The position numbers and the translations under genes are program-made. The notes beneath the pieces are model-generated. The model had not been told where the DNA came from, ran no database searches, and saw only the letters and a list, made by a program, of their open reading frames with translations. Of a DNA stretch of 50,940 nucleotides, positions 1 to 50,940 are shown one piece after another (position 1 is the stretch's first letter; the number at the start of each line of letters is the position of its first letter). The stretch is from Deltaproteobacteria bacterium (lineage in GTDB: Bacteria > Desulfobacterota > Syntrophia > Syntrophales > UBA2210), in NCBI GenBank assembly GCA_019313695.1, contig JAFDAS010000031.1:1-50940 (forward strand), read 5' to 3'.

Positions 1-258
1 GGCTACCAATACAGATAATCCTTGACGGGGGAACGAAACTGTGAAATCATAAACATAACGTAACATACTATTATCAATAGATAAAACAGATTATGTTACG
101 TATAGGTAGGTGAATGATGCAAAACAAAAACCACCTTGTGAGCCGAAAGGAACCATTGGCGGAGCGGGGTTTGTGTCTCTCCACTCCCTAAAAATAGCAG
201 ATCATCAGGACTCCCCCCGGACTCGATCCGGGATCTACCGCAGTGACGACTTTTCGCC
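1..258. other. Non-coding left edge with inverted repeats
   Basis: I see no convincing gene here. A 9-bp inverted repeat, CGTAACATA at 59-67 and TATGTTACG at 92-100, encloses an AT-rich loop and could form a hairpin. At about 205-245 there is a CCGGACTCGATCCGG palindrome of the kind found in REP-like intergenic repeats. Short open frames on both strands lack a ribosome binding site and recognisable composition. The region lies downstream of the minus-strand flavoprotein gene. Confidence 0.5.
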
Positions 259-990
259 TTACATGGCGAGGAATTTACCCTCTTTGATGCATCTGTCCCA
301 GAATTCATTTGATCCCTTCAGAAACGCTTCTTTTGGCAGATAATCCCGGGCAACGTCGTCGAGAACCTGTGTGGACAGTGTGCCCTTTTCCACGAGTTCT
401 CTTCCGGCGCGGCGCGCGGCCTCTTTTATCTCTTCTATCGGTTCGGCGAGGATTTCCTGCAGGGCGAGGATGTAACTTGACGGACGCACGACCGCGCCCA
501 CAAAACGGGACTGCATGTTGCGGCATATGCGTTCCATGTGATCGATGAGCCCGTCGAAATTGTCCCGCTCATAGAAGCCGCATACGCTGAGCAGAACGAC
601 ATCAGGTGGATTTTCTCCGTGTCTTCTTGGATGGCGGTAGTGCCCATCCACAAATTCGAAATGGGGGTCGGCGAGGATCATCATACGATCCATAAATGTC
701 TTTGTCTGGGCGGTCATTCCGTCCACGTAAAGAGGGGTTCCTATTACGACACAGTCGGCCTGACGCACCCTTTCCGCAAGTTCCGGCATATCATCCTTGT
801 GAACGCATACACCGGGGGTTTTCACCCAGCAGTTGAAGCAGCCGAGGCAGTAGTTTATCTTTTTCTTCTGCAAAAAAACCGTTTCCACCTCCGCGCCTGC
901 CTCCCGGGCCCCTTCCAGGAGATTTTCCAGCAGTATATGGGTCATCCCCTTTTTCATGTTCGGACTTCCGTTCACCGCGAATATCTTCAT
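259..990 (-). CDS. Flavodoxin-fold iron-sulfur flavoprotein (Isf / NADPH-dependent FMN reductase family)
   Basis: This 243-residue protein starts with the flavodoxin-like segment MKIFAVNGSPNMKKGMT, where the GSPN-type loop binds FMN phosphate. It carries the compact cysteine cluster C48-x2-C51-x2-C54-x7-C62, which matches the 4Fe-4S motif of archaeal and clostridial iron-sulfur flavoproteins. GTPLYVDGMTAQTKTFMDR is the typical second flavin-loop region. The start at 990 is chosen because AAAGGAGG lies just upstream; a longer open frame extends into the upstream gene but has no such site. A cytosolic electron-transfer or stress-reductase role is likely, partner unknown. It lies 38 bp after the SemiSWEET gene and may share its transcript. 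Confidence 0.8.
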   Translation of the reverse strand: MKIFAVNGSPNMKKGMTHILLENLLEGAREAGAEVETVFLQKKKINYCLGCFNCWVKTPGVCVHKDDMPELAERVRQADCVVIGTPLYVDGMTAQTKTFMDRMMILADPHFEFVDGHYRHPRRHGENPPDVVLLSVCGFYERDNFDGLIDHMERICRNMQSRFVGAVVRPSSYILALQEILAEPIEEIKEAARRAGRELVEKGTLSTQVLDDVARDYLPKEAFLKGSNEFWDRCIKEGKFLAM

Positions 991-1028
991 CTGTTGCCTC
1001 CTTTTGTGTGTGCCTCCTAATGAACATC

Positions 1029-1283
1029 TCACCCGTGTCTTATTTTCATGATTATGATGTAGAGTGTAATGCTGACACCTACCGCGTTCCCCGCTATTAC
1101 CGGGATCGAATGTATCAGCAGACCGTAGATAAACCACAGGAAAAGGCCGGTTGCCAGCACCGAAAATGCACCCAGTGACAGATCGGATGTCTTCTTCGTG
1201 CGGTATATCTTGACAACCTGAGGCGTCATGGATACCGAGCATATAAACGCCGCCGAAAATCCGATTATCTCAGTTATACTCAT
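1029..1283 (-). CDS. SemiSWEET / PQ-loop sugar transporter
   Basis: An 84-residue protein with three hydrophobic helices and the PQ motif at residues 21-22 (SVSMTPQVVKIYRTK), the hallmark of the triple-helix-bundle SemiSWEET family, which dimerises to transport small sugars. The length is exactly that of bacterial SemiSWEETs. Its ATG overlaps the stop of the upstream mannose-1-phosphate guanylyltransferase gene (ATGA at 1280-1283), so the two are probably translationally coupled. The pairing suggests a link with mannose or nucleotide-sugar metabolism, but the substrate cannot be read from the sequence. Confidence 0.85.
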   Translation of the reverse strand: MSITEIIGFSAAFICSVSMTPQVVKIYRTKKTSDLSLGAFSVLATGLFLWFIYGLLIHSIPVIAGNAVGVSITLYIIIMKIRHG

Positions 1284-2350
1284 AGATATTCCTTCATGTC
1301 TTTTTTTTCGAGGCGTCCCGCAACCTTTCGGACATCCTGTGAAGACCCCCTCTTGCAGATGAGGAGCGAATCCTCTGTCTCCACTACAATAAGATCTTTC
1401 ACTCCGATCAGCGCCACCATCTTTTCAGGGCTGTATATGAGAGAATTCGAGGTGTCAAAGCTTATGATATTCCCTCTCGTCGCGTTGCCCGCCTCGTCCT
1501 TATCCAGGACATCCCACAGTGCGTCCCAGCTTCCTATGTCATTCCACCCGAAATCTCCCTCTAACATGAATACATCGCGTGTCTTTTCCATCACGCCGTA
1601 ATCTATGGAAACCGATTTTATATCCCGATAGATTTCAGAAAGAATCTCTTCCTCATTTTTTGTGCCGATGGATTCTTCTATCATCAGAAGCCCCTCGTAC
1701 AGGTCGGGGATCAGTCTTTTTATCGCGTCTAATATAGCGGATGTCTTCCATATGAACATCCCGCTGTTCCAGAAAAACCCTCCATCTTTGAAAAACGTCT
1801 CCGCGGTTGCCGGGTCCGGTTTCTCGCGGAACGACCGTACTTCATATATCCCGGTTTCTCCTATGGTATCGGCAAGCTCGCCCTTCTCCATGTATCCATA
1901 TCCCGTCTCGGGCCATTCGGGTTTTATGCCTATGGTGACGAGACAATCACCTCTTTTCGCCATCTCGCGAGCGGTAGTGAGTGAGGTGAGGAAGCTCTTC
2001 GTATCCGCGATGAGATGATCGGAGGGAAGCACGAACATGACGGCGTCGGGATTTCTCTTTCTTATGTGTATCGCGGCAAGGCCGATACATGGCGCGGTGT
2101 TTCTTCCCACCGGTTCAATCAGTATATTTTCGGCCGGAAGTTCGGGAAGTTGTTTTCTGATTTCATCAGAATGGCTCGCGCCGGTGACAATCAGGACATT
2201 GTCTTTTCCCACGAGGGGGGTTATCCTGTCCACTGTGTACTGTATGATGCTCTTCTCGCCTGTAATATTCAGCAGATGTTTCGGTTTCTTTTCTCTGCTC
2301 AGGGGCCAGAACCTGGTTCCCTTTCCTCCCGCCATGATTACCGCATACAT
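1280..2350 (-). CDS. manC: Mannose-1-phosphate guanylyltransferase
   Basis: A 356-residue nucleotidyltransferase that makes GDP-mannose from mannose-1-phosphate and GTP. The N-terminal signature GGKGTRFWPLSREKKPKHLL (residues 8-27) fits the GDP-mannose pyrophosphorylase family, and DFGWNDIGSWDALW is the family's conserved sugar-binding segment. It is the short form: it ends after the left-handed helix region and lacks the C-terminal cupin isomerase domain of bifunctional enzymes. The product would feed exopolysaccharide or lipopolysaccharide synthesis. It is the first gene of a minus-strand run and overlaps the SemiSWEET gene by 4 bp. Confidence 0.92.
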   Translation of the reverse strand: MYAVIMAGGKGTRFWPLSREKKPKHLLNITGEKSIIQYTVDRITPLVGKDNVLIVTGASHSDEIRKQLPELPAENILIEPVGRNTAPCIGLAAIHIRKRNPDAVMFVLPSDHLIADTKSFLTSLTTAREMAKRGDCLVTIGIKPEWPETGYGYMEKGELADTIGETGIYEVRSFREKPDPATAETFFKDGGFFWNSGMFIWKTSAILDAIKRLIPDLYEGLLMIEESIGTKNEEEILSEIYRDIKSVSIDYGVMEKTRDVFMLEGDFGWNDIGSWDALWDVLDKDEAGNATRGNIISFDTSNSLIYSPEKMVALIGVKDLIVVETEDSLLICKRGSSQDVRKVAGRLEKKDMKEYL

Positions 2351-2574
2351 ATTGTACTCCTCCTGAGGTGGCCTCTGGAGTCCAGGCCGGCCAATTTAAA
2401 CCCTTTCACTTGATATGTCTTAATTTTATCTTTATTTTGTCATATTGATATAGTATTATTATCGATATCAGTGTCAAGATTTATTTCTAAGGTGAGAAAG
2501 ATTTGATAAAAAAAGTGTGTACACCACTTTTGCAGGAACTTTACAACTAAGGGACTAACAGTCTTTTTTGACGC

Positions 2575-2747
2575 AACATTGATGGATTTGTGAAAAGTCT
2601 GTCATTCCCGCGCAGGCGGGAATCCACAGAGCACTAAGTACTTGAAAACACTGGATTCCCGTTTTCACGGGAATGACAAGCCCGACGAGTCGGGAGTGCA
2701 TATTTCGACTTGTGCATATGTTGACTTTTTACGAGTCCATCAACATT
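2575..2747. mobile_element. MITE-like element, copy 1, with flanking direct repeats
   Basis: The element proper is 2581-2741 (161 bp). Its ends are imperfect inverted repeats: GATGGATTTGTGAAAAGTC on the left and GACTTTTTACGAGTCCATC on the right. It is flanked by the direct repeat AACATT (2575-2580 and 2742-2747), the mark of a 6-bp target duplication. Inside lie nested palindromes: a GTCATTCC...GGAATCC hairpin, its mirrored partner CTGGATTCC...GGAATGAC, and CCCGACGAGTCGGG at 2681-2694. It has no coding capacity, so any movement would need a transposase encoded elsewhere. Copies 2 and 3 are at 18773 and 8412. Confidence 0.75.
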
Positions 2748-2888
2748 GCATGAGAAGATTGCCGTTAACTGCCAATAAATGTTAAAATATTGGCATCTGT
2801 CGAAATGGCAAATCTTTATTTTTGGCACAAGATATCGATATCATAGATAACCGATTGTAATATTGAGTTAATTTCAATCCAAAGTGGA

Positions 2889-2905
2889 TGGCATGTTTTA
2901 TGCTT
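2889..2905 (+). promoter_or_regulatory. Candidate sigma-54 promoter for the adh-scp2-aor operon
   Basis: The sequence TGGCATGTTTTATGCTT has GG at 2890-2891 and GC at 2902-2903, exactly ten bases apart, as required for a -24/-12 promoter. It matches TGGCACG-N4-TTGCA/T at most positions and lies about 53 bp before the dehydrogenase start. No matching enhancer or activator gene is adjacent, so this is a motif-only call. Confidence 0.45.
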
Positions 2906-2957
2906 CTCTATTTTGGGGTGTGTTCTACAAAATTTTATAAGTAAGGAGGGGGGAGGT

Positions 2958-4151
2958 ATGAAATATCCGGATATTGAGTTTGATCCTTTTTTTACCTGGT
3001 ACAACAGGCCGAGGATTATGTACGCCCCCGGAGTAAGATCCGAGGTGGGGTTCGAGATGGGGGAGCTGGGCGGAACGAAAGCGGTGATATATACCGACAA
3101 AGGTCTCGTCAATGCCGGGGTCTCCGAAATGGTGGCCGAGGCAGTCAGGGATTCGGACCTCGAACTGGTCGGCATATTCGATGACATCGTCCAGGACGCG
3201 AGGATCGATATCATCAACAGGGGGGCCGAGTTCTACCGCAAATGCGGCGCCGACTGCCTGATCGTCGTTGGCGGGGGAAGCGTCATGGATACCGCCAAGG
3301 CGGTTAATATCATGGTAGGTGGGGGGCACGACGACTTCCAGCCATTAGCAGACCAGGGCGCCCTCTGGGAAGGCGCCAAGCCTCTACCACCGCATATCGT
3401 GTTTCCGACGACCGCTGGAACCGGCAGTGAGATAACCAATGCCCTGGTGGTCCTGGACGTGGAAAACGAAATAAAGATCGGCGTTTCTCATCCCTATAAC
3501 GCGGACATAGCGATGCTGGATCCGGAACTCACAGTGGCTCTTCCGCCAAAAATCACCGCCTTTACGGGAATGGACGCGCTTACCCATGCCGTTGAGGGGG
3601 TAACATCCACCGCGGCGGAACCGATGGGGGACGCCATGGGTCTTCACGCCATCAGGCTTATCTTCAAGTATCTCCCCATAGCCGTCAAGGATCCCGAAAA
3701 CATAGAGGCCAGGGGACATATGCTTATAGCAAGCTCGCTGGCGGCGCTGTGTTTCGGCAATACCATGACGGGGGCGGTACACGCCACAGCCCATGCCCTT
3801 GGAGGAAAATACGGGATTCCACACGGCCTCGCAAACGGCATCATGCTTGACATTGTCATGGACTTCAATGTGGAGGAAGTCCCGCTCCGGTTTCTCATGG
3901 TTGCCGATGCCATGGGCATCGATGTCAGCGGGAAAGACCCGGTAGAGGCAGGCAGGGAAGCTGTCCAGGCCGTGAGAGATCTTAAGGCGGATATCGGCCT
4001 GACAGACACGCTGAAAGACTTTGACATTCCCGAAGACAGGGAAAAACTCATGCCGCTGGTGGAACAGGCAGCCTCTGACTCACAGGCCAGTTACAATCCT
4101 CGATACCTCGAGGAGGAAGACATCCTAAATCTTTACTTGCAGGCATTTTAA
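2958..4151 (+). CDS. Iron-containing (group III) alcohol dehydrogenase
   Basis: A 397-residue cytosolic enzyme expected to interconvert alcohols and aldehydes with NAD(P). The dinucleotide motif GGGSVMDTAK is at 105-114 and PTTAGTGSE at 150-158. Metal ligands can be read as D206 and H210 (GMDALTHAVEG) and H275 and H289 (HATAHALGGKYGIPHG), with the 14-residue spacing of FucO-type enzymes. The ATG at 2958 follows AAGGAGGGGGGAGG; an upstream in-frame start has no such site. It leads an operon with an SCP2 protein and an AOR, suggesting alcohol to aldehyde to acid conversion or the reverse. The physiological substrate is unknown. Confidence 0.9.
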   Translation: MKYPDIEFDPFFTWYNRPRIMYAPGVRSEVGFEMGELGGTKAVIYTDKGLVNAGVSEMVAEAVRDSDLELVGIFDDIVQDARIDIINRGAEFYRKCGADCLIVVGGGSVMDTAKAVNIMVGGGHDDFQPLADQGALWEGAKPLPPHIVFPTTAGTGSEITNALVVLDVENEIKIGVSHPYNADIAMLDPELTVALPPKITAFTGMDALTHAVEGVTSTAAEPMGDAMGLHAIRLIFKYLPIAVKDPENIEARGHMLIASSLAALCFGNTMTGAVHATAHALGGKYGIPHGLANGIMLDIVMDFNVEEVPLRFLMVADAMGIDVSGKDPVEAGREAVQAVRDLKADIGLTDTLKDFDIPEDREKLMPLVEQAASDSQASYNPRYLEEEDILNLYLQAF

Positions 4152-4179
4152 CAAAAACTTTTTAAAAAAGGAGGACAAC

Positions 4180-4596
4180 ATGGAATTCTGGAAAGATGAA
4201 AATGAACCAATCGAGGCGTTTTTAAAGATGTTTGATGAATGTGCCAAAATTGAAGATATTGCCGCGGGCCTGAAGAAGGTCAATCAGCTTATATGGTTCG
4301 ATTATACGCAGGATGGGCCCAACTGCTCCTTCTGGGTGGACTGCCGGGGAGGGGAGATTAAGGCCGGCCAGGGCAAGCCGGATGAGGAGCCGAATTTGAC
4401 CATGAGTCTTTCCGTCGATGACGCCCACCGCGCCTGGTCCAATAAGCTAAACCCAGTGATGGCCATCACCCGGAGAAAGATAAAGGTGAAGGGTTCCGCC
4501 ACGGGGCTTCTCAAGCTTGTACCCAAATCGAAAAAGACGGCCGAAGTTTATGTTCAAGTCCTGAGAGACATGGGCAAAGAGGATATAATCTTATAA
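4180..4596 (+). CDS. SCP2 sterol-binding domain protein
   Basis: A 138-residue single-domain protein resembling the SCP2 sterol-transfer family: a beta-sheet with the segment LTMSLSVDDAHRAWSNKLNPVMAITRRKIKVKGS, in which the central 'G-x-IKVKG' strand and the final helix are typical. SCP2 domains bind acyl chains or other hydrophobic ligands in a tunnel. It sits 28 bp after the alcohol dehydrogenase and 27 bp before AOR with its own AAAGGAGG site, so it probably serves the same pathway, perhaps holding a hydrophobic aldehyde or acyl group. That role is inference. Confidence 0.8.
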   Translation: MEFWKDENEPIEAFLKMFDECAKIEDIAAGLKKVNQLIWFDYTQDGPNCSFWVDCRGGEIKAGQGKPDEEPNLTMSLSVDDAHRAWSNKLNPVMAITRRKIKVKGSATGLLKLVPKSKKTAEVYVQVLRDMGKEDIIL

Positions 4597-4623
4597 AGCG
4601 GATATCCGTATGAGGTAAATGAT

Positions 4624-6492
4624 ATGAAGGGAAATACGGGAAAGATAATAGATGTCGATCTTACCGCCGGCAAGGTTAAGGTAGATGAGCTTCCGGAGGA
4701 ATATTACGGGAAGTATATCGGCGGAAGCGGCCTGGCGGCGAAGCTTTTCTGGGAGCGGGGAAATTTTGATGCCGAGCCCCTCTCCCCGGAAGCTATGCTC
4801 ATCTTCATGAACGGTCCCTTCGCGGGATTGAAACTGTCCGGAGTCAGCAGACACAGCACGGCCGGTCGCTCTCCTCTGACCGGGGGGTGGGGTGATTCCT
4901 CCTGCGGCGGATACCTGGCGCCTGAGCTCAGATACGCCGGTTACGACGGCATTGCTATTACAGGCAGGGCCGAAAAACCTTCGATGCTCCTCATCGAGGA
5001 TGACAGGATAGAGATTCTCGATGCCGGAGAGTACTGGGGCAAAGAAACGGCCGAGGTAAACAGGGCCTTGAAGGAGAAATACGGCAAGGCCTACCGGACA
5101 CTGGTCATAGGTCCCGCCGGGGAAAACCTGGTAAAATACTCCATTATCCTGAACGAAGGCCATCATGCCACCGGACGCGCGGGGTTCGGCGCTGTTATGG
5201 GTTCCAAAAACCTCAAGGCAATCGTTGTAAAGGCAGGCAAGAAGGAAATGACATTTGCGGACCCTGAAAAGGTCGAGGAACTGAGGAAGGAACTCAACCT
5301 GAAGATCAAGGAAGCGCTGACTTCAAACGTTCTGCATGAGAACGGCACCGCAGCCAATCTGATGGGAGGCATGTTCGTCGGCGATGTTCCCATCAGAAAC
5401 TGGACCTCTAATTTCTGGGAAGAAGCGTCTGAGGATTTGACGGGAAGCACGCTTACGGAGACATACCTGACGAAACGGAGTTCATGCGCCTTTTGCTCAA
5501 TTGCGTGCAAACGGGTCGTGGAGGTAAAAGAGGGACCGTGGGCTGTGCCGGAAGGACCGGGGCCGGAGTATGAAACCATCGTATCTTTCGGCACACTGAT
5601 AGGTTCTATCGATCTTGCCGCCACGTGCAAGGCCGGTCGTATCTGCAACGATCTGGGAATCGACACCATCTCCGCGGGCGGCACTATTGCCTGGGCGATG
5701 GAGGCATTTGAGCGTGGAGATCTCACGCTGGAGGATACCGGAGGCATAGAGCTCAAGTGGGGCGATATGGACACCGTAATCAACAAAGTTGTCCCTATGA
5801 TAGCGGCAAAGGAAGGGAAACTGGGTGCGCTTCTCGCCGAGGGGAGTGTTTCCGCGGCCGGGAAGATCGGAAAAGGCTCGATTGATTACACGGTCCAGTG
5901 CAAGGGTCTCGAAGCGCCCATGCACGACCCGAGAGGAGGCGGTCACGGTCTTGCGCTTACGTATGCCATGGGCGCCAGGGGAGCATGCCACGTGGCCGAA
6001 CCCATGTTGCACGCTGAAATGGGCTCACGCTACTACCCCGAGATCGGGTTTGAATACGAGCTTGAGCCGATGACCGACAAGGAAAAACCGGAAGCCGCGG
6101 TAGACATAGTAGCCATCGGCAGTATTGAGAACAGCGCGTGTTTCTGCCAGTTTGCCGATGCCGAGGTTTCGATACCCGAATGGCTGGACCTCTTTAATGC
6201 CGTTCCCGGGTATAACTGGGACATCGATGAGATGATGCGCACGGGGAGAAGGATCTTCTATCTGAAGCGGCTTATCAATCACCGTTTCGGGCGCACGGCC
6301 GATGATGACAAGCTTACAAAGAGGATGCTGGAACCGGCGCGTGACGGCGAACCGGAGGGAGTCGAGATCAATTTCGATGGAATGAAGCAGCGGTTTTATG
6401 AACTCATGAAGATCGATCCGGTAAAAGCGATACCCGTAAAGGAAGTGCTTGAAGAATACGGAATGGGTGAAGAAGCTGCCGTCGTCTGGTAG
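4624..6492 (+). CDS. aor: Aldehyde:ferredoxin oxidoreductase (tungsten AOR family)
   Basis: A 622-residue protein of normal AOR length, expected to oxidise aldehydes to carboxylic acids with ferredoxin, or run in reverse. The 4Fe-4S cysteines are C288, C291 and C295 (CAFCSIAC), with the fourth from C506 or C508 (SACFCQF). The N-terminal pterin-binding domain contains GGSGLAAKLFWE and SRHSTAGRSPLTGGWGDSS; the MHDPRG segment at 433-438 belongs to the cofactor region. It closes an operon with an iron alcohol dehydrogenase and an SCP2 protein and is followed by a strong terminator. Tungsten rather than molybdenum is inferred from the family. Confidence 0.94.
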   Translation: MKGNTGKIIDVDLTAGKVKVDELPEEYYGKYIGGSGLAAKLFWERGNFDAEPLSPEAMLIFMNGPFAGLKLSGVSRHSTAGRSPLTGGWGDSSCGGYLAPELRYAGYDGIAITGRAEKPSMLLIEDDRIEILDAGEYWGKETAEVNRALKEKYGKAYRTLVIGPAGENLVKYSIILNEGHHATGRAGFGAVMGSKNLKAIVVKAGKKEMTFADPEKVEELRKELNLKIKEALTSNVLHENGTAANLMGGMFVGDVPIRNWTSNFWEEASEDLTGSTLTETYLTKRSSCAFCSIACKRVVEVKEGPWAVPEGPGPEYETIVSFGTLIGSIDLAATCKAGRICNDLGIDTISAGGTIAWAMEAFERGDLTLEDTGGIELKWGDMDTVINKVVPMIAAKEGKLGALLAEGSVSAAGKIGKGSIDYTVQCKGLEAPMHDPRGGGHGLALTYAMGARGACHVAEPMLHAEMGSRYYPEIGFEYELEPMTDKEKPEAAVDIVAIGSIENSACFCQFADAEVSIPEWLDLFNAVPGYNWDIDEMMRTGRRIFYLKRLINHRFGRTADDDKLTKRMLEPARDGEPEGVEINFDGMKQRFYELMKIDPVKAIPVKEVLEEYGMGEEAAVVW

Positions 6493-6513
6493 ATCAATCT
6501 TTATATTTGTCTA

Positions 6514-6555
6514 AAGAAGGCCCGGTCCGGGAACAGGATCGGGCCTTCTTCTTAT
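6514..6555 (+). terminator. Rho-independent terminator after AOR
   Basis: AAGAAGGCCCGGTCC (6514-6528) pairs with GGATCGGGCCTTCTT (6536-6550) across a 7-base loop, with one G-T pair. The 3' arm ends in TTCTTCTT. It lies 22 bp after the AOR stop. Confidence 0.85.
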
Positions 6556-6686
6556 CAAGGCCCTGATTTACATGCACTGCATAGCCATTATTTGAAGAAG
6601 CGGGAGAATGGGGACCCATTAAATAGAAATTGAGAACTTGACAATGTCAGGATGAATAATTAAATATCAGGGTACTGGAGGAAGAA

Positions 6687-7019
6687 ATGACTGTAAAAGA
6701 ATTGCTGGAACATGCCGAGAAATTTGAGGTAGATACCTACAAGCTGTCCCGGAATTTCAGAGAAACTCACATTTCATTCACCGGGGCCCCCGAAAAGCAT
6801 CCATATGCGGATGACAAGATCATACTTATCTCTGATCCATTCAGTACGAATATATCCTATTATGAATTTGCCTCCGCCGATATCGCAGGGGTGGAAGAGC
6901 TGCCCAATCTGGTTACCGTGGAGGGGACGTCTGTAAAGATGTGTCGTGTGTGGGTAAGAAAGGGGAGTATAGGGGTGAGGTCGACACCCTTTGTTGTCGA
7001 GGATACCGCTCGTCAGTAG
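6687..7019 (+). CDS. Conserved-looking small protein of unknown function
   Basis: A 110-residue soluble protein beginning MTVKELLEHAEKFEVD, with a good site (GGAGGAAGA) before the ATG. It has no membrane segment or cysteine cluster; the only cysteine is in KMCRVWVRKGSIGVR. I recall similar short proteins in Desulfobacterota being labelled inorganic pyrophosphatase Ppa, but I cannot point to a family I or II pyrophosphatase motif, so I give no function. It stands alone between the AOR terminator and a repeat-rich intergenic region, suggesting its own transcript. Confidence 0.7.
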   Translation: MTVKELLEHAEKFEVDTYKLSRNFRETHISFTGAPEKHPYADDKIILISDPFSTNISYYEFASADIAGVEELPNLVTVEGTSVKMCRVWVRKGSIGVRSTPFVVEDTARQ

Positions 7020-7030
7020 TCAGTCTGAAG

Positions 7031-7048
7031 TCCCGATTCAAATCGGGA
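7031..7048. repeat. TCCCGATT/AATCGGGA hairpin
   Basis: A perfect 8-bp inverted repeat with a 2-base loop (TCCCGATTCAAATCGGGA). It belongs to a set of five CCCGA/TCGGG hairpins in the window (2681, 7031, 7414, 8482, 11811). The surrounding 7020-7150 stretch also holds scattered repeats of AGGCTGAAG and CTTCAGCC. It may act as a weak terminator between converging genes. Confidence 0.5.
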
Positions 7049-7178
7049 AAGACTATTAGGCTGAAGGTAGATAGGCTAAGGCTGTTAGGTTTGTAACTAA
7101 ATGTCTTCAGCCTACAGCCTGAATAACCTGATTAGACAGACTTCAGCCCACGGCATACCCACCTGAGTAGTTACACAA

Positions 7179-8243
7179 TTACTTGCCATACTGTTCGGAT
7201 ATCCAGGAATGGTATTCATTATTCTTCACGCGTTGCACCCATTCGCTGTTTTCCAGATACCAGGATATGGTCTTTCTTATCCCCGATTCGAATGATTCCT
7301 TTGGCGACCAGTTCAATTCGTTCTGCAGTTTTGTGAAATCAATGGCGTATCTCCTGTCGTGCCCGGGCCTGTCCTTGACGAACGTGATGAGATTCCTTCT
7401 GGGGCCGTTTTTGCCCCGATGAATCGGGGTTATTTCATCCAATATATCGCACACCATCTCGACGATGACGATGTTTTCCATCTCCATATTCCCGCCGATG
7501 TTATATGTTTCGCCCCTTCTGCCCGATTTCATGATGTTCCATATTGCGTCACAGTGGTCTTCCACATACAGCCAGTCTCTCACATTCCTGCCGTCGCCAT
7601 AGACAGGCAGCTTTTCGCCCTCTTTCGCGTTCAGTGTTATCAGGGGGATCAATTTTTCAGGAAACTGGTATGGGCCGTAGTTATTTGAGCAGTTGGAGAT
7701 AGTCGCGGGAAGTCCATAAGTTTTTCCGTAGGCCCTTACAAGGTGATCCGAAGAGGCCTTTGACGCGGAGTAGGGACTGTTGGGCTGGTATGATGTGGTC
7801 TCCTTGAACAATCCCTCTTTACCGAGACTTCCGTATACTTCATCCGTGCTTATGTGATGAAAGAGGATAAAATCCCCGTCGTGTGAGCGGGCAGCCTCCA
7901 GCAGATTAAAGGTGCCGACAATATTTGTGTATATGAAGGCCCCGGGATCCTTTATTGATCTGTCCACGTGCGATTCGGCGGCGAAGTGGCAGACCGCGTC
8001 TATCTTGTACCGGGAAAATATGTCTTCCATGAGTCCAGGATCGCAGATATCTGCCCTTTCAAATATGTATCTGTCCGGGTAGTCCTTTTCTATTTCCTCC
8101 AGATTATCCGGGTTTCCCGCATAGGTGAGCTTGTCTACATTTATGATCCTCCCTGTAAAATCATCTTGCCTGAGAAGATAATGTATGAAATTGCTGCCTA
8201 TGAAACCGCACCCGCCTGTCACCATAAGGTTTTTTATTTCCAT
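7179..8243 (-). CDS. rmlB: dTDP-glucose 4,6-dehydratase
   Basis: A 354-residue extended short-chain dehydrogenase that converts dTDP-glucose to dTDP-4-keto-6-deoxyglucose, the first committed step to rhamnose and related sugars. The NAD motif TGGCGFIGSNF is near the N-terminus; STDEVYGSLG carries the catalytic Asp-Glu pair and YSASKASSDHL the YxxxK pair; LITFVKDRPGHDRRYAID is a family signature. The ATG at 8243 is preferred because GAGGAAACAA precedes it; an ATG four codons upstream has no clear site. No other rml gene is nearby. A perfect CCCCGATGAATCGGGG palindrome (7414-7429) lies inside the coding sequence. Confidence 0.94.
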   Translation of the reverse strand: MEIKNLMVTGGCGFIGSNFIHYLLRQDDFTGRIINVDKLTYAGNPDNLEEIEKDYPDRYIFERADICDPGLMEDIFSRYKIDAVCHFAAESHVDRSIKDPGAFIYTNIVGTFNLLEAARSHDGDFILFHHISTDEVYGSLGKEGLFKETTSYQPNSPYSASKASSDHLVRAYGKTYGLPATISNCSNNYGPYQFPEKLIPLITLNAKEGEKLPVYGDGRNVRDWLYVEDHCDAIWNIMKSGRRGETYNIGGNMEMENIVIVEMVCDILDEITPIHRGKNGPRRNLITFVKDRPGHDRRYAIDFTKLQNELNWSPKESFESGIRKTISWYLENSEWVQRVKNNEYHSWISEQYGK

Positions 8244-8306
8244 TTGTTTCCTCATCCGATTTCAAATTTACCCGGTATGATTACATCAATTACAAATGGA
8301 CTGTCA

Positions 8307-8335
8307 ATCAAAATACCGAACATCAAAATACCGAA
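8307..8335. repeat. Perfect 14-bp tandem duplication
   Basis: ATCAAAATACCGAA occurs at 8307-8320 and again at 8322-8335, separated by one C. It lies upstream of rmlB on the minus strand; it may be a paired binding site or a slippage product. Confidence 0.8.
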
Positions 8336-8405
8336 ATCTAACGGTCTCTTTCTCGCCTTCCTTCTTCGTTGCTTGACATGTCATATTTATTTTCTTATGC
8401 TCATA

Positions 8406-8618
8406 TTTTATAACAAGTTCGTAAAAAGTCCATTTTCTTTGCTCAGAACCATTTTGGGGATGCTGCTATTGCCCGGCTAAATCCCGATAAATCGGGACTA
8501 AAACTCGTGCTTGCGCACTCAAACAGTTAGATTTTCCCAGCGCCGGTCACTACCAGCATCTTTTCCCCAAAATGCTTGGATTCGCTACGAAAAGACTTTT
8601 TACGAGCGCATCTTTTAT
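8406..8618. mobile_element. MITE-like element, copy 3, with flanking direct repeats
   Basis: The element proper is 8412-8612 (201 bp). The right end reads GACTTTTTACGAGCGCATC and the left end AACAAGTTCGTAAAAAGTC, matching over the inner part, with the outer bases of the left end diverged. Both sides carry the direct repeat TTTTAT (8406-8411 and 8613-8618). Inside is a large imperfect palindrome (CATTTTGGGGATGCTG against CAGCATCTTTTCCCCAAAATG) and a TCCCGATAAATCGGGA hairpin at 8482-8497. It is non-coding and ends 73 bp before the HAD gene, so it could influence that gene's leader. Confidence 0.65.
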
Positions 8619-8685
8619 GTCATGGCGTATAACTGTTGTCTGTTTGCGATTCTTACGGCAAACATCTTGTTCCGGGAGGGCGAGG

Positions 8686-9531
8686 ATGTCCTTTGATAAA
8701 CTTATTAAGAGTTATTCCAGACCGGTTGATACAATGCCCGTTTCTATCTCCAGAAGGGGGACGCTGGAAAGCGCCATCAAGGCGATCCTTTTTGATGTGT
8801 ACGGCACACTCTTTATAAGCGAAGCAGGCGATATAAGCGTGGCAAAAGAATGGTCCAAGCGAAACATTACCGAGATAGCCGGGTTACTTGACAGATATTG
8901 TATAAATATTTCCCCCCATATTCTGCTTGAAGAGTTCTTCCGCGAAATTGAAAGAGGCAAGGAAAGATTGGTAGATCAGGGGATAAATTATCCTGAAATC
9001 AGGATTGAAGAGATATGGGAAAAGGTGCTTGGCATTGAAGATATGGACAGGATAAAGGGCTTCGCTGTCGAGTACGAACTTGTTGTTAATCCTGTATATC
9101 CTATGCCCCATCTGGAAGAGATGTTAAACGGGTGCAGGAAAAAAAATATCCCTATGGGTGTGATCTCAAATGCCCAGTTCTATACGCCCTGCCTGTTTAC
9201 CTCTCTGCTGGGCAATGATCTTGCAGGGCTTGGGTTTGTGGATGACCTTGTCCTGTTTTCATATGTTCTGGGTTATGGAAAGCCCTCTCTTGACATATTT
9301 GACAAGGCCGCGGGAAGACTTGAAAAAATGGAAATAGGTAGGAAAGATGTCCTGTACGTTGGAAATGATATGCTGAAAGACATATTACCCGCCATGACGA
9401 CCGGCTTTCAAACGGCCCTTTTCGCGGGTGATGGAAGGTCTCTGAATCTGAGGGAGGATGATAGAAGATGTAAAGGTGTGTCGTCTGATATTATTGTAAC
9501 CGATCTTCTGCAGATACTGGAATATATCTGA
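8686..9531 (+). CDS. HAD-superfamily hydrolase
   Basis: A 281-residue protein with all four haloacid-dehalogenase motifs: I, FDVYGTLF (nucleophile Asp); II, GVISNA; III, the lysine of GYGKPSLDIF; IV, LYVGNDMLKDI. The helical cap sits between motifs I and II, as in subfamily I enzymes. The ATG at 8686 follows GGGAGGGCGAGG; upstream codons would fall in a MITE. Such enzymes hydrolyse small phosphate esters; the substrate is not predictable. It is followed by a membrane-anchored protein 135 bp downstream. Confidence 0.85.
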   Translation: MSFDKLIKSYSRPVDTMPVSISRRGTLESAIKAILFDVYGTLFISEAGDISVAKEWSKRNITEIAGLLDRYCINISPHILLEEFFREIERGKERLVDQGINYPEIRIEEIWEKVLGIEDMDRIKGFAVEYELVVNPVYPMPHLEEMLNGCRKKNIPMGVISNAQFYTPCLFTSLLGNDLAGLGFVDDLVLFSYVLGYGKPSLDIFDKAAGRLEKMEIGRKDVLYVGNDMLKDILPAMTTGFQTALFAGDGRSLNLREDDRRCKGVSSDIIVTDLLQILEYI

Positions 9532-9666
9532 TTACTCAGATACCTGGGCGATATTTGTGGATTTACTTATCCGGTCTGGTGTAGAATATAGGCGGTGTCC
9601 ATCCCATCCGGAAATGGATTTTTCAGAAAACCGGACACCAGGTAATTATTGCCCTGAGGTGTAGTA

Positions 9667-10533
9667 ATGAAAAAAAACAGGTGGCTTGCTGTTATATTTG
9701 TTGCGGTATTCCTGATCCTTGCAGTTGTAATTTTTCTGCACAGAGATAGTTTCTTTCCAGATGAAAGGATGGCGACAGGGGAAAGGTCCGAGGCTGTTTC
9801 AGTTGTTTCAGAGAAAGATGCAAAGTACGATAAAAAAAGTGTCAGAAAGAAAATAATGCCCCCCAGTCCGAAAGAAGGGGTTCCGGAGCTGTCCGATGTC
9901 GAAAAAGGCGACCAGGATCAACTGCAGGAGAGGGTAGAACAGTTTTTTGATTACCTCGACGGACAAGACTACATAAGGGCCTGCAAACTGGAGGAGGGAT
10001 CATATCAGCACTTTACGGGACTTATCTCGAAGCTTTCCTCACGCACCCCCGTCGTGTCAGGTGAAATGAGGGACCTCTATACACTGAGATGCAATATAGC
10101 GCACTTTTACAGGATTACGGGCGGTAAGAATGTATTGCTTGTAAAGAATATTCTTTCTAACGAGAGGAAGATGATCGAACCCGTCATGGAAATGCTTTAT
10201 GAATGGGGTTTGAGGGAAATAGAAAATAAAAGTGGGAAGATTGAAGCCTGCGCGGGCGATCTTTATGAGTATGCCGCCTTTTTCCTGAACACTGTGGCGG
10301 GGAAAGCCTATCTGTTGAGGAGAAAGTCCGGCACCAGGATGCTGCTGACATACTACTCGATTCTCACGCTTGACATGGCGGACAGGGAAAACCTGAACCG
10401 CTACGGCGTGGACATTGTCCCCCATGTGGATCTTCTGATTGACGATATCAGCAGATACAGCGGTCTGGATCACAAAGATAAATACCTTGAGAGATTAGAC
10501 TCTATCCGGAAAAGCGCCGGAAATCGAGCTTAA
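9667..10533 (+). CDS. Membrane-anchored protein of unknown function
   Basis: A 288-residue protein with one N-terminal hydrophobic helix (residues 6-25, WLAVIFVAVFLILAVVIFL) after a KKNR positive start, so an inner-membrane anchor or signal peptide with the rest outside the cytoplasm. Residues ~40-75 are charged and linker-like, and the remainder (QERVEQFFDYLDGQDYIRAC onward) looks entirely alpha-helical. There is no lipobox. I do not recognise a family. The context (HAD hydrolase upstream, GpsA-like gene convergent) gives little. Confidence 0.75.
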   Translation: MKKNRWLAVIFVAVFLILAVVIFLHRDSFFPDERMATGERSEAVSVVSEKDAKYDKKSVRKKIMPPSPKEGVPELSDVEKGDQDQLQERVEQFFDYLDGQDYIRACKLEEGSYQHFTGLISKLSSRTPVVSGEMRDLYTLRCNIAHFYRITGGKNVLLVKNILSNERKMIEPVMEMLYEWGLREIENKSGKIEACAGDLYEYAAFFLNTVAGKAYLLRRKSGTRMLLTYYSILTLDMADRENLNRYGVDIVPHVDLLIDDISRYSGLDHKDKYLERLDSIRKSAGNRA

Positions 10534-10574
10534 GGGTCTGTCATGAAATAAGCCGGCAGGATTTGCCGGACCCT
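10530..10574. terminator. Possible terminator hairpin between convergent genes
   Basis: CCGGCA (10553-10558) pairs with TGCCGG (10564-10569), and AAGGGTC / GACCCTAAG bases outside it can extend the structure. Neither strand shows a long U-tract, so the call is weak. It sits exactly between two converging genes. Confidence 0.4.
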
Positions 10575-11757
10575 AAGACAGGAAGCCCTTGTGCCTTCTG
10601 TACCAGATGTTGGGAAACATTCTGTAGAGCAGCTTTGAAAAGAGGCCTATGTATTCCTTGTTCCTTTTGTCAAGCTGGCAGGCCTGTATGACATGTTCCC
10701 TTATCTCATCCCTGCTTGTTTCTTCGTGAAATATCCTGTAGGCGCAGCGGAACAGGGGACTGTACATATTTTTCTTTTCCAGGTATCTGTGCACGTTCTT
10801 TATCGTGTTCGGTCCTTCCGGGGTTCCATCTATCTTTTCCCGTGTCCTGATATCTGTTTCTATGGGATTGCCGTCAAATAACTGATAGAAATATTTGCCA
10901 TATCGATAGTTTTTGCTGGCCTCCGATGAAATCGTGACATACATGTCACCCACGCCGGCCTGACTGTGAAATGCCTGGAAACTTCCCCCTAACAACTTTG
11001 ACAGGGACCTTATCTCGACGCCGGATCTCGCGAAGACGGTTCCGGGCAGGGAACTTCCCAGATTCAGGCAGTCGGTGACCCCCTTCAGGTTTGCCACGAT
11101 GTTTTTCAAGGCGCCACATGCCTCGATGCCGACAGTATCAAAATTATAATAGGAATTTAACTCCCTGCGATTCAGCCTGAGGAAGTTGAGATTAAAGGCT
11201 TTTGCCGCGCGTTTATTTCCTGCCACAGTTACGCATACCGGCCTGCCGGTGGCTATATCGATATCGAAGAATGGGCCCCCGATACAGATGACATCAAATT
11301 TGTGCTTGAGGTCGAAAAGATGGTTTTTAATCGCCTGAGAAGGTGTTATGAGCTCGCTGGTCTTTTCATCTGAAGACAGGCCCTTTATCGGAGACACAAG
11401 GCATGTCCGGCCAGTTTTCCTCGCTATCAGGGGTTTTATATGGTTCAGCACTTCCCGGAGCCTGTTCATGGTTATCGAAAGTATGATAAAGTCATTTTCC
11501 TCGACGACCTTTTCCAGGTCATTTGTTGCAGTGACGTTCGGCAACCTGGGGACATTTTCCACGCCCCCGAGCATTCCTGCAAGATCATCCGTAAGATGCC
11601 TGGGGTTTAACTGAGATCTATTGATTTCTCTGCATATCTCAGCGTCGTGATAATATATGGTCACGTCTTTCCCGTCGCGCCCGAACTTGTAGGCAAAAGA
11701 AGTTCCGAGTCTTCCGGGGCCGATGATTGCCACTCTGGATGGGTCCATATTGTTCAT
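10573..11757 (-). CDS. GpsA-like NAD(P)-dependent glycerol-3-phosphate dehydrogenase family protein
   Basis: A 394-residue protein with an N-terminal Rossmann motif (VAIIGPGRLGTSFA, GxGxxG) and the C-terminal GpsA landmarks EACGALKNIVA (with the catalytic Lys) and GVGDMYVT followed by SKNYRYGK, equivalent to the GDL-T-SxxSRN-FG region. Canonical GpsA is about 330 residues; the extra ~50 residues at the C-terminus are helical and basic. It may supply glycerol-3-phosphate for lipids or be a diverged paralogue. The ATG at 11757 is used; a second ATG three codons later is an alternative, and neither has a strong site. Confidence 0.78.
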   Translation of the reverse strand: MNNMDPSRVAIIGPGRLGTSFAYKFGRDGKDVTIYYHDAEICREINRSQLNPRHLTDDLAGMLGGVENVPRLPNVTATNDLEKVVEENDFIILSITMNRLREVLNHIKPLIARKTGRTCLVSPIKGLSSDEKTSELITPSQAIKNHLFDLKHKFDVICIGGPFFDIDIATGRPVCVTVAGNKRAAKAFNLNFLRLNRRELNSYYNFDTVGIEACGALKNIVANLKGVTDCLNLGSSLPGTVFARSGVEIRSLSKLLGGSFQAFHSQAGVGDMYVTISSEASKNYRYGKYFYQLFDGNPIETDIRTREKIDGTPEGPNTIKNVHRYLEKKNMYSPLFRCAYRIFHEETSRDEIREHVIQACQLDKRNKEYIGLFSKLLYRMFPNIWYRRHKGFLS

Positions 11758-11810
11758 CTTTTCAAAAACCTTGATACCTTTCTCTTGTGTTTTCGTGACA
11801 GTCCCGACTG

Positions 11811-11826
11811 TCCCGACAAGTCGGGA
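11811..11826. repeat. TCCCGAC/GTCGGGA hairpin
   Basis: A perfect 7-bp inverted repeat with a 2-base loop (TCCCGACAAGTCGGGA), same family as 2681, 7031, 7414 and 8482. It lies in the divergent region between the GpsA-like gene and the ABC transporter. Confidence 0.6.
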
Positions 11827-11943
11827 TTGCGAATTTTCCTCTTCAGGATAGTAGGATAACAGAATTTTGTCAACAGCCGAAACAGATTGTTGTCCATGTT
11901 GCCCGTTACCATAAGTAAAAATGTGATTTTCTGAACTTCGTTA

Positions 11944-11972
11944 TTGACAATACGAGGTTCTGGAAGTATAAA
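11944..11972 (+). promoter_or_regulatory. Sigma-70 promoter of the amino-acid ABC operon
   Basis: TTGACA at 11944-11949 and TATAAA at 11967-11972 are separated by 17 bases, close to the ideal vegetative promoter. It lies 33 bp before the ATPase start, giving a short leader. Confidence 0.75.
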
Positions 11973-12004
11973 ACGCAACACCATGCACTATAGGATATCT
12001 CTTA

Positions 12005-12733
12005 ATGATCACCTTTAAAAACGTAAATAAGTGGTTTGGAAAACTTCACGTTCTTAACGATATCAATTTCCATGTGGCTCAGGGAGAAGTGGTTGTCGTA
12101 TGCGGTCCGAGCGGATCCGGAAAGAGTACCCTCATCAGATGTATAAACAAGCTGGAACCAATACAAAACGGTGAGATTGTTGTTGACAACATACCCATAC
12201 ATGACCACCGGATAAACCTCACCCATTTAAGGGCTGAAATAGGGTTTGTTTTTCAGCAGTTTAACCTCTATCCCCACATGACCGCACTCCAGAATATAAC
12301 ACTTGCACCCATCAATGTCAGAAAAACCAGTCCCGAAGAAGCGGAGGAACTTGGTCTTCAACAGTTGGAAAGAGTGGGCATTCGTGAAAAAGCCTATTCA
12401 TATCCTGAGCAGTTGTCCGGGGGTCAGCAGCAGCGTGTGGCCATCGCGCGCGGTCTCGCCATGCAGCCTAAAATCATGCTTTTCGATGAGCCCACATCGG
12501 CCCTGGATCCGGAGATGATAAACGAGGTGCTGGATGTCATGCGCAAACTGGCACGCGAGGGTATGACAATGATAGTGGTTACGCATGAGATGGGGTTTGC
12601 CCGCGAGGTTGCCGACAGGGTGTCCTTTATGGATGAGGGACAGATAATCGAAGAGGCGACACCGGACGATTTCTTTTATCATCCCAAAAGTGAACGCACA
12701 AAACTCTTTTTGAGTAAGATTTTGACACATTAA
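12005..12733 (+). CDS. Polar amino-acid ABC transporter ATP-binding protein
   Basis: A 242-residue ATPase of the GlnQ/HisP/AapP class. Walker [10 protein letters not shown] is at 34-42, Q-loop in [13 protein letters not shown], signature LSGGQQQR, Walker [15 protein letters not shown] and H-loop VVTHEMGF. It energises uptake of polar or acidic amino acids at the inner membrane. Downstream are the binding-protein gene and a fused permease gene. The ATG at 12005 has a weak AGGAT site. Confidence 0.93.
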
Positions 12734-12828
12734 GGTTAAGTAGTGGAGGTGTATTCCCCATGTTGGCAAGCTCCAATGCCGGGAGTATTTTTTAATTACT
12801 TTAATATTTTAACAAAGGAGGATGTCCG

Positions 12829-13619
12829 ATGCAAAAGAGAGTATGGAAATCTGTATTAGTGCTGGCTGTGGTGCTTATGCTTGTACCATGTATCTGCTTC
12901 GCAGGTCCCACCTATGACAAGGTCAAGGAAGCGGGCGTTGTTAAAGCGGGTCTGATGTACAACAGCATTCCCGCGGCGTATTTTAACGACAAGAATGAGT
13001 GGGTCGGGTTCGATGTCGATATCGCTTCAGAGGTGGTAAAGCGTATCGGCCAGTCCATGGGCAAAGAACTCAAAATGGAGAAAATCAAACTTAACAACAA
13101 GACGCGTATCTCGTTTCTGACGTCGGGGCGTATCGATATGAGTACGGCCAATATGACCCACAAGCGTGAGCGGGATAAGACGATCGATTTCTCCATCACC
13201 TATTTCTTTGATGGCGAGAAGATCCTGGCCAAAAAGGGCAAATACAAAAACCATAAGGACTTTGTGGGCAAGAAGCTGGCCTCCATGCAGGGCACAACCA
13301 GCGAGAAAAATGCCGTCAATCTCCTGAAATCTCTGGGTGACAAGAAACCCAAAGTCATCAGCTTCCAGGATGAGCCCTCATGCTTCCTGGCACTGCAGCA
13401 GGGCAAGGTTGCGGGCTGGGCGACCGACAGTACGATACTCATCGGTTACGCCGCGAAGGAACCTGGCAAGTATGAAACAGTGACTGGCGTGACGCCGTCA
13501 ACTTCGCGATCCAGGACATGTGGAAGGACGGCGCCTACATGAAGATATACAACAAGTGGTATGGTGCTGATACACCCTATTACTTCCCGATGACTGAAAC
13601 GATTGAGATGTGGCCCTAA
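12829..13619 (+). pseudogene. Polar amino-acid ABC transporter binding protein, broken by internal deletion/frameshift
   Basis: The gene starts well (AAAGGAGG, then MQKRVWKSVLVLAVVLMLVP, a signal peptide ending around CFAG) and encodes a type II periplasmic binding fold (VKAGLMYNSIPAAYF, GFDVDIASEVVKR, DMSTANMTHKRERDKTIDFS). At about 13480-13484 the reading frame breaks: frame 1 continues only to a stop at 13542, while the expected ending (WRDAVNFAIQDMWKDG, then YMKIYNKWYGADTPYYFP, MTETIEMWP) is in another frame to 13619. Frame 1 ends at ...KYETV and the other frame resumes at WRDAV, so about 20 residues (the usual '..PYGIGVP..D' strand) are missing. GTGAC at the junction fits a deletion between short repeats. 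It could also be an assembly error. Confidence 0.85.
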
Positions 13620-13645
13620 AAATTAAAGTTTGACTTGAGTGACGA

Positions 13646-13685
13646 GAACTGCGGCCTGGGAACTGCCCGGGCCGCAGTTTTTGTG
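13646..13685 (+). terminator. Terminator/attenuator between binding-protein and permease genes
   Basis: ACTGCGGCC and GGGCCGCAGT form a GC-rich stem with a 12-base loop that can pair further (GGG with CCC), followed by TTTTTGT. Its place directly after the binding-protein gene fits the usual attenuation that keeps binding protein in excess over permease. Confidence 0.85.
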
Positions 13686-13720
13686 CGTATCTTACCCCTT
13701 AGAAAGCGAACGTGAGAATA

Positions 13721-15517
13721 ATGGACCCCTGGAAACGCCAGGTTCAGCAGTTTGCGATAGTGGCCGGGATAGCCCTTGCCATATATCTCTTTTTCACACA
13801 TATCGACTTCGGATATGATTTTCACTGGGCCGTGCTCTGGGAGATGAATCCCACCTATCAGGAGGTCTTCGGTGTCTGGCTGTTGCGCGGCCTTCTGCTT
13901 ACGATAGAAATATCTCTGATCAGTGCGGTTGTCTCTCTTCTGTTAGGTACATTTTTTGGCATAGCGCGTCTTTCCAGCTTCAAGCCTCTCTACTGGTTCG
14001 CCACGGCATACGTGGAATTCTTTCGCAATACACCGCTCCTGGTACAGCTTTTTTTCTGGTATTTCGCCTTTCCACTTGGATTACCGGACGCGGTTTGCGA
14101 GTTTTTATATGACCACAACTATGAGCTGATAGCCGCTACCGGTGGTCTGACCATCTATACTACCGCCTTCATAGCCGAAATAGTGCGCGCGGGTATACAG
14201 GCCATTCCAAAGGGTCATCTGGAGGCCGCGGCTTCATCCGGACTCAGCAGGATTCAGGCGCTGCGCTTTGTAATCCTGCCCCAGGCGTTTCGCATCATCA
14301 TGCCCCCTCTTGGGAGTGAACTCCTGAATAACATGAAGAATTCTTCTCTTGCCATGACCATAGGGGTTGCTGATCTCTGCTGGCAGGCACAGCAGATAGA
14401 GTCCTTCACCTTCCGGGGGTTTGAGGCTACCACCGCGGCTACCGTTATTTACCTCAGCCTCTCCCTGATTATCAGTATGCTGATGAACAGTGTGAACCAC
14501 CATCTCGAGGTAGGACAGGAAAAGGATTTGAGTTTTCTGGATAAGACGCTTGGCCTTATGGCAAGGCCATTCCTGCTCCTTGTATTGTTTATCGCGGGGG
14601 GGTTGCGATGGCTTTGGAGATGTTTGATACCGGAGAAGGATGAATCGCTGGAAGTAGAAGCCACCTATATGTCCGGCGGGGAGCAGTGGCTGAAACGCTT
14701 GTTCAGTGTTCTTTCCATGGCAGGTAAAGCGGTGTTTCTCCTGCTGTTATTTGCGCTGCTTATTGCTTTGGGACACGGAATCTCCGGTTTTAACTGGAAC
14801 GTCATATTCGATAACTTTCGCTCGCTCCTGATATGGACCTTTCCGCACGGATTGGGAGGTGAGATCTTTTACGGTCTTGGAGGACTTTCCCTCAGCATAG
14901 TTCTGGCCTTTATCGCGCTTACCACCAGCTTCGTCATCGGCCTGGCGGCGGGTCTGGGGCGTTTAAGCAAAAGCCCTCTGATAAGTACCCCGAGCATCCT
15001 CTATATTGAGCTTGTACGAGGCAATCCGCTTATCATGGTTATATTCTGGGTCTATTTTTTCTCCCCAATCCTCACGGGGATACAGATGGATGTCTTCTGG
15101 AGCGCCTCAATCGCGTTCATAATATTTTCGGGTGCATATCTGGCTGAGATTGTGCGTGCCGGTGTAAAGGCGATTCCTCCTGGACAGCTGGAGGCTGCAA
15201 CGGCGTCCGGATTGAACTATTTCAAGGCGATGCGTTTTGTGATCCTCCCGCAGGCGCTCAAGATGATGATACCTGCCATTGTGGGACAGTTCATAGCCCT
15301 TTTCAAGGATACGTCGCTTGCGTACATAATAGGGGTGTTTGAGCTGACTACGGTGGCGCAGACGATCAATAACCGGCTCATGATTTATCCATTTGAAATC
15401 TACACAACGATCGCTGTTCTCTACTTCATATGCTGCTACAGCATGAGTATAGTGGCCCGCCGGCTTGAACGCAAATACACGCCGGGAGACAGCTTTGATA
15501 TTCCGGATATGGCGTGA
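13721..15517 (+). CDS. Fused polar amino-acid ABC transporter permease (two HisM/GlnP-type domains)
   Basis: A 598-residue inner-membrane protein holding two complete permease domains. Domain 1 has the EAA-loop EIVRAGIQAIPKGHLEAAAS and RFVILPQAFRIIMPPLG; domain 2 repeats these as EIVRAGVKAIPPGQLEAATA and RFVILPQALKMMIPAIV. Between them is a hydrophobic linker of about 90 residues. Normally such transporters use two separate permeases (AapQ/AapM, BztB/BztC). The ATG at 13721 is chosen; an in-frame GTG at 13712 is possible. It depends on the ATPase at 12005 and the damaged binding-protein gene. Confidence 0.9.
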   Translation: MDPWKRQVQQFAIVAGIALAIYLFFTHIDFGYDFHWAVLWEMNPTYQEVFGVWLLRGLLLTIEISLISAVVSLLLGTFFGIARLSSFKPLYWFATAYVEFFRNTPLLVQLFFWYFAFPLGLPDAVCEFLYDHNYELIAATGGLTIYTTAFIAEIVRAGIQAIPKGHLEAAASSGLSRIQALRFVILPQAFRIIMPPLGSELLNNMKNSSLAMTIGVADLCWQAQQIESFTFRGFEATTAATVIYLSLSLIISMLMNSVNHHLEVGQEKDLSFLDKTLGLMARPFLLLVLFIAGGLRWLWRCLIPEKDESLEVEATYMSGGEQWLKRLFSVLSMAGKAVFLLLLFALLIALGHGISGFNWNVIFDNFRSLLIWTFPHGLGGEIFYGLGGLSLSIVLAFIALTTSFVIGLAAGLGRLSKSPLISTPSILYIELVRGNPLIMVIFWVYFFSPILTGIQMDVFWSASIAFIIFSGAYLAEIVRAGVKAIPPGQLEAATASGLNYFKAMRFVILPQALKMMIPAIVGQFIALFKDTSLAYIIGVFELTTVAQTINNRLMIYPFEIYTTIAVLYFICCYSMSIVARRLERKYTPGDSFDIPDMA

Positions 15518-15577
15518 GACAGGAGACAGGAAACTGGTTAACCCGCAACTCGTAACGCGTAACCCGAACCCCGAAAC

Positions 15578-15624
15578 AAAAAACCCCTGTCCACGGTTTT
15601 GCATCCGCGAACAGGGGCTGTTTT
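15578..15624 (-). terminator. Bidirectional terminator, strong on the minus strand
   Basis: CCCCTGT (15584-15590) pairs with ACAGGGG (15611-15617). Read on the minus strand the stem is followed by TTTTTTG, a good terminator for the NuoF::GltD operon; on the plus strand only a short CTGTTTTC follows, serving the permease gene less well. Confidence 0.75.
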
Positions 15625-15662
15625 CTGACTTCTGTACTTCTGACTTCTGACTCTTGTACTTT
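15622..15662. repeat. Imperfect TTCTGAC-type short tandem repeats
   Basis: The stretch repeats TTCTGACTTCTGTAC and TTCTGACTTCTGACT units, with the spacer TTGTACTTT at the end. It directly abuts the stop of the minus-strand NuoF::GltD gene. Low complexity; no function claimed. Confidence 0.6.
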
Positions 15663-15666
15663 GAGT

Positions 15667-18600
15667 TTACACCTCGGCGTCGCACCTGAGGCAACGGGAA
15701 GCCTCTTTGATGGCCTCTTCTATTTCATAGCCGAGTTCCACTTCTTTGAAGTTTGTTTTTCTCACCGCTGCATCCAGCTCGGGCATCGCGGCTTGTGGCT
15801 GTTCCTCGGTCTCTTCATCGATTTCAAATGGTATGTCGATGACTTCTTCTGCCGGCGCTTCCCATGGGGATTCTCCATTTTTGGCGCGTATGGCGCTGTC
15901 GATATCTTCGGCGGCCTGATGCCCCGCCGCGATGGCGCCGACGGCCGTCCAGGGTCCCGTTACCGCGTCACCGCCCGCGAAGAACTTTTCACTTGTGGTC
16001 CGGGATTTGCTTCCTTCGGCGAGGTCGAAACATTCCCACCGGTTGACCGACACGTCGCTTCCCTCCGGCACGAATGAGAGGTCAGGGGTCTGGCCTATGG
16101 CGGCTATAACGGCATCAACATCGAGGGTAAATTCGGACCCTTCAATGACAACAGGCCTTCTTCTTCCACTGTTGTCGAAATCTCCGGCCTTCATCCTTTC
16201 ACAGGTGATTCCGTTTACACTGCCGTTTGCCCCGACAATTTTCTTGGGTGCCACGAAATATTCTATCTTGATTCCTTCATGTTCCGCAGCGATTATCTCT
16301 TCCTCAGCCGCGGGCATATCCTGACGTGTCCTGCGATACAGTATGGTGACATCCGCGCCCAGGCGGACAGCGCACCTGGCGGCGTCGATGGCGGAGTTGC
16401 CTCCTCCGATGACCGCGACCTTGGCGCCAAGGGACTTCTCGCCCTTCAGCCAGGCATCTTCGTTGAGATTGAAGTCTCTCAGAAATTCGACACCGCCGAA
16501 AACGCCTGCTATATCCTCACCGTCAACTCTCATGCGCTGGCTCTTATGCGCCCCGGGTGCCAGATAGATGTAGTCGTATTTCTTGTCGACGTCTTCAAAG
16601 GAGATATCTCTGCCGACACGGGTATTGCACTGTATCTCCACTCCCAGCGCCCTTATGTCGTCGACTTCTCCCGCGAGGATGTTCCGGGGAAGCCGGTACG
16701 AAGGAATGCCATAGCGGGTCATGCCGCCCGGTTCGGGAAGTTCCTCAAAGACGGTCACCTGATATCCGCGCAGGGCCAGATCCTTCGCGGCGGTCAGACC
16801 GGCCGGTCCGGCGCCGACAACTGCGATCTTCTCATTTCTATCGGTCAGTACGGGATTGATCACCGGACGGGTGGCGTTGTCGGTGATAAACCGTTTGATG
16901 AATTTGATGGCAAGTGTTTCATCCAGCGTGGAGCGCCGGCACTTGAATTGACACTGGTGATCACAGACCCTCCCACAGATGGCGGGGAAGGGGTTCGTTT
17001 TCATCATGACCCGGTAGGCGTCATCAAATCTTTTCGCGCGAACAAGCGCCATGTATTGCGGGACATCCATCCCGATCGGACACGCATTCTGACAGGGCGA
17101 CTTGAAGAGCGTAGTGCAGACGCCTGCCGAACAGTGTTTGTCCCTGATGTGTTCTTCGTATTCATCCCTGAAGTATCTGATGGTGCTCAGGACAGGATTG
17201 GGTGCAGTCTGACCGAGACCGCAGAGGGCCGAATCCTTGATTATCTCGGCCATTTCCATGAGAGTCTCGATGTCTCCTTCTTTGCCTCTCCCCTCACAGA
17301 TATTGGTGAGGATTTCCAGCATCCTTTTCGTCCCCTCGCGGCAGGGCGTACACTTGCCGCAGGATTCATCCTGGCAGAAGTCCATGAAAAAGCGTGCCAT
17401 ATCGACGGGGCACATATCCTCATTCATTACGATAAGGCCGCCGGATCCCATAATAGCCCCGAGTTTTGCGACACTTTCGTAGTCTACAGGAGCGTTGAGA
17501 TGCTGGACAGGGATCATACCTCCCGAGGGACCGCCTAACTGAGCGGCTTTGAATTTCTTCCCATCCGGTATGCCTCCACCTATGTCATATACAATAGTCC
17601 CCAGGGATGTTCCCATTGGCACCTCAACGAGTCCGACGTTGTTAATGTCTCCTGTGAGGGCAAAGACCTTGGTTCCCTTGCTTGTTTCATTTCCGACGCT
17701 TGCAAACCACTCGCTTCCCTTTGCTATTATCTGGCCGATACTGGCCAGGGTTTCCACGTTGTTCAGGACGCTTGGTTTCTGCCAGAGACCGGAAACAGCG
17801 GGGAAGGGGGGTCTGGGCCGTGGCATTCCCCTGTTGCCCTCGATCGATGTCATGAGGGCTGTTTCCTCACCACAGACGAAGGCGCCGGCGCCCTGATAGA
17901 TCTCAAGATCAAAATCAAAACCGGTATCCAGTATGTTTTCGCCCAGAAGACCGTATTCCTTGGCCTGGTTTATGGCTATGTCAAGTCTGCGAAGGGCCAG
18001 CGGATATTCGGCCCTGCAGTAAATGTAACCCTTATGGGCCCCGATCGCCCTCGCGGCTATTATCATTCCTTCAAGAACGGCATGAGGGTCTGCCTCAAGC
18101 ACACTTCTGTCCATGAACGCGCCCGGGTCACCTTCGTCGGCGTTACAGAGGACATATTTGACATCGTTCTCTGACTGGGCTGCGAACTTCCATTTCAGAC
18201 CGGTCGGAAATCCGGCGCCGCCCCGGCCGCGAATACCGGAATCAAGAACCTCCTTGATGATTTCTTCCGAAGTCATTTCGGTAAGCGCCTTGGCCATACC
18301 GGCGTAGCCATCTCTTGCTATATATTCGTCGATAATTTCCGGGTCGATAAGCCCCTTGTTCCTAAGCACCCGGGGTTCCTGGTGCGCGAAAAAGGGTATT
18401 TCATTCATCTCGGGAATTGTTTCCTCTGTGGAAGGTTCCTTATACAGGAGTCTTTCCAGAGGTCTTCCCTTCAGGAAATGTTCCTCAACCAGTTCGGGCA
18501 CATCTTCCGGCTGTATCATCATATAGATAATCCCGTCCGGGTAGACCACCATGATGGGCCCCATGGCGCAGAAACCGTTACATCCTGTTTCGACCAGCTT

Positions 18601-18723
18601 TATTTCATCGGCGAGACCCTGTCTGGCCAACTCCGCGGCAAGGGCTTGTTTTACCTTTACACTTCCCGTGGCGTGGCACCCGGTGCCCCCACAGATCAGT
18701 ATGTGAGACCGAAAAACTTTCAT
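15667..18723 (-). CDS. NuoF-type flavoprotein fused to a GltD/NfnB-like FAD domain
   Basis: A 1018-residue fusion. Residues 1-95: thioredoxin-like 2Fe-2S domain with C11, C16, C48, C52. Residues ~110-440: NuoF/HydB-type FMN and NADH domain (GIRGRGGAGFPTGLKW, NADEGDPGAFMDR, GAGAFVCGEETAL) and SLBB region. C455, C458, C461 and C501 form the N3-type 4Fe-4S site. Residues ~540-600 hold six cysteines (C544, C548, C583, C587, C591, C595) of the Fer4_20 domain, then FAD motif VVGAGPAGLTAA (636-647) and NAD(P) motif VIGGGNSAIDAA (771-782), as in GltD and NfnB. The C-terminus ends with CLRC. Such a protein could link two pyridine nucleotide sites, with ferredoxin as possible third partner. It follows NuoE-like and HndB-like genes; RBS AAGGAGG. 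Confidence 0.92.
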   Translation of the reverse strand: MKVFRSHILICGGTGCHATGSVKVKQALAAELARQGLADEIKLVETGCNGFCAMGPIMVVYPDGIIYMMIQPEDVPELVEEHFLKGRPLERLLYKEPSTEETIPEMNEIPFFAHQEPRVLRNKGLIDPEIIDEYIARDGYAGMAKALTEMTSEEIIKEVLDSGIRGRGGAGFPTGLKWKFAAQSENDVKYVLCNADEGDPGAFMDRSVLEADPHAVLEGMIIAARAIGAHKGYIYCRAEYPLALRRLDIAINQAKEYGLLGENILDTGFDFDLEIYQGAGAFVCGEETALMTSIEGNRGMPRPRPPFPAVSGLWQKPSVLNNVETLASIGQIIAKGSEWFASVGNETSKGTKVFALTGDINNVGLVEVPMGTSLGTIVYDIGGGIPDGKKFKAAQLGGPSGGMIPVQHLNAPVDYESVAKLGAIMGSGGLIVMNEDMCPVDMARFFMDFCQDESCGKCTPCREGTKRMLEILTNICEGRGKEGDIETLMEMAEIIKDSALCGLGQTAPNPVLSTIRYFRDEYEEHIRDKHCSAGVCTTLFKSPCQNACPIGMDVPQYMALVRAKRFDDAYRVMMKTNPFPAICGRVCDHQCQFKCRRSTLDETLAIKFIKRFITDNATRPVINPVLTDRNEKIAVVGAGPAGLTAAKDLALRGYQVTVFEELPEPGGMTRYGIPSYRLPRNILAGEVDDIRALGVEIQCNTRVGRDISFEDVDKKYDYIYLAPGAHKSQRMRVDGEDIAGVFGGVEFLRDFNLNEDAWLKGEKSLGAKVAVIGGGNSAIDAARCAVRLGADVTILYRRTRQDMPAAEEEIIAAEHEGIKIEYFVAPKKIVGANGSVNGITCERMKAGDFDNSGRRRPVVIEGSEFTLDVDAVIAAIGQTPDLSFVPEGSDVSVNRWECFDLAEGSKSRTTSEKFFAGGDAVTGPWTAVGAIAAGHQAAEDIDSAIRAKNGESPWEAPAEEVIDIPFEIDEETEEQPQAAMPELDAAVRKTNFKEVELGYEIEEAIKEASRCLRCDAEV

Positions 18724-18766
18724 CGGGTATGTATCCTCCTTCAGTGTTGATTAATATGCGTCTGCT

Positions 18767-18908
18767 AACTCTGATGCACTCGTAAAAAGTCCCAAAAACG
18801 TCATGCCGGACTTGATCCGGCATCCAGAACATATTGAAATTACTGGATTTCGGCATCCGCCGGAATGACAAAAACTGGTGTTTTCCTTTTTACAAAGCCA
18901 TCAACTCT
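18767..18908. mobile_element. MITE-like element, copy 2, inserted inside the operon
   Basis: The element proper is 18773-18902 (130 bp), with ends GATGCACTCGTAAAAAG and CTTTTTACAAAGCCATC and the direct repeat AACTCT on both sides (18767-18772, 18903-18908). Inside are the same nested GTCATGCC...GGCATCCAG and CTGGATTTCGGC...GGAATGAC palindromes as copy 1. It lies between the HndB-like and NuoF::GltD genes on the minus strand, and the stop codon of the former straddles its edge. Confidence 0.75.
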
Positions 18909-19281
18909 GTCCTTTTGTTTTAGCCAGAGCAAAGGGTGTCTGAATCTCGCCTTCGAGAACGTGTCTTTTGAAGACCTGTCTCATCTTATTCTGGTTCATA
19001 AACTCGTATATTATTGGGTCCTGATCCAGGATTTCAACGGTTACCTCGGGCTCCCTGCTGCACAGGCCCATGCATCCTGATGTGGTCACGACAACATCGG
19101 TGACTCCCGATTCTTCAATTTCGTTCATAAGAGAATCCATAACCTCTCTCGCCCCGGCGGCTATGCCGCAGGTTCCCATGTGCACGGTTACCTTGACCCT
19201 TCGGGTCCCCGCTCTCAGAGCGGTTTCACCCTGCACGCGTTCTTTGATCTTTTTCAGATCCTCTATCTTTAATTTTGCCAT
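18901..19281 (-). CDS. HndB-like (2Fe-2S) ferredoxin subunit
   Basis: A 126-residue thioredoxin-fold ferredoxin. The four cysteines expected for a 2Fe-2S site are in VHMGTCGIAAGA and TTSGCMGLCSREP, though the first pair shows a single C here, so cluster ligation is slightly unusual. This subunit type accompanies NuoE- and NuoF-like subunits in NADP-reducing and electron-bifurcating hydrogenases. It starts 19 bp after the NuoE-like stop. Its TGA is formed by the last T of the target duplication and GA from the MITE, so the original C-terminus may have been longer. Confidence 0.85.
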   Translation of the reverse strand: MAKLKIEDLKKIKERVQGETALRAGTRRVKVTVHMGTCGIAAGAREVMDSLMNEIEESGVTDVVVTTSGCMGLCSREPEVTVEILDQDPIIYEFMNQNKMRQVFKRHVLEGEIQTPFALAKTKGQS

Positions 19282-19300
19282 ATCATGTTCCTCTATCGTG

Positions 19301-19795
19301 TCAGCTGTATTGTTGTAAGATATTTTTAAGCTTGTCGGGTTTTACCCTGCCGTGAATATCCTCGTCCACCACGACGACCGGCCCCAGTCCGCAGGCCCCT
19401 AAGCATCTGACGGTCTCGTAGGTAAACATACGGTCCGGAGTCGTTTCACCCTCTTTTATGCCGAACAGCTTTTCCACGTTTTCAGCGATCTTTTTACCGC
19501 CCCTCACATAACATGCGGTTCCCATGCATACTCTTATTGTGTGCTTACCGCGTGGCTGCATGGTAAAGAAAGAGTAGAAGGTGACAACGCCATAGACGTG
19601 GCTGAACGGTATGCCAAGCTCCCTCCCGACCCTTTTCTGTACGGGAATGGGAAGAAATCCAAGGAGTTCCTGGGCTCTTTCCAGTACAGGGATCAACCCT
19701 CCGGCCCGGCCCCTGTGTTCCTCAATGATTCCATCCAGTTCTTTGATCTGCTCCCGTGTAAATTCCTCTAAAAGTTCATTGTACTCCAAATCCAT
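19301..19795 (-). CDS. NuoE-like 24-kDa 2Fe-2S subunit (HndA/HydC type)
   Basis: A 164-residue thioredoxin-fold protein with the four ligands of the N1a-type 2Fe-2S cluster in VCMGTACYVRGG (CxxxxC) and VRCLGACGLGP (CxxxC). An N-terminal helical part (LEEFTREQIKELDGIIEEH) and the segment HVYGVVTFYSFF are family features. It would pass electrons to or from the NuoF-like flavoprotein downstream. The ATG has a perfect AAGGAGG site. No hydrogenase or quinone-module subunit is encoded nearby. Confidence 0.92.
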   Translation of the reverse strand: MDLEYNELLEEFTREQIKELDGIIEEHRGRAGGLIPVLERAQELLGFLPIPVQKRVGRELGIPFSHVYGVVTFYSFFTMQPRGKHTIRVCMGTACYVRGGKKIAENVEKLFGIKEGETTPDRMFTYETVRCLGACGLGPVVVVDEDIHGRVKPDKLKNILQQYS

Positions 19796-19836
19796 TCATT
19801 CCTCCTTCATAGAATGTCCGATTATAGAGACATGGG

Positions 19837-20385
19837 CTAACGCCCGGCCCCGATCTCTTTCAGACCATCCCTTATATTTTCTCTTATAAATTGAATAACC
19901 TTCGGATGATCTATCGGAACATCCTCAAGTTCATTCTTTATCTCTCTCGTGTCCAGCGCATAGCTTTCGCCGTCACTCAGATGCGTGTATACAAAATCGA
20001 CCCGTGGATTTCCCGCTATCATGGTCACTAAGGTTCCCGGCATATCACCCAGAGGCTGGCGGTCGATGTGGCTGTGCCCGAAATCGGCCGTCACCACCGT
20101 TCCCTTTCCCTTTGTCGATTCGATTGTAAACCTTCCACCGGTGATTTTTGCGGCATGAGAGAGCATGGGAAGCCCCAGACCGACCCTGCGCACATCCTTG
20201 GATGTGTAAAAGGGATCCAGCGCCTTTTCAGCTATATCCGGTTTCATGCCTTCGCCATCATCAACGATCTCGATGCGCAGGATGTCGTCCCCTCTGTCCT
20301 CAGTGATGCTGATCTTTATAAGACTCGCGCCCGCCCTCGTGGAATTCTCGACGATGTCGAGGATATTCATGGAGAGTTCCAGCAT
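19837..20385 (-). CDS. GHKL (HATPase_c) ATP-binding protein
   Basis: A 182-residue protein made of a histidine-kinase-like ATPase domain: N-box LDIVENSTRAGA, G1 box DDGEGMK, F-box DPFYTSKDVRRVG, G2 box GLGLPM. It lacks a phosphoacceptor His domain. After residue ~115 comes an unrelated alpha/beta tail. Proteins like this are found in bacterial gene clusters with NuoE/NuoF-like hydrogenase subunits, where their function is not established. It is 3 bp after the PHP gene stop and 41 bp before the NuoE-like start. Confidence 0.82.
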   Translation of the reverse strand: MLELSMNILDIVENSTRAGASLIKISITEDRGDDILRIEIVDDGEGMKPDIAEKALDPFYTSKDVRRVGLGLPMLSHAAKITGGRFTIESTKGKGTVVTADFGHSHIDRQPLGDMPGTLVTMIAGNPRVDFVYTHLSDGESYALDTREIKNELEDVPIDHPKVIQFIRENIRDGLKEIGAGR

Positions 20386-20388
20386 GGA

Positions 20389-21126
20389 TTACTCCTCGAC
20401 ATACCGACCCTCACGTTTTCCAAGTGCCATCTTCAGCTCGGATAGAGAGGGTTCTTTCATGAAAATCTTTGTGGAAACCTTTCCGATGTCGCTTATAAAG
20501 TGGGCATCGGATGATTCGATAAATGTATGGTTACACAGGTCTGGATATCTTTTACGTGCCTCTTTCAATCCTGTTCTGCGGGATATTTCGAGGGCATCAA
20601 AACGGATATCAGGGGGGATAAAACCCAACTGGCCCAGGACGCTGAAACTCTCCCGGTCAATGTGGGCGGCAATGGCTATACCGTCCAGGGCGTGGATTTC
20701 TTCGACTACCTCTTGGAGCGAAAGATCGGTGGAACCTATCAGTAGCCTGTCATTGAATCCCTCCACCTCATCCAATTCGTTTACGATTGCCTGACATCCG
20801 AATATCTCTTCCCTGTTGGTGCCGGAAAGGGAGTTATATACGACCTTCTGAATCTGTAACAGATTATCGATGTTTTCAAAGAGCGCGATAACGTGAACCT
20901 CTTCCCTGCTTGTTATCTCCATTCCGGGAAAAACATGGACCGACTTTCCCCGGGATGCCTCGATTACATACCGTACATTTTCAGACGCGTTATGATCGCA
21001 TATTCCGATAACATCGAGTCCGCCGGCGACCGATCTTTCTACCAGGGCGGACGGATACATGTCCAGATCGGCACAGGGAGAAAGACAGGTATGTATGTGA
21101 AGGTCGCACCTAAACCCCTTTAACAT
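20389..21126 (-). CDS. PHP-domain phosphoesterase
   Basis: A 245-residue metal-dependent phosphoesterase-like protein. The first PHP motif is DLHIHTCLSPCADL (H10, H12), followed by GICDHNASEN, an E in GMEITSREE, IAAHIDRES and the late motif ESSDAHFISD, giving a full set of metal ligands. Related TrpH-type proteins hydrolyse nucleotides or nucleotide-like phosphates; the substrate here is unknown. The ATG at 21126 is used; an in-frame ATG ten codons upstream lies in a hairpin-rich leader. It is embedded in the electron-transfer operon. Confidence 0.82.
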   Translation of the reverse strand: MLKGFRCDLHIHTCLSPCADLDMYPSALVERSVAGGLDVIGICDHNASENVRYVIEASRGKSVHVFPGMEITSREEVHVIALFENIDNLLQIQKVVYNSLSGTNREEIFGCQAIVNELDEVEGFNDRLLIGSTDLSLQEVVEEIHALDGIAIAAHIDRESFSVLGQLGFIPPDIRFDALEISRRTGLKEARKRYPDLCNHTFIESSDAHFISDIGKVSTKIFMKEPSLSELKMALGKREGRYVEE

Positions 21127-21229
21127 GAATACACACCCAAGGCGGCAAAGCCGCAAAGTTATCAGGGATCAGGGGTCAGTGATGATCCCTGACACCAACA
21201 TCTGCGCGAAAAACGCAGTTACTGATCCG
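21127..21229. other. Hairpin-rich intercistronic gap
   Basis: This gap between the second DRTGG gene and the PHP gene holds a perfect 10-bp inverted repeat, TCAGGGATCA (21162-21171) with TGATCCCTGA (21183-21192), a GCGGCAAAGCCGC hairpin near 21141 and a CTGCG/CGCAG hairpin near 21202-21218. In an otherwise tightly packed operon such structure could be a processing or stabilising site. Confidence 0.5.
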
Positions 21230-21565
21230 TCAGGGATGCAGCAGGTTATATATCCTGCCGGCTGCCTCAAATCCGGAGAGTTCGGTTACCAGAAGAGGTA
21301 TTCCTTCCCGGGAGGCCTTTTCGAGTGTATTCTTGTCAGGTTCTTTCCCGAGTACGAGGATAATCCCCGCATGCTCTTTCAGCACGCTTACCGCCACTAT
21401 ATTCTGGTGTGACTGGCAGGTAATCCATACGTCACCCTCTTTGCTGTTCGCCATGACGTCGCTCAGGAGATCACCCGCGTATCCTCCCGACACCTCCCTG
21501 TCCAGCCTGTCACCGCCGCATCTTATCTTTAGGTTCAGTTTTTCTGCCAATAGAGTCAAGTTCAT
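21230..21565 (-). CDS. DRTGG-domain protein (second copy)
   Basis: A 111-residue single-domain protein resembling the DRTGG domain: an N-terminal helix (LTLLAEKLNLKIRCGG), then SGGYAGDLLSDVMANSKEGDVWITCQSH and a C-terminal GIPLLVTELSGFEAAGRIYNLL. DRTGG domains occur next to CBS and phosphotransacetylase domains and are thought to bind a nucleotide ligand. The ATG at 21565 follows AGGTG with 8-base spacing; a GTG two codons earlier is possible. It is 7 bp after the GHKL protein gene. Confidence 0.8.
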   Translation of the reverse strand: MNLTLLAEKLNLKIRCGGDRLDREVSGGYAGDLLSDVMANSKEGDVWITCQSHQNIVAVSVLKEHAGIILVLGKEPDKNTLEKASREGIPLLVTELSGFEAAGRIYNLLHP

Positions 21566-21572
21566 TTGCACA

Positions 21573-21995
21573 TCACCTGTTAATTAGTATCTTGAGCAGG
21601 GTTCCTTTATTTATCTCGGATAATATCTCGAAACCGTCGGAGCAGTTCTTTATATTAAAAAGACCCATGCCGGCTCCGAATCCCATCTCTCTTATACGAT
21701 CATTGGCGGTGGAATATCCCTGCTGCATGGCCTGTTCAATATCGATTATGCCTGGCCCGCTGTCCTGTATATTGATCAATATGTTGTCATCTGTCACGCG
21801 GACATCAATAGTTCCCTGCCATGCGTATGATATTATGTTCACTTCCGATTCATAGGTTGCGATAGCGGTTCTTCTCAAGATGTCGCCCGTTATGCCAAGC
21901 CCCTTTAACAGCCTTTTTATTTCGACGGAGACCTTGCCGGCATCATCAAAATTTTCACCCTCGACGGGGAAAGAAAATTCACATTTCTGGCTCAT
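21573..21995 (-). CDS. Anti-sigma-factor-like GHKL ATPase (RsbW/SpoIIAB type)
   Basis: A 140-residue protein with the compact serine-kinase ATPase fold: a helix with ATYESEVNIISYAW (N-box), NIQDSGPGI (G1) and MGFGAGMGLFNI (G2). The size and lack of sensor domains fit the RsbW/SpoIIAB type, which phosphorylate an anti-sigma antagonist. No partner STAS protein is in the window. It overlaps the upstream DRTGG gene by 4 bp and is followed by another DRTGG gene. Confidence 0.82.
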   Translation of the reverse strand: MSQKCEFSFPVEGENFDDAGKVSVEIKRLLKGLGITGDILRRTAIATYESEVNIISYAWQGTIDVRVTDDNILINIQDSGPGIIDIEQAMQQGYSTANDRIREMGFGAGMGLFNIKNCSDGFEILSEINKGTLLKILINR

Positions 21996-22372
21996 AACGG
22001 AATAACACTTCCAGGACCTTCGATCTTTCTGACACAGCCTATTATTCCATTTGCGTATAATCTTCCCGATGTTTCAAAGAGGATGTATTTTGTTGAAAGA
22101 ACAGGTATGTCCAGCTCCTCGGCCAGTGTGATCGTTTCATCAGGGGGAATCTTCCCTCTAACTATAAGAATTGCCGAATTATCCACAATGCTCGCGATCC
22201 TTACAATCTGTGGATTTGTAAGTCCGGTGATCATTATGCTCCCCGGTTTTGCAAAGGCGAGAACATCGCTCATCAGATCCGCACTGAAGGCGGTTTTTAC
22301 TTCTGTGTCTAAATGTTTTTCTCCTGCCAGAACCCTGGCATCCAATAAATCCGCTATTTCGCGAAGGGTCAT
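21992..22372 (-). CDS. DRTGG-domain protein (first copy)
   Basis: A 126-residue DRTGG-like protein, first gene of the operon. It shares layout with the copy at 21230: MTLREIADLLDARVLAG, then TAFSADLMSDVLAFAKPGSIMITGLTNPQIV, and a C-terminal DIPVLSTKYILFETSGRLY. The two copies bracket the GHKL gene, which suggests a three-protein sensor unit. The stop and the next start share ATGA at 21992-21995. Confidence 0.8.
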   Translation of the reverse strand: MTLREIADLLDARVLAGEKHLDTEVKTAFSADLMSDVLAFAKPGSIMITGLTNPQIVRIASIVDNSAILIVRGKIPPDETITLAEELDIPVLSTKYILFETSGRLYANGIIGCVRKIEGPGSVIPL

Positions 22373-22471
22373 TCCGTCTTACCTTTCCTGTAGACAAGAA
22401 ATCGATTTCCCCTAACACAAGGTTGAGGGCATGTCAATGTTTTTGATAATTTTCGGGCATAGATTTTTTTC

Positions 22472-22500
22472 TTGACAACCCCGATTTTATTGCTTAAGAA
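22472..22500 (+). promoter_or_regulatory. Sigma-70-like promoter for the TetR-led operon
   Basis: TTGACA (22472-22477) and TAAGAA (22495-22500) are 17 bases apart; the -35 is perfect, the -10 is weaker. It lies directly before a palindromic operator candidate and 85 bp before the TetR gene. Confidence 0.55.
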
Positions 22501-22503
22501 GAA

Positions 22504-22522
22504 TGTGACCTACGGTCATATT
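22504..22522. promoter_or_regulatory. Candidate operator for the TetR regulator
   Basis: TGACC TAC GGTCA (22506-22518) is a perfect 5-bp inverted repeat, extended imperfectly to TGTGACCTACGGTCATAT, and another TTGACC half-site follows at about 22524. It would overlap the transcription start of the -35/-10 pair just upstream, so repression of the TetR-fad operon is plausible. Confidence 0.55.
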
Positions 22523-22584
22523 TTGACCTTTGTTTATATGGTGATGACTGCTGAAATAAGCGTGAAAACGGGAGCGCGGGATTG

Positions 22585-23220
22585 ATGCTGGGTAAACGGA
22601 GAAAGAGAGAGCGGGAACAGAGAAGGAAGACCATTCTCAGGGCGGCCAGGAGATTGTTCTTTAAACAGGGATACAATCCTGTAACTGTTTCAGATATTGC
22701 AAAAAAGGCTGAATTAAGCAAGGGGGCGATTTATCTATATTTCAGCAGTAAGGAAGAGATATGTGCTCAGATACTGCTGGATGATATTGAGAGATTTCAC
22801 AGTGAGGTACTTCCCATATTCGAGGGGGGAGACAGTGCGTCAGAGGTATTGATCGGTTTTGCCAACATATATGTGGATTTTTTCCTGAAGGACAGGGAGT
22901 TGTTCAGGATACTGATGAATTTCATGTTGCATGCCAACAGCCTGAATCTGTCAGATGATACAAATAGAAGGATTATCCTGGAAACAAACAGGGCAATCTC
23001 TGTTACTGAAAATATATTTCAATATGGGATTGACAAAGGGGAATTTCTTCTCAAAAAAGAAGATGTGAGAGCAATGAGGAACTCCCTCTGGGGGATGCTT
23101 AACGGGATAATCTCTCTTCACCTGTTTATCGGCAGGGAGTCGACCAGGGAAAAGAGGATACGTTCCGGTGTTAATAAATGTTTGAGCATTTTCATAGAGG
23201 GCCTAAAAAAATCTGAATGA
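22585..23220 (+). CDS. TetR/AcrR-family transcriptional regulator
   Basis: A 211-residue repressor-type protein. The N-terminal helix-turn-helix is RAARRLFFKQGYNPVTVSDIAKKAELSKGAIYLYFSSKEEI, a textbook TetR domain; the C-terminal ~150 residues form the helical ligand domain. It is 15 bp upstream of an acyl-CoA dehydrogenase gene and in the same operon, so by analogy with FadR of Bacillus-type systems an acyl-CoA could be its ligand (inference). The ATG at 22585 is chosen over the preceding TTG. Confidence 0.9.
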   Translation: MLGKRRKREREQRRKTILRAARRLFFKQGYNPVTVSDIAKKAELSKGAIYLYFSSKEEICAQILLDDIERFHSEVLPIFEGGDSASEVLIGFANIYVDFFLKDRELFRILMNFMLHANSLNLSDDTNRRIILETNRAISVTENIFQYGIDKGEFLLKKEDVRAMRNSLWGMLNGIISLHLFIGRESTREKRIRSGVNKCLSIFIEGLKKSE

Positions 23221-23235
23221 GGAGGTTGCAGAGTT

Positions 23236-25101
23236 ATGGGTAATACATTGGTCAACATGAGGGACCAGAGGTTCATTTTGTTTGAGCAGCTGGATATCGA
23301 GGAGCTTTTCGCTGCCGAGAAGTATGCAGACTATTCCGCTGAAGTTGTGGATATGATGCTGAACGAGGCGGAGAAGATGGCCGTGGATGTTATTCTTCCC
23401 ACCTACGATGTCGGTGACAAAGAAGGGGCTCAGTTTAAGGATGGAAAGGTTACCGTTCCATCCTGTTACCGCGACGCCCTCAAGAAGTACAATGAGGCGG
23501 GATGGAACTGTGCTCCGAAAGACCCGGAGGTTGGGGGGCAGAACGTGCCGGTCTGTTTATGGAGCGCCTGCGCGGAGATGTTCGGTGCGGCAAACTTTGC
23601 ATTCCTGATGTATCCGGGACTGTCCACGGGGGCGGCCACACTGATTGAAAAGTATGGTACGGAAGAACAGAAAAACACCTATATGTACAAGATGTATTCG
23701 GGCGAGTGGGGAGGAACCATGTGCCTGACGGAGCCGGGCGCAGGTAGTGATGTGGGAGCTACAAGGGCGACCGCGAAGAGAATGCCCGACGGTGCTTTCA
23801 TGATCGAGGGTACGAAATCCTTTATCTCCTCGGGTGACAACGATCTTTATTCCAATATCATCCATCCCGTTCTTGCCAGGATCGAAGGTGATCCTCCGGG
23901 TACGGGCGGTATTTCCATCTTCATAGTTCCGAAATTCAAGGTGAATGAGGATGGCAGCGTGGGTGAATCCAACGATGTCGTAACGGGTGGCATCGAACAC
24001 AAGATGGGGATCAAAGGCTCCGCTACGGCTACGCTGAACTTCGGTGAGAATGGAAAGTGTGTCGGATATCTTCTGGGTGATGAGCGCGCCGGCATGAAGA
24101 TTATGTTCAACATGATGAACGAGGCAAGGCTGGAAGTGGGGATGCAGGGTCTCGGTCATGCGACCGCCTCATTGGAGCATGCCATACAGTATGCGAAGGA
24201 GAGGATTCAGGGCAAACACATCATGGAGATGACTGTTCCCGACGCAAAGGCGATACCGATTATTCAGCATCCCGATATCAGACGGTCGCTTCTCTGGATG
24301 AAATCGCATGTGGAAGGTATGAGGGCGATGAACTATTTCGCCGGTTTCTGCGTCGACAAGGAAGAGACGGTGACTGACAAGGCGGAGAGAGCGAAGTGGA
24401 AAGGTTTCATTGAGATCCTGACACCTGTCATCAAGGCATACTGCTCCGACAAGGCCTGCGAGATCTGCTCACTCGGTATGGATGTGTATGGTGGATATGG
24501 TTATATCCAGGAGTATCCGATGGAGCAGTACCTGAGAGACTGTAAGATCGCCTGTCTCTATGAAGGGACAAACTACATACAGTCCCTCGACCTGGTAGGC
24601 AGGAAGATGGGTCAAAACAAGGGCATGAACGTGATGAATCTCTTCGGATTGATTGATGCCGACATTAAGAAAGCCAAGGAGGTTGACGGACTTAAAGATT
24701 ATGCCGCGCACCTCGAAGGAGCATACAACGCGGTGGTGGGTATAGCGATGCAGTTTGCGGCGTGGGGCAAGAGTTCCAGCGTATTGCTGCCTGTCCTGAA
24801 TGCGAGGCCCTTCCTGATGATTCTGGGAGATCTTCTTGTGGGATGGCAGTTGCTTCAGGCGGCGGTAATTGCTGCAGGGAAGCTGGATGACATGTACGTG
24901 GAAGCCGGAGCTGAAGGCTCTATAGCCAAGAAACGCGCTCTTGCGCGTGAGAACGCGGACGCCGCGTTCTACCAGGGCAAGCTTGCATCGGCGAAGTACT
25001 TTGCGTGCAACGTACTTCCCACGATTGAGGGTAGATGCAAATGTATTGCATTGGCGGATAAGACCCCCATCGAGATGCTGGAGAATTCTTTTACAGTTTA
25101 G
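23236..25101 (+). CDS. Acyl-CoA dehydrogenase, ~600-residue type
   Basis: A 621-residue FAD enzyme performing the first oxidation of beta-oxidation. It has the FAD-binding segment MCLTEPGAGSDVGATRATA, the catalytic glutamate E443 (CLYEGTNYIQSLD) and GGYGYIQEYPMEQYLRDCK. It is longer than the ~380-residue standard by an N-terminal extension and a C-terminal helical domain, as in the FadE5/DmdC-like group. It is followed by FadN-type and thiolase genes, giving a full beta-oxidation operon. A paralogue with the same layout is at 45869. Confidence 0.93.
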   Translation: MGNTLVNMRDQRFILFEQLDIEELFAAEKYADYSAEVVDMMLNEAEKMAVDVILPTYDVGDKEGAQFKDGKVTVPSCYRDALKKYNEAGWNCAPKDPEVGGQNVPVCLWSACAEMFGAANFAFLMYPGLSTGAATLIEKYGTEEQKNTYMYKMYSGEWGGTMCLTEPGAGSDVGATRATAKRMPDGAFMIEGTKSFISSGDNDLYSNIIHPVLARIEGDPPGTGGISIFIVPKFKVNEDGSVGESNDVVTGGIEHKMGIKGSATATLNFGENGKCVGYLLGDERAGMKIMFNMMNEARLEVGMQGLGHATASLEHAIQYAKERIQGKHIMEMTVPDAKAIPIIQHPDIRRSLLWMKSHVEGMRAMNYFAGFCVDKEETVTDKAERAKWKGFIEILTPVIKAYCSDKACEICSLGMDVYGGYGYIQEYPMEQYLRDCKIACLYEGTNYIQSLDLVGRKMGQNKGMNVMNLFGLIDADIKKAKEVDGLKDYAAHLEGAYNAVVGIAMQFAAWGKSSSVLLPVLNARPFLMILGDLLVGWQLLQAAVIAAGKLDDMYVEAGAEGSIAKKRALARENADAAFYQGKLASAKYFACNVLPTIEGRCKCIALADKTPIEMLENSFTV

Positions 25102-25162
25102 TTTAATAAGGATAAATAAATGAAGGCATTTGAGTTATGGTGCCTCAGTAAGGAGGAGTGAT

Positions 25163-27583
25163 ATGTCGTATGAAATTAAGAAAGCTGCCATCATAGGGGC
25201 GGGGGTCATGGGTGCCACGATAGCCGCTCATCTGGCCAATGCTGGGATTGAGAGTGTGATGCTTGACATCGTACCTCCCTTTGATCCGAGCGAAGCGGAT
25301 CTGAAAAAGGGTCTCACAAAGGAGAGCAAGGCGTGGCGAAACAGTTTCGCGGTAAACGGGTTGAACGGCGCGGTGAAATCCAGACCCGCCAGCTTCTATT
25401 CAAAGAAGAACGCGTCGATGGTCTCCATCGGAAACCTTGAAGACAATCTCGATATGTTGAAGGATGTGGATTTTATCCTCGAGGTCGTCATTGAGAATCT
25501 GAAGATCAAACAGGAGCTCTTCGCGAAACTGGAGAAAGTCATAAAACCGGACTGCATCGTTGCAACCAACACATCCGGTCTTCCGATCAGGGAAATATCG
25601 GAAAAAATGAGCGCGAAGAATAAAGAGCGTTTTCTGGGAGTCCATTTCTTTAATCCGCCTCGTTATATGAAGCTCGTTGAGGTAATCCCCGGTGAGACCA
25701 CAAAGAAGGAAATCGTCGATTACATGACATATTTCCTGGAGAATGTTGTTGGTAAGGGTGTCGTTATCTGTAAAGACGTTCCCAACTTCATAGCAAACCG
25801 CATCGGTACCTATGATATATCAAACGCGGTCAGAACCATGCTCGACAAAGGGCTGACAATACCGGAGCTGGACGCCATTATCGCCAAGGTTCTTGGCAGA
25901 CCCGGTTCCGCGATCTGTGGAACGATCGACCTTGTCGGTATAGACACGGGCTATCATGTCATGAAGAATCTTGTTGAAGCGGTGCCGAACGATGAGATGG
26001 TAAAAACCTTTATACCGCCTGAGTTTATGGACAAGATGCTGGAGAACAAGTGGCTCGGTAACAAGACCAAACAGGGTTTTTACAAGAAGACGAAGGACGA
26101 GAAGGGCAAAAGGGTCAAACTGGCGCTCGACTATAATACTATGGAATACGTCCCGTTCACGAAACCCAGATACGAATCAGTCAAAGAGGCGGGCAAGACA
26201 GAGGGTGGCTTCGATGATAAATTGAAAGCCCTTTTCTACTCGGAAAAAGACATTGCCGGTGAGGTTGTACGGGAATACCTCTGCAAGAACTTCATATATT
26301 CCGCGAATCGTATCCCCGAGATATGCGACACTGTCTATCAGGTGGACAACACCATGAAGTGGGGCTACAACCACAAGAAGGGTCCTTTTGAGACATGGGA
26401 TGCCGTCGGTGTTAAGGAATCGGTAGAGGTGATGAAAACCCTGAAACTGAAGGTCCCCAAAAAGATCACCGAAATGCTGAAGAAGGGATGTGAGTCCTTC
26501 TACACAAAGAAGGAAGACGGCAAATATTACTATGATTTCGACAAGAAAGGTTATGTAAAGATGGAAGATAATCCCAAGATTATCCTCCTGCCCGACCTTA
26601 AAGCGAAGAACAAGGTAATCAAGGAAAATGCCGGCGCTTCTCTCGTGGACATAGGTGACGGTGTGGTCTGTCTTGAGTTCCGTACCAAGATGAACGCTAT
26701 CGACGGCGATGTTATTTCCATGATCGAAGACAGTTGTGATATCGTGGAGAAGGATTTTGCGGGCATGGTAGTTGCGAATCATGGCACGAACTTCTCGGTA
26801 GGCGCCAATATATTTCAGGTACTTATGGCGGTTCAGAATGCCGAATGGGATATGCTTGACAAACTGATTCATGACCTTCAGTACGCTCTCATGAAAATGA
26901 AATACCTGGAGAAACCGGTTGTAACCGCTCCGGCGGGCATGGCTCTGGGTGGTGGTTGCGAGATATCCATGCATGGCCAGAGATGCCAGCCCTGCGGCGA
27001 AACATACATGGGTCTGGTAGAAGTGGGTGTCGGCGTGATTCCCGCGGGCGGCGGATGCAAGGAGTTGATGGTGCGCTGCACGGAAGGTTTACCGGATGGT
27101 ATCGGCGCAGTCCTGAACATGCAGCCCATCTATGAGAAGGTACTGATGAATATAGGGCAGGCCAAGGTGGCCACCAGCGCTATGGAAGCGATGGAGCTTG
27201 GATATATCAGGAAGACTGAAAACATAAGTCTCAACCGTGATCATCAGATATGGGACGCGAAGGAACTTGTTCTGGGAATGGCAAAAACCCACAAGAAGAA
27301 AAAACCGGACATGATCCCGGTTATGGGAGAGAATCTGATGGGTATTGCGCGTGCGGTTCTGTTCAATATGAAACATGGGAATTACATGTCTGATTATGAC
27401 GAGCATGTCACAATGAAGTTAGCGTGGATCCTTTCCGGCGGTCAATGTTTAGAGGGTACCTTTGTTACGGAAGATGCTATCCTTGACCGTGAAAGAGAAG
27501 CCTTCCTGAGTCTTGCTGGTGAGCAGAAGACACAGGATCGTATCATGCACATGTTAACGAGAGGAAAACCACTGCGTAACTAA
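25163..27583 (+). CDS. Bifunctional 3-hydroxyacyl-CoA dehydrogenase / enoyl-CoA hydratase (FadN type)
   Basis: An 806-residue fusion in the FadN order: N-terminal hydroxyacyl-CoA dehydrogenase, C-terminal crotonase. The NAD motif AAIIGAGVMGATIAAHLANAG is at the start; TNTSGLPI and GVHFFNPPRYMKLVEVIPG are dehydrogenase signatures. The crotonase part carries SVGANIFQV and both catalytic acids, E600 (GGGCEISM) and E620 (GLVEVGVGVIPAGGG), 20 residues apart. The start at 25163 follows AAGGAGGAGTGAT; an upstream in-frame ATG lacks one. With its neighbours it converts enoyl-CoA to 3-ketoacyl-CoA. Confidence 0.94.
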   Translation: MSYEIKKAAIIGAGVMGATIAAHLANAGIESVMLDIVPPFDPSEADLKKGLTKESKAWRNSFAVNGLNGAVKSRPASFYSKKNASMVSIGNLEDNLDMLKDVDFILEVVIENLKIKQELFAKLEKVIKPDCIVATNTSGLPIREISEKMSAKNKERFLGVHFFNPPRYMKLVEVIPGETTKKEIVDYMTYFLENVVGKGVVICKDVPNFIANRIGTYDISNAVRTMLDKGLTIPELDAIIAKVLGRPGSAICGTIDLVGIDTGYHVMKNLVEAVPNDEMVKTFIPPEFMDKMLENKWLGNKTKQGFYKKTKDEKGKRVKLALDYNTMEYVPFTKPRYESVKEAGKTEGGFDDKLKALFYSEKDIAGEVVREYLCKNFIYSANRIPEICDTVYQVDNTMKWGYNHKKGPFETWDAVGVKESVEVMKTLKLKVPKKITEMLKKGCESFYTKKEDGKYYYDFDKKGYVKMEDNPKIILLPDLKAKNKVIKENAGASLVDIGDGVVCLEFRTKMNAIDGDVISMIEDSCDIVEKDFAGMVVANHGTNFSVGANIFQVLMAVQNAEWDMLDKLIHDLQYALMKMKYLEKPVVTAPAGMALGGGCEISMHGQRCQPCGETYMGLVEVGVGVIPAGGGCKELMVRCTEGLPDGIGAVLNMQPIYEKVLMNIGQAKVATSAMEAMELGYIRKTENISLNRDHQIWDAKELVLGMAKTHKKKKPDMIPVMGENLMGIARAVLFNMKHGNYMSDYDEHVTMKLAWILSGGQCLEGTFVTEDAILDREREAFLSLAGEQKTQDRIMHMLTRGKPLRN

Positions 27584-27606
27584 AAAAATAACATATTTAT
27601 TGCTGA

Positions 27607-27632
27607 CGCCGGCCACGATTCGCTGGCCGGCG
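27607..27632. other. Intercistronic GC-rich hairpin
   Basis: CGCCGGCCA and TGGCCGGCG form a perfect 9-bp stem around an 8-base loop between the FadN-type and thiolase genes. No U-tract follows, so mRNA stabilisation or partial attenuation is more likely than full termination. Confidence 0.6.
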
Positions 27633-27659
27633 CGGCATTAAATGATAAGGAGGATTACT

Positions 27660-28847
27660 ATGAGTGAAGCTGTTATTGTCGAAACAGTAAGAAGTCCGGG
27701 AGGACGTTACAGAAGAGGAGCTCTTGCCCAGACCAGAGGAGATGAAATAGGAATCCAGGTCTTGAAGGGGCTTATGAAGAGAGTTCCACAGATCAAACCC
27801 GAAGATGTCGATGATGTAATCTGTGGTTGTTCGTTTCCCGAGGCCGAACAGGGAATGAACCTCGGCAGAGTTATAGCGCTTGGCGCCGGGCTCCCTATTA
27901 CTACGTCGGGAATGGTTGTCAACCGTTTCTGCTCTTCCGGTCTGCAGGCTATTGCCGATGCCACGGCAAAGATCATGGCAGGATGGTCCGATTGTATAGT
28001 GGCCGGAGGCTGCGAAAGCATGTCCCATATACCGATGGGTGGATGGATATTCCGCCCACATCCCGAATGGGGTGATCGTCCGATGACCTATGTCTCCATG
28101 GGTATAACCGCGGAAAATGTCGCGGCCGATTATAACATTACCCGCGAGGACCAGGATAAAATGGGAGTCGAAAGCAATCGTCGAGCGCACGAGGCGATTC
28201 AGAAGGGTCTGTGGAAAGATCAGATCATCCCGATCGAGGCATGGAAGTATGGCAAGGATAAAAACGGTCAGTGGGTCAAGACTACAAAGACCTTTGATAT
28301 GGATGACGGAGTAAGATGGCCCGCGACACTGGAAAATATGGCAAAGCTGAAATCGCCCTTCAAGCAGGGCGGCTCGGCAACCGCGGCAAATTCGTCACAG
28401 ATGACGGATGGCGCGGCCTTCACGATGCTCATGTCCGCCGAGAAGGCAAAGGAACTGAAGCTGAAACCGATCGCCAAACTCACCCATTATGCGGTGGCGG
28501 GAAACAAGCCGGAGGAGATGGGAGTCGGTCCCAGATACGCGATTCCAAAGGTTCTGAAGCTGGCCGGATTGAAACTGGATGATATCGACCTGTTCGAGAT
28601 CAACGAAGCCTTTGCCGCCCAGGCCATATACTCCTGCAGGGAACTCGGCATAGAGGATCGGTACTGGAAGGGTGAAGTTAATCCGAATGGTGGCGCAATC
28701 GCGATTGGTCACCCTCTGGGATGCACCGGCGCGAAGCTGACATGCCAGCTGCTGAATGAGCTGAAGAGACGTAAACTGAAGAGGGGCATCGTATCCATGT
28801 GTATCGGTGGCGGTATGGGAGCTGCCGGAATCTATGAGATGCTGTAG
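27660..28847 (+). CDS. Acetyl-CoA acyltransferase (thiolase)
   Basis: A 395-residue thiolase completing the operon's beta-oxidation cycle by cleaving 3-ketoacyl-CoA. The nucleophile is C91 (VVNRFCSSGLQAI); the His motif is NPNGGAIAIGHPLGCTGAKL and the second Cys lies in VSMCIGGGMGAAG. The ATG at 27660 has AAGGAGG six bases upstream. A strong terminator follows. Confidence 0.94.
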   Translation: MSEAVIVETVRSPGGRYRRGALAQTRGDEIGIQVLKGLMKRVPQIKPEDVDDVICGCSFPEAEQGMNLGRVIALGAGLPITTSGMVVNRFCSSGLQAIADATAKIMAGWSDCIVAGGCESMSHIPMGGWIFRPHPEWGDRPMTYVSMGITAENVAADYNITREDQDKMGVESNRRAHEAIQKGLWKDQIIPIEAWKYGKDKNGQWVKTTKTFDMDDGVRWPATLENMAKLKSPFKQGGSATAANSSQMTDGAAFTMLMSAEKAKELKLKPIAKLTHYAVAGNKPEEMGVGPRYAIPKVLKLAGLKLDDIDLFEINEAFAAQAIYSCRELGIEDRYWKGEVNPNGGAIAIGHPLGCTGAKLTCQLLNELKRRKLKRGIVSMCIGGGMGAAGIYEML

Positions 28848-28871
28848 ACCGCAAAGATTGTATTAAGTCTG

Positions 28872-28905
28872 AAAAAGCCATGGTCCTTGTGACCATGGCT
28901 TTTTT
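28872..28905 (+). terminator. Rho-independent terminator of the fad operon
   Basis: AAAAAGCCATGGTC pairs perfectly with GACCATGGCTTTTT across the 5-base loop CTTGT, ending in TTTTTT. It starts 25 bp after the thiolase stop. Confidence 0.92.
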
Positions 28906-29000
28906 GCTTTATAATGGGGACATCTCCCGATTAGTTGTAGTTAATTAATGCAAAATAAGTGCGTTATCTGCAATTAATACCAGAGGGTTCAAGGGGTCAA

Positions 29001-29065
29001 GGATTCGAGGATTCGAGTGAACTACTAAAAAACTACAAAGAAGGAATTAAGGATTCGAGTGAAAG
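29001..29065. repeat. Short direct repeats GGATTCGA(GTGAA)
   Basis: GGATTCGA is at 29001-29008, GGATTCGAGTGAA at 29009-29021 and again at 29051-29063. They lie just upstream of the nitrilase-family gene. The pattern may be slippage-prone filler sequence. Confidence 0.65.
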
Positions 29066-29093
29066 AAACAAAAATTAGGATGGAGTAATGACT

Positions 29094-29900
29094 ATGAAGA
29101 TTGGTGTAATCCAGTTTGAACCGCTGTTTGGCGAGGTTGACAGAAATCTGGAGCTGGCCGGGAGCCTGATCATGAAATCCGATGCAGACCTCCTGGTCCT
29201 TCCGGAGCTGTTCAATACCGGGTATGTGTTCACATCAAAGGAGGAGGCGATCTCCCTTTCAGAACAAATACCGCAGGGCAGGACGACACAGATGCTATGT
29301 GATGTGGCGAAAGAGAAAGGCATCTTCATTGCAGGTGGTCTCGCCGAGAAGGGCGGAAACGGGATATTCAACTCGTCCGTCCTTGTTTCCCCTGACGGTT
29401 ACGTCGGAAGATACAGAAAGGTGCATCTCTTCTTTGAAGAAAAGCTCTGGTTTGATCCCGGGGATGAGGGATTCAAGGTTTATGATACAGGTGTGTGCAA
29501 GGTGGGGATCATGATATGCTTCGACTGGTTTTTCCCGGAATCGATGCGCGCGTTGTCACTCATGGGCGCCGATATAATCTGTCATCCATCGAATCTTGTG
29601 ATGTCCTTCTGCCAGGATGCCATGAAAACGAGGTGTCTCGAGAATCACGTCTTTGCAATAACGGCGAACAGGACCGGAACTGAGAGCCGGGGAGGGAAGT
29701 CCCTCCATTTTACCGGCAAAAGCCAGATAACCGGACCTGATGGCAGAGTTCTCTTCCGTGCCGGTGAGACGACCGAGGAAGCCGGTATTATGGAAATTAA
29801 CGTCAATGAGGCTCGTAGCAAGAAGGTTAACGAATACAATGATCTTTTCAAAGACAGAAGGTCCGATTTCTACAGTATTTTAACTGAGAGTGATCGATAA
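29094..29900 (+). CDS. Carbon-nitrogen hydrolase (nitrilase superfamily)
   Basis: A 268-residue enzyme with the full Glu-Lys-Cys triad: E38 (LPELFNTGY), K109 (YRKVHLFFEE) and C142 (MICFDWFFPE). The pattern fits omega-amidase/carbamoylputrescine-amidase-like branches, which hydrolyse amides. The substrate cannot be read. The ATG at 29094 is preferred, since GGAG lies 8 bases upstream; the ATG two codons earlier would be too close. It converges on glyS. Confidence 0.88.
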   Translation: MKIGVIQFEPLFGEVDRNLELAGSLIMKSDADLLVLPELFNTGYVFTSKEEAISLSEQIPQGRTTQMLCDVAKEKGIFIAGGLAEKGGNGIFNSSVLVSPDGYVGRYRKVHLFFEEKLWFDPGDEGFKVYDTGVCKVGIMICFDWFFPESMRALSLMGADIICHPSNLVMSFCQDAMKTRCLENHVFAITANRTGTESRGGKSLHFTGKSQITGPDGRVLFRAGETTEEAGIMEINVNEARSKKVNEYNDLFKDRRSDFYSILTESDR

Positions 29901-29923
29901 ATTATTCTTTGCAGTCATAACGA

Positions 29924-31996
29924 TCAGCCTTCCGTGACGATTTTCGAGAAGTCGGCGATCCTGTGAAATAGCTTTGATATCTCTTCCAGGAGTGACAGCC
30001 TGTTAAATCTTATCTTTTCATCCTCTGCCATGACCATGACTTCGTCGAAGAAGGTGTCGACCGGTTTCCGGAGACTTGCCATCTCGGACAGGGCGTCGGC
30101 GTATCTGCCCTCGTCTATGCACCCATTTGCCCGTTCCCTTATATCGGCAAATGTATGATAGAGGTTTGTTTCAGCGCTCGAATCAAAGACAGCCGTATCG
30201 ACCGAGCCGCCTTCAAAATCCTTGAGGATATTCACAACTCGTTTGAAGGCAATCGCCAGCGGTTCGAAATCGGGATGTTTTTTGAATGCCTCCATGGCCT
30301 CTATCTTTCTCATGGATTGAACGATGTCGGATATGCCGGGTGAGAGTACGGCGTCGACTACATCGTATGAATATCCCTGGGATATCAGCTGGTTCTCAAA
30401 TCTTCCCTTCAGAAAATTCATGACATCCGATTTTGTTTCTTCCGGCGTCCGTTTCAATTTCCCCTCGAGGATCGAAAGGCTTTCGTCCACAAGCCTGTCG
30501 AGTTCAAGGCGGTAGTCTTTGTTTATAATGATGTTGATGATACCGAGGGCCTGCCGTCTCAGGGCGTAAGGATCGGCGGTTCCGGTGGGGATCAGTCCTA
30601 CGCCGAAACATCCGGCGATTGTATCCATCTTGTCGGCTATGCTGACAATGGCCCCCTCATCCGTTTCGGGAAGTTCGCCTCCGGCGGAGACAGGCATGTA
30701 ATGCTCATAGATTGCCTTTGCCACGATGGGGTCTTCGCCCTGTATCAGGGCATACTCTCTCCCCATTACCCCCTGAAGTTCGGCGAATTCACATACCATC
30801 CTGGTTTCCAGATCGGCCTTGCAGAGCAGGGCAACCCGGTCGACCGGCTGCGTGATTTGTGGATTTATCTTTTGCGCGATGTATGACGCCAGATTTTTAA
30901 ACCGCATGACCTTTTCATAAGAGGTGCCCAGGAGGCTGTGGAATACAACGTTCTTCAGATCTTCCAGCCGGTCTTCAAGGGGGATTTTCTGATCTTCTTC
31001 GAAGAAAAACCGGGCGTCGGCGAGCCGCGCCCTTATAACCTTTTCATTGCCGCGTGCCACCACCGAAGGATCCCTGGCCAGTGTATTGTTGACAGTGATG
31101 AAATATGGAAGCAGGTCTCCATGCGCGTCGACAACGGGGAAGTATTTCTGGTGTTTCATCATGGTGGTGGTCAGGACCTCTTTGGGAAGCCCCAGATATT
31201 CTCTGTCGAAGCTTCCGCATACCACGGATGGATATTCGACGAGAAAACTTACTTCGTCCAGCAGCTCCTCGTTTTTAAAGACAAACCCGGAGACATCTTT
31301 GGCAGCCTTTTCCGATTCGTCCAGTATGATATTTTTCCTTTCGCCGGGGTCCACCACGACGAAGCGTTCTTTTATCTTTTCAATATAATCTTCAAGCCCG
31401 TTGACCTCGAATGGCTCCGGAGCCATGAATCTGTGGCCGCGGCTTGTGCTGCCGCTGGCTATGTTTTCTATCGAAAACGGAATGATCTCATCCCCGAAGA
31501 GGGCCAGTATCCAGTGAACCGGTCTCGCGAAACGTATATCCAGATCCATCCAGCGCATCGATTTCCGGAAGGGAATGGAGAGGATAAATCGCGGCAGGAG
31601 ATCCGTCAGGAGGATCTTTGTATCTTCGCCGATGATCTTCTTCCGAGAGCAGATCTGCTTTCCCTTTGGAGTTTCTATTATTTCCAGTTCGGAGACATCT
31701 ACTCCCTGTCCCCTGGCGAATCCGATGGCCGCCTTCGTGGGTTTGCCCTCTTCGTCGAATGCCATTTTCGTCGAAGGCCCCATCTTTTCCAGGAGCTGGT
31801 CTTCCTGCCTTTCGTCCACGCCCTCCACTGACAGGAGAAGCCTTCTTGGTGTGCCCATGGTTTTTATTAGACCGTGGCCGATACGGTTTTCGGAAAACTC
31901 TCTTGTGATGATTTTCTCCATATCCTTCAGCACTTTCGGCATGAAGGCGGCGGGGATCTCTTCTGTTCCTATTTCCAGCAATAATTCTTTGGCCAT
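29924..31996 (-). CDS. glyS: Glycyl-tRNA synthetase beta subunit
   Basis: A 690-residue protein of normal GlyS length with the N-terminal MAKELLLEIGTEEIPAAFMP signature and central HD-like region and a C-terminal anticodon-binding helical domain (DEVMVMAEDEKIRFNRLSLL). It pairs with GlyQ in the bacterial alpha2-beta2 enzyme. It begins 8 bp after glyQ, with an AGGAG site inside the end of glyQ. Confidence 0.97.
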   Translation of the reverse strand: MAKELLLEIGTEEIPAAFMPKVLKDMEKIITREFSENRIGHGLIKTMGTPRRLLLSVEGVDERQEDQLLEKMGPSTKMAFDEEGKPTKAAIGFARGQGVDVSELEIIETPKGKQICSRKKIIGEDTKILLTDLLPRFILSIPFRKSMRWMDLDIRFARPVHWILALFGDEIIPFSIENIASGSTSRGHRFMAPEPFEVNGLEDYIEKIKERFVVVDPGERKNIILDESEKAAKDVSGFVFKNEELLDEVSFLVEYPSVVCGSFDREYLGLPKEVLTTTMMKHQKYFPVVDAHGDLLPYFITVNNTLARDPSVVARGNEKVIRARLADARFFFEEDQKIPLEDRLEDLKNVVFHSLLGTSYEKVMRFKNLASYIAQKINPQITQPVDRVALLCKADLETRMVCEFAELQGVMGREYALIQGEDPIVAKAIYEHYMPVSAGGELPETDEGAIVSIADKMDTIAGCFGVGLIPTGTADPYALRRQALGIINIIINKDYRLELDRLVDESLSILEGKLKRTPEETKSDVMNFLKGRFENQLISQGYSYDVVDAVLSPGISDIVQSMRKIEAMEAFKKHPDFEPLAIAFKRVVNILKDFEGGSVDTAVFDSSAETNLYHTFADIRERANGCIDEGRYADALSEMASLRKPVDTFFDEVMVMAEDEKIRFNRLSLLEEISKLFHRIADFSKIVTEG

Positions 31997-32004
31997 GAGA
32001 AAAA

Positions 32005-32886
32005 TTAACTCCTGTTAAACTTTCCGGTAAGGGGATATCCCATTTCTTCTCTCTGCCTGCAGTATCCTTCGGCGCTGAGGCGTGCGAGATTTCTCACCCT
32101 TCCGATATAGCTTGTGCGCTCATTCACGCTTATGGCGCCCCGAGCATCCAGGATATTGAATACGTGCGAACATTTCAGGCAATAGTCGTATGTGGGGAGG
32201 ACGAGACCCTTCTGTGCGGTTTTTATTGATTCCGCCTCGTACATATCGAAGAGCTTTCTCAGCATACCGGTGTCGGCCTCTTCGAACTGGTAAGTAGAGA
32301 ATTCGACTTCGCTCTTGTGGTGGACGTCTCCATATTTTATTCCATGTCCCCATTCAAGGTCGTATACATTATCGATTTCCTGAAGATACATGGCGATTCG
32401 CTCTATGCCGTATGTTATTTCGACGGATATTGGGTGCAGGTCTATTCCGCCGACCTGCTGGAAGTATGTGAACTGCGTAATCTCCATTCCATCGAGCCAG
32501 ACCTCCCAGCCCAGCCCCCAGGCGCCGAGTGTGGGTGATTCCCAGTCGTCCTCCACGAATCTTATATCGTGGTCTAGCGGATCTATGCCGAAACTTTTCA
32601 GAGAGTCAAGATAAAGGTCCTGAATGTTGAGTGGAGACGGTTTCATTATCACCTGGTACTGGTAATAATGCTGGAGTCTGTTCGGGTTTTCGCCGTATCG
32701 GCCATCGGTGGGCCTGCGTGACGGTTCCACGTAGGCGACATTCCACGGTTCCGGACCGAGCGCTCTTAGAAAAGTCGCCGGGTTGAAAGTGCCGGCACCC
32801 ACTTCTATATCATAGGGTTGCTGTACGATACACCCCTGATCGGCCCAGTATTTTTCCAGGGCGAATATCAGTTCCTGAAAGGTCAC
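32005..32886 (-). CDS. glyQ: Glycyl-tRNA synthetase alpha subunit
   Basis: A 293-residue catalytic subunit of class II glycyl-tRNA synthetase, with [19 protein letters not shown] at the start, [20 protein letters not shown] (motif 2 region) and [20 protein letters not shown] (motif 3). It activates glycine. It is the first gene of the glyQ-glyS pair. No T-box leader is apparent upstream. Confidence 0.97.
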
Positions 32887-33014
32887 TTTTGCCTCCTTGT
32901 ACTTAAATGCGGGGGAAAGCTATCATTAAGGGGGGATGACTGTCAAGAAACAAAGTGGCAAAGGTACAGAGCCACAGAGAAAAGATGTTGGTTTGTGCCT
33001 TCGGCAACACCAAG

Positions 33015-33782
33015 CTAAATCATTTTCCTGATTTCGTCCAGCACCTGCAGAGATTTTGGTTCTTTTCCGAGGATGTGGCGTATGAAATGTCTGAAGATAT
33101 CCCGGCTTTCTTTAAGGGCATTTTCTGACAGTACCAGCCTGTGTATCCGGTCTGTTTCTGTCTGCTTTCCCATGAGGAGTGTCTTGAGTGTCCCGGCGGA
33201 CACCGGTATGCAGTTCTGGTCGCCCCGGCCGCACAGCGAGCATCTTATGCCGCCCTTTGTCGCGTCGAAGAATGCGGCGTTGATTTCAGCAAGTGATGTG
33301 TTGCAGATTACGCACCTTCCCAGTGTGGGCTCATATCCTGAAAGCATGAGCAGCCGCAGCTCGAAAAATCTTGTTGTTTCCTCCAGACTATTTCCCGTCT
33401 CCAGAAGCCCCAGAAAACTGGACAGGAGTTGAAAAATGCCGGCGCTTTTCTTGCCTTCCGCGGTAAACTGGTCTACGAGATCGATCATATATGACGCGGT
33501 CATGGTTTTTTCCAGATCAGACCTGATCTCCGGATAATGATTGATTACGTCGCAGTTTTCTATAATGGTCAGACTGCCGTCACCTCTTCTGGAAAAAAGC
33601 AGCATGGAATGAGAGAATGGTTCGATGGCGTTGGAAAATCTTTTTTTGCTCCGTCTGGCCCCTTTGGCAATTCCACTGAGTTTACCGAATTCTCTGGTAA
33701 AGAACGTAATAATGCGGTCAGATTCCCCATAGTTGATGAAGCGAAGGACAAAGGCCTGTGTCTTGAAGGACGGCCTTTTCAT
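33015..33782 (-). CDS. recO: DNA repair protein RecO
   Basis: A 255-residue protein with an N-terminal OB fold (TQAFVLRFINYGESDRIITFF, GARRSKKRF) and a C-terminal zinc finger, CVICN...CSLCG, as in RecO. It loads RecA on SSB-coated single-stranded DNA together with RecR. Its ATG overlaps the mgtE stop (ATGA, 33779-33782), so the two are probably cotranslated. Confidence 0.93.
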   Translation of the reverse strand: MKRPSFKTQAFVLRFINYGESDRIITFFTREFGKLSGIAKGARRSKKRFSNAIEPFSHSMLLFSRRGDGSLTIIENCDVINHYPEIRSDLEKTMTASYMIDLVDQFTAEGKKSAGIFQLLSSFLGLLETGNSLEETTRFFELRLLMLSGYEPTLGRCVICNTSLAEINAAFFDATKGGIRCSLCGRGDQNCIPVSAGTLKTLLMGKQTETDRIHRLVLSENALKESRDIFRHFIRHILGKEPKSLQVLDEIRKMI

Positions 33783-35140
33783 GTCAGCAATTTCAGAAAT
33801 ATGGTTGCGAGGCCCAGGAAGGAAAAAAATCCGAACGCGTCGGTGAAGGCGGTTACAAAGATGTGAGAGCCCAGGGCGGGATCAGCCTTCAGCCACTTCA
33901 GGCTCAGAGGGATCAGGGTTCCTATCAGTGTACCCACGAACACATTGATTATCATGGCAAGACCAAGTACCAGCCCCAGTACAGGCATTCCCTTCCAGAG
34001 ATATGCTATGACACCGATGACAACACCTACTGCCAGACCGTTGACAATCCCCACGGTGATCTGATTGTAGAACGCCTTCTTTGAATTTTCGAAAGTGACT
34101 TCGCCGAGCGCCATTCCTCTTACGATCAGGGTAAGCGTCTGGCTGCCGGCATTTCCGCCGATGGCCGCCACCACCGGCATGAAAACGGCAAGCGCGATTA
34201 CCATCTGTATGGTGTTTTCAAAGAAGCTTATGACAAGCACCGATGCGAGCGCCGTAAGGAGATTGAGGTACAGCCAGGGGAGTCTTTTCTTTACGGACTG
34301 TACGGGTTCATTGAAAATGTTGTCGTCTTCGTCAAGACCGGCAATCCTGTAAATATCCTCCGAAGTTTCCTCCTCTATGACGTCGACGATGTCATCTACG
34401 GTAATCCTGCCCAACAGGTGTCCTTCATTATCCACAACGGGGAGGTCAACAAGGTCGTACTTTTCGAACATTCGCGCGACCTCTTCCTGATCCACATCAA
34501 CATTTACGTTCGGTATAGCCTTGTCGACGGCTTCTATGACAGGGCTGGTTCGCCCGGATGTGATCAGCTTCTGGAGTGGAATAGTGCCGACGAGCTTTTC
34601 ATCACTGTCCACAACAAATACGTTATATACGTTTTCAATCTCATCCGACGCCTGTACCACTGCGTGCAGGGCATCGTTGATGGTTCCTTCAGCTTGGACA
34701 GAGACCAGCTCTGACTGCATGATACCGCCGGCCGTATCCTCTTCATATTTCAGGAGCTCCTTGAGGTCTTCCGATTCTTCAGGCTCTATCTCGTCAAGGA
34801 CGGCCTTTGCCTGATCTTCAGACATCTCGGCGATGACGTCCGCCGCGTCATCCGAGTCCATCTCATCGATGATCTCGGCGAGTTTTTTGTCGGATATACC
34901 CTCGAGTATCTGTTCCCTCGAGATATCACTGAGTTCGGTGATAACATCGGATGCCTTCTCCACATCAAGGAGAGAAAACAGGCGGAGCTTTTCCTGTTCC
35001 TTGAGGTTGTCAATAAGGTCGGCAATATCGGCTGGGTGGAGTATTGAGAACAGGTCGATGACGTCGAACTCCCTGTTCAAGCGAATCAATTCCTTTAATC
35101 GGCCGAGATGTTTTATCTCTTCTTCTCTTTGTTTTTTCAT
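33779..35140 (-). CDS. mgtE: Magnesium transporter MgtE
   Basis: A 453-residue protein of typical MgtE length. The N-terminal helical superhelix contains repeated LHPADIADLIDNL and DSDDAADVIAEM motifs; two CBS domains follow (LVSVQAEGTINDALHAV, LPVVDNEGHLLGRITVDDIVD); the C-terminal part has five membrane helices, with PVVAAIGGNAGSQTLT as the ion-pathway signature. It transports Mg2+ under control of cytoplasmic Mg2+ sensed by the N and CBS domains. The start at 35140 gives the standard N-terminus; an earlier in-frame ATG would add 14 unusual residues. Confidence 0.95.
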   Translation of the reverse strand: MKKQREEEIKHLGRLKELIRLNREFDVIDLFSILHPADIADLIDNLKEQEKLRLFSLLDVEKASDVITELSDISREQILEGISDKKLAEIIDEMDSDDAADVIAEMSEDQAKAVLDEIEPEESEDLKELLKYEEDTAGGIMQSELVSVQAEGTINDALHAVVQASDEIENVYNVFVVDSDEKLVGTIPLQKLITSGRTSPVIEAVDKAIPNVNVDVDQEEVARMFEKYDLVDLPVVDNEGHLLGRITVDDIVDVIEEETSEDIYRIAGLDEDDNIFNEPVQSVKKRLPWLYLNLLTALASVLVISFFENTIQMVIALAVFMPVVAAIGGNAGSQTLTLIVRGMALGEVTFENSKKAFYNQITVGIVNGLAVGVVIGVIAYLWKGMPVLGLVLGLAMIINVFVGTLIGTLIPLSLKWLKADPALGSHIFVTAFTDAFGFFSFLGLATIFLKLLT

Positions 35141-35223
35141 GACAGGCACCCATTGACAAACTAAAATGATATTTATTACCATGTCTTAGGAACCGGGGCA
35201 AGACCTGTTTTTTCTGTTGACTT

Positions 35224-35256
35224 TGGCAGGTTGTCTATGGCAGCTTAACTTGGCAG
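35224..35256. repeat. Three TGGCAG direct repeats upstream of the activator gene
   Basis: TGGCAG occurs at 35224-35229, 35238-35243 and 35251-35256, at spacings of 14 and 13 bases, between divergent mgtE and the sigma-54 activator gene. They might be binding sites; no palindrome is present. Confidence 0.4.
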
Positions 35257-35277
35257 CTGTTATCTTGGGGGAGGGAT

Positions 35278-36967
35278 ATGAATGCATTAAAGGTGAAGTC
35301 TTCCGATCACAAAAGAGCAGACAAGGCATTAAGAACCCTCGAGGAAAGGCAGAAAACTATCCTTGAGGGTATTGAAGAAGGCTATGTTGAAGTTGATCTT
35401 GCAGGAAACATAGTATTCTGTAATGGCTCGTTTAGCAGGATAACAGGACGTTCCAAAGAAGAGCTTTTTGGAATGAATTATCGAGAGTATATGAGTGAGA
35501 CTATGGCAAAGGTCGTTTTTGCGGCTTACAATAAAGTCTACAACTCAGGGATACCTAACAAGGGATTTTATTATGAAATAATCAGAAAGAACGGCGATAG
35601 GAGAATTATAGAAAATTCCATATCTTTAGTGGAAAGTTCGGAAGACCATCGGACCGGGTTCCGCAGCGTTGTCCGTGATATCACTGACCACAAACAAACT
35701 GAAGAAGAACTGGAGAAGCATCGCAGCCGTTTGCAGGCCATTTTTAGAAGCGTAAAAGATGCCATCATCACAGTCGATACCGAGATGGTGGTGATTGAGG
35801 CAAATGAGGCCGTAGAAAACATCTGTGGTTTAGCTCCTCAAAAAATTACAGGCAGGGTATTCGCTAATTGTTCGACCCAATGTAACAAAAACTGCCACGA
35901 AGTCATTAAAGAGACCTTGAGAAGTAAAACCACGATTAGGGAATACCGGATAAAATGCAACCACCATCATCGACCTCAACAGAGAGTAATTGTCACAAGC
36001 TCCCCGCTACTGAATCGAGATGACAAATTTATGGGATCAGTCGTTGTCATAAGGGACATAACCAGGCTTAGCGACCTTGAACGGGAATTGAAAGAGAGGC
36101 ATCAGTTTCAAAAGATTATCGGGAAGAGCAGCAAGTTGCAGGACCTCTACGGGCTCTTAAATGATTTAGCTGATTTGAAGACTACCGTTTTGATCACAGG
36201 CGAGAGTGGCACAGGAAAGTCACTGGCAGCAAAGGCCCTTCATTATAGCGGAAACCACGCTTTAAAACCGCTGGTAACGGTAAATTGCTCTGTTCTATCC
36301 GAAAACCTGCTTGAAAGCGAGCTGTTCGGGCATGTGAAAGGCGCTTTTACTGGTGCCATAAAAGACACACAGGGCCGCTTCCAGGCCGCGTCCGGCGGAA
36401 CGATTCTGTTGGACGAAATCGGAGATGTATCTCCGAGAATACAGCTCAAACTTTTGAGGGTTCTTGAAGAAAGAGAATTTGAGCGGGTGGGAGAGTCTGT
36501 TCCCATAAAGGTGGATGCCCGTGTTGTAGCATGTACAAACCGGGACTTGAAAGAAATGGTCAGGCTGGGGGAATTCCGGGAGGACCTTTATTATCGTCTG
36601 AAAGTTGTGGAGGTGAAAATGCCATCCCTCCGTGAGAGGGTTGAGGATATTCCGTTGCTTGTTGAGCATTTTTTGAGAGTTGAGGCACAGCATAGAACAC
36701 GCATTTGTCCTCTGTCGCGGCCCGATTATTTGCCTTGATCATTTGCCGGTAGATATAAGAGGGCACCACGACAATGGGCCGCGGATTAGCAAAAAAAGGT
36801 CTGGTGCGGAACGGGAAGAGATTCTCGCGGTTTTGGACAAGACATATTGGAACAAGGCAAAAGCTGCACGTCTTCTTGGAATAGACCGGAGTACTCTTTA
36901 CAGAAAAATCCACAAATACCGGCTTTTCAAATCTGAGGAAAATCTGTGGCATGCCACAGATGTGTAG
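35278..36967 (+). pseudogene. PAS-PAS-AAA+ sigma-54-dependent activator, frameshifted by internal deletion
   Basis: The first 466 residues form an enhancer-binding activator: PAS domain (~20-140), a second PAS domain (~145-265) with C183, C198, C202, C206 and C227, then an AAA+ domain with Walker A GESGTGKS (308-315), GAFTGA (355-360) and Walker B ILLDEIGD. After LLVEHFL the frame leaves the family: it stops at 36738, while [20 protein letters not shown] and a Fis-type HTH (AKAARLLGIDRSTLYRKIHKYR) continue in another frame to 36967. About 30 residues, including the expected WPGNVRE, are missing at ~36675. This would uncouple ATPase and DNA-binding parts, unless it is an assembly error. Start: GGGGGAGGGAT before ATG 35278. 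Confidence 0.88.
36942..36961. promoter_or_regulatory. Enhancer-like palindrome 1 (upstream activator site)
   Basis: ATCTGTGGCATGCCACAGAT is a perfect 20-bp palindrome in the last codons of the activator gene (encoding LWHATD). It is about 165 bp upstream of the predicted transcription start of the downstream sigma-54 promoter, the usual place for an activator binding site. Confidence 0.75.
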
Positions 36968-36979
36968 CGCAACACTTCC

Positions 36980-36995
36980 GTGGCATGCCACAGAT
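36980..36995. promoter_or_regulatory. Enhancer-like palindrome 2
   Basis: GTGGCATGCCAC repeats the core of palindrome 1 and shares its right flank AGAT. The two centres are 34 bp apart, close to three helical turns, so two activator dimers could sit on a similar face. A weaker GTGT...ACAC inverted repeat lies between them. Confidence 0.75.
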
Positions 36996-37091
36996 TCATA
37001 TCATTCACCGGGAAACATCTTTCCAGCTTTTTCCGGTTCAACTCCTTTTGAGCATTAAAGAAAATTTGCTTCCCCTTCCGGCCTTCGCCTT

Positions 37092-37106
37092 TGGCACACG
37101 TCTTGC
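37092..37106 (+). promoter_or_regulatory. Sigma-54 (-24/-12) promoter
   Basis: TTGGCACACGTCTTGCGA has TGGCAC at 37092-37097 and TTGC at 37103-37106, with GG (37093-37094) and GC (37105-37106) separated by exactly ten bases. This matches the YTGGCACG-N4-TTGC consensus. It lies about 107 bp downstream of enhancer 2 and 110 bp before the next gene. Confidence 0.85.
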
Positions 37107-37215
37107 GAACACCAGATGACAAGAAAGCTGATGGATAGAAGACAAGACCGTTGATCAAGGATTGCCCGCTAAAGCCACCTTAATTTCATGTAGGTAATCC
37201 AAATCAAGCGAAAGG

Positions 37216-37599
37216 GTGAAATTTCTCGTGAGGCCTGCCAAGCGTAATTGTGAAAATAACTACTCAATCAGTTCAATCGGAATGGATGCCTTTAATAAAG
37301 AGGTCCTTGGAGAAAGCAGGCCTGTTCTCGTGTTATGTATGCACCGGGACTCTGAATTTCAGGAGCAGACAGATGTCGTGGAGGGTGTCTGTAGGACTTA
37401 CGGTGAGAAGCTAAAGGCATTTCTAATGGATGAGGAGTTCATTGGAGCATTCAGGGAGAATTTCGAAGTAAAAGGGACGCCTACATTTATGATATTTATC
37501 GGAGGGGCCGAAAAAGGCCGAATGTTGGGGCAGACGGACCAGAAGGCTTTGGAAGACTTTGTGTCACGAACCCTATCGCTTGATCAAGAAGGTAAGTAA
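37216..37599 (+). CDS. Thioredoxin-fold protein lacking the CXXC motif
   Basis: A 127-residue protein with a thioredoxin-like core: PVLVLCMHRDSEF takes the place of the active-site strand and helix, and KGTPTFMIF provides the cis-proline (P89) strand. Only C41 is present where CGPC is expected, so it cannot form the usual disulfide. It is the first gene after the sigma-54 promoter and precedes the TRAP binding protein. A GTG start at 37216 is assumed; an ATG at 37282 is an alternative. The function is unknown. Confidence 0.7.
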   Translation: MKFLVRPAKRNCENNYSISSIGMDAFNKEVLGESRPVLVLCMHRDSEFQEQTDVVEGVCRTYGEKLKAFLMDEEFIGAFRENFEVKGTPTFMIFIGGAEKGRMLGQTDQKALEDFVSRTLSLDQEGK

Positions 37600-37765
37600 T
37601 TTGTTGATGGTGTTAAGTCTGCCTGTTCAGACAGTTTTTTGCTTGCTTGTGTTTTTGGCCTTCGAAAAACCAGTTAAGGAAATTGTAAATATGAAAGGGG
37701 GTATTAAAAAATTTATAGGGAGCGGAGGCAAGAATTATAAAAAAAACAAAGGAGGACGAGAGGAT

Positions 37766-38794
37766 ATGACGTCAGGAAAGGTTCTATTTAAAAGAATACT
37801 TGTTGTGCTTTTTGTGTTTGCGTTTTGTTTCAGTGTGATTGGGACCGCTCATGCGAAAAAACCCATATCATTTAAATTTGGCTTTGTAAGCAGCCCCAAG
37901 ATGCAGGGGGGCATATATGGTCAGCTCATCGAGAAATATGTCAATGAAGCATGCGAGGGGAAAGTTAAAGCTAAATTTTTCCCGAGTGCCCTCCTTGGAA
38001 CGGATCCAGAAATGATGGATAAAACCAGGCTCGGACTAATTCAGGGACTGATTGCTCCACTAAATGTCTATGGTAATGCCGTTCCATATGTAGATGTATT
38101 AATGCTCCCATTTGTTTCCAATAGTTGGGAAAAGGTTAATAATTTTATTGAATCTCCGGTCGCAGAGGAGTTCTTAAAAGGGGTCGAAAAGTATGGATAT
38201 AAAGGGTTGGGATACAGCGGCTATGGCCTGTCCGGACTTGAGTGTAACACTAAGGCAACCACTCTTGCTGAACTTCAGAAACTCAAATTTCGAGTCCCCG
38301 AGTCACCAGTTCTAAGGAGAACTTTTGAGGCCTTAAAAATCACTCCAATGGTTATTCAGTTTCCTGACCTCTATGAATCTTTAAAGCAGGGTGTTGTTGA
38401 CGGGTGCGATCTTCCTGCTGATGTTGCTGTTTTTGTGAAATTTACAGAGGTGATAAGGTATTTCATTCAAACAAACCACAATTTTGGGTGGTATATGTTT
38501 GCTGTGAACAAGAAATGGTACGACAATCTGCCAGGGGACGTTAAGGGACCATTTACGGAGGCTGTGAAACGTGCCAGCAGGGAATCAATAAAACGCAGCT
38601 ACGAAGCAGAGAAAGCGGCTCTTAAAGTTTTTAGTGAAAAGGGAATTAAAATTACCAAGGTTCCTGACAGAGAGTTGAAAAAGATGGTTGAATTAACAAA
38701 ACCGGTTTTTGACTGGAGATTACAATCCTATAATGACCAGGAAAGAAAATTGGCAATAAAAGTGCTTAAACAAATGGGGTATGAGTATAACTAA
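37766..38794 (+). CDS. dctP: TRAP transporter substrate-binding protein
   Basis: A 342-residue periplasmic protein with a signal peptide (FKRILVVLFVFAFCFSVIG, cleavage likely after ...TAHA at residue 30). LKFRVPESPVLRRTFEALKI carries the conserved arginine that binds the substrate carboxylate in DctP proteins, followed by VDGCDLP. It delivers an organic acid to DctQM. The start at 37766 gives an intact signal peptide; upstream in-frame ATGs do not. A strong hairpin terminator follows. Confidence 0.92.
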   Translation: MTSGKVLFKRILVVLFVFAFCFSVIGTAHAKKPISFKFGFVSSPKMQGGIYGQLIEKYVNEACEGKVKAKFFPSALLGTDPEMMDKTRLGLIQGLIAPLNVYGNAVPYVDVLMLPFVSNSWEKVNNFIESPVAEEFLKGVEKYGYKGLGYSGYGLSGLECNTKATTLAELQKLKFRVPESPVLRRTFEALKITPMVIQFPDLYESLKQGVVDGCDLPADVAVFVKFTEVIRYFIQTNHNFGWYMFAVNKKWYDNLPGDVKGPFTEAVKRASRESIKRSYEAEKAALKVFSEKGIKITKVPDRELKKMVELTKPVFDWRLQSYNDQERKLAIKVLKQMGYEYN

Positions 38795-38816
38795 AAAGAC
38801 TAATGGTTGGTGAGTC

Positions 38817-38857
38817 ATGTATTGTGGGCATGACAAATGCCCACAATACATTTTTTT
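38817..38857 (+). terminator. Strong hairpin terminator after dctP
   Basis: ATGTATTGTGGGCAT (38817-38831) pairs perfectly with ATGCCCACAATACAT (38837-38851) across GACAA, followed by TTTTTT. Placed between dctP and dctQM it probably reduces permease expression relative to the binding protein. Confidence 0.92.
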
Positions 38858-38964
38858 ATTGTTGTTAAAGAGTTTATCCTGAAAAATAGGATGTTTAAGT
38901 TTTTTACCATTTTTGCAAAAAATTTACACCTAATTGATGTCGTGTGATTATGTCAAACATCCGA

Positions 38965-39025
38965 GTTTTATTTCCACTACAATGCCGTAAAGCGGCATAG
39001 TGGAACTTCTTGTGAAACCGTCAAG
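38965..39025. repeat. Palindromic relic related to the IS remnant at 50 kb
   Basis: TTCCACT (38972-38978) and AGTGGAA (38999-39005) flank ATGCCG-TAAAG-CGGCAT, giving a long hairpin. Its right flank, ATAGTGGAACTTCTTGTGAA, resembles the right end of the transposase remnant (ATAGTGGAGCTTTTCACGAA at 50512). It ends just before the dctQ ribosome binding site. Confidence 0.5.
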
Positions 39026-39041
39026 ATTGGAGTGGAGTAAA

Positions 39042-39524
39042 ATGCTGTCAAGAATCGAAAAGATGCTGTCTGAAACTGAAGAAATCATTATTTTTTTAAG
39101 CATTTTTAGTTCATTAATTGTCATATTTGTCAATATTGTTCTGCGGTATTTATTTGCAAAGGGATTTGTGTTTTCGGAGGAATATGCCCGTTATTCAATG
39201 GTATTATTGGTTTACATAGGTGTAAGCCAGGCAATAAAGAAAAACAGCATGATAAGAGTTGATATCATTTCGAGTTTTATACCGAAGGCCAGATTCTCTC
39301 TGGATTTAATTGCCAATATATTTTCACTGATAGCAGCCATTATCCTGATTTGGTTCGGTTTAAAATTCACGATTTGGCAATACTCGACGGGGCAAAAATC
39401 AATTGCTATGGAACTTCCTATGTGGATAGCATTTGCGATTGTTCCGCTAGGAGGCTCACTCATGTTTATGCGTTATACTATAAGCACAATTGGAATGATA
39501 AAGAAGGCATCGAGAAAGGCATAA
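39042..39524 (+). CDS. dctQ: TRAP transporter small permease
   Basis: A 160-residue membrane protein with four hydrophobic helices, the second including NIVLRYLFAKGFVFSEEYARY (the family's conserved W/EE-E-AR region). The ATG at 39042 follows GAGTGGAG; an in-frame GTG at 39000 would start in a repeat relic. It stabilises the large permease DctM, whose gene starts 3 bp after its stop. Confidence 0.9.
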   Translation: MLSRIEKMLSETEEIIIFLSIFSSLIVIFVNIVLRYLFAKGFVFSEEYARYSMVLLVYIGVSQAIKKNSMIRVDIISSFIPKARFSLDLIANIFSLIAAIILIWFGLKFTIWQYSTGQKSIAMELPMWIAFAIVPLGGSLMFMRYTISTIGMIKKASRKA

Positions 39525-39527
39525 AAA

Positions 39528-40805
39528 ATGGATATGATCATACTTTTGGTGTTCTTACTGCTGGTTTTAATCAGTGTTCCTATTGGACTTGCTTTGTTCT
39601 TGGCTGCGGTTTTTGGTTTCATGTATTTCGCAGACCTGCCACTGATTATGATGGGGCAGGCTATGTTTTTGAAATTGGATAAGTTTTCACTACTGTGTGT
39701 TCTGTTTTTCGTTCTTGCCGGAAATCTTATGACACGTGGGGCCATAGCTCGAAAAATTGTTGAATTTGCTGAAGCACTTGTAGGGCATCTGAAGTCAGGT
39801 CTACCAATAGCGAGTATTACTTCCTGCGCTTTATTCGGGGCTGTTTCAGGATCTGCTCTCGCCACCCTGTCAGCTATTGGGGGTCTCATGGTCCCGGCAC
39901 TGAGGAAACAAAAATTTTCAAATAGTTTTTCTGTGGGTCTCTTAACTTCTTCTTCAATATTAGGGATTATAGTCCCACCAAGTATTCCAATGATTATTTA
40001 CTGCTTGGTTGCTGATGTTTCTATTGCGAAACTTTTTATGGCCGGATTTCTCCCCGCTATAGTTTTGGTGATTCTATTAAGTATTTATGCTGTCTTCCGT
40101 TCAAACAAAGAGAGTATCGGAAAGCATGGAAAATTCAGTAGCCGTACCCTATGGAGGACATTCGGGACAGGTGTTTGGGCCTTATTCATGCCGGTCATTA
40201 TTTTCGGCGGTATTTTTTCAGGCATGTTTACAGCAACAGAAGCTGCCGTTGTTGCAGCTGTTTATGCTTATTTAGTTGAATTCTTCGTGTACCGAGAATT
40301 ATCACTAAAAGAGATATATCGTATCACTGTGGACTCCGGCTTGATGGTAGCAACAATATTAATTATCACGGCTGGCTCAATGGTTATGAGTGATTATCTG
40401 ACCATTATGGAGATTCCTGACCGAATTACGACATGGATCACCGGAATCGTAGACACAAAAGTTTTCTACTTATTAATAGTGAACATCATGTTGCTTGTGG
40501 TTGGTACATTTATGGAGGTTATTGCTGCAATTCTAATTATGGCACCCATATTGCTGCCGGTTGCAGTAGCATTGGGAGTAGATCCGGTTCACTTTGGTAT
40601 AATCATGTGTTTGAATTTAGGAATCGGGTATATCACGCCACCTGTTGGAGTAAATTGCTTCTTGGCATCAGGAATATTTAAGATACCAGTCGTTAATGTT
40701 TTCCGATATGTGGCTCCGACACTTATTGTGCTCATGATAGCCCTTGTTTTCATAACATATATTCCTGGTATTAGTATGCTGTTACCTAATTATTTCCTGG
40801 GTTGA
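39528..40805 (+). CDS. dctM: TRAP transporter large permease
   Basis: A 425-residue protein with about a dozen membrane helices, with PIGLALFLAA, SGSALATLSAIGGLMVPAL and GIIVPPSIPMIIY signatures of the DctM/IT superfamily. It is the sodium-driven channel for the acid delivered by DctP. Next gene: CoA-transferase alpha subunit, 40 bp downstream. Confidence 0.94.
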   Translation: MDMIILLVFLLLVLISVPIGLALFLAAVFGFMYFADLPLIMMGQAMFLKLDKFSLLCVLFFVLAGNLMTRGAIARKIVEFAEALVGHLKSGLPIASITSCALFGAVSGSALATLSAIGGLMVPALRKQKFSNSFSVGLLTSSSILGIIVPPSIPMIIYCLVADVSIAKLFMAGFLPAIVLVILLSIYAVFRSNKESIGKHGKFSSRTLWRTFGTGVWALFMPVIIFGGIFSGMFTATEAAVVAAVYAYLVEFFVYRELSLKEIYRITVDSGLMVATILIITAGSMVMSDYLTIMEIPDRITTWITGIVDTKVFYLLIVNIMLLVVGTFMEVIAAILIMAPILLPVAVALGVDPVHFGIIMCLNLGIGYITPPVGVNCFLASGIFKIPVVNVFRYVAPTLIVLMIALVFITYIPGISMLLPNYFLG

Positions 40806-40845
40806 TGAAAATAACAAAAAATAGAAGGGTTCAAGGAGGCAGTTA

Positions 40846-41790
40846 ATGGAATCGTCTAAGATTATGACGGCGAAAGAAGCGGTGTCAAAATTTATCAAAG
40901 ATGGGATGACGGTCTTCGTTGGGGGATTTTTTCATGCGATTTCCTATACGATAACGCATGAAATAATAAGGCAAAATAAGAGAAACCTCACTATTTGTCA
41001 ATCCAGCTTTAATGAGCATGCCGATCAGATGATTGGTGCGGGGTGTATAGACAGGATCATTTCATCGTACGTGTGGATGGAGGTTTTCGGTCCCCTTTAC
41101 TGTTTCAGGCGAGCAATGGAAAAGAGTATTCCTCATAAGATTGAGATGGAAGATTATTCCAACTTTGCCATGACAGTGCGATTCTTAGCGGGGGCATTAG
41201 GAATACCTTATTTGCCGCTCAATTCCCTGAAGGGAAGTGATATGATGACACATTCGCAATGGATGGGTGAGAACAAAGTAAAATTGATAGAAGATCCTTT
41301 TGGATCAGGTATTAGTCATGCTGTAGTCCCGGCACTAAAGCCGGAAATTGGATATTTTCACGCACAGCGGGCTGACGAGGAGGGAAACGTTCAAATGTGG
41401 GGCATTCTTGGAGATGCGCCCTGGAGCGTGAGGGCCTGTGACAAGGTCATCGTTTCGGTAGAGGAAATTGTGAGTCGGGAAGTTATCGGAAGAGATCCGA
41501 ACAGGACAATACTTCCTGCATATAAAGTTGCAGCAGTAGTTAAAGAACCTTTTGGTGCCCATCCGAAAAATACTCAAGGATACTATAACGTGGATAGGGA
41601 TTTTATATTTGATTACATAAAAATGTCGAAAAAGGAAGAAACGTGGAAAGAATTCATGGAAGAATGGGTGTATAGCGTTTCCGATCGTACGGAATATATG
41701 AATAAATATATTAAGAAATTTGGATTCAGAAAGTTTATGGACCTGAAAGCGGAAAATATGCAATCAGGCTCGGTAAGTTATGGATACTAA
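40846..41790 (+). CDS. CoA-transferase subunit A (glutaconate/3-oxoacid CoA-transferase family I)
   Basis: A 314-residue alpha subunit. MTAKEAVSKFIKDGMTVFVGGFFHAISYTITHEIIRQ is the N-terminal family motif and YFHAQRADEEGNVQMWG the internal one. The size matches GctA of glutaconate CoA-transferase (about 320 residues) rather than the shorter SCOT alpha. With the next gene it would move CoA from acetyl-CoA or another donor to the imported acid. An AAGGAGG site precedes the ATG. Confidence 0.88.
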   Translation: MESSKIMTAKEAVSKFIKDGMTVFVGGFFHAISYTITHEIIRQNKRNLTICQSSFNEHADQMIGAGCIDRIISSYVWMEVFGPLYCFRRAMEKSIPHKIEMEDYSNFAMTVRFLAGALGIPYLPLNSLKGSDMMTHSQWMGENKVKLIEDPFGSGISHAVVPALKPEIGYFHAQRADEEGNVQMWGILGDAPWSVRACDKVIVSVEEIVSREVIGRDPNRTILPAYKVAAVVKEPFGAHPKNTQGYYNVDRDFIFDYIKMSKKEETWKEFMEEWVYSVSDRTEYMNKYIKKFGFRKFMDLKAENMQSGSVSYGY

Positions 41791-41801
41791 GGAGGTCTGT
41801 C

Positions 41802-42581
41802 ATGTCTGAAAGAGGTTATGATTTTACTTTGCAGGAACTAATGGCCGTTGCGGCATCAAGAGAAATTCATGACAAGGAAAAGGTTATTGTCGGAACGGGT
41901 CTTCCTCTATTGGGATCTATGCTTGCAATGAGGACCCATGCTCCTAATATGATTGCTATCTATGAATCGGGAACAATTGAAGCCAAACCGTCAATTACAC
42001 CTTTTTCTGTCGCCGATTCCTGTTTAGTTCCCGGGGCGGCTATGCAGGGTGGACTTGTCGAGGGACTTGGTATTGTCCATGCCGGTGAACTGGATGTTGG
42101 ATTTCTCGGCGGAGCCCAGGTTGATAAATTCGGCAACCTCAATGCCCATGTCATCGGAGATTATTACAATCCTACCGTACGGTTTGCCGGAAGCGGAGGG
42201 TCCAATGACATAGGCTGCGGATGCAAACGGACGATAGTTATGATGCTTCATCAAAAACGAAGGTTTGTGGAAAACGTCGATTTCCTGACAACCCCCGGGT
42301 ACTTAACCGGTGGAGATGCAAGAGAAAAGATGGGATACCCGGGAAATGGACCTGCCGTTGTTGTATCAACGCTGGGAATACTCCGGTTTCATCCTGTAAC
42401 GAAAGAAATGTATTTAGAGTCTTACCATCCAGGTGTAACGGTTAAGATGATTATAGAAAATACCAGTTGGAATTTAAAGATAAACGATGATGTGAAGGAA
42501 ACGGAACATCCAACTGTTGAAGAGATTAGAATTCTCAGAGAAGAACTGGACCCGACAGGAATATTCCTAAATAAACAATAA
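41802..42581 (+). CDS. CoA-transferase subunit B
   Basis: A 259-residue beta subunit with the catalytic glutamate readable as E55 (NMIAIYESGTIE), the same place as E54 of GctB. GGLVEGLGIVHAGELDVGFLGGAQVDKFGNLNAHVIG is a strong family segment, and GSGGSNDIGCGCKRTI binds CoA. It follows subunit A by 11 bp with an AGGAGG site. Substrate likely a dicarboxylate or unsaturated acid by association. Confidence 0.9.
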   Translation: MSERGYDFTLQELMAVAASREIHDKEKVIVGTGLPLLGSMLAMRTHAPNMIAIYESGTIEAKPSITPFSVADSCLVPGAAMQGGLVEGLGIVHAGELDVGFLGGAQVDKFGNLNAHVIGDYYNPTVRFAGSGGSNDIGCGCKRTIVMMLHQKRRFVENVDFLTTPGYLTGGDAREKMGYPGNGPAVVVSTLGILRFHPVTKEMYLESYHPGVTVKMIIENTSWNLKINDDVKETEHPTVEEIRILREELDPTGIFLNKQ

Positions 42582-42605
42582 ACTCATTGAGGAGGTGCGA
42601 TAGAT

Positions 42606-43370
42606 ATGGATAACGTTGTACTATACGAAAAGAAAGAAGATATTGCTATCATCACCTTTAACCGTCCAGATTCCCTTAATGCCCTAAATACTGACGTTAA
42701 TATAAAACTCATTGAGTTACTTGATAAGGCAGAAAAAGACGATGAAGTGGGAGTAGTTATTTTAACAGGTTCAGGAGAAAAGGCGTTTGTGGCCGGTGCT
42801 GACATCAAGGAAATGCTGAATATGGATCCTATAGGTGCCAGAGAGCACGCAATTCGAGCGAAGGGTGCCGCAGACAAGATTTACGATCTAAAAAAACCTG
42901 TTATCGCGGCAATTAATGGCTTCTGTCTGGGTGGGGGAATGGAATATGCCATGGCATGTGACTTCCGTGTCGCTTCCGACAATGCAAGGTTTGGTCTGCC
43001 GGAAATAAATCTCGGTATTATGCCGGGCTCTGCGGGAACACAGAGGCTTCCTCGCCTTATCGGTATGGGAAAAGCGAAAGAACTGATTTTTTCTGGAGCC
43101 ATGATCGATGCCACGCAGGCGCTTAATCTCGGCCTGATAAATTATATTTTCGAAAGATCAGCACTACTGGGGGAGGCTATCAAACTGGCAAAAAAAATCG
43201 CATCGAAGAGCTCTGTTGCCCTGTCCCTTATTAAATCGGCGATGAACAAAGGTACGGAGATCGATCTCGAATCGGCTTCCATGTTTGAAATAGATTGTTT
43301 TGCCCTTTGCTTTGCCACAAAAGAACAGAAAATGGGAATGGCAGCGTTCGCTGGTAAGAAAAAAGACTGA
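42606..43370 (+). CDS. Enoyl-CoA hydratase (crotonase)
   Basis: A 254-residue crotonase-fold enzyme with both catalytic acids, E113 (GGGMEYAMACDFR) and E133 (LPEINLGIMPGSAGTQRL), equal in spacing to E144/E164 of rat crotonase. GAFV-type oxyanion loop is FVAGADIKEM. It hydrates enoyl-CoA to 3-hydroxyacyl-CoA and is followed by the dehydrogenase that would use the product. Confidence 0.93.
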   Translation: MDNVVLYEKKEDIAIITFNRPDSLNALNTDVNIKLIELLDKAEKDDEVGVVILTGSGEKAFVAGADIKEMLNMDPIGAREHAIRAKGAADKIYDLKKPVIAAINGFCLGGGMEYAMACDFRVASDNARFGLPEINLGIMPGSAGTQRLPRLIGMGKAKELIFSGAMIDATQALNLGLINYIFERSALLGEAIKLAKKIASKSSVALSLIKSAMNKGTEIDLESASMFEIDCFALCFATKEQKMGMAAFAGKKKD

Positions 43371-43526
43371 TTCTTCATTTCAGATAGTTTTGAAAGAATG
43401 AGTTTTGACCACCGGGGTTTGGATCTGTCCATAAATTGTGGGCGGTTTGTCCCTCCTTTCCGCTCACAATGCCCCGTGTTTATAGCCCAAAAAAGAGAAA
43501 AAATTTGTTGCGTGAGGAGAAATATC

Positions 43527-44381
43527 ATGACGGAAAAGATAGTAGTAATAGGAGCAGGAACAATGGGTTCCGGCATTGCCCAGGTTGCAGTTGAAGCCGG
43601 TTTTACCGCGATCATCGTGGATACAGAAGAGAAATTTATTGAGCAGGGAATTGGAAATATCAAAAATTTTATCGAAAAGAAAGCTGCCAAGGGGAAAATT
43701 ACCCCGGAACAACATGATGATATTTTGTCAAGACTCACAGGAACGGTGGACATGGAGACAGCCGTTGACGGGGCTGTCATGGTGGTTGAAGCAGTGTTTG
43801 AAAACCTGGAACTGAAAAAAGATATCTTTGAAAAAATCGATGCACTGTGCCCACAGGACGTTATATTGGCAAGCAATACCTCAACGATGAGTATATCAAA
43901 AATCGCAACCGCTACTACACATCCTGAGCGTGTAATCGGCACACATTATTTCAGTCCGGTACCATTAATGCGCCTCGTTGAGGTTATCAGGGGAAAGGAA
44001 ACGAGTGATCTAATAACAGAGAAAACCGTCACTATCTGTCAACAATTAGGAAAAACGCCTATCACGGTAAAAGATGTTCCAGGATTTATCGTTAACCGGT
44101 TTTTGTGCCTCCTGTACAACGAGGCGGCAAACATGGTGTACAACGGTGTCGCATCCCCTGAAGAAATTGATACGGCACTTAAACTCGGATGCAACTGGCC
44201 GATGGGAGTTATTGAAATCATGGACATGGCTGGTGTGGATGTGTGTGGCTTGGCCATGGAGGCGATGTATAAGATGACAGGCGAAGAGAGATATAAACCC
44301 TCCCCAATGTTTAAAAAGATGATGGATGAAAATCGCATGGGACGTAAAACCGGCAGGGGTTTCTATGAGTATGGAAAGTAA
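43527..44381 (+). CDS. hbd: 3-hydroxybutyryl-CoA dehydrogenase
   Basis: A 284-residue enzyme of normal Hbd length. It has VVIGAGTMGSGIAQVAVEAG (NAD), VVEAVFENLELKK, SNTSTMSI, the catalytic histidine in GTHYFSPVPLMRLVEVI, and KDVPGFIVNRFL. The ATG at 43527 follows GAGGAGAAAT; longer upstream frames have no such site. About 155 bp separate it from the hydratase, with no recognisable gene between. Confidence 0.92.
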   Translation: MTEKIVVIGAGTMGSGIAQVAVEAGFTAIIVDTEEKFIEQGIGNIKNFIEKKAAKGKITPEQHDDILSRLTGTVDMETAVDGAVMVVEAVFENLELKKDIFEKIDALCPQDVILASNTSTMSISKIATATTHPERVIGTHYFSPVPLMRLVEVIRGKETSDLITEKTVTICQQLGKTPITVKDVPGFIVNRFLCLLYNEAANMVYNGVASPEEIDTALKLGCNWPMGVIEIMDMAGVDVCGLAMEAMYKMTGEERYKPSPMFKKMMDENRMGRKTGRGFYEYGK

Positions 44382-44447
44382 AAGGAGAGAAACCGTATAA
44401 ACATAAGTTGATTAGTGCCTTTATTTTCAACAAAAGAGGAGCATAAG

Positions 44448-45668
44448 ATGGATAAAAGAGAAGTAGTATTTGTAGATGGTGTGCGCACCGCTTTTGGCAG
44501 GATGGGAGGATCACTTAAGGATATTATCGCAGAGGAGTTAGGTGTCATAGGTATTAAAGGACTTCTTGAAAAAACGAATGTCCATGAAAAAGCCCATGTT
44601 GATTGTGTCTTTTTAGGAACAGCATTAGGCTGTTCTCATGCCTTGAATCCTGCACGATGGGTGTTACTGGCTGCCGGACTGCCGGAGAGTACTTCCGCTT
44701 CGTATGTGGAGATGCAATGTGGTTCGGCAATTGATGCAATCAACCATGCGGCCTGGAAGATCCTCTGTAATCATGCAGATATTGTCATTGCAGGAGGAAT
44801 GGAGGCATACAGTCAGGTGCCGGCTAAATTTTCCATGAGTGTAGAGCCATATCGAATGAATCCGCCAATGTCTCTGGAGTCGTGGCTTTCTCCTGTAAAA
44901 GAAGGAGAAGAGTTAATCGGTCCTAGCGAGATGGGGATAACGGCGGAGAATCTTCAGGTAAAATACGATATCAGCCGGGAAGCACAAGACGAGTTTGCTT
45001 TCCGAAGTCAGACGCTGGCAAAGAAGGCAATGGATGCTGGATACTTCGAGGAAGAGATCATCCCGGTTACCATATCCCAAGGGAAGAAAAAGCCGCCTAT
45101 AGAATTCAAGGTTGATGAGCATCCGCGCTTGTCCCCGGTGAACGTGCTGGCGACTCTCAAACCAGTATTCAAGAAAAATGGAACGGTCACCGTGGGTAAC
45201 TCATCTGGTCGTAATGACGGTAGTGCCTTTGTCTTGATGATGACCAGAGAAAAGGCAAGAGAATGTGGTTATGAACCGATCGCGAAGTGGATCAGCGGAG
45301 GGGATTATGGCGTAGATCCTAAAATTATGGGTGTTGCGCCTGCTTATGCAATGCCAATGGCTATGAAGCGAGCTTCACTGAAGCTTTCAGACCTTGATGT
45401 TATAGAGTGTAACGAGGCCTTTGCTGCGCAAAATCTGGCAGTTATCAAAGAACTGGAGAATCAGACCGGCGAAAGGGTTGATATGGATGGATGGAACCCC
45501 AATGGTGGTGCAATCGCATTTGGCCATCCCAACGGAGCCTCCGGAGCGCGTATTTGTATGTTTACAATGCGCGAACTGATCCGCAGAGGCGGAAGGTACG
45601 GAATCTTTAGCTCCTGTTGCGGCGGTGGCTTGGGTGTTGCGACAGTTATCGAAAATCTGATGCTGTGA
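44448..45668 (+). CDS. Acetyl-CoA acyltransferase (thiolase), island copy 1
   Basis: A 406-residue thiolase. Nucleophile C91 (VEMQCGSAIDAI); histidine motif NPNGGAIAFGHPNGASGARI; second cysteine in FSSCCGGGLGVAT. The start at 44448 has AGAGGAG upstream. It differs clearly in sequence from the copies at 27660 and 47813, so the three are paralogues, not recent duplicates. Confidence 0.93.
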   Translation: MDKREVVFVDGVRTAFGRMGGSLKDIIAEELGVIGIKGLLEKTNVHEKAHVDCVFLGTALGCSHALNPARWVLLAAGLPESTSASYVEMQCGSAIDAINHAAWKILCNHADIVIAGGMEAYSQVPAKFSMSVEPYRMNPPMSLESWLSPVKEGEELIGPSEMGITAENLQVKYDISREAQDEFAFRSQTLAKKAMDAGYFEEEIIPVTISQGKKKPPIEFKVDEHPRLSPVNVLATLKPVFKKNGTVTVGNSSGRNDGSAFVLMMTREKARECGYEPIAKWISGGDYGVDPKIMGVAPAYAMPMAMKRASLKLSDLDVIECNEAFAAQNLAVIKELENQTGERVDMDGWNPNGGAIAFGHPNGASGARICMFTMRELIRRGGRYGIFSSCCGGGLGVATVIENLML

Positions 45669-45868
45669 GATACGATATCTTTCAGCGAAATAATAGAAAT
45701 AAATGGGAGATAGCAATAGATTACATAGACAGCCGACGTATTGCGAGCACGGCTACTATGCGCATAGGAAAGTGAATGAGAGTAAGAAAGTCTTTAGAGT
45801 GCTGCGGGAATTCCGTTTGCCCATGAGCTCATCCCATATTGTTAAAATAATGAAGGAGAAATATAGTA

Positions 45869-47674
45869 ATGGCCGAAAAATTTGTAAGTGAAAAGAATCT
45901 GAAATTCATGCTGTATGACGTATTTGATGCCGCATCGCTCGTTCAATATCCCTATTATTCGGAACACTCCAGGGAAATGTTTGACATGATCTTGGAGACC
46001 GCCATCAGAATTGGCAGAGATATGCTCCTGCCGTGTTTTGAAGAAATGGATAAAAACCCCCCCGAATTAGTAGGTGGTAAAGTGAAAGTCCATCCCATGG
46101 TAAAGGACCTTATGGCGGAGTTTGGAGAAGGGGGATGGATATCATCAACCGCTTCCATGGAGTTTGGCGGGCAGCAACTTCCTCATTTGATCGATCTTAT
46201 CCCGAGATTCATCTTTGCCGCTGCTAACTATTCGGGAAGCGTCTATCCTATGCTCACCACGGAAGCCGCACTCCTCATCGCCTCTTTTGGTAGTGAAGAC
46301 TTGAGACACACTTACTTGCCCCCCATGTTCTCTGGTAAATGGCAGGGGACGATGGCTCTCACGGAACCACAGGCGGGGAGTTCGCTCGCAGATATTATGG
46401 CGACGGCGGAACCTACCGACGAAAGATATTACAAAATCCGCGGGCAGAAAATCTTTATCTCTGGATCTGACCACGATGGAGTGGAAAATGTGGTTCAACT
46501 CCTGCTTGCCAGAATAAAAGGCTCGCCTGTCGGAGTTAGAGGGATTTCTTTGTTTGTGGTACCCAACAAGAGAATTGGAGAAAATGGTGAGTTGATTCCG
46601 AATGATGTCAACGTAACTGGTATTTACCACAAACTTGGCTACAGAGGCTGTCCCATAAACCAGTTGAGCTTGGGGGAGGAAGATGATTGTCGTGGTTACC
46701 TCGTAGGAGAGCCCAATAAGGGATTGGCATATATGTTTCAGATGATGAATGCTGCCCGGATTGGTGTAGGGCTTGGCGCAGCAGCTATTGGTTCTGCAGC
46801 ATATTATGCTTCCCTTGAGTACGCAAAAGAGCGTCCCCAGGGCAGGAAACTGACAGATAAAGATCCTTCCAAACCCCAGATACCCATTATTGAGCATGCA
46901 GATGTCAAACGTATGTTACTTTTCCAACGGGCTATCGTCGAAGGGTCTCTTTCACTTCTTTGCCAGTGCAGTAAGTATCATGATTTGAAGGTTGTCCTTG
47001 CAGGAGAGGAAAAAGAAAAATACTCCCTTCTGCTGGATCTTCTGACCCCCGTTGCAAAAAGTTATCCCTCTGAGATGTGTATCTTAACGACAAGTCAGGG
47101 GCTCCAGATCCTGGGAGGATATGGCTACTGTGACGAATTTCCTCTTGAACAATATTATAGAGATGTGAGGATTCACCCCATTCATGAGGGAACCACAGGA
47201 ATTCATGGTATAACCATCCTTGGCAGAAGCATCACCATGAATAATGGCAAAGCATATCAGCTTTACTTGAAAGAAGTACAAAATGTTATTCAAGAAGCAA
47301 AGGATATAGTCGATCTTAATCCTTCTGCGCAGGCGCTCAACGATGCCCTTGAACAGCTTCGGACGACGACTTCTCATCTGCTGGGTGTGGCAAAAAGTGG
47401 AGATCAAGAGCTTTTCTTGGCTGATGCAACCCTCTATCTTGAACTATTTTCAATAATTGCCATTGCCTGGCAATGGTTGCTACAAGCTATTGCAGCCCAT
47501 AAGGCCTTGGAGAATAATCCTTCAGAGGATGATACTAACTTCTATGAGGGGAAACTGTATACATTCCGATATTTCTTTAGCTATGAACTTCCCAAAATAG
47601 AAGGCTTAGTAAAGCGTCTGAATAATAGTGATGGATTGACTGTAAAGATGAAGGAAAAATATTTTGCTGATTAA
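45869..47674 (+). CDS. Acyl-CoA dehydrogenase, ~600-residue type, island copy
   Basis: A 601-residue enzyme with the same layout as that at 23236. FAD segment MALTEPQAGSSLADIMATA, catalytic glutamate E440 (IHPIHEGTTGIHG), and GGYGYCDEFPLEQYYRDVR. The AAGGAGAAAT site precedes the ATG. It would perform the initial dehydrogenation of the acid's CoA ester; in a glutarate pathway a decarboxylating or non-decarboxylating glutaryl-CoA dehydrogenase is normally ~390 residues, so this longer type argues for another substrate or an unusual variant. Confidence 0.93.
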   Translation: MAEKFVSEKNLKFMLYDVFDAASLVQYPYYSEHSREMFDMILETAIRIGRDMLLPCFEEMDKNPPELVGGKVKVHPMVKDLMAEFGEGGWISSTASMEFGGQQLPHLIDLIPRFIFAAANYSGSVYPMLTTEAALLIASFGSEDLRHTYLPPMFSGKWQGTMALTEPQAGSSLADIMATAEPTDERYYKIRGQKIFISGSDHDGVENVVQLLLARIKGSPVGVRGISLFVVPNKRIGENGELIPNDVNVTGIYHKLGYRGCPINQLSLGEEDDCRGYLVGEPNKGLAYMFQMMNAARIGVGLGAAAIGSAAYYASLEYAKERPQGRKLTDKDPSKPQIPIIEHADVKRMLLFQRAIVEGSLSLLCQCSKYHDLKVVLAGEEKEKYSLLLDLLTPVAKSYPSEMCILTTSQGLQILGGYGYCDEFPLEQYYRDVRIHPIHEGTTGIHGITILGRSITMNNGKAYQLYLKEVQNVIQEAKDIVDLNPSAQALNDALEQLRTTTSHLLGVAKSGDQELFLADATLYLELFSIIAIAWQWLLQAIAAHKALENNPSEDDTNFYEGKLYTFRYFFSYELPKIEGLVKRLNNSDGLTVKMKEKYFAD

Positions 47675-47812
47675 AAATGTAATCGGTGGGGTTAATTAAA
47701 TGAAGCCGTCTTGATGCTCTTTAACAAATCAAGTGTATTTTTCTTCAATCATTGGTCTTAGGCAATGGCATCAAGACGCTTCAGAATAGAATTTGATTCA
47801 GGAGGAAATTTT

Positions 47813-49036
47813 ATGAGTAAAAACGATGTTGTTATAGTAAGCGCAGTACGGACCCCCTTTGGCAGGTTCGACGGGATTCTCAAGACCACGTCAAGTTTTG
47901 ACCTTGGTATTGATGTGTTGAAAGAGGTTATTGGCCGAATAGGATTAGATCCGAAAGATGCGGACGAGGTCTACTACGGGACATGCATACCCGCCGAGTA
48001 TGCAATTCTGACCAATGTTCCGGCGAGACAGATTACCCTTGGTGCCGGATTTCCCGAAGACAATATATCGCTGACGATTGACCGTGCCTGCTGTTCATCC
48101 ATGACGGCTCTTCGCCTTGGATGCCGTGCCATCAAGTCAGGGGATGTTGAGGTGGTCATTGCTTCGGGAGCGGAGAACATGGGCAATGTTCCCCTGATTG
48201 CGAGTGCTGCCAAGGTGAGGTGGGGAAATCGTTTAGGACCCATCGAACTGGAAGATGTTCTGTTTGAACTCGGGTACGGACGGAGGGGATTCGCGCCCGT
48301 GGCAACCGATGCCGGACATGTTGCCATTGAGTATGGTGTTTTCCGAGAAAAGCAGGATGAGTGGGCGCTCGGAAGTCATCAGAAATGGTTCAATGCCTAT
48401 GGTGAAGGCAAATTTAAGATCGGCGAAGAGATTATGACAATCGAAGTTCCACAGAAGAAGGGTGATCCGATCATTATGGACAGAGATGAGTCGCCCAGAG
48501 AAAACCTGTCGCCGGAAAAAATGGCTTCCTTGAAACCCGTCTATGGAAGCCCCACGGTAACGGCAGGGAATGCCCCCGGCATGAATTCCGGCGCCTCGGC
48601 CATGGTCATCATGAGCCGCAAGAAAGCCGAAAGTATGGGGTTAAAGCCCCTGGCTACCATAGAAGCATGCCAGGCAGCTGCCGGTGCACCCAAATATATG
48701 GCATGTGTTCCTGCTCAGGCAATTGGGAAAATGTTGGTAAAACAGGGAAAAACCATCGATGACATGGACCTGATTGAAATCAACGAGGCATTTGCGGCGG
48801 TAACGCTGGTATCGCTCAAGATGCTTGCCGATGATGATCCTGGAAAGTGGCAGGAACTTCAGGACAAAACCAATGTGAATGGAGGAGCCGTAGCAATCGG
48901 CCATCCGGTAGGGGCAAGTGGTGCCCGTGTGACAATGACGCTGATGTACGAACTGATGCGCAGGGGTGGCGGCAGAGGGGTCGCCGCCATCTGCGGCGGA
49001 CTTTCACAGGGTGAGGCGATTATGATAAATGTGTAA
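47813..49036 (+). CDS. Acetyl-CoA acetyltransferase (thiolase), island copy 2
   Basis: A 407-residue thiolase with [21 protein letters not shown] at the start, nucleophile C94 by alignment to the FCSSG motif ([11 protein letters not shown]), [20 protein letters not shown] and the late Cys in [12 protein letters not shown]. The ATG at 47813 follows CAGGAGG. With the copy at 44448 the island has two thiolases, which fits two successive cleavages. Confidence 0.93.
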
Positions 49037-49438
49037 TGTATAATAACTGATTGTAATTTATGAAAACATGTCAGAATACGTGGTACATGAACATGAATGA
49101 TATTCGCGTTTAATAACCGTCAGCCAAGTATTTAGTTTTATTATATTCAATAAATAATCCTGAGGGTATACAGATGGGTTATTCATTAATATAGAAAAAG
49201 GTTAAAATAAACGATTTGTGTAAAAGCGTAAAAGATGACAATCAGTCGCTCTTAATATTCGCTTTATGAATCTGTAAATAATTATCGTAAAGTTCTTGCA
49301 AAAATGGCAAGAAAAAAATTCGCCATGCCCGCAAAACCTTTTACATAAAGACTTTACGGCGATTTTTAGAAAATTCAACTTTTTAAAACCTTCTTGATTC
49401 CGGCTTGTCCGGGTTAGGTGTTGGAAGAGGAGAACAAT
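49037..49438. other. AT-rich intergenic region before uspA
   Basis: No gene is apparent. A perfect 7-bp inverted repeat TTCTTGC/GCAAGAA lies near 49295-49315, and outer CGTAAAG/CTTTACG arms (about 49289 and 49355) could pair around it. A TTGATTCCGGCTTGTCCGGG hairpin segment lies at about 49394-49413, just before the uspA ribosome binding site. It may hold the uspA promoter; I cannot assign boxes. Confidence 0.5.
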
Positions 49439-49963
49439 ATGTTACCTAAAATCCAAAAAATTCTTTACGCAACAGATCTTTCGCCAAATACTGCCTATGT
49501 TTTTCGTTATGCCATTAACATGGCAATCAAACATGATGCCGAAATCTTCTTGTTACACGTGATCGAAGAAATGCCTGCAAGTGCCAGAATTCTGATAGAT
49601 CTTGAACTTTGTGCTCATGAGGGGACGCGCGATGAACGAATTGAGAGAAATGTTATAGATTATGTCGATAAAATTAAAAAACGGTTAGAAGTGTTTGTCG
49701 AGAAAGAACTTAAAGATCAACCCGAAGCTCTTGAGAGGGTAGTTTCGATAGAAGTGCATGAGGGTTATTCGACACATGAGATACTCAAAAAAACAAAAGA
49801 GTTAAATTGTGATCTGATCATTATGGGGAGTCATGGAAAAGGGCTCATTTCCCATGCATTTTTAGGGAGTGTGGCTGAGAGAGTACTTAGAAGGACAAAA
49901 ATACCGATTCTTATTGTTCCATTGCCCGACGAAATAACCGAAATACCGTTCCAATCTATTTAG
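49439..49963 (+). CDS. Universal stress protein (UspA family)
   Basis: A 174-residue protein with the ATP-binding UspA pattern G-x2-G-x9-G-S: IIMGSHGKGLISHAFLGSVAERVLRRTKIPILIVP. The start at 49439 has AGAGGAG upstream. Many anaerobes carry a Usp beside organic-acid degradation genes; its role is unclear. A decayed IS follows immediately. Confidence 0.9.
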   Translation: MLPKIQKILYATDLSPNTAYVFRYAINMAIKHDAEIFLLHVIEEMPASARILIDLELCAHEGTRDERIERNVIDYVDKIKKRLEVFVEKELKDQPEALERVVSIEVHEGYSTHEILKKTKELNCDLIIMGSHGKGLISHAFLGSVAERVLRRTKIPILIVPLPDEITEIPFQSI

Positions 49964-49968
49964 ACTGA

Positions 49969-50534
49969 GGTTTCACCGAAATTATGGCATATAGATTCAC
50001 GCAACCATGCGCAGTAAGGTATTCATGAAAGATTTTCGCGGGAGTTTGTCGTTCGTATAGCAAACAGCATCAAAATCGTCTGTCAGGGCGGTCTTGACAA
50101 TGATGTGCCTCAAATCTGAGAAAGCGAAACTGTTTCGGCCTCTGACTCTATGCCTGACGTTCAGGGATATTTTCAAGCCGTGCCCCATAGATTCAGGTAA
50201 TGGTGGCCGCCATCATGGAAAAGCTTATGTGATTTATAACGGCATGGGCATTGCGGGCTTGGCTTTTACTACTGTCTCTGTCCTTTTTGACATCTTTGAA
50301 CTTGGATCCGATTTTCCATCTTGCGTCATAGTGCTGATGAGATCTATTCTGTTCGGCACTCAAATCGAGATCGATAGAAAAGAGTGCAATCCACTGGGTT
50401 TTAGGAAAGCCACAGACTGCCCGAACAAGACACTTGAGTGTTTTGAACATGACAGTCTTTGAAAAGGTATTGACGATTCGGTATTTCCCATTATAATCCC
50501 GACTCATTGAGATAGTGGAGCTTTTCACGAAGCC
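49969..50534 (-). pseudogene. Decayed insertion-sequence transposase fragment
   Basis: The minus strand retains a transposase C-terminus: residues like LSAEQNRSHQHYDARWKIGS, KFKDVKKDRDSSKSQARNA and AVINHISFSMMAATIT fit the end of an IS4-type DDE transposase. After ATIT the codon TGA (50193-50195) replaces an expected tryptophan, and the rest (NVRHRVRGRNSFAFSDLRHI) is in a shifted frame to 49997, so it holds at least one nonsense and one frameshift mutation. The N-terminal two thirds are absent. Candidate ends are GGTTTCACCGAAATTATGGC on the left and ATAGTGGAGCTTTTCACGAA on the right. No target duplication is visible. Confidence 0.75.
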
Positions 50535-50559
50535 TCCAATGTTGTTTTGTCAAGTGATG

Positions 50560-50600
50560 CCTGCATGTGCTGCAGGGGTGGGTTTTTTTACAAAGCCATA
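50560..50600. repeat. Inverted repeat and MITE-type half-site before the carboxyltransferase gene
   Basis: CCTGCA/TGCAGG (50560-50576) forms a short hairpin followed by GGTTTTTTT, and TTTTTACAAAGCCAT (50586-50600) matches the right end of MITE copy 2. No left end or target duplication is found, so this may be a truncated element or coincidence. Confidence 0.4.
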
Positions 50601-50627
50601 AAATTTAGAGGGAAAGGAACAGATACA

Positions 50628-50940
50628 ATGGCAGAGAAAAAATTGACAAGGGCCGAAAAGCTGGAGGAAGGAAGGGCAGCCAATCTAAAACACTGGATTG
50701 CAGAGGATGAGGTCCTGTTCAAACACCGCGAAGAAGCTTACAATGTCGGCGGTCAGAAACAGCTGGATCGCCTTGCCAAACAGGGCAAGAAACCGATGCG
50801 CGAGCTTATATCAATGCTGATCGATTCGGATACCGAGTATTTTGAAGTGGGTCTTGATACCGGCTATGATATCGGTAAGAAAAGAGTTTACGGTGGAGAG
50901 ATCTACGAGCAGGAAAAGCGTGGGCATATACCAGGAGGCG
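50628..50940 (+). CDS. Acyl-CoA carboxyltransferase / decarboxylase alpha subunit, 5' end (partial)
   Basis: The reading frame starts MAEKKLTRAEKLEEGRAANL and runs off the window after ~104 residues. RLAKQGKKPMRELISMLIDS and DTEYFEVGLDTGYDIGKKRV match the N-terminal part of the biotin-dependent carboxyltransferase domain, as in glutaconyl-CoA decarboxylase alpha and propionyl-CoA carboxylase beta. The N-terminal lead of ~60 residues resembles the glutaconyl-CoA decarboxylase type. AGGGAAAGGA precedes the ATG. As part of this island it could turn glutaconyl-CoA into crotonyl-CoA. Confidence 0.8.
   Translation, partial: MAEKKLTRAEKLEEGRAANLKHWIAEDEVLFKHREEAYNVGGQKQLDRLAKQGKKPMRELISMLIDSDTEYFEVGLDTGYDIGKKRVYGGEIYEQEKRGHIPGG

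Follow-up and report, generated by a model that had tools for sequence, protein, structure and literature searches.

Gene content and control region

Annotation of the window (the whole stretch of DNA analysed, 50,940 nucleotides) revealed a cluster of TRAP transporter, CoA-transferase and beta-oxidation genes at 37216–49036. All named genes in the cluster are open frames on the forward strand with the expected Pfam domains (ORF check and Pfam search), in agreement with the first-pass annotation, which had listed a TRAP transporter, CoA-transferase, hydratase, dehydrogenase, two thiolases and a long acyl-CoA dehydrogenase (ACAD). The gene kinds are ordinary. The features of the cluster and its control region are as follows:

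35278..36967, forward: interrupted gene for a PAS-PAS-AAA-HTH sigma-54 activator (G012 ortholog comparison)
36945..36958, unstranded: palindrome TGTGGCATGCCACA, predicted, probable activator-binding site 1 (sequence)
36979..36992, unstranded: palindrome CGTGGCATGCCACA, predicted, probable activator-binding site 2 (sequence)
37092..37106, forward: exact sigma-54 -24/-12 promoter TGGCACACGTCTTGC (pattern and comparison)
37110..37215, unstranded: breakpoint (G006 DNA homology ends at 37109)
37216..37599, forward: thioredoxin-fold protein without CxxC (sequence, Pfam)
37766..38794, forward: TRAP solute-binding protein DctP (Pfam DctP, 188.6 bits)
38817..38851, forward: terminator-like hairpin between dctP and dctQ, 15 bp stem and T run (hairpin scan)
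39000..39524, forward: TRAP small permease DctQ (Pfam DctQ, 94.8 bits)
39528..40805, forward: TRAP large permease DctM (Pfam DctM, 389.5 bits)
40846..41790, forward: CoA-transferase alpha subunit (ctA), glutaconate CoA-transferase type (CoA_trans; 1poi_A, 151 bits)
41802..42581, forward: CoA-transferase beta subunit (ctB), catalytic Glu present (CoA_trans; 1poi_B, 193 bits)
42606..43370, forward: enoyl-CoA hydratase, short-chain (crotonase) type (ECH_1, 226.7 bits)
43527..44381, forward: 3-hydroxyacyl-CoA dehydrogenase, hydroxybutyryl-CoA type (3HCDH_N and 3HCDH)
44448..45668, forward: thiolase 1 (thiolase domains and models)
45869..47674, forward: 601-aa ACAD, PF12806 type (Pfam)
47813..49036, forward: thiolase 2, last gene of the operon proper (thiolase models)
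49418..49963, forward: universal stress protein, either a separate unit or the tail of the operon (Pfam)

DctP, DctQ and DctM each exceeded their Pfam cut-offs, whilst a search of 33000–50940 for RNA elements returned none over gathering score. Motif inspection found the catalytic residues, namely FGLPE and a second Glu in the hydratase, THYFSP in the hydroxyacyl-CoA dehydrogenase, Cys/NEAF/GHP/CGG in the thiolases and HEGT in the ACAD. Two PF01144 subunits and the beta-subunit catalytic Glu ('ESG') place the CoA-transferase in class I, Gct type. This Glu corresponds to the anhydride-forming residue, Glu54 in GCT (PMC5380842); IpdAB differs in lacking it.

Taken alone, the sigma-54 pattern does not exceed chance expectation (mean of 2.9 in shuffles at one mismatch or fewer), and dctM contains another exact match. 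At the homologous place the promoter is identical in the sister species G006 and reads TGGTATATGTCTTGC in G012, upstream of an ACAD gene in both. The two palindromes are the sole occurrences in the genome at one mismatch or fewer (whole-genome pattern search), and their positions are retained in G006 and G012 with altered letters. The -24/-12 element and upstream activator sites suggest a sigma-54-dependent operon. No intact cognate activator was found at the locus: the first frame of the adjacent gene spans 35278–36738, the HTH lies in another frame to 36967, and approximately 95 bp including the WPGN motif are missing near 36675. Either side of this gap, identity to the intact 607-aa G012 ortholog was 69 and 74 %. 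As assembled, the neighbouring activator is probably non-functional, although the deletion could be an assembly error or misassembly.

A single sigma-54 promoter had been proposed for the whole stretch. The promoter itself stood, but its reach may be shorter: gaps of 382 and 665 bp follow 49036, and a single simple transcript is disfavoured even within the operon by the hairpin after dctP and by gaps of 139–206 bp. This hairpin has the longest stem of the 12 such sites in the region, a count to be read against a shuffle mean of 12.7. Co-transcription of the cluster is a prediction.

The contig end

Two further features lie beyond the universal stress protein gene:

50196..50528, reverse: IS701-type transposase C-terminal remnant (NCBIfam, E 4.4e-15, 55.5 bits)
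50601..50940 (ATG 50628), forward: methylcrotonyl/propionyl-type carboxyltransferase gene, second copy, cut by the contig end

The decayed insertion sequence noted previously is real, its score below the 170-bit cut-off being that of a fragment. It was recognised by NCBIfam alone, with no Pfam match worth naming, no match in plasmids or viral contigs, and no second copy in its own genome or six same-genus genomes.

The carboxyltransferase gene is cut after 104 residues because the window is the whole contig. It had been read as the decarboxylase of the pathway, and a glutaconyl-CoA decarboxylase ending a diacid pathway is a tempting reading, which we correct here. A full-length relative (L071, 547 aa), 89 % identical over the part present in the window, scored 376–382 bits to PCC and MCC beta chains versus 90 bits to GcdA (1pix), and glutaconyl-CoA decarboxylase alpha was rejected. 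A propionyl- or methylcrotonyl-type carboxylase at this place is the very outcome that the first-pass annotation had named as counting against its proposal. The top matches, together with hydratase and HMG-CoA-lyase-like partners, identify a methylcrotonyl/acyl-CoA carboxylase carboxyltransferase, MCC and PCC/AccD1 being indistinguishable at these scores. Its partner genes in the same genome sit at the end of contig C189 (lyase model 125.8 bits, under the 246-bit cut-off), which may continue from C165 or C276. Among 11 neighbourhoods of the carboxyltransferase, no ORF matched the GcdB-like protein of this genome, and one (L077) held a biotin-carrier-like ORF, compatible with either kind. The first copy lies on C276; the remainder of the window copy was not found in the assembly, the result that a collapse of the two copies would give. 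The gene at 50628 is a separate, duplicated member of a carboxylase/hydratase/lyase module, beyond the IS remnant and outside the operon.

Composition, distribution and breakpoint

As stated in the first pass, the region is more AT-rich than the left part of the window (GC 0.438 at 37216–49036 versus 0.493 at 1–37000). Codon-position composition agreed, with GC3 of 0.38–0.46 for dctP to acad versus 0.558 (sd 0.063, 74 ORFs). Only mild shifts were seen in the thioredoxin-like gene (0.492) and activator (0.472); GC3 of thiolase 2 was ordinary (0.539), so the cassette may not have arrived in one piece. The 601-aa ACAD may be resident, as its own genus and family contain orthologs (73 % identity).

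Many ctA matches fell at 30–47 % identity, and the neighbourhoods of 11 of them were examined. Identity above 70 % was seen in 2 of 99 other genomes and in none of the six from the same genus. In both a bog genome and Smithella, ctA was more similar than glyS (71 versus 46 % and 76 versus 62 %, respectively). DNA homology to G006 (86 % over 355 bp, without gaps) ends 3 bp past the promoter, whilst G006 and G012 are collinear across this position into acad. The breakpoint is placed on three genomes, and the contamination estimate for the metagenome-assembled genome is 4.2 %.

Acquisition by transfer, previously raised as a possibility, is well supported by the low GC3, the distribution, the excess of ctA over glyS identity and the breakpoint, which together suggest that the cluster came from other bacteria. 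Promoter capture is a more tentative proposal: a foreign carboxylate cassette may have been placed within a few bases of a resident sigma-54 promoter, on its downstream side, in place of a resident beta-oxidation cluster, with the activator then losing WPGN. If true, metabolism would have been re-wired in this species through a swap of the genes behind a conserved control region. The locus is a compact case in which composition can be compared with occurrence in related genomes and with a breakpoint just past a promoter.

Predicted pathway and comparison with known systems

We consider it likely that 37216–49036 is a laterally acquired cassette for uptake, CoA transfer and beta-oxidation of one external short- or medium-chain carboxylate. 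The TRAP transporter would import the acid, the two-subunit CoA-transferase would pass CoA to it from acetyl-CoA or another acyl-CoA with no ATP spent, and the ACAD, hydratase, hydroxyacyl-CoA dehydrogenase and two thiolases would oxidize it to acetyl-CoA units. The cassette would lie immediately downstream of a resident sigma-54 promoter, whose counterparts in a sister species and a related genus apparently drive a different beta-oxidation cluster. Substrate class and pathway direction are predicted from sequence. The degradation island originally proposed thus keeps its catabolic uptake and beta-oxidation cluster, sigma-54 promoter and transfer, and loses its decarboxylase and pimelate route.

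As to the substrate, a C4–C8 fatty acid oxidized by a syntroph, the glutaconate-type transferase having drifted to monoacids, is a serious candidate at a little under an even chance. The hydratase and hydroxyacyl-CoA dehydrogenase scored best with C4 models (crotonase and 3-hydroxybutyryl-CoA dehydrogenase), and the nearest solved structures of thiolase 1 were acetyl-CoA acetyltransferases; those of DctP and the thiolases otherwise indicated no substrate. A 381-aa ACAD adjoins ctAB in four loci (L030, L032, L033 and L044), the two tested (L030 and L044) scoring best as short-chain type, and named relatives include Smithella and Syntrophobacteraceae metagenome-assembled genomes. However, butyrate is not usually taken up through TRAP transporters, and the closest matches of the 601-aa ACAD are large FadE-type enzymes, described for longer chains.

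A decarboxylase-free dicarboxylate route, e.g. adipate to succinyl-CoA and acetyl-CoA, appears doubtful. It would make the cassette an anaerobic counterpart of the Acinetobacter dca operon, and glutaconate CoA-transferase does act on a diacid. The thiolases scored 242–332 bits with 3-oxoadipyl-CoA thiolase models, but these are below the cut-offs and general or short-chain models scored higher for both, the C4 scores above point elsewhere, and the ctAB core is also found beside an SSF symporter (L044 of G042). In L032 it adjoins an unclassified permease-like protein with no Pfam match; such differing transporters are expected for an enzyme activating an imported acid.

A route from pimelate via glutaryl-CoA to crotonyl-CoA, ending in glutaconyl-CoA decarboxylase, is improbable. 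A glutaconate-type CoA-transferase and a TRAP transporter would suit it, as would the GcdA-like (589 aa) and GcdB-like (374 aa) proteins encoded on contig C113, but the proposed decarboxylase is a carboxylase duplicate beside an IS remnant and none of three ACADs reached the 470-bit glutaryl-CoA dehydrogenase cut-off (NCBIfam equivalog NF045552; 101 bits for the 601-aa ACAD, 319 bits for the 381-aa ACADs of L030 and L044). The benzoyl-CoA route was also dropped, as no ring hydrolase (TIGR03200) exceeded cut-off in 11 genomes, its own among them.

A literature search found no paper describing this ctAB/TRAP/beta-oxidation cluster. The best solved relative of both CoA-transferase subunits is GctAB of Acidaminococcus fermentans (1poi), which shares the two-subunit composition, similar lengths and the beta catalytic Glu; the window enzyme is distant in sequence and set in a TRAP and beta-oxidation cluster, and its use of glutaconate or another diacid is putative. 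In the aerobic dca dicarboxylate operon of Acinetobacter, uptake genes cluster with those for a CoA-transferase, an ACAD, a hydratase, a dehydrogenase and a thiolase. The two clusters are alike at the level of functional parts, whereas the transporters differ. The acad-ech-hbd-thiolase cluster of G006 and the reg-acad-hbd-SDR-thiolase-TRAP cluster of G012 share the promoter region and a 601-aa ACAD (73 % identity), but lack ctAB, and their hydratase, dehydrogenase and thiolase are only 41–53 % identical. Smithella sp. PtaU1.Bin162 (L030) shares all ten genes at 66–78 % identity (acad 73, ctA 76, ctB 76, ech 68, hbd 71, thl1 67, thl2 78, dctP 70, dctQ 66 and dctM 70 %), although gene order differs, the additional 381-aa ACAD is present and no match to the window's activator occurs in 20.9 kb. 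The presence of these ten genes in Smithella as well marks the uptake and CoA-transfer unit as recurrent.

Gene content and proposed working

The window spans contig C165 from end to end, in a metagenome-assembled genome that comprises 2.82 Mb in 282 contigs (95.5 % complete, 4.2 % contaminated). The catabolic genes of the window are preceded by:

35278-36967, + strand, sigma-54 activator gene

Downstream of this activator lie a thioredoxin-fold gene, dctP, dctQ, dctM, CoA-transferase alpha and beta genes (ctAB), an enoyl-CoA hydratase (ech), a 3-hydroxyacyl-CoA dehydrogenase (hbd), a thiolase (thl1), a 601 aa acyl-CoA dehydrogenase (acad) and a second thiolase (thl2), all on the + strand and ending at 49036. 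All belong to known kinds. ORFs, domains and catalytic motifs bore out the gene content described in the first-pass annotation, with every catalytic motif searched for being found in the cassette proteins except in the thioredoxin-like protein. This protein (37216-37599) is encoded by the first gene behind the sigma-54 promoter, and its sequence, searched for CxxC, lacks that motif. A long hairpin with a T run between dctP and dctQ (38817-38851) is as expected of an attenuator allowing more dctP than permease gene expression.

Most likely, the TRAP transporter would take up an acid, CoA would be transferred onto it after uptake, and beta-oxidation would then yield acetyl-CoA. Reducing equivalents of beta-oxidation exit via ETF and NADH; no ETF gene was seen in the cassette stretch. 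C4 models gave the hydratase and dehydrogenase their highest scores; thiolase 1 scored highest with acetyl-CoA acetyltransferases, and the CoA-transferase with a diacid enzyme. Judged from these sequences, a monocarboxylate is close to an even prospect as substrate, and a dicarboxylate, taking all such readings together, is only slightly less likely. A second beta-oxidation cluster occupies 22582-28847, with ORFs that we take to encode a TetR-like regulator, a 621 aa acyl-CoA dehydrogenase, a fused dehydrogenase/hydratase and a thiolase.

The control region and the genes behind it

An exact -24/-12 element is present at 37092-37106. Upstream of it are two palindromes 34 bp apart, TGTGGCATGCCACA and a copy with one mismatch, which are the only such places in the genome at one mismatch or fewer. 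The sister species (G006) and a genome from another genus of the family (G012) carry two diverged palindromes at equivalent positions, and both retain the sigma-54 promoter, identical in G006 and diverged in G012. The window aligns to G006 DNA without gaps at 86 % over 355 bp, and similarity stops at 37109, three bases past the promoter. The match between G006 and G012 continues across the promoter into acad. The shared promoter is followed by acad-ech-hbd-thiolase in G006 and by acad-hbd-SDR-thiolase, then MmgE/PrpD-like and TRAP genes, in G012; the hydratase, dehydrogenase and thiolase of these clusters share just 41-53 % identity with those of the window. The breakpoint and the dissimilar downstream genes therefore indicate that a conserved control region fronts different genes in the window lineage. 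Of interest, on the evidence of three genomes, is the apparent replacement of one complete set of genes by another downstream of a conserved promoter.

The activator is 69 and 74 % identical to a 607 aa G012 protein before and after a gap of approximately 95 bp, which takes out the WPGN motif and brings a change of frame. This interruption could reflect genuine decay of the gene or a fault in the assembly. Its first 486 residues have a relative at E 1e-100 or better in two of 13 genomes searched (own included); in G006, only the C-terminal end of the activator is visible, at a contig end.

GC content was 0.438 in the cassette (37216-49036) and 0.493 in positions 1-37000. Against a GC3 reference of 0.558 (sd 0.063; 74 mechanically called, uncurated ORFs no shorter than 150 aa, drawn from five stretches of four other contigs plus the window's left part), dctP through acad ranged from 0.38 to 0.46 and the Usp gene stood at 0.35, whilst thiolase 2 (0.539) and the carboxyltransferase at 50628 (0.519) were ordinary. 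ctA exceeded 70 % identity in two of 99 other genomes (G059, 80 %; G042, 73 %); among six same-genus genomes, the best match across five had an E value of 1.7e-42 and one had none. A scan confirming 12 loci added five at 71-76 %, from Smithella (two) and from one MAG each of Syntrophaceae, Syntrophobacteraceae and Geobacteraceae. With glyS as the yardstick for divergence, ctA and glyS identities were 80 versus 66 % (G059), 73 versus 62 % (G042), 76 versus 62 % (Smithella) and 71 versus 46 % (genome G101). Since rates differ among proteins, only the flatness of ctA while glyS falls is informative.

The carboxyltransferase at the contig end

A copy 94 % identical to the 104 residues encoded from 50628 lies on contig C276 of the same genome. 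The two contigs have 340 bp in common at 96 % and end on the same base, and so the assembly was broken in a repeat. The neighbours of the C276 copy are those of the same gene in a same-genus genome (G004), and so the window copy looks to be the derived one. It adjoins an IS701 transposase remnant. Short dispersed repeats, REP-like in look, were also noted at 2593-2679 and 18772-18868 (92-98 % identity to C276 stretches).

The first-pass interpretation of a probable organic diacid degradation island, with for example a pimelate route and the start of a carboxyltransferase/decarboxylase alpha gene here, was supported in part: the catabolic genes stood, but the decarboxylase was rejected, as a full-length relative (L071) scored 90 bits with glutaconyl-CoA decarboxylase against 376-382 bits with propionyl/acetyl- and methylcrotonyl-CoA carboxylase beta chains. 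In other genomes this carboxyltransferase gene has hydratase and HMG-CoA-lyase-like partners; at several high-GC loci of that comparison the ORF caller took antisense frames. Elsewhere in the genome, a hydratase end and a lyase-like gene lie at the end of C189, and C113 carries a 589 aa GcdA-like gene and a GcdB-like gene; these Gcd names are presumptive, assigned from the sequences alongside a PF01039 match. On C113 (8660-12946), the GcdA-like gene lies opposite an mmdA-type carboxyltransferase split over two frames, possibly by a frameshift.

Related gene sets in other genomes

Locus L033 and G042 combine ctAB-ech-hbd with a thiolase and a 381 aa acyl-CoA dehydrogenase, with an SSF symporter and Usp additionally present in G042. 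G059 (contig C25) carries ech-hbd-thiolase-ctAB with a different thiolase; two further loci (L031, L034) were too short to judge. That one ctAB core has different transporters as neighbours is consistent with its activating an acid taken up from outside.

Another group of ctAB genes, with about 45-47 % identity, was observed in G007 (L047, 5674-13589), where its neighbours are a PFL-like glycyl-radical enzyme, a protein of the MmgE/PrpD type and an acyl-CoA dehydrogenase; domains were tested in G007 alone, and loci in G011 and G010 (L048, L049) look similar by gene size and order. In G048 (contig C41, 492-7070), a hydratase and dehydrogenase 82 and 70 % identical to those of the window precede acad (66 %), followed by a Zn-ribbon-like and two thiolase-like proteins, reminiscent of BbsAB-type pairs. 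The Smithella sp. PtaU1.Bin162 locus holds all ten genes (dctPQM, ctAB, ech, hbd, thl1, acad and thl2) at 66-78 % identity, but differs from the window in gene order and in an extra 381 aa acyl-CoA dehydrogenase.
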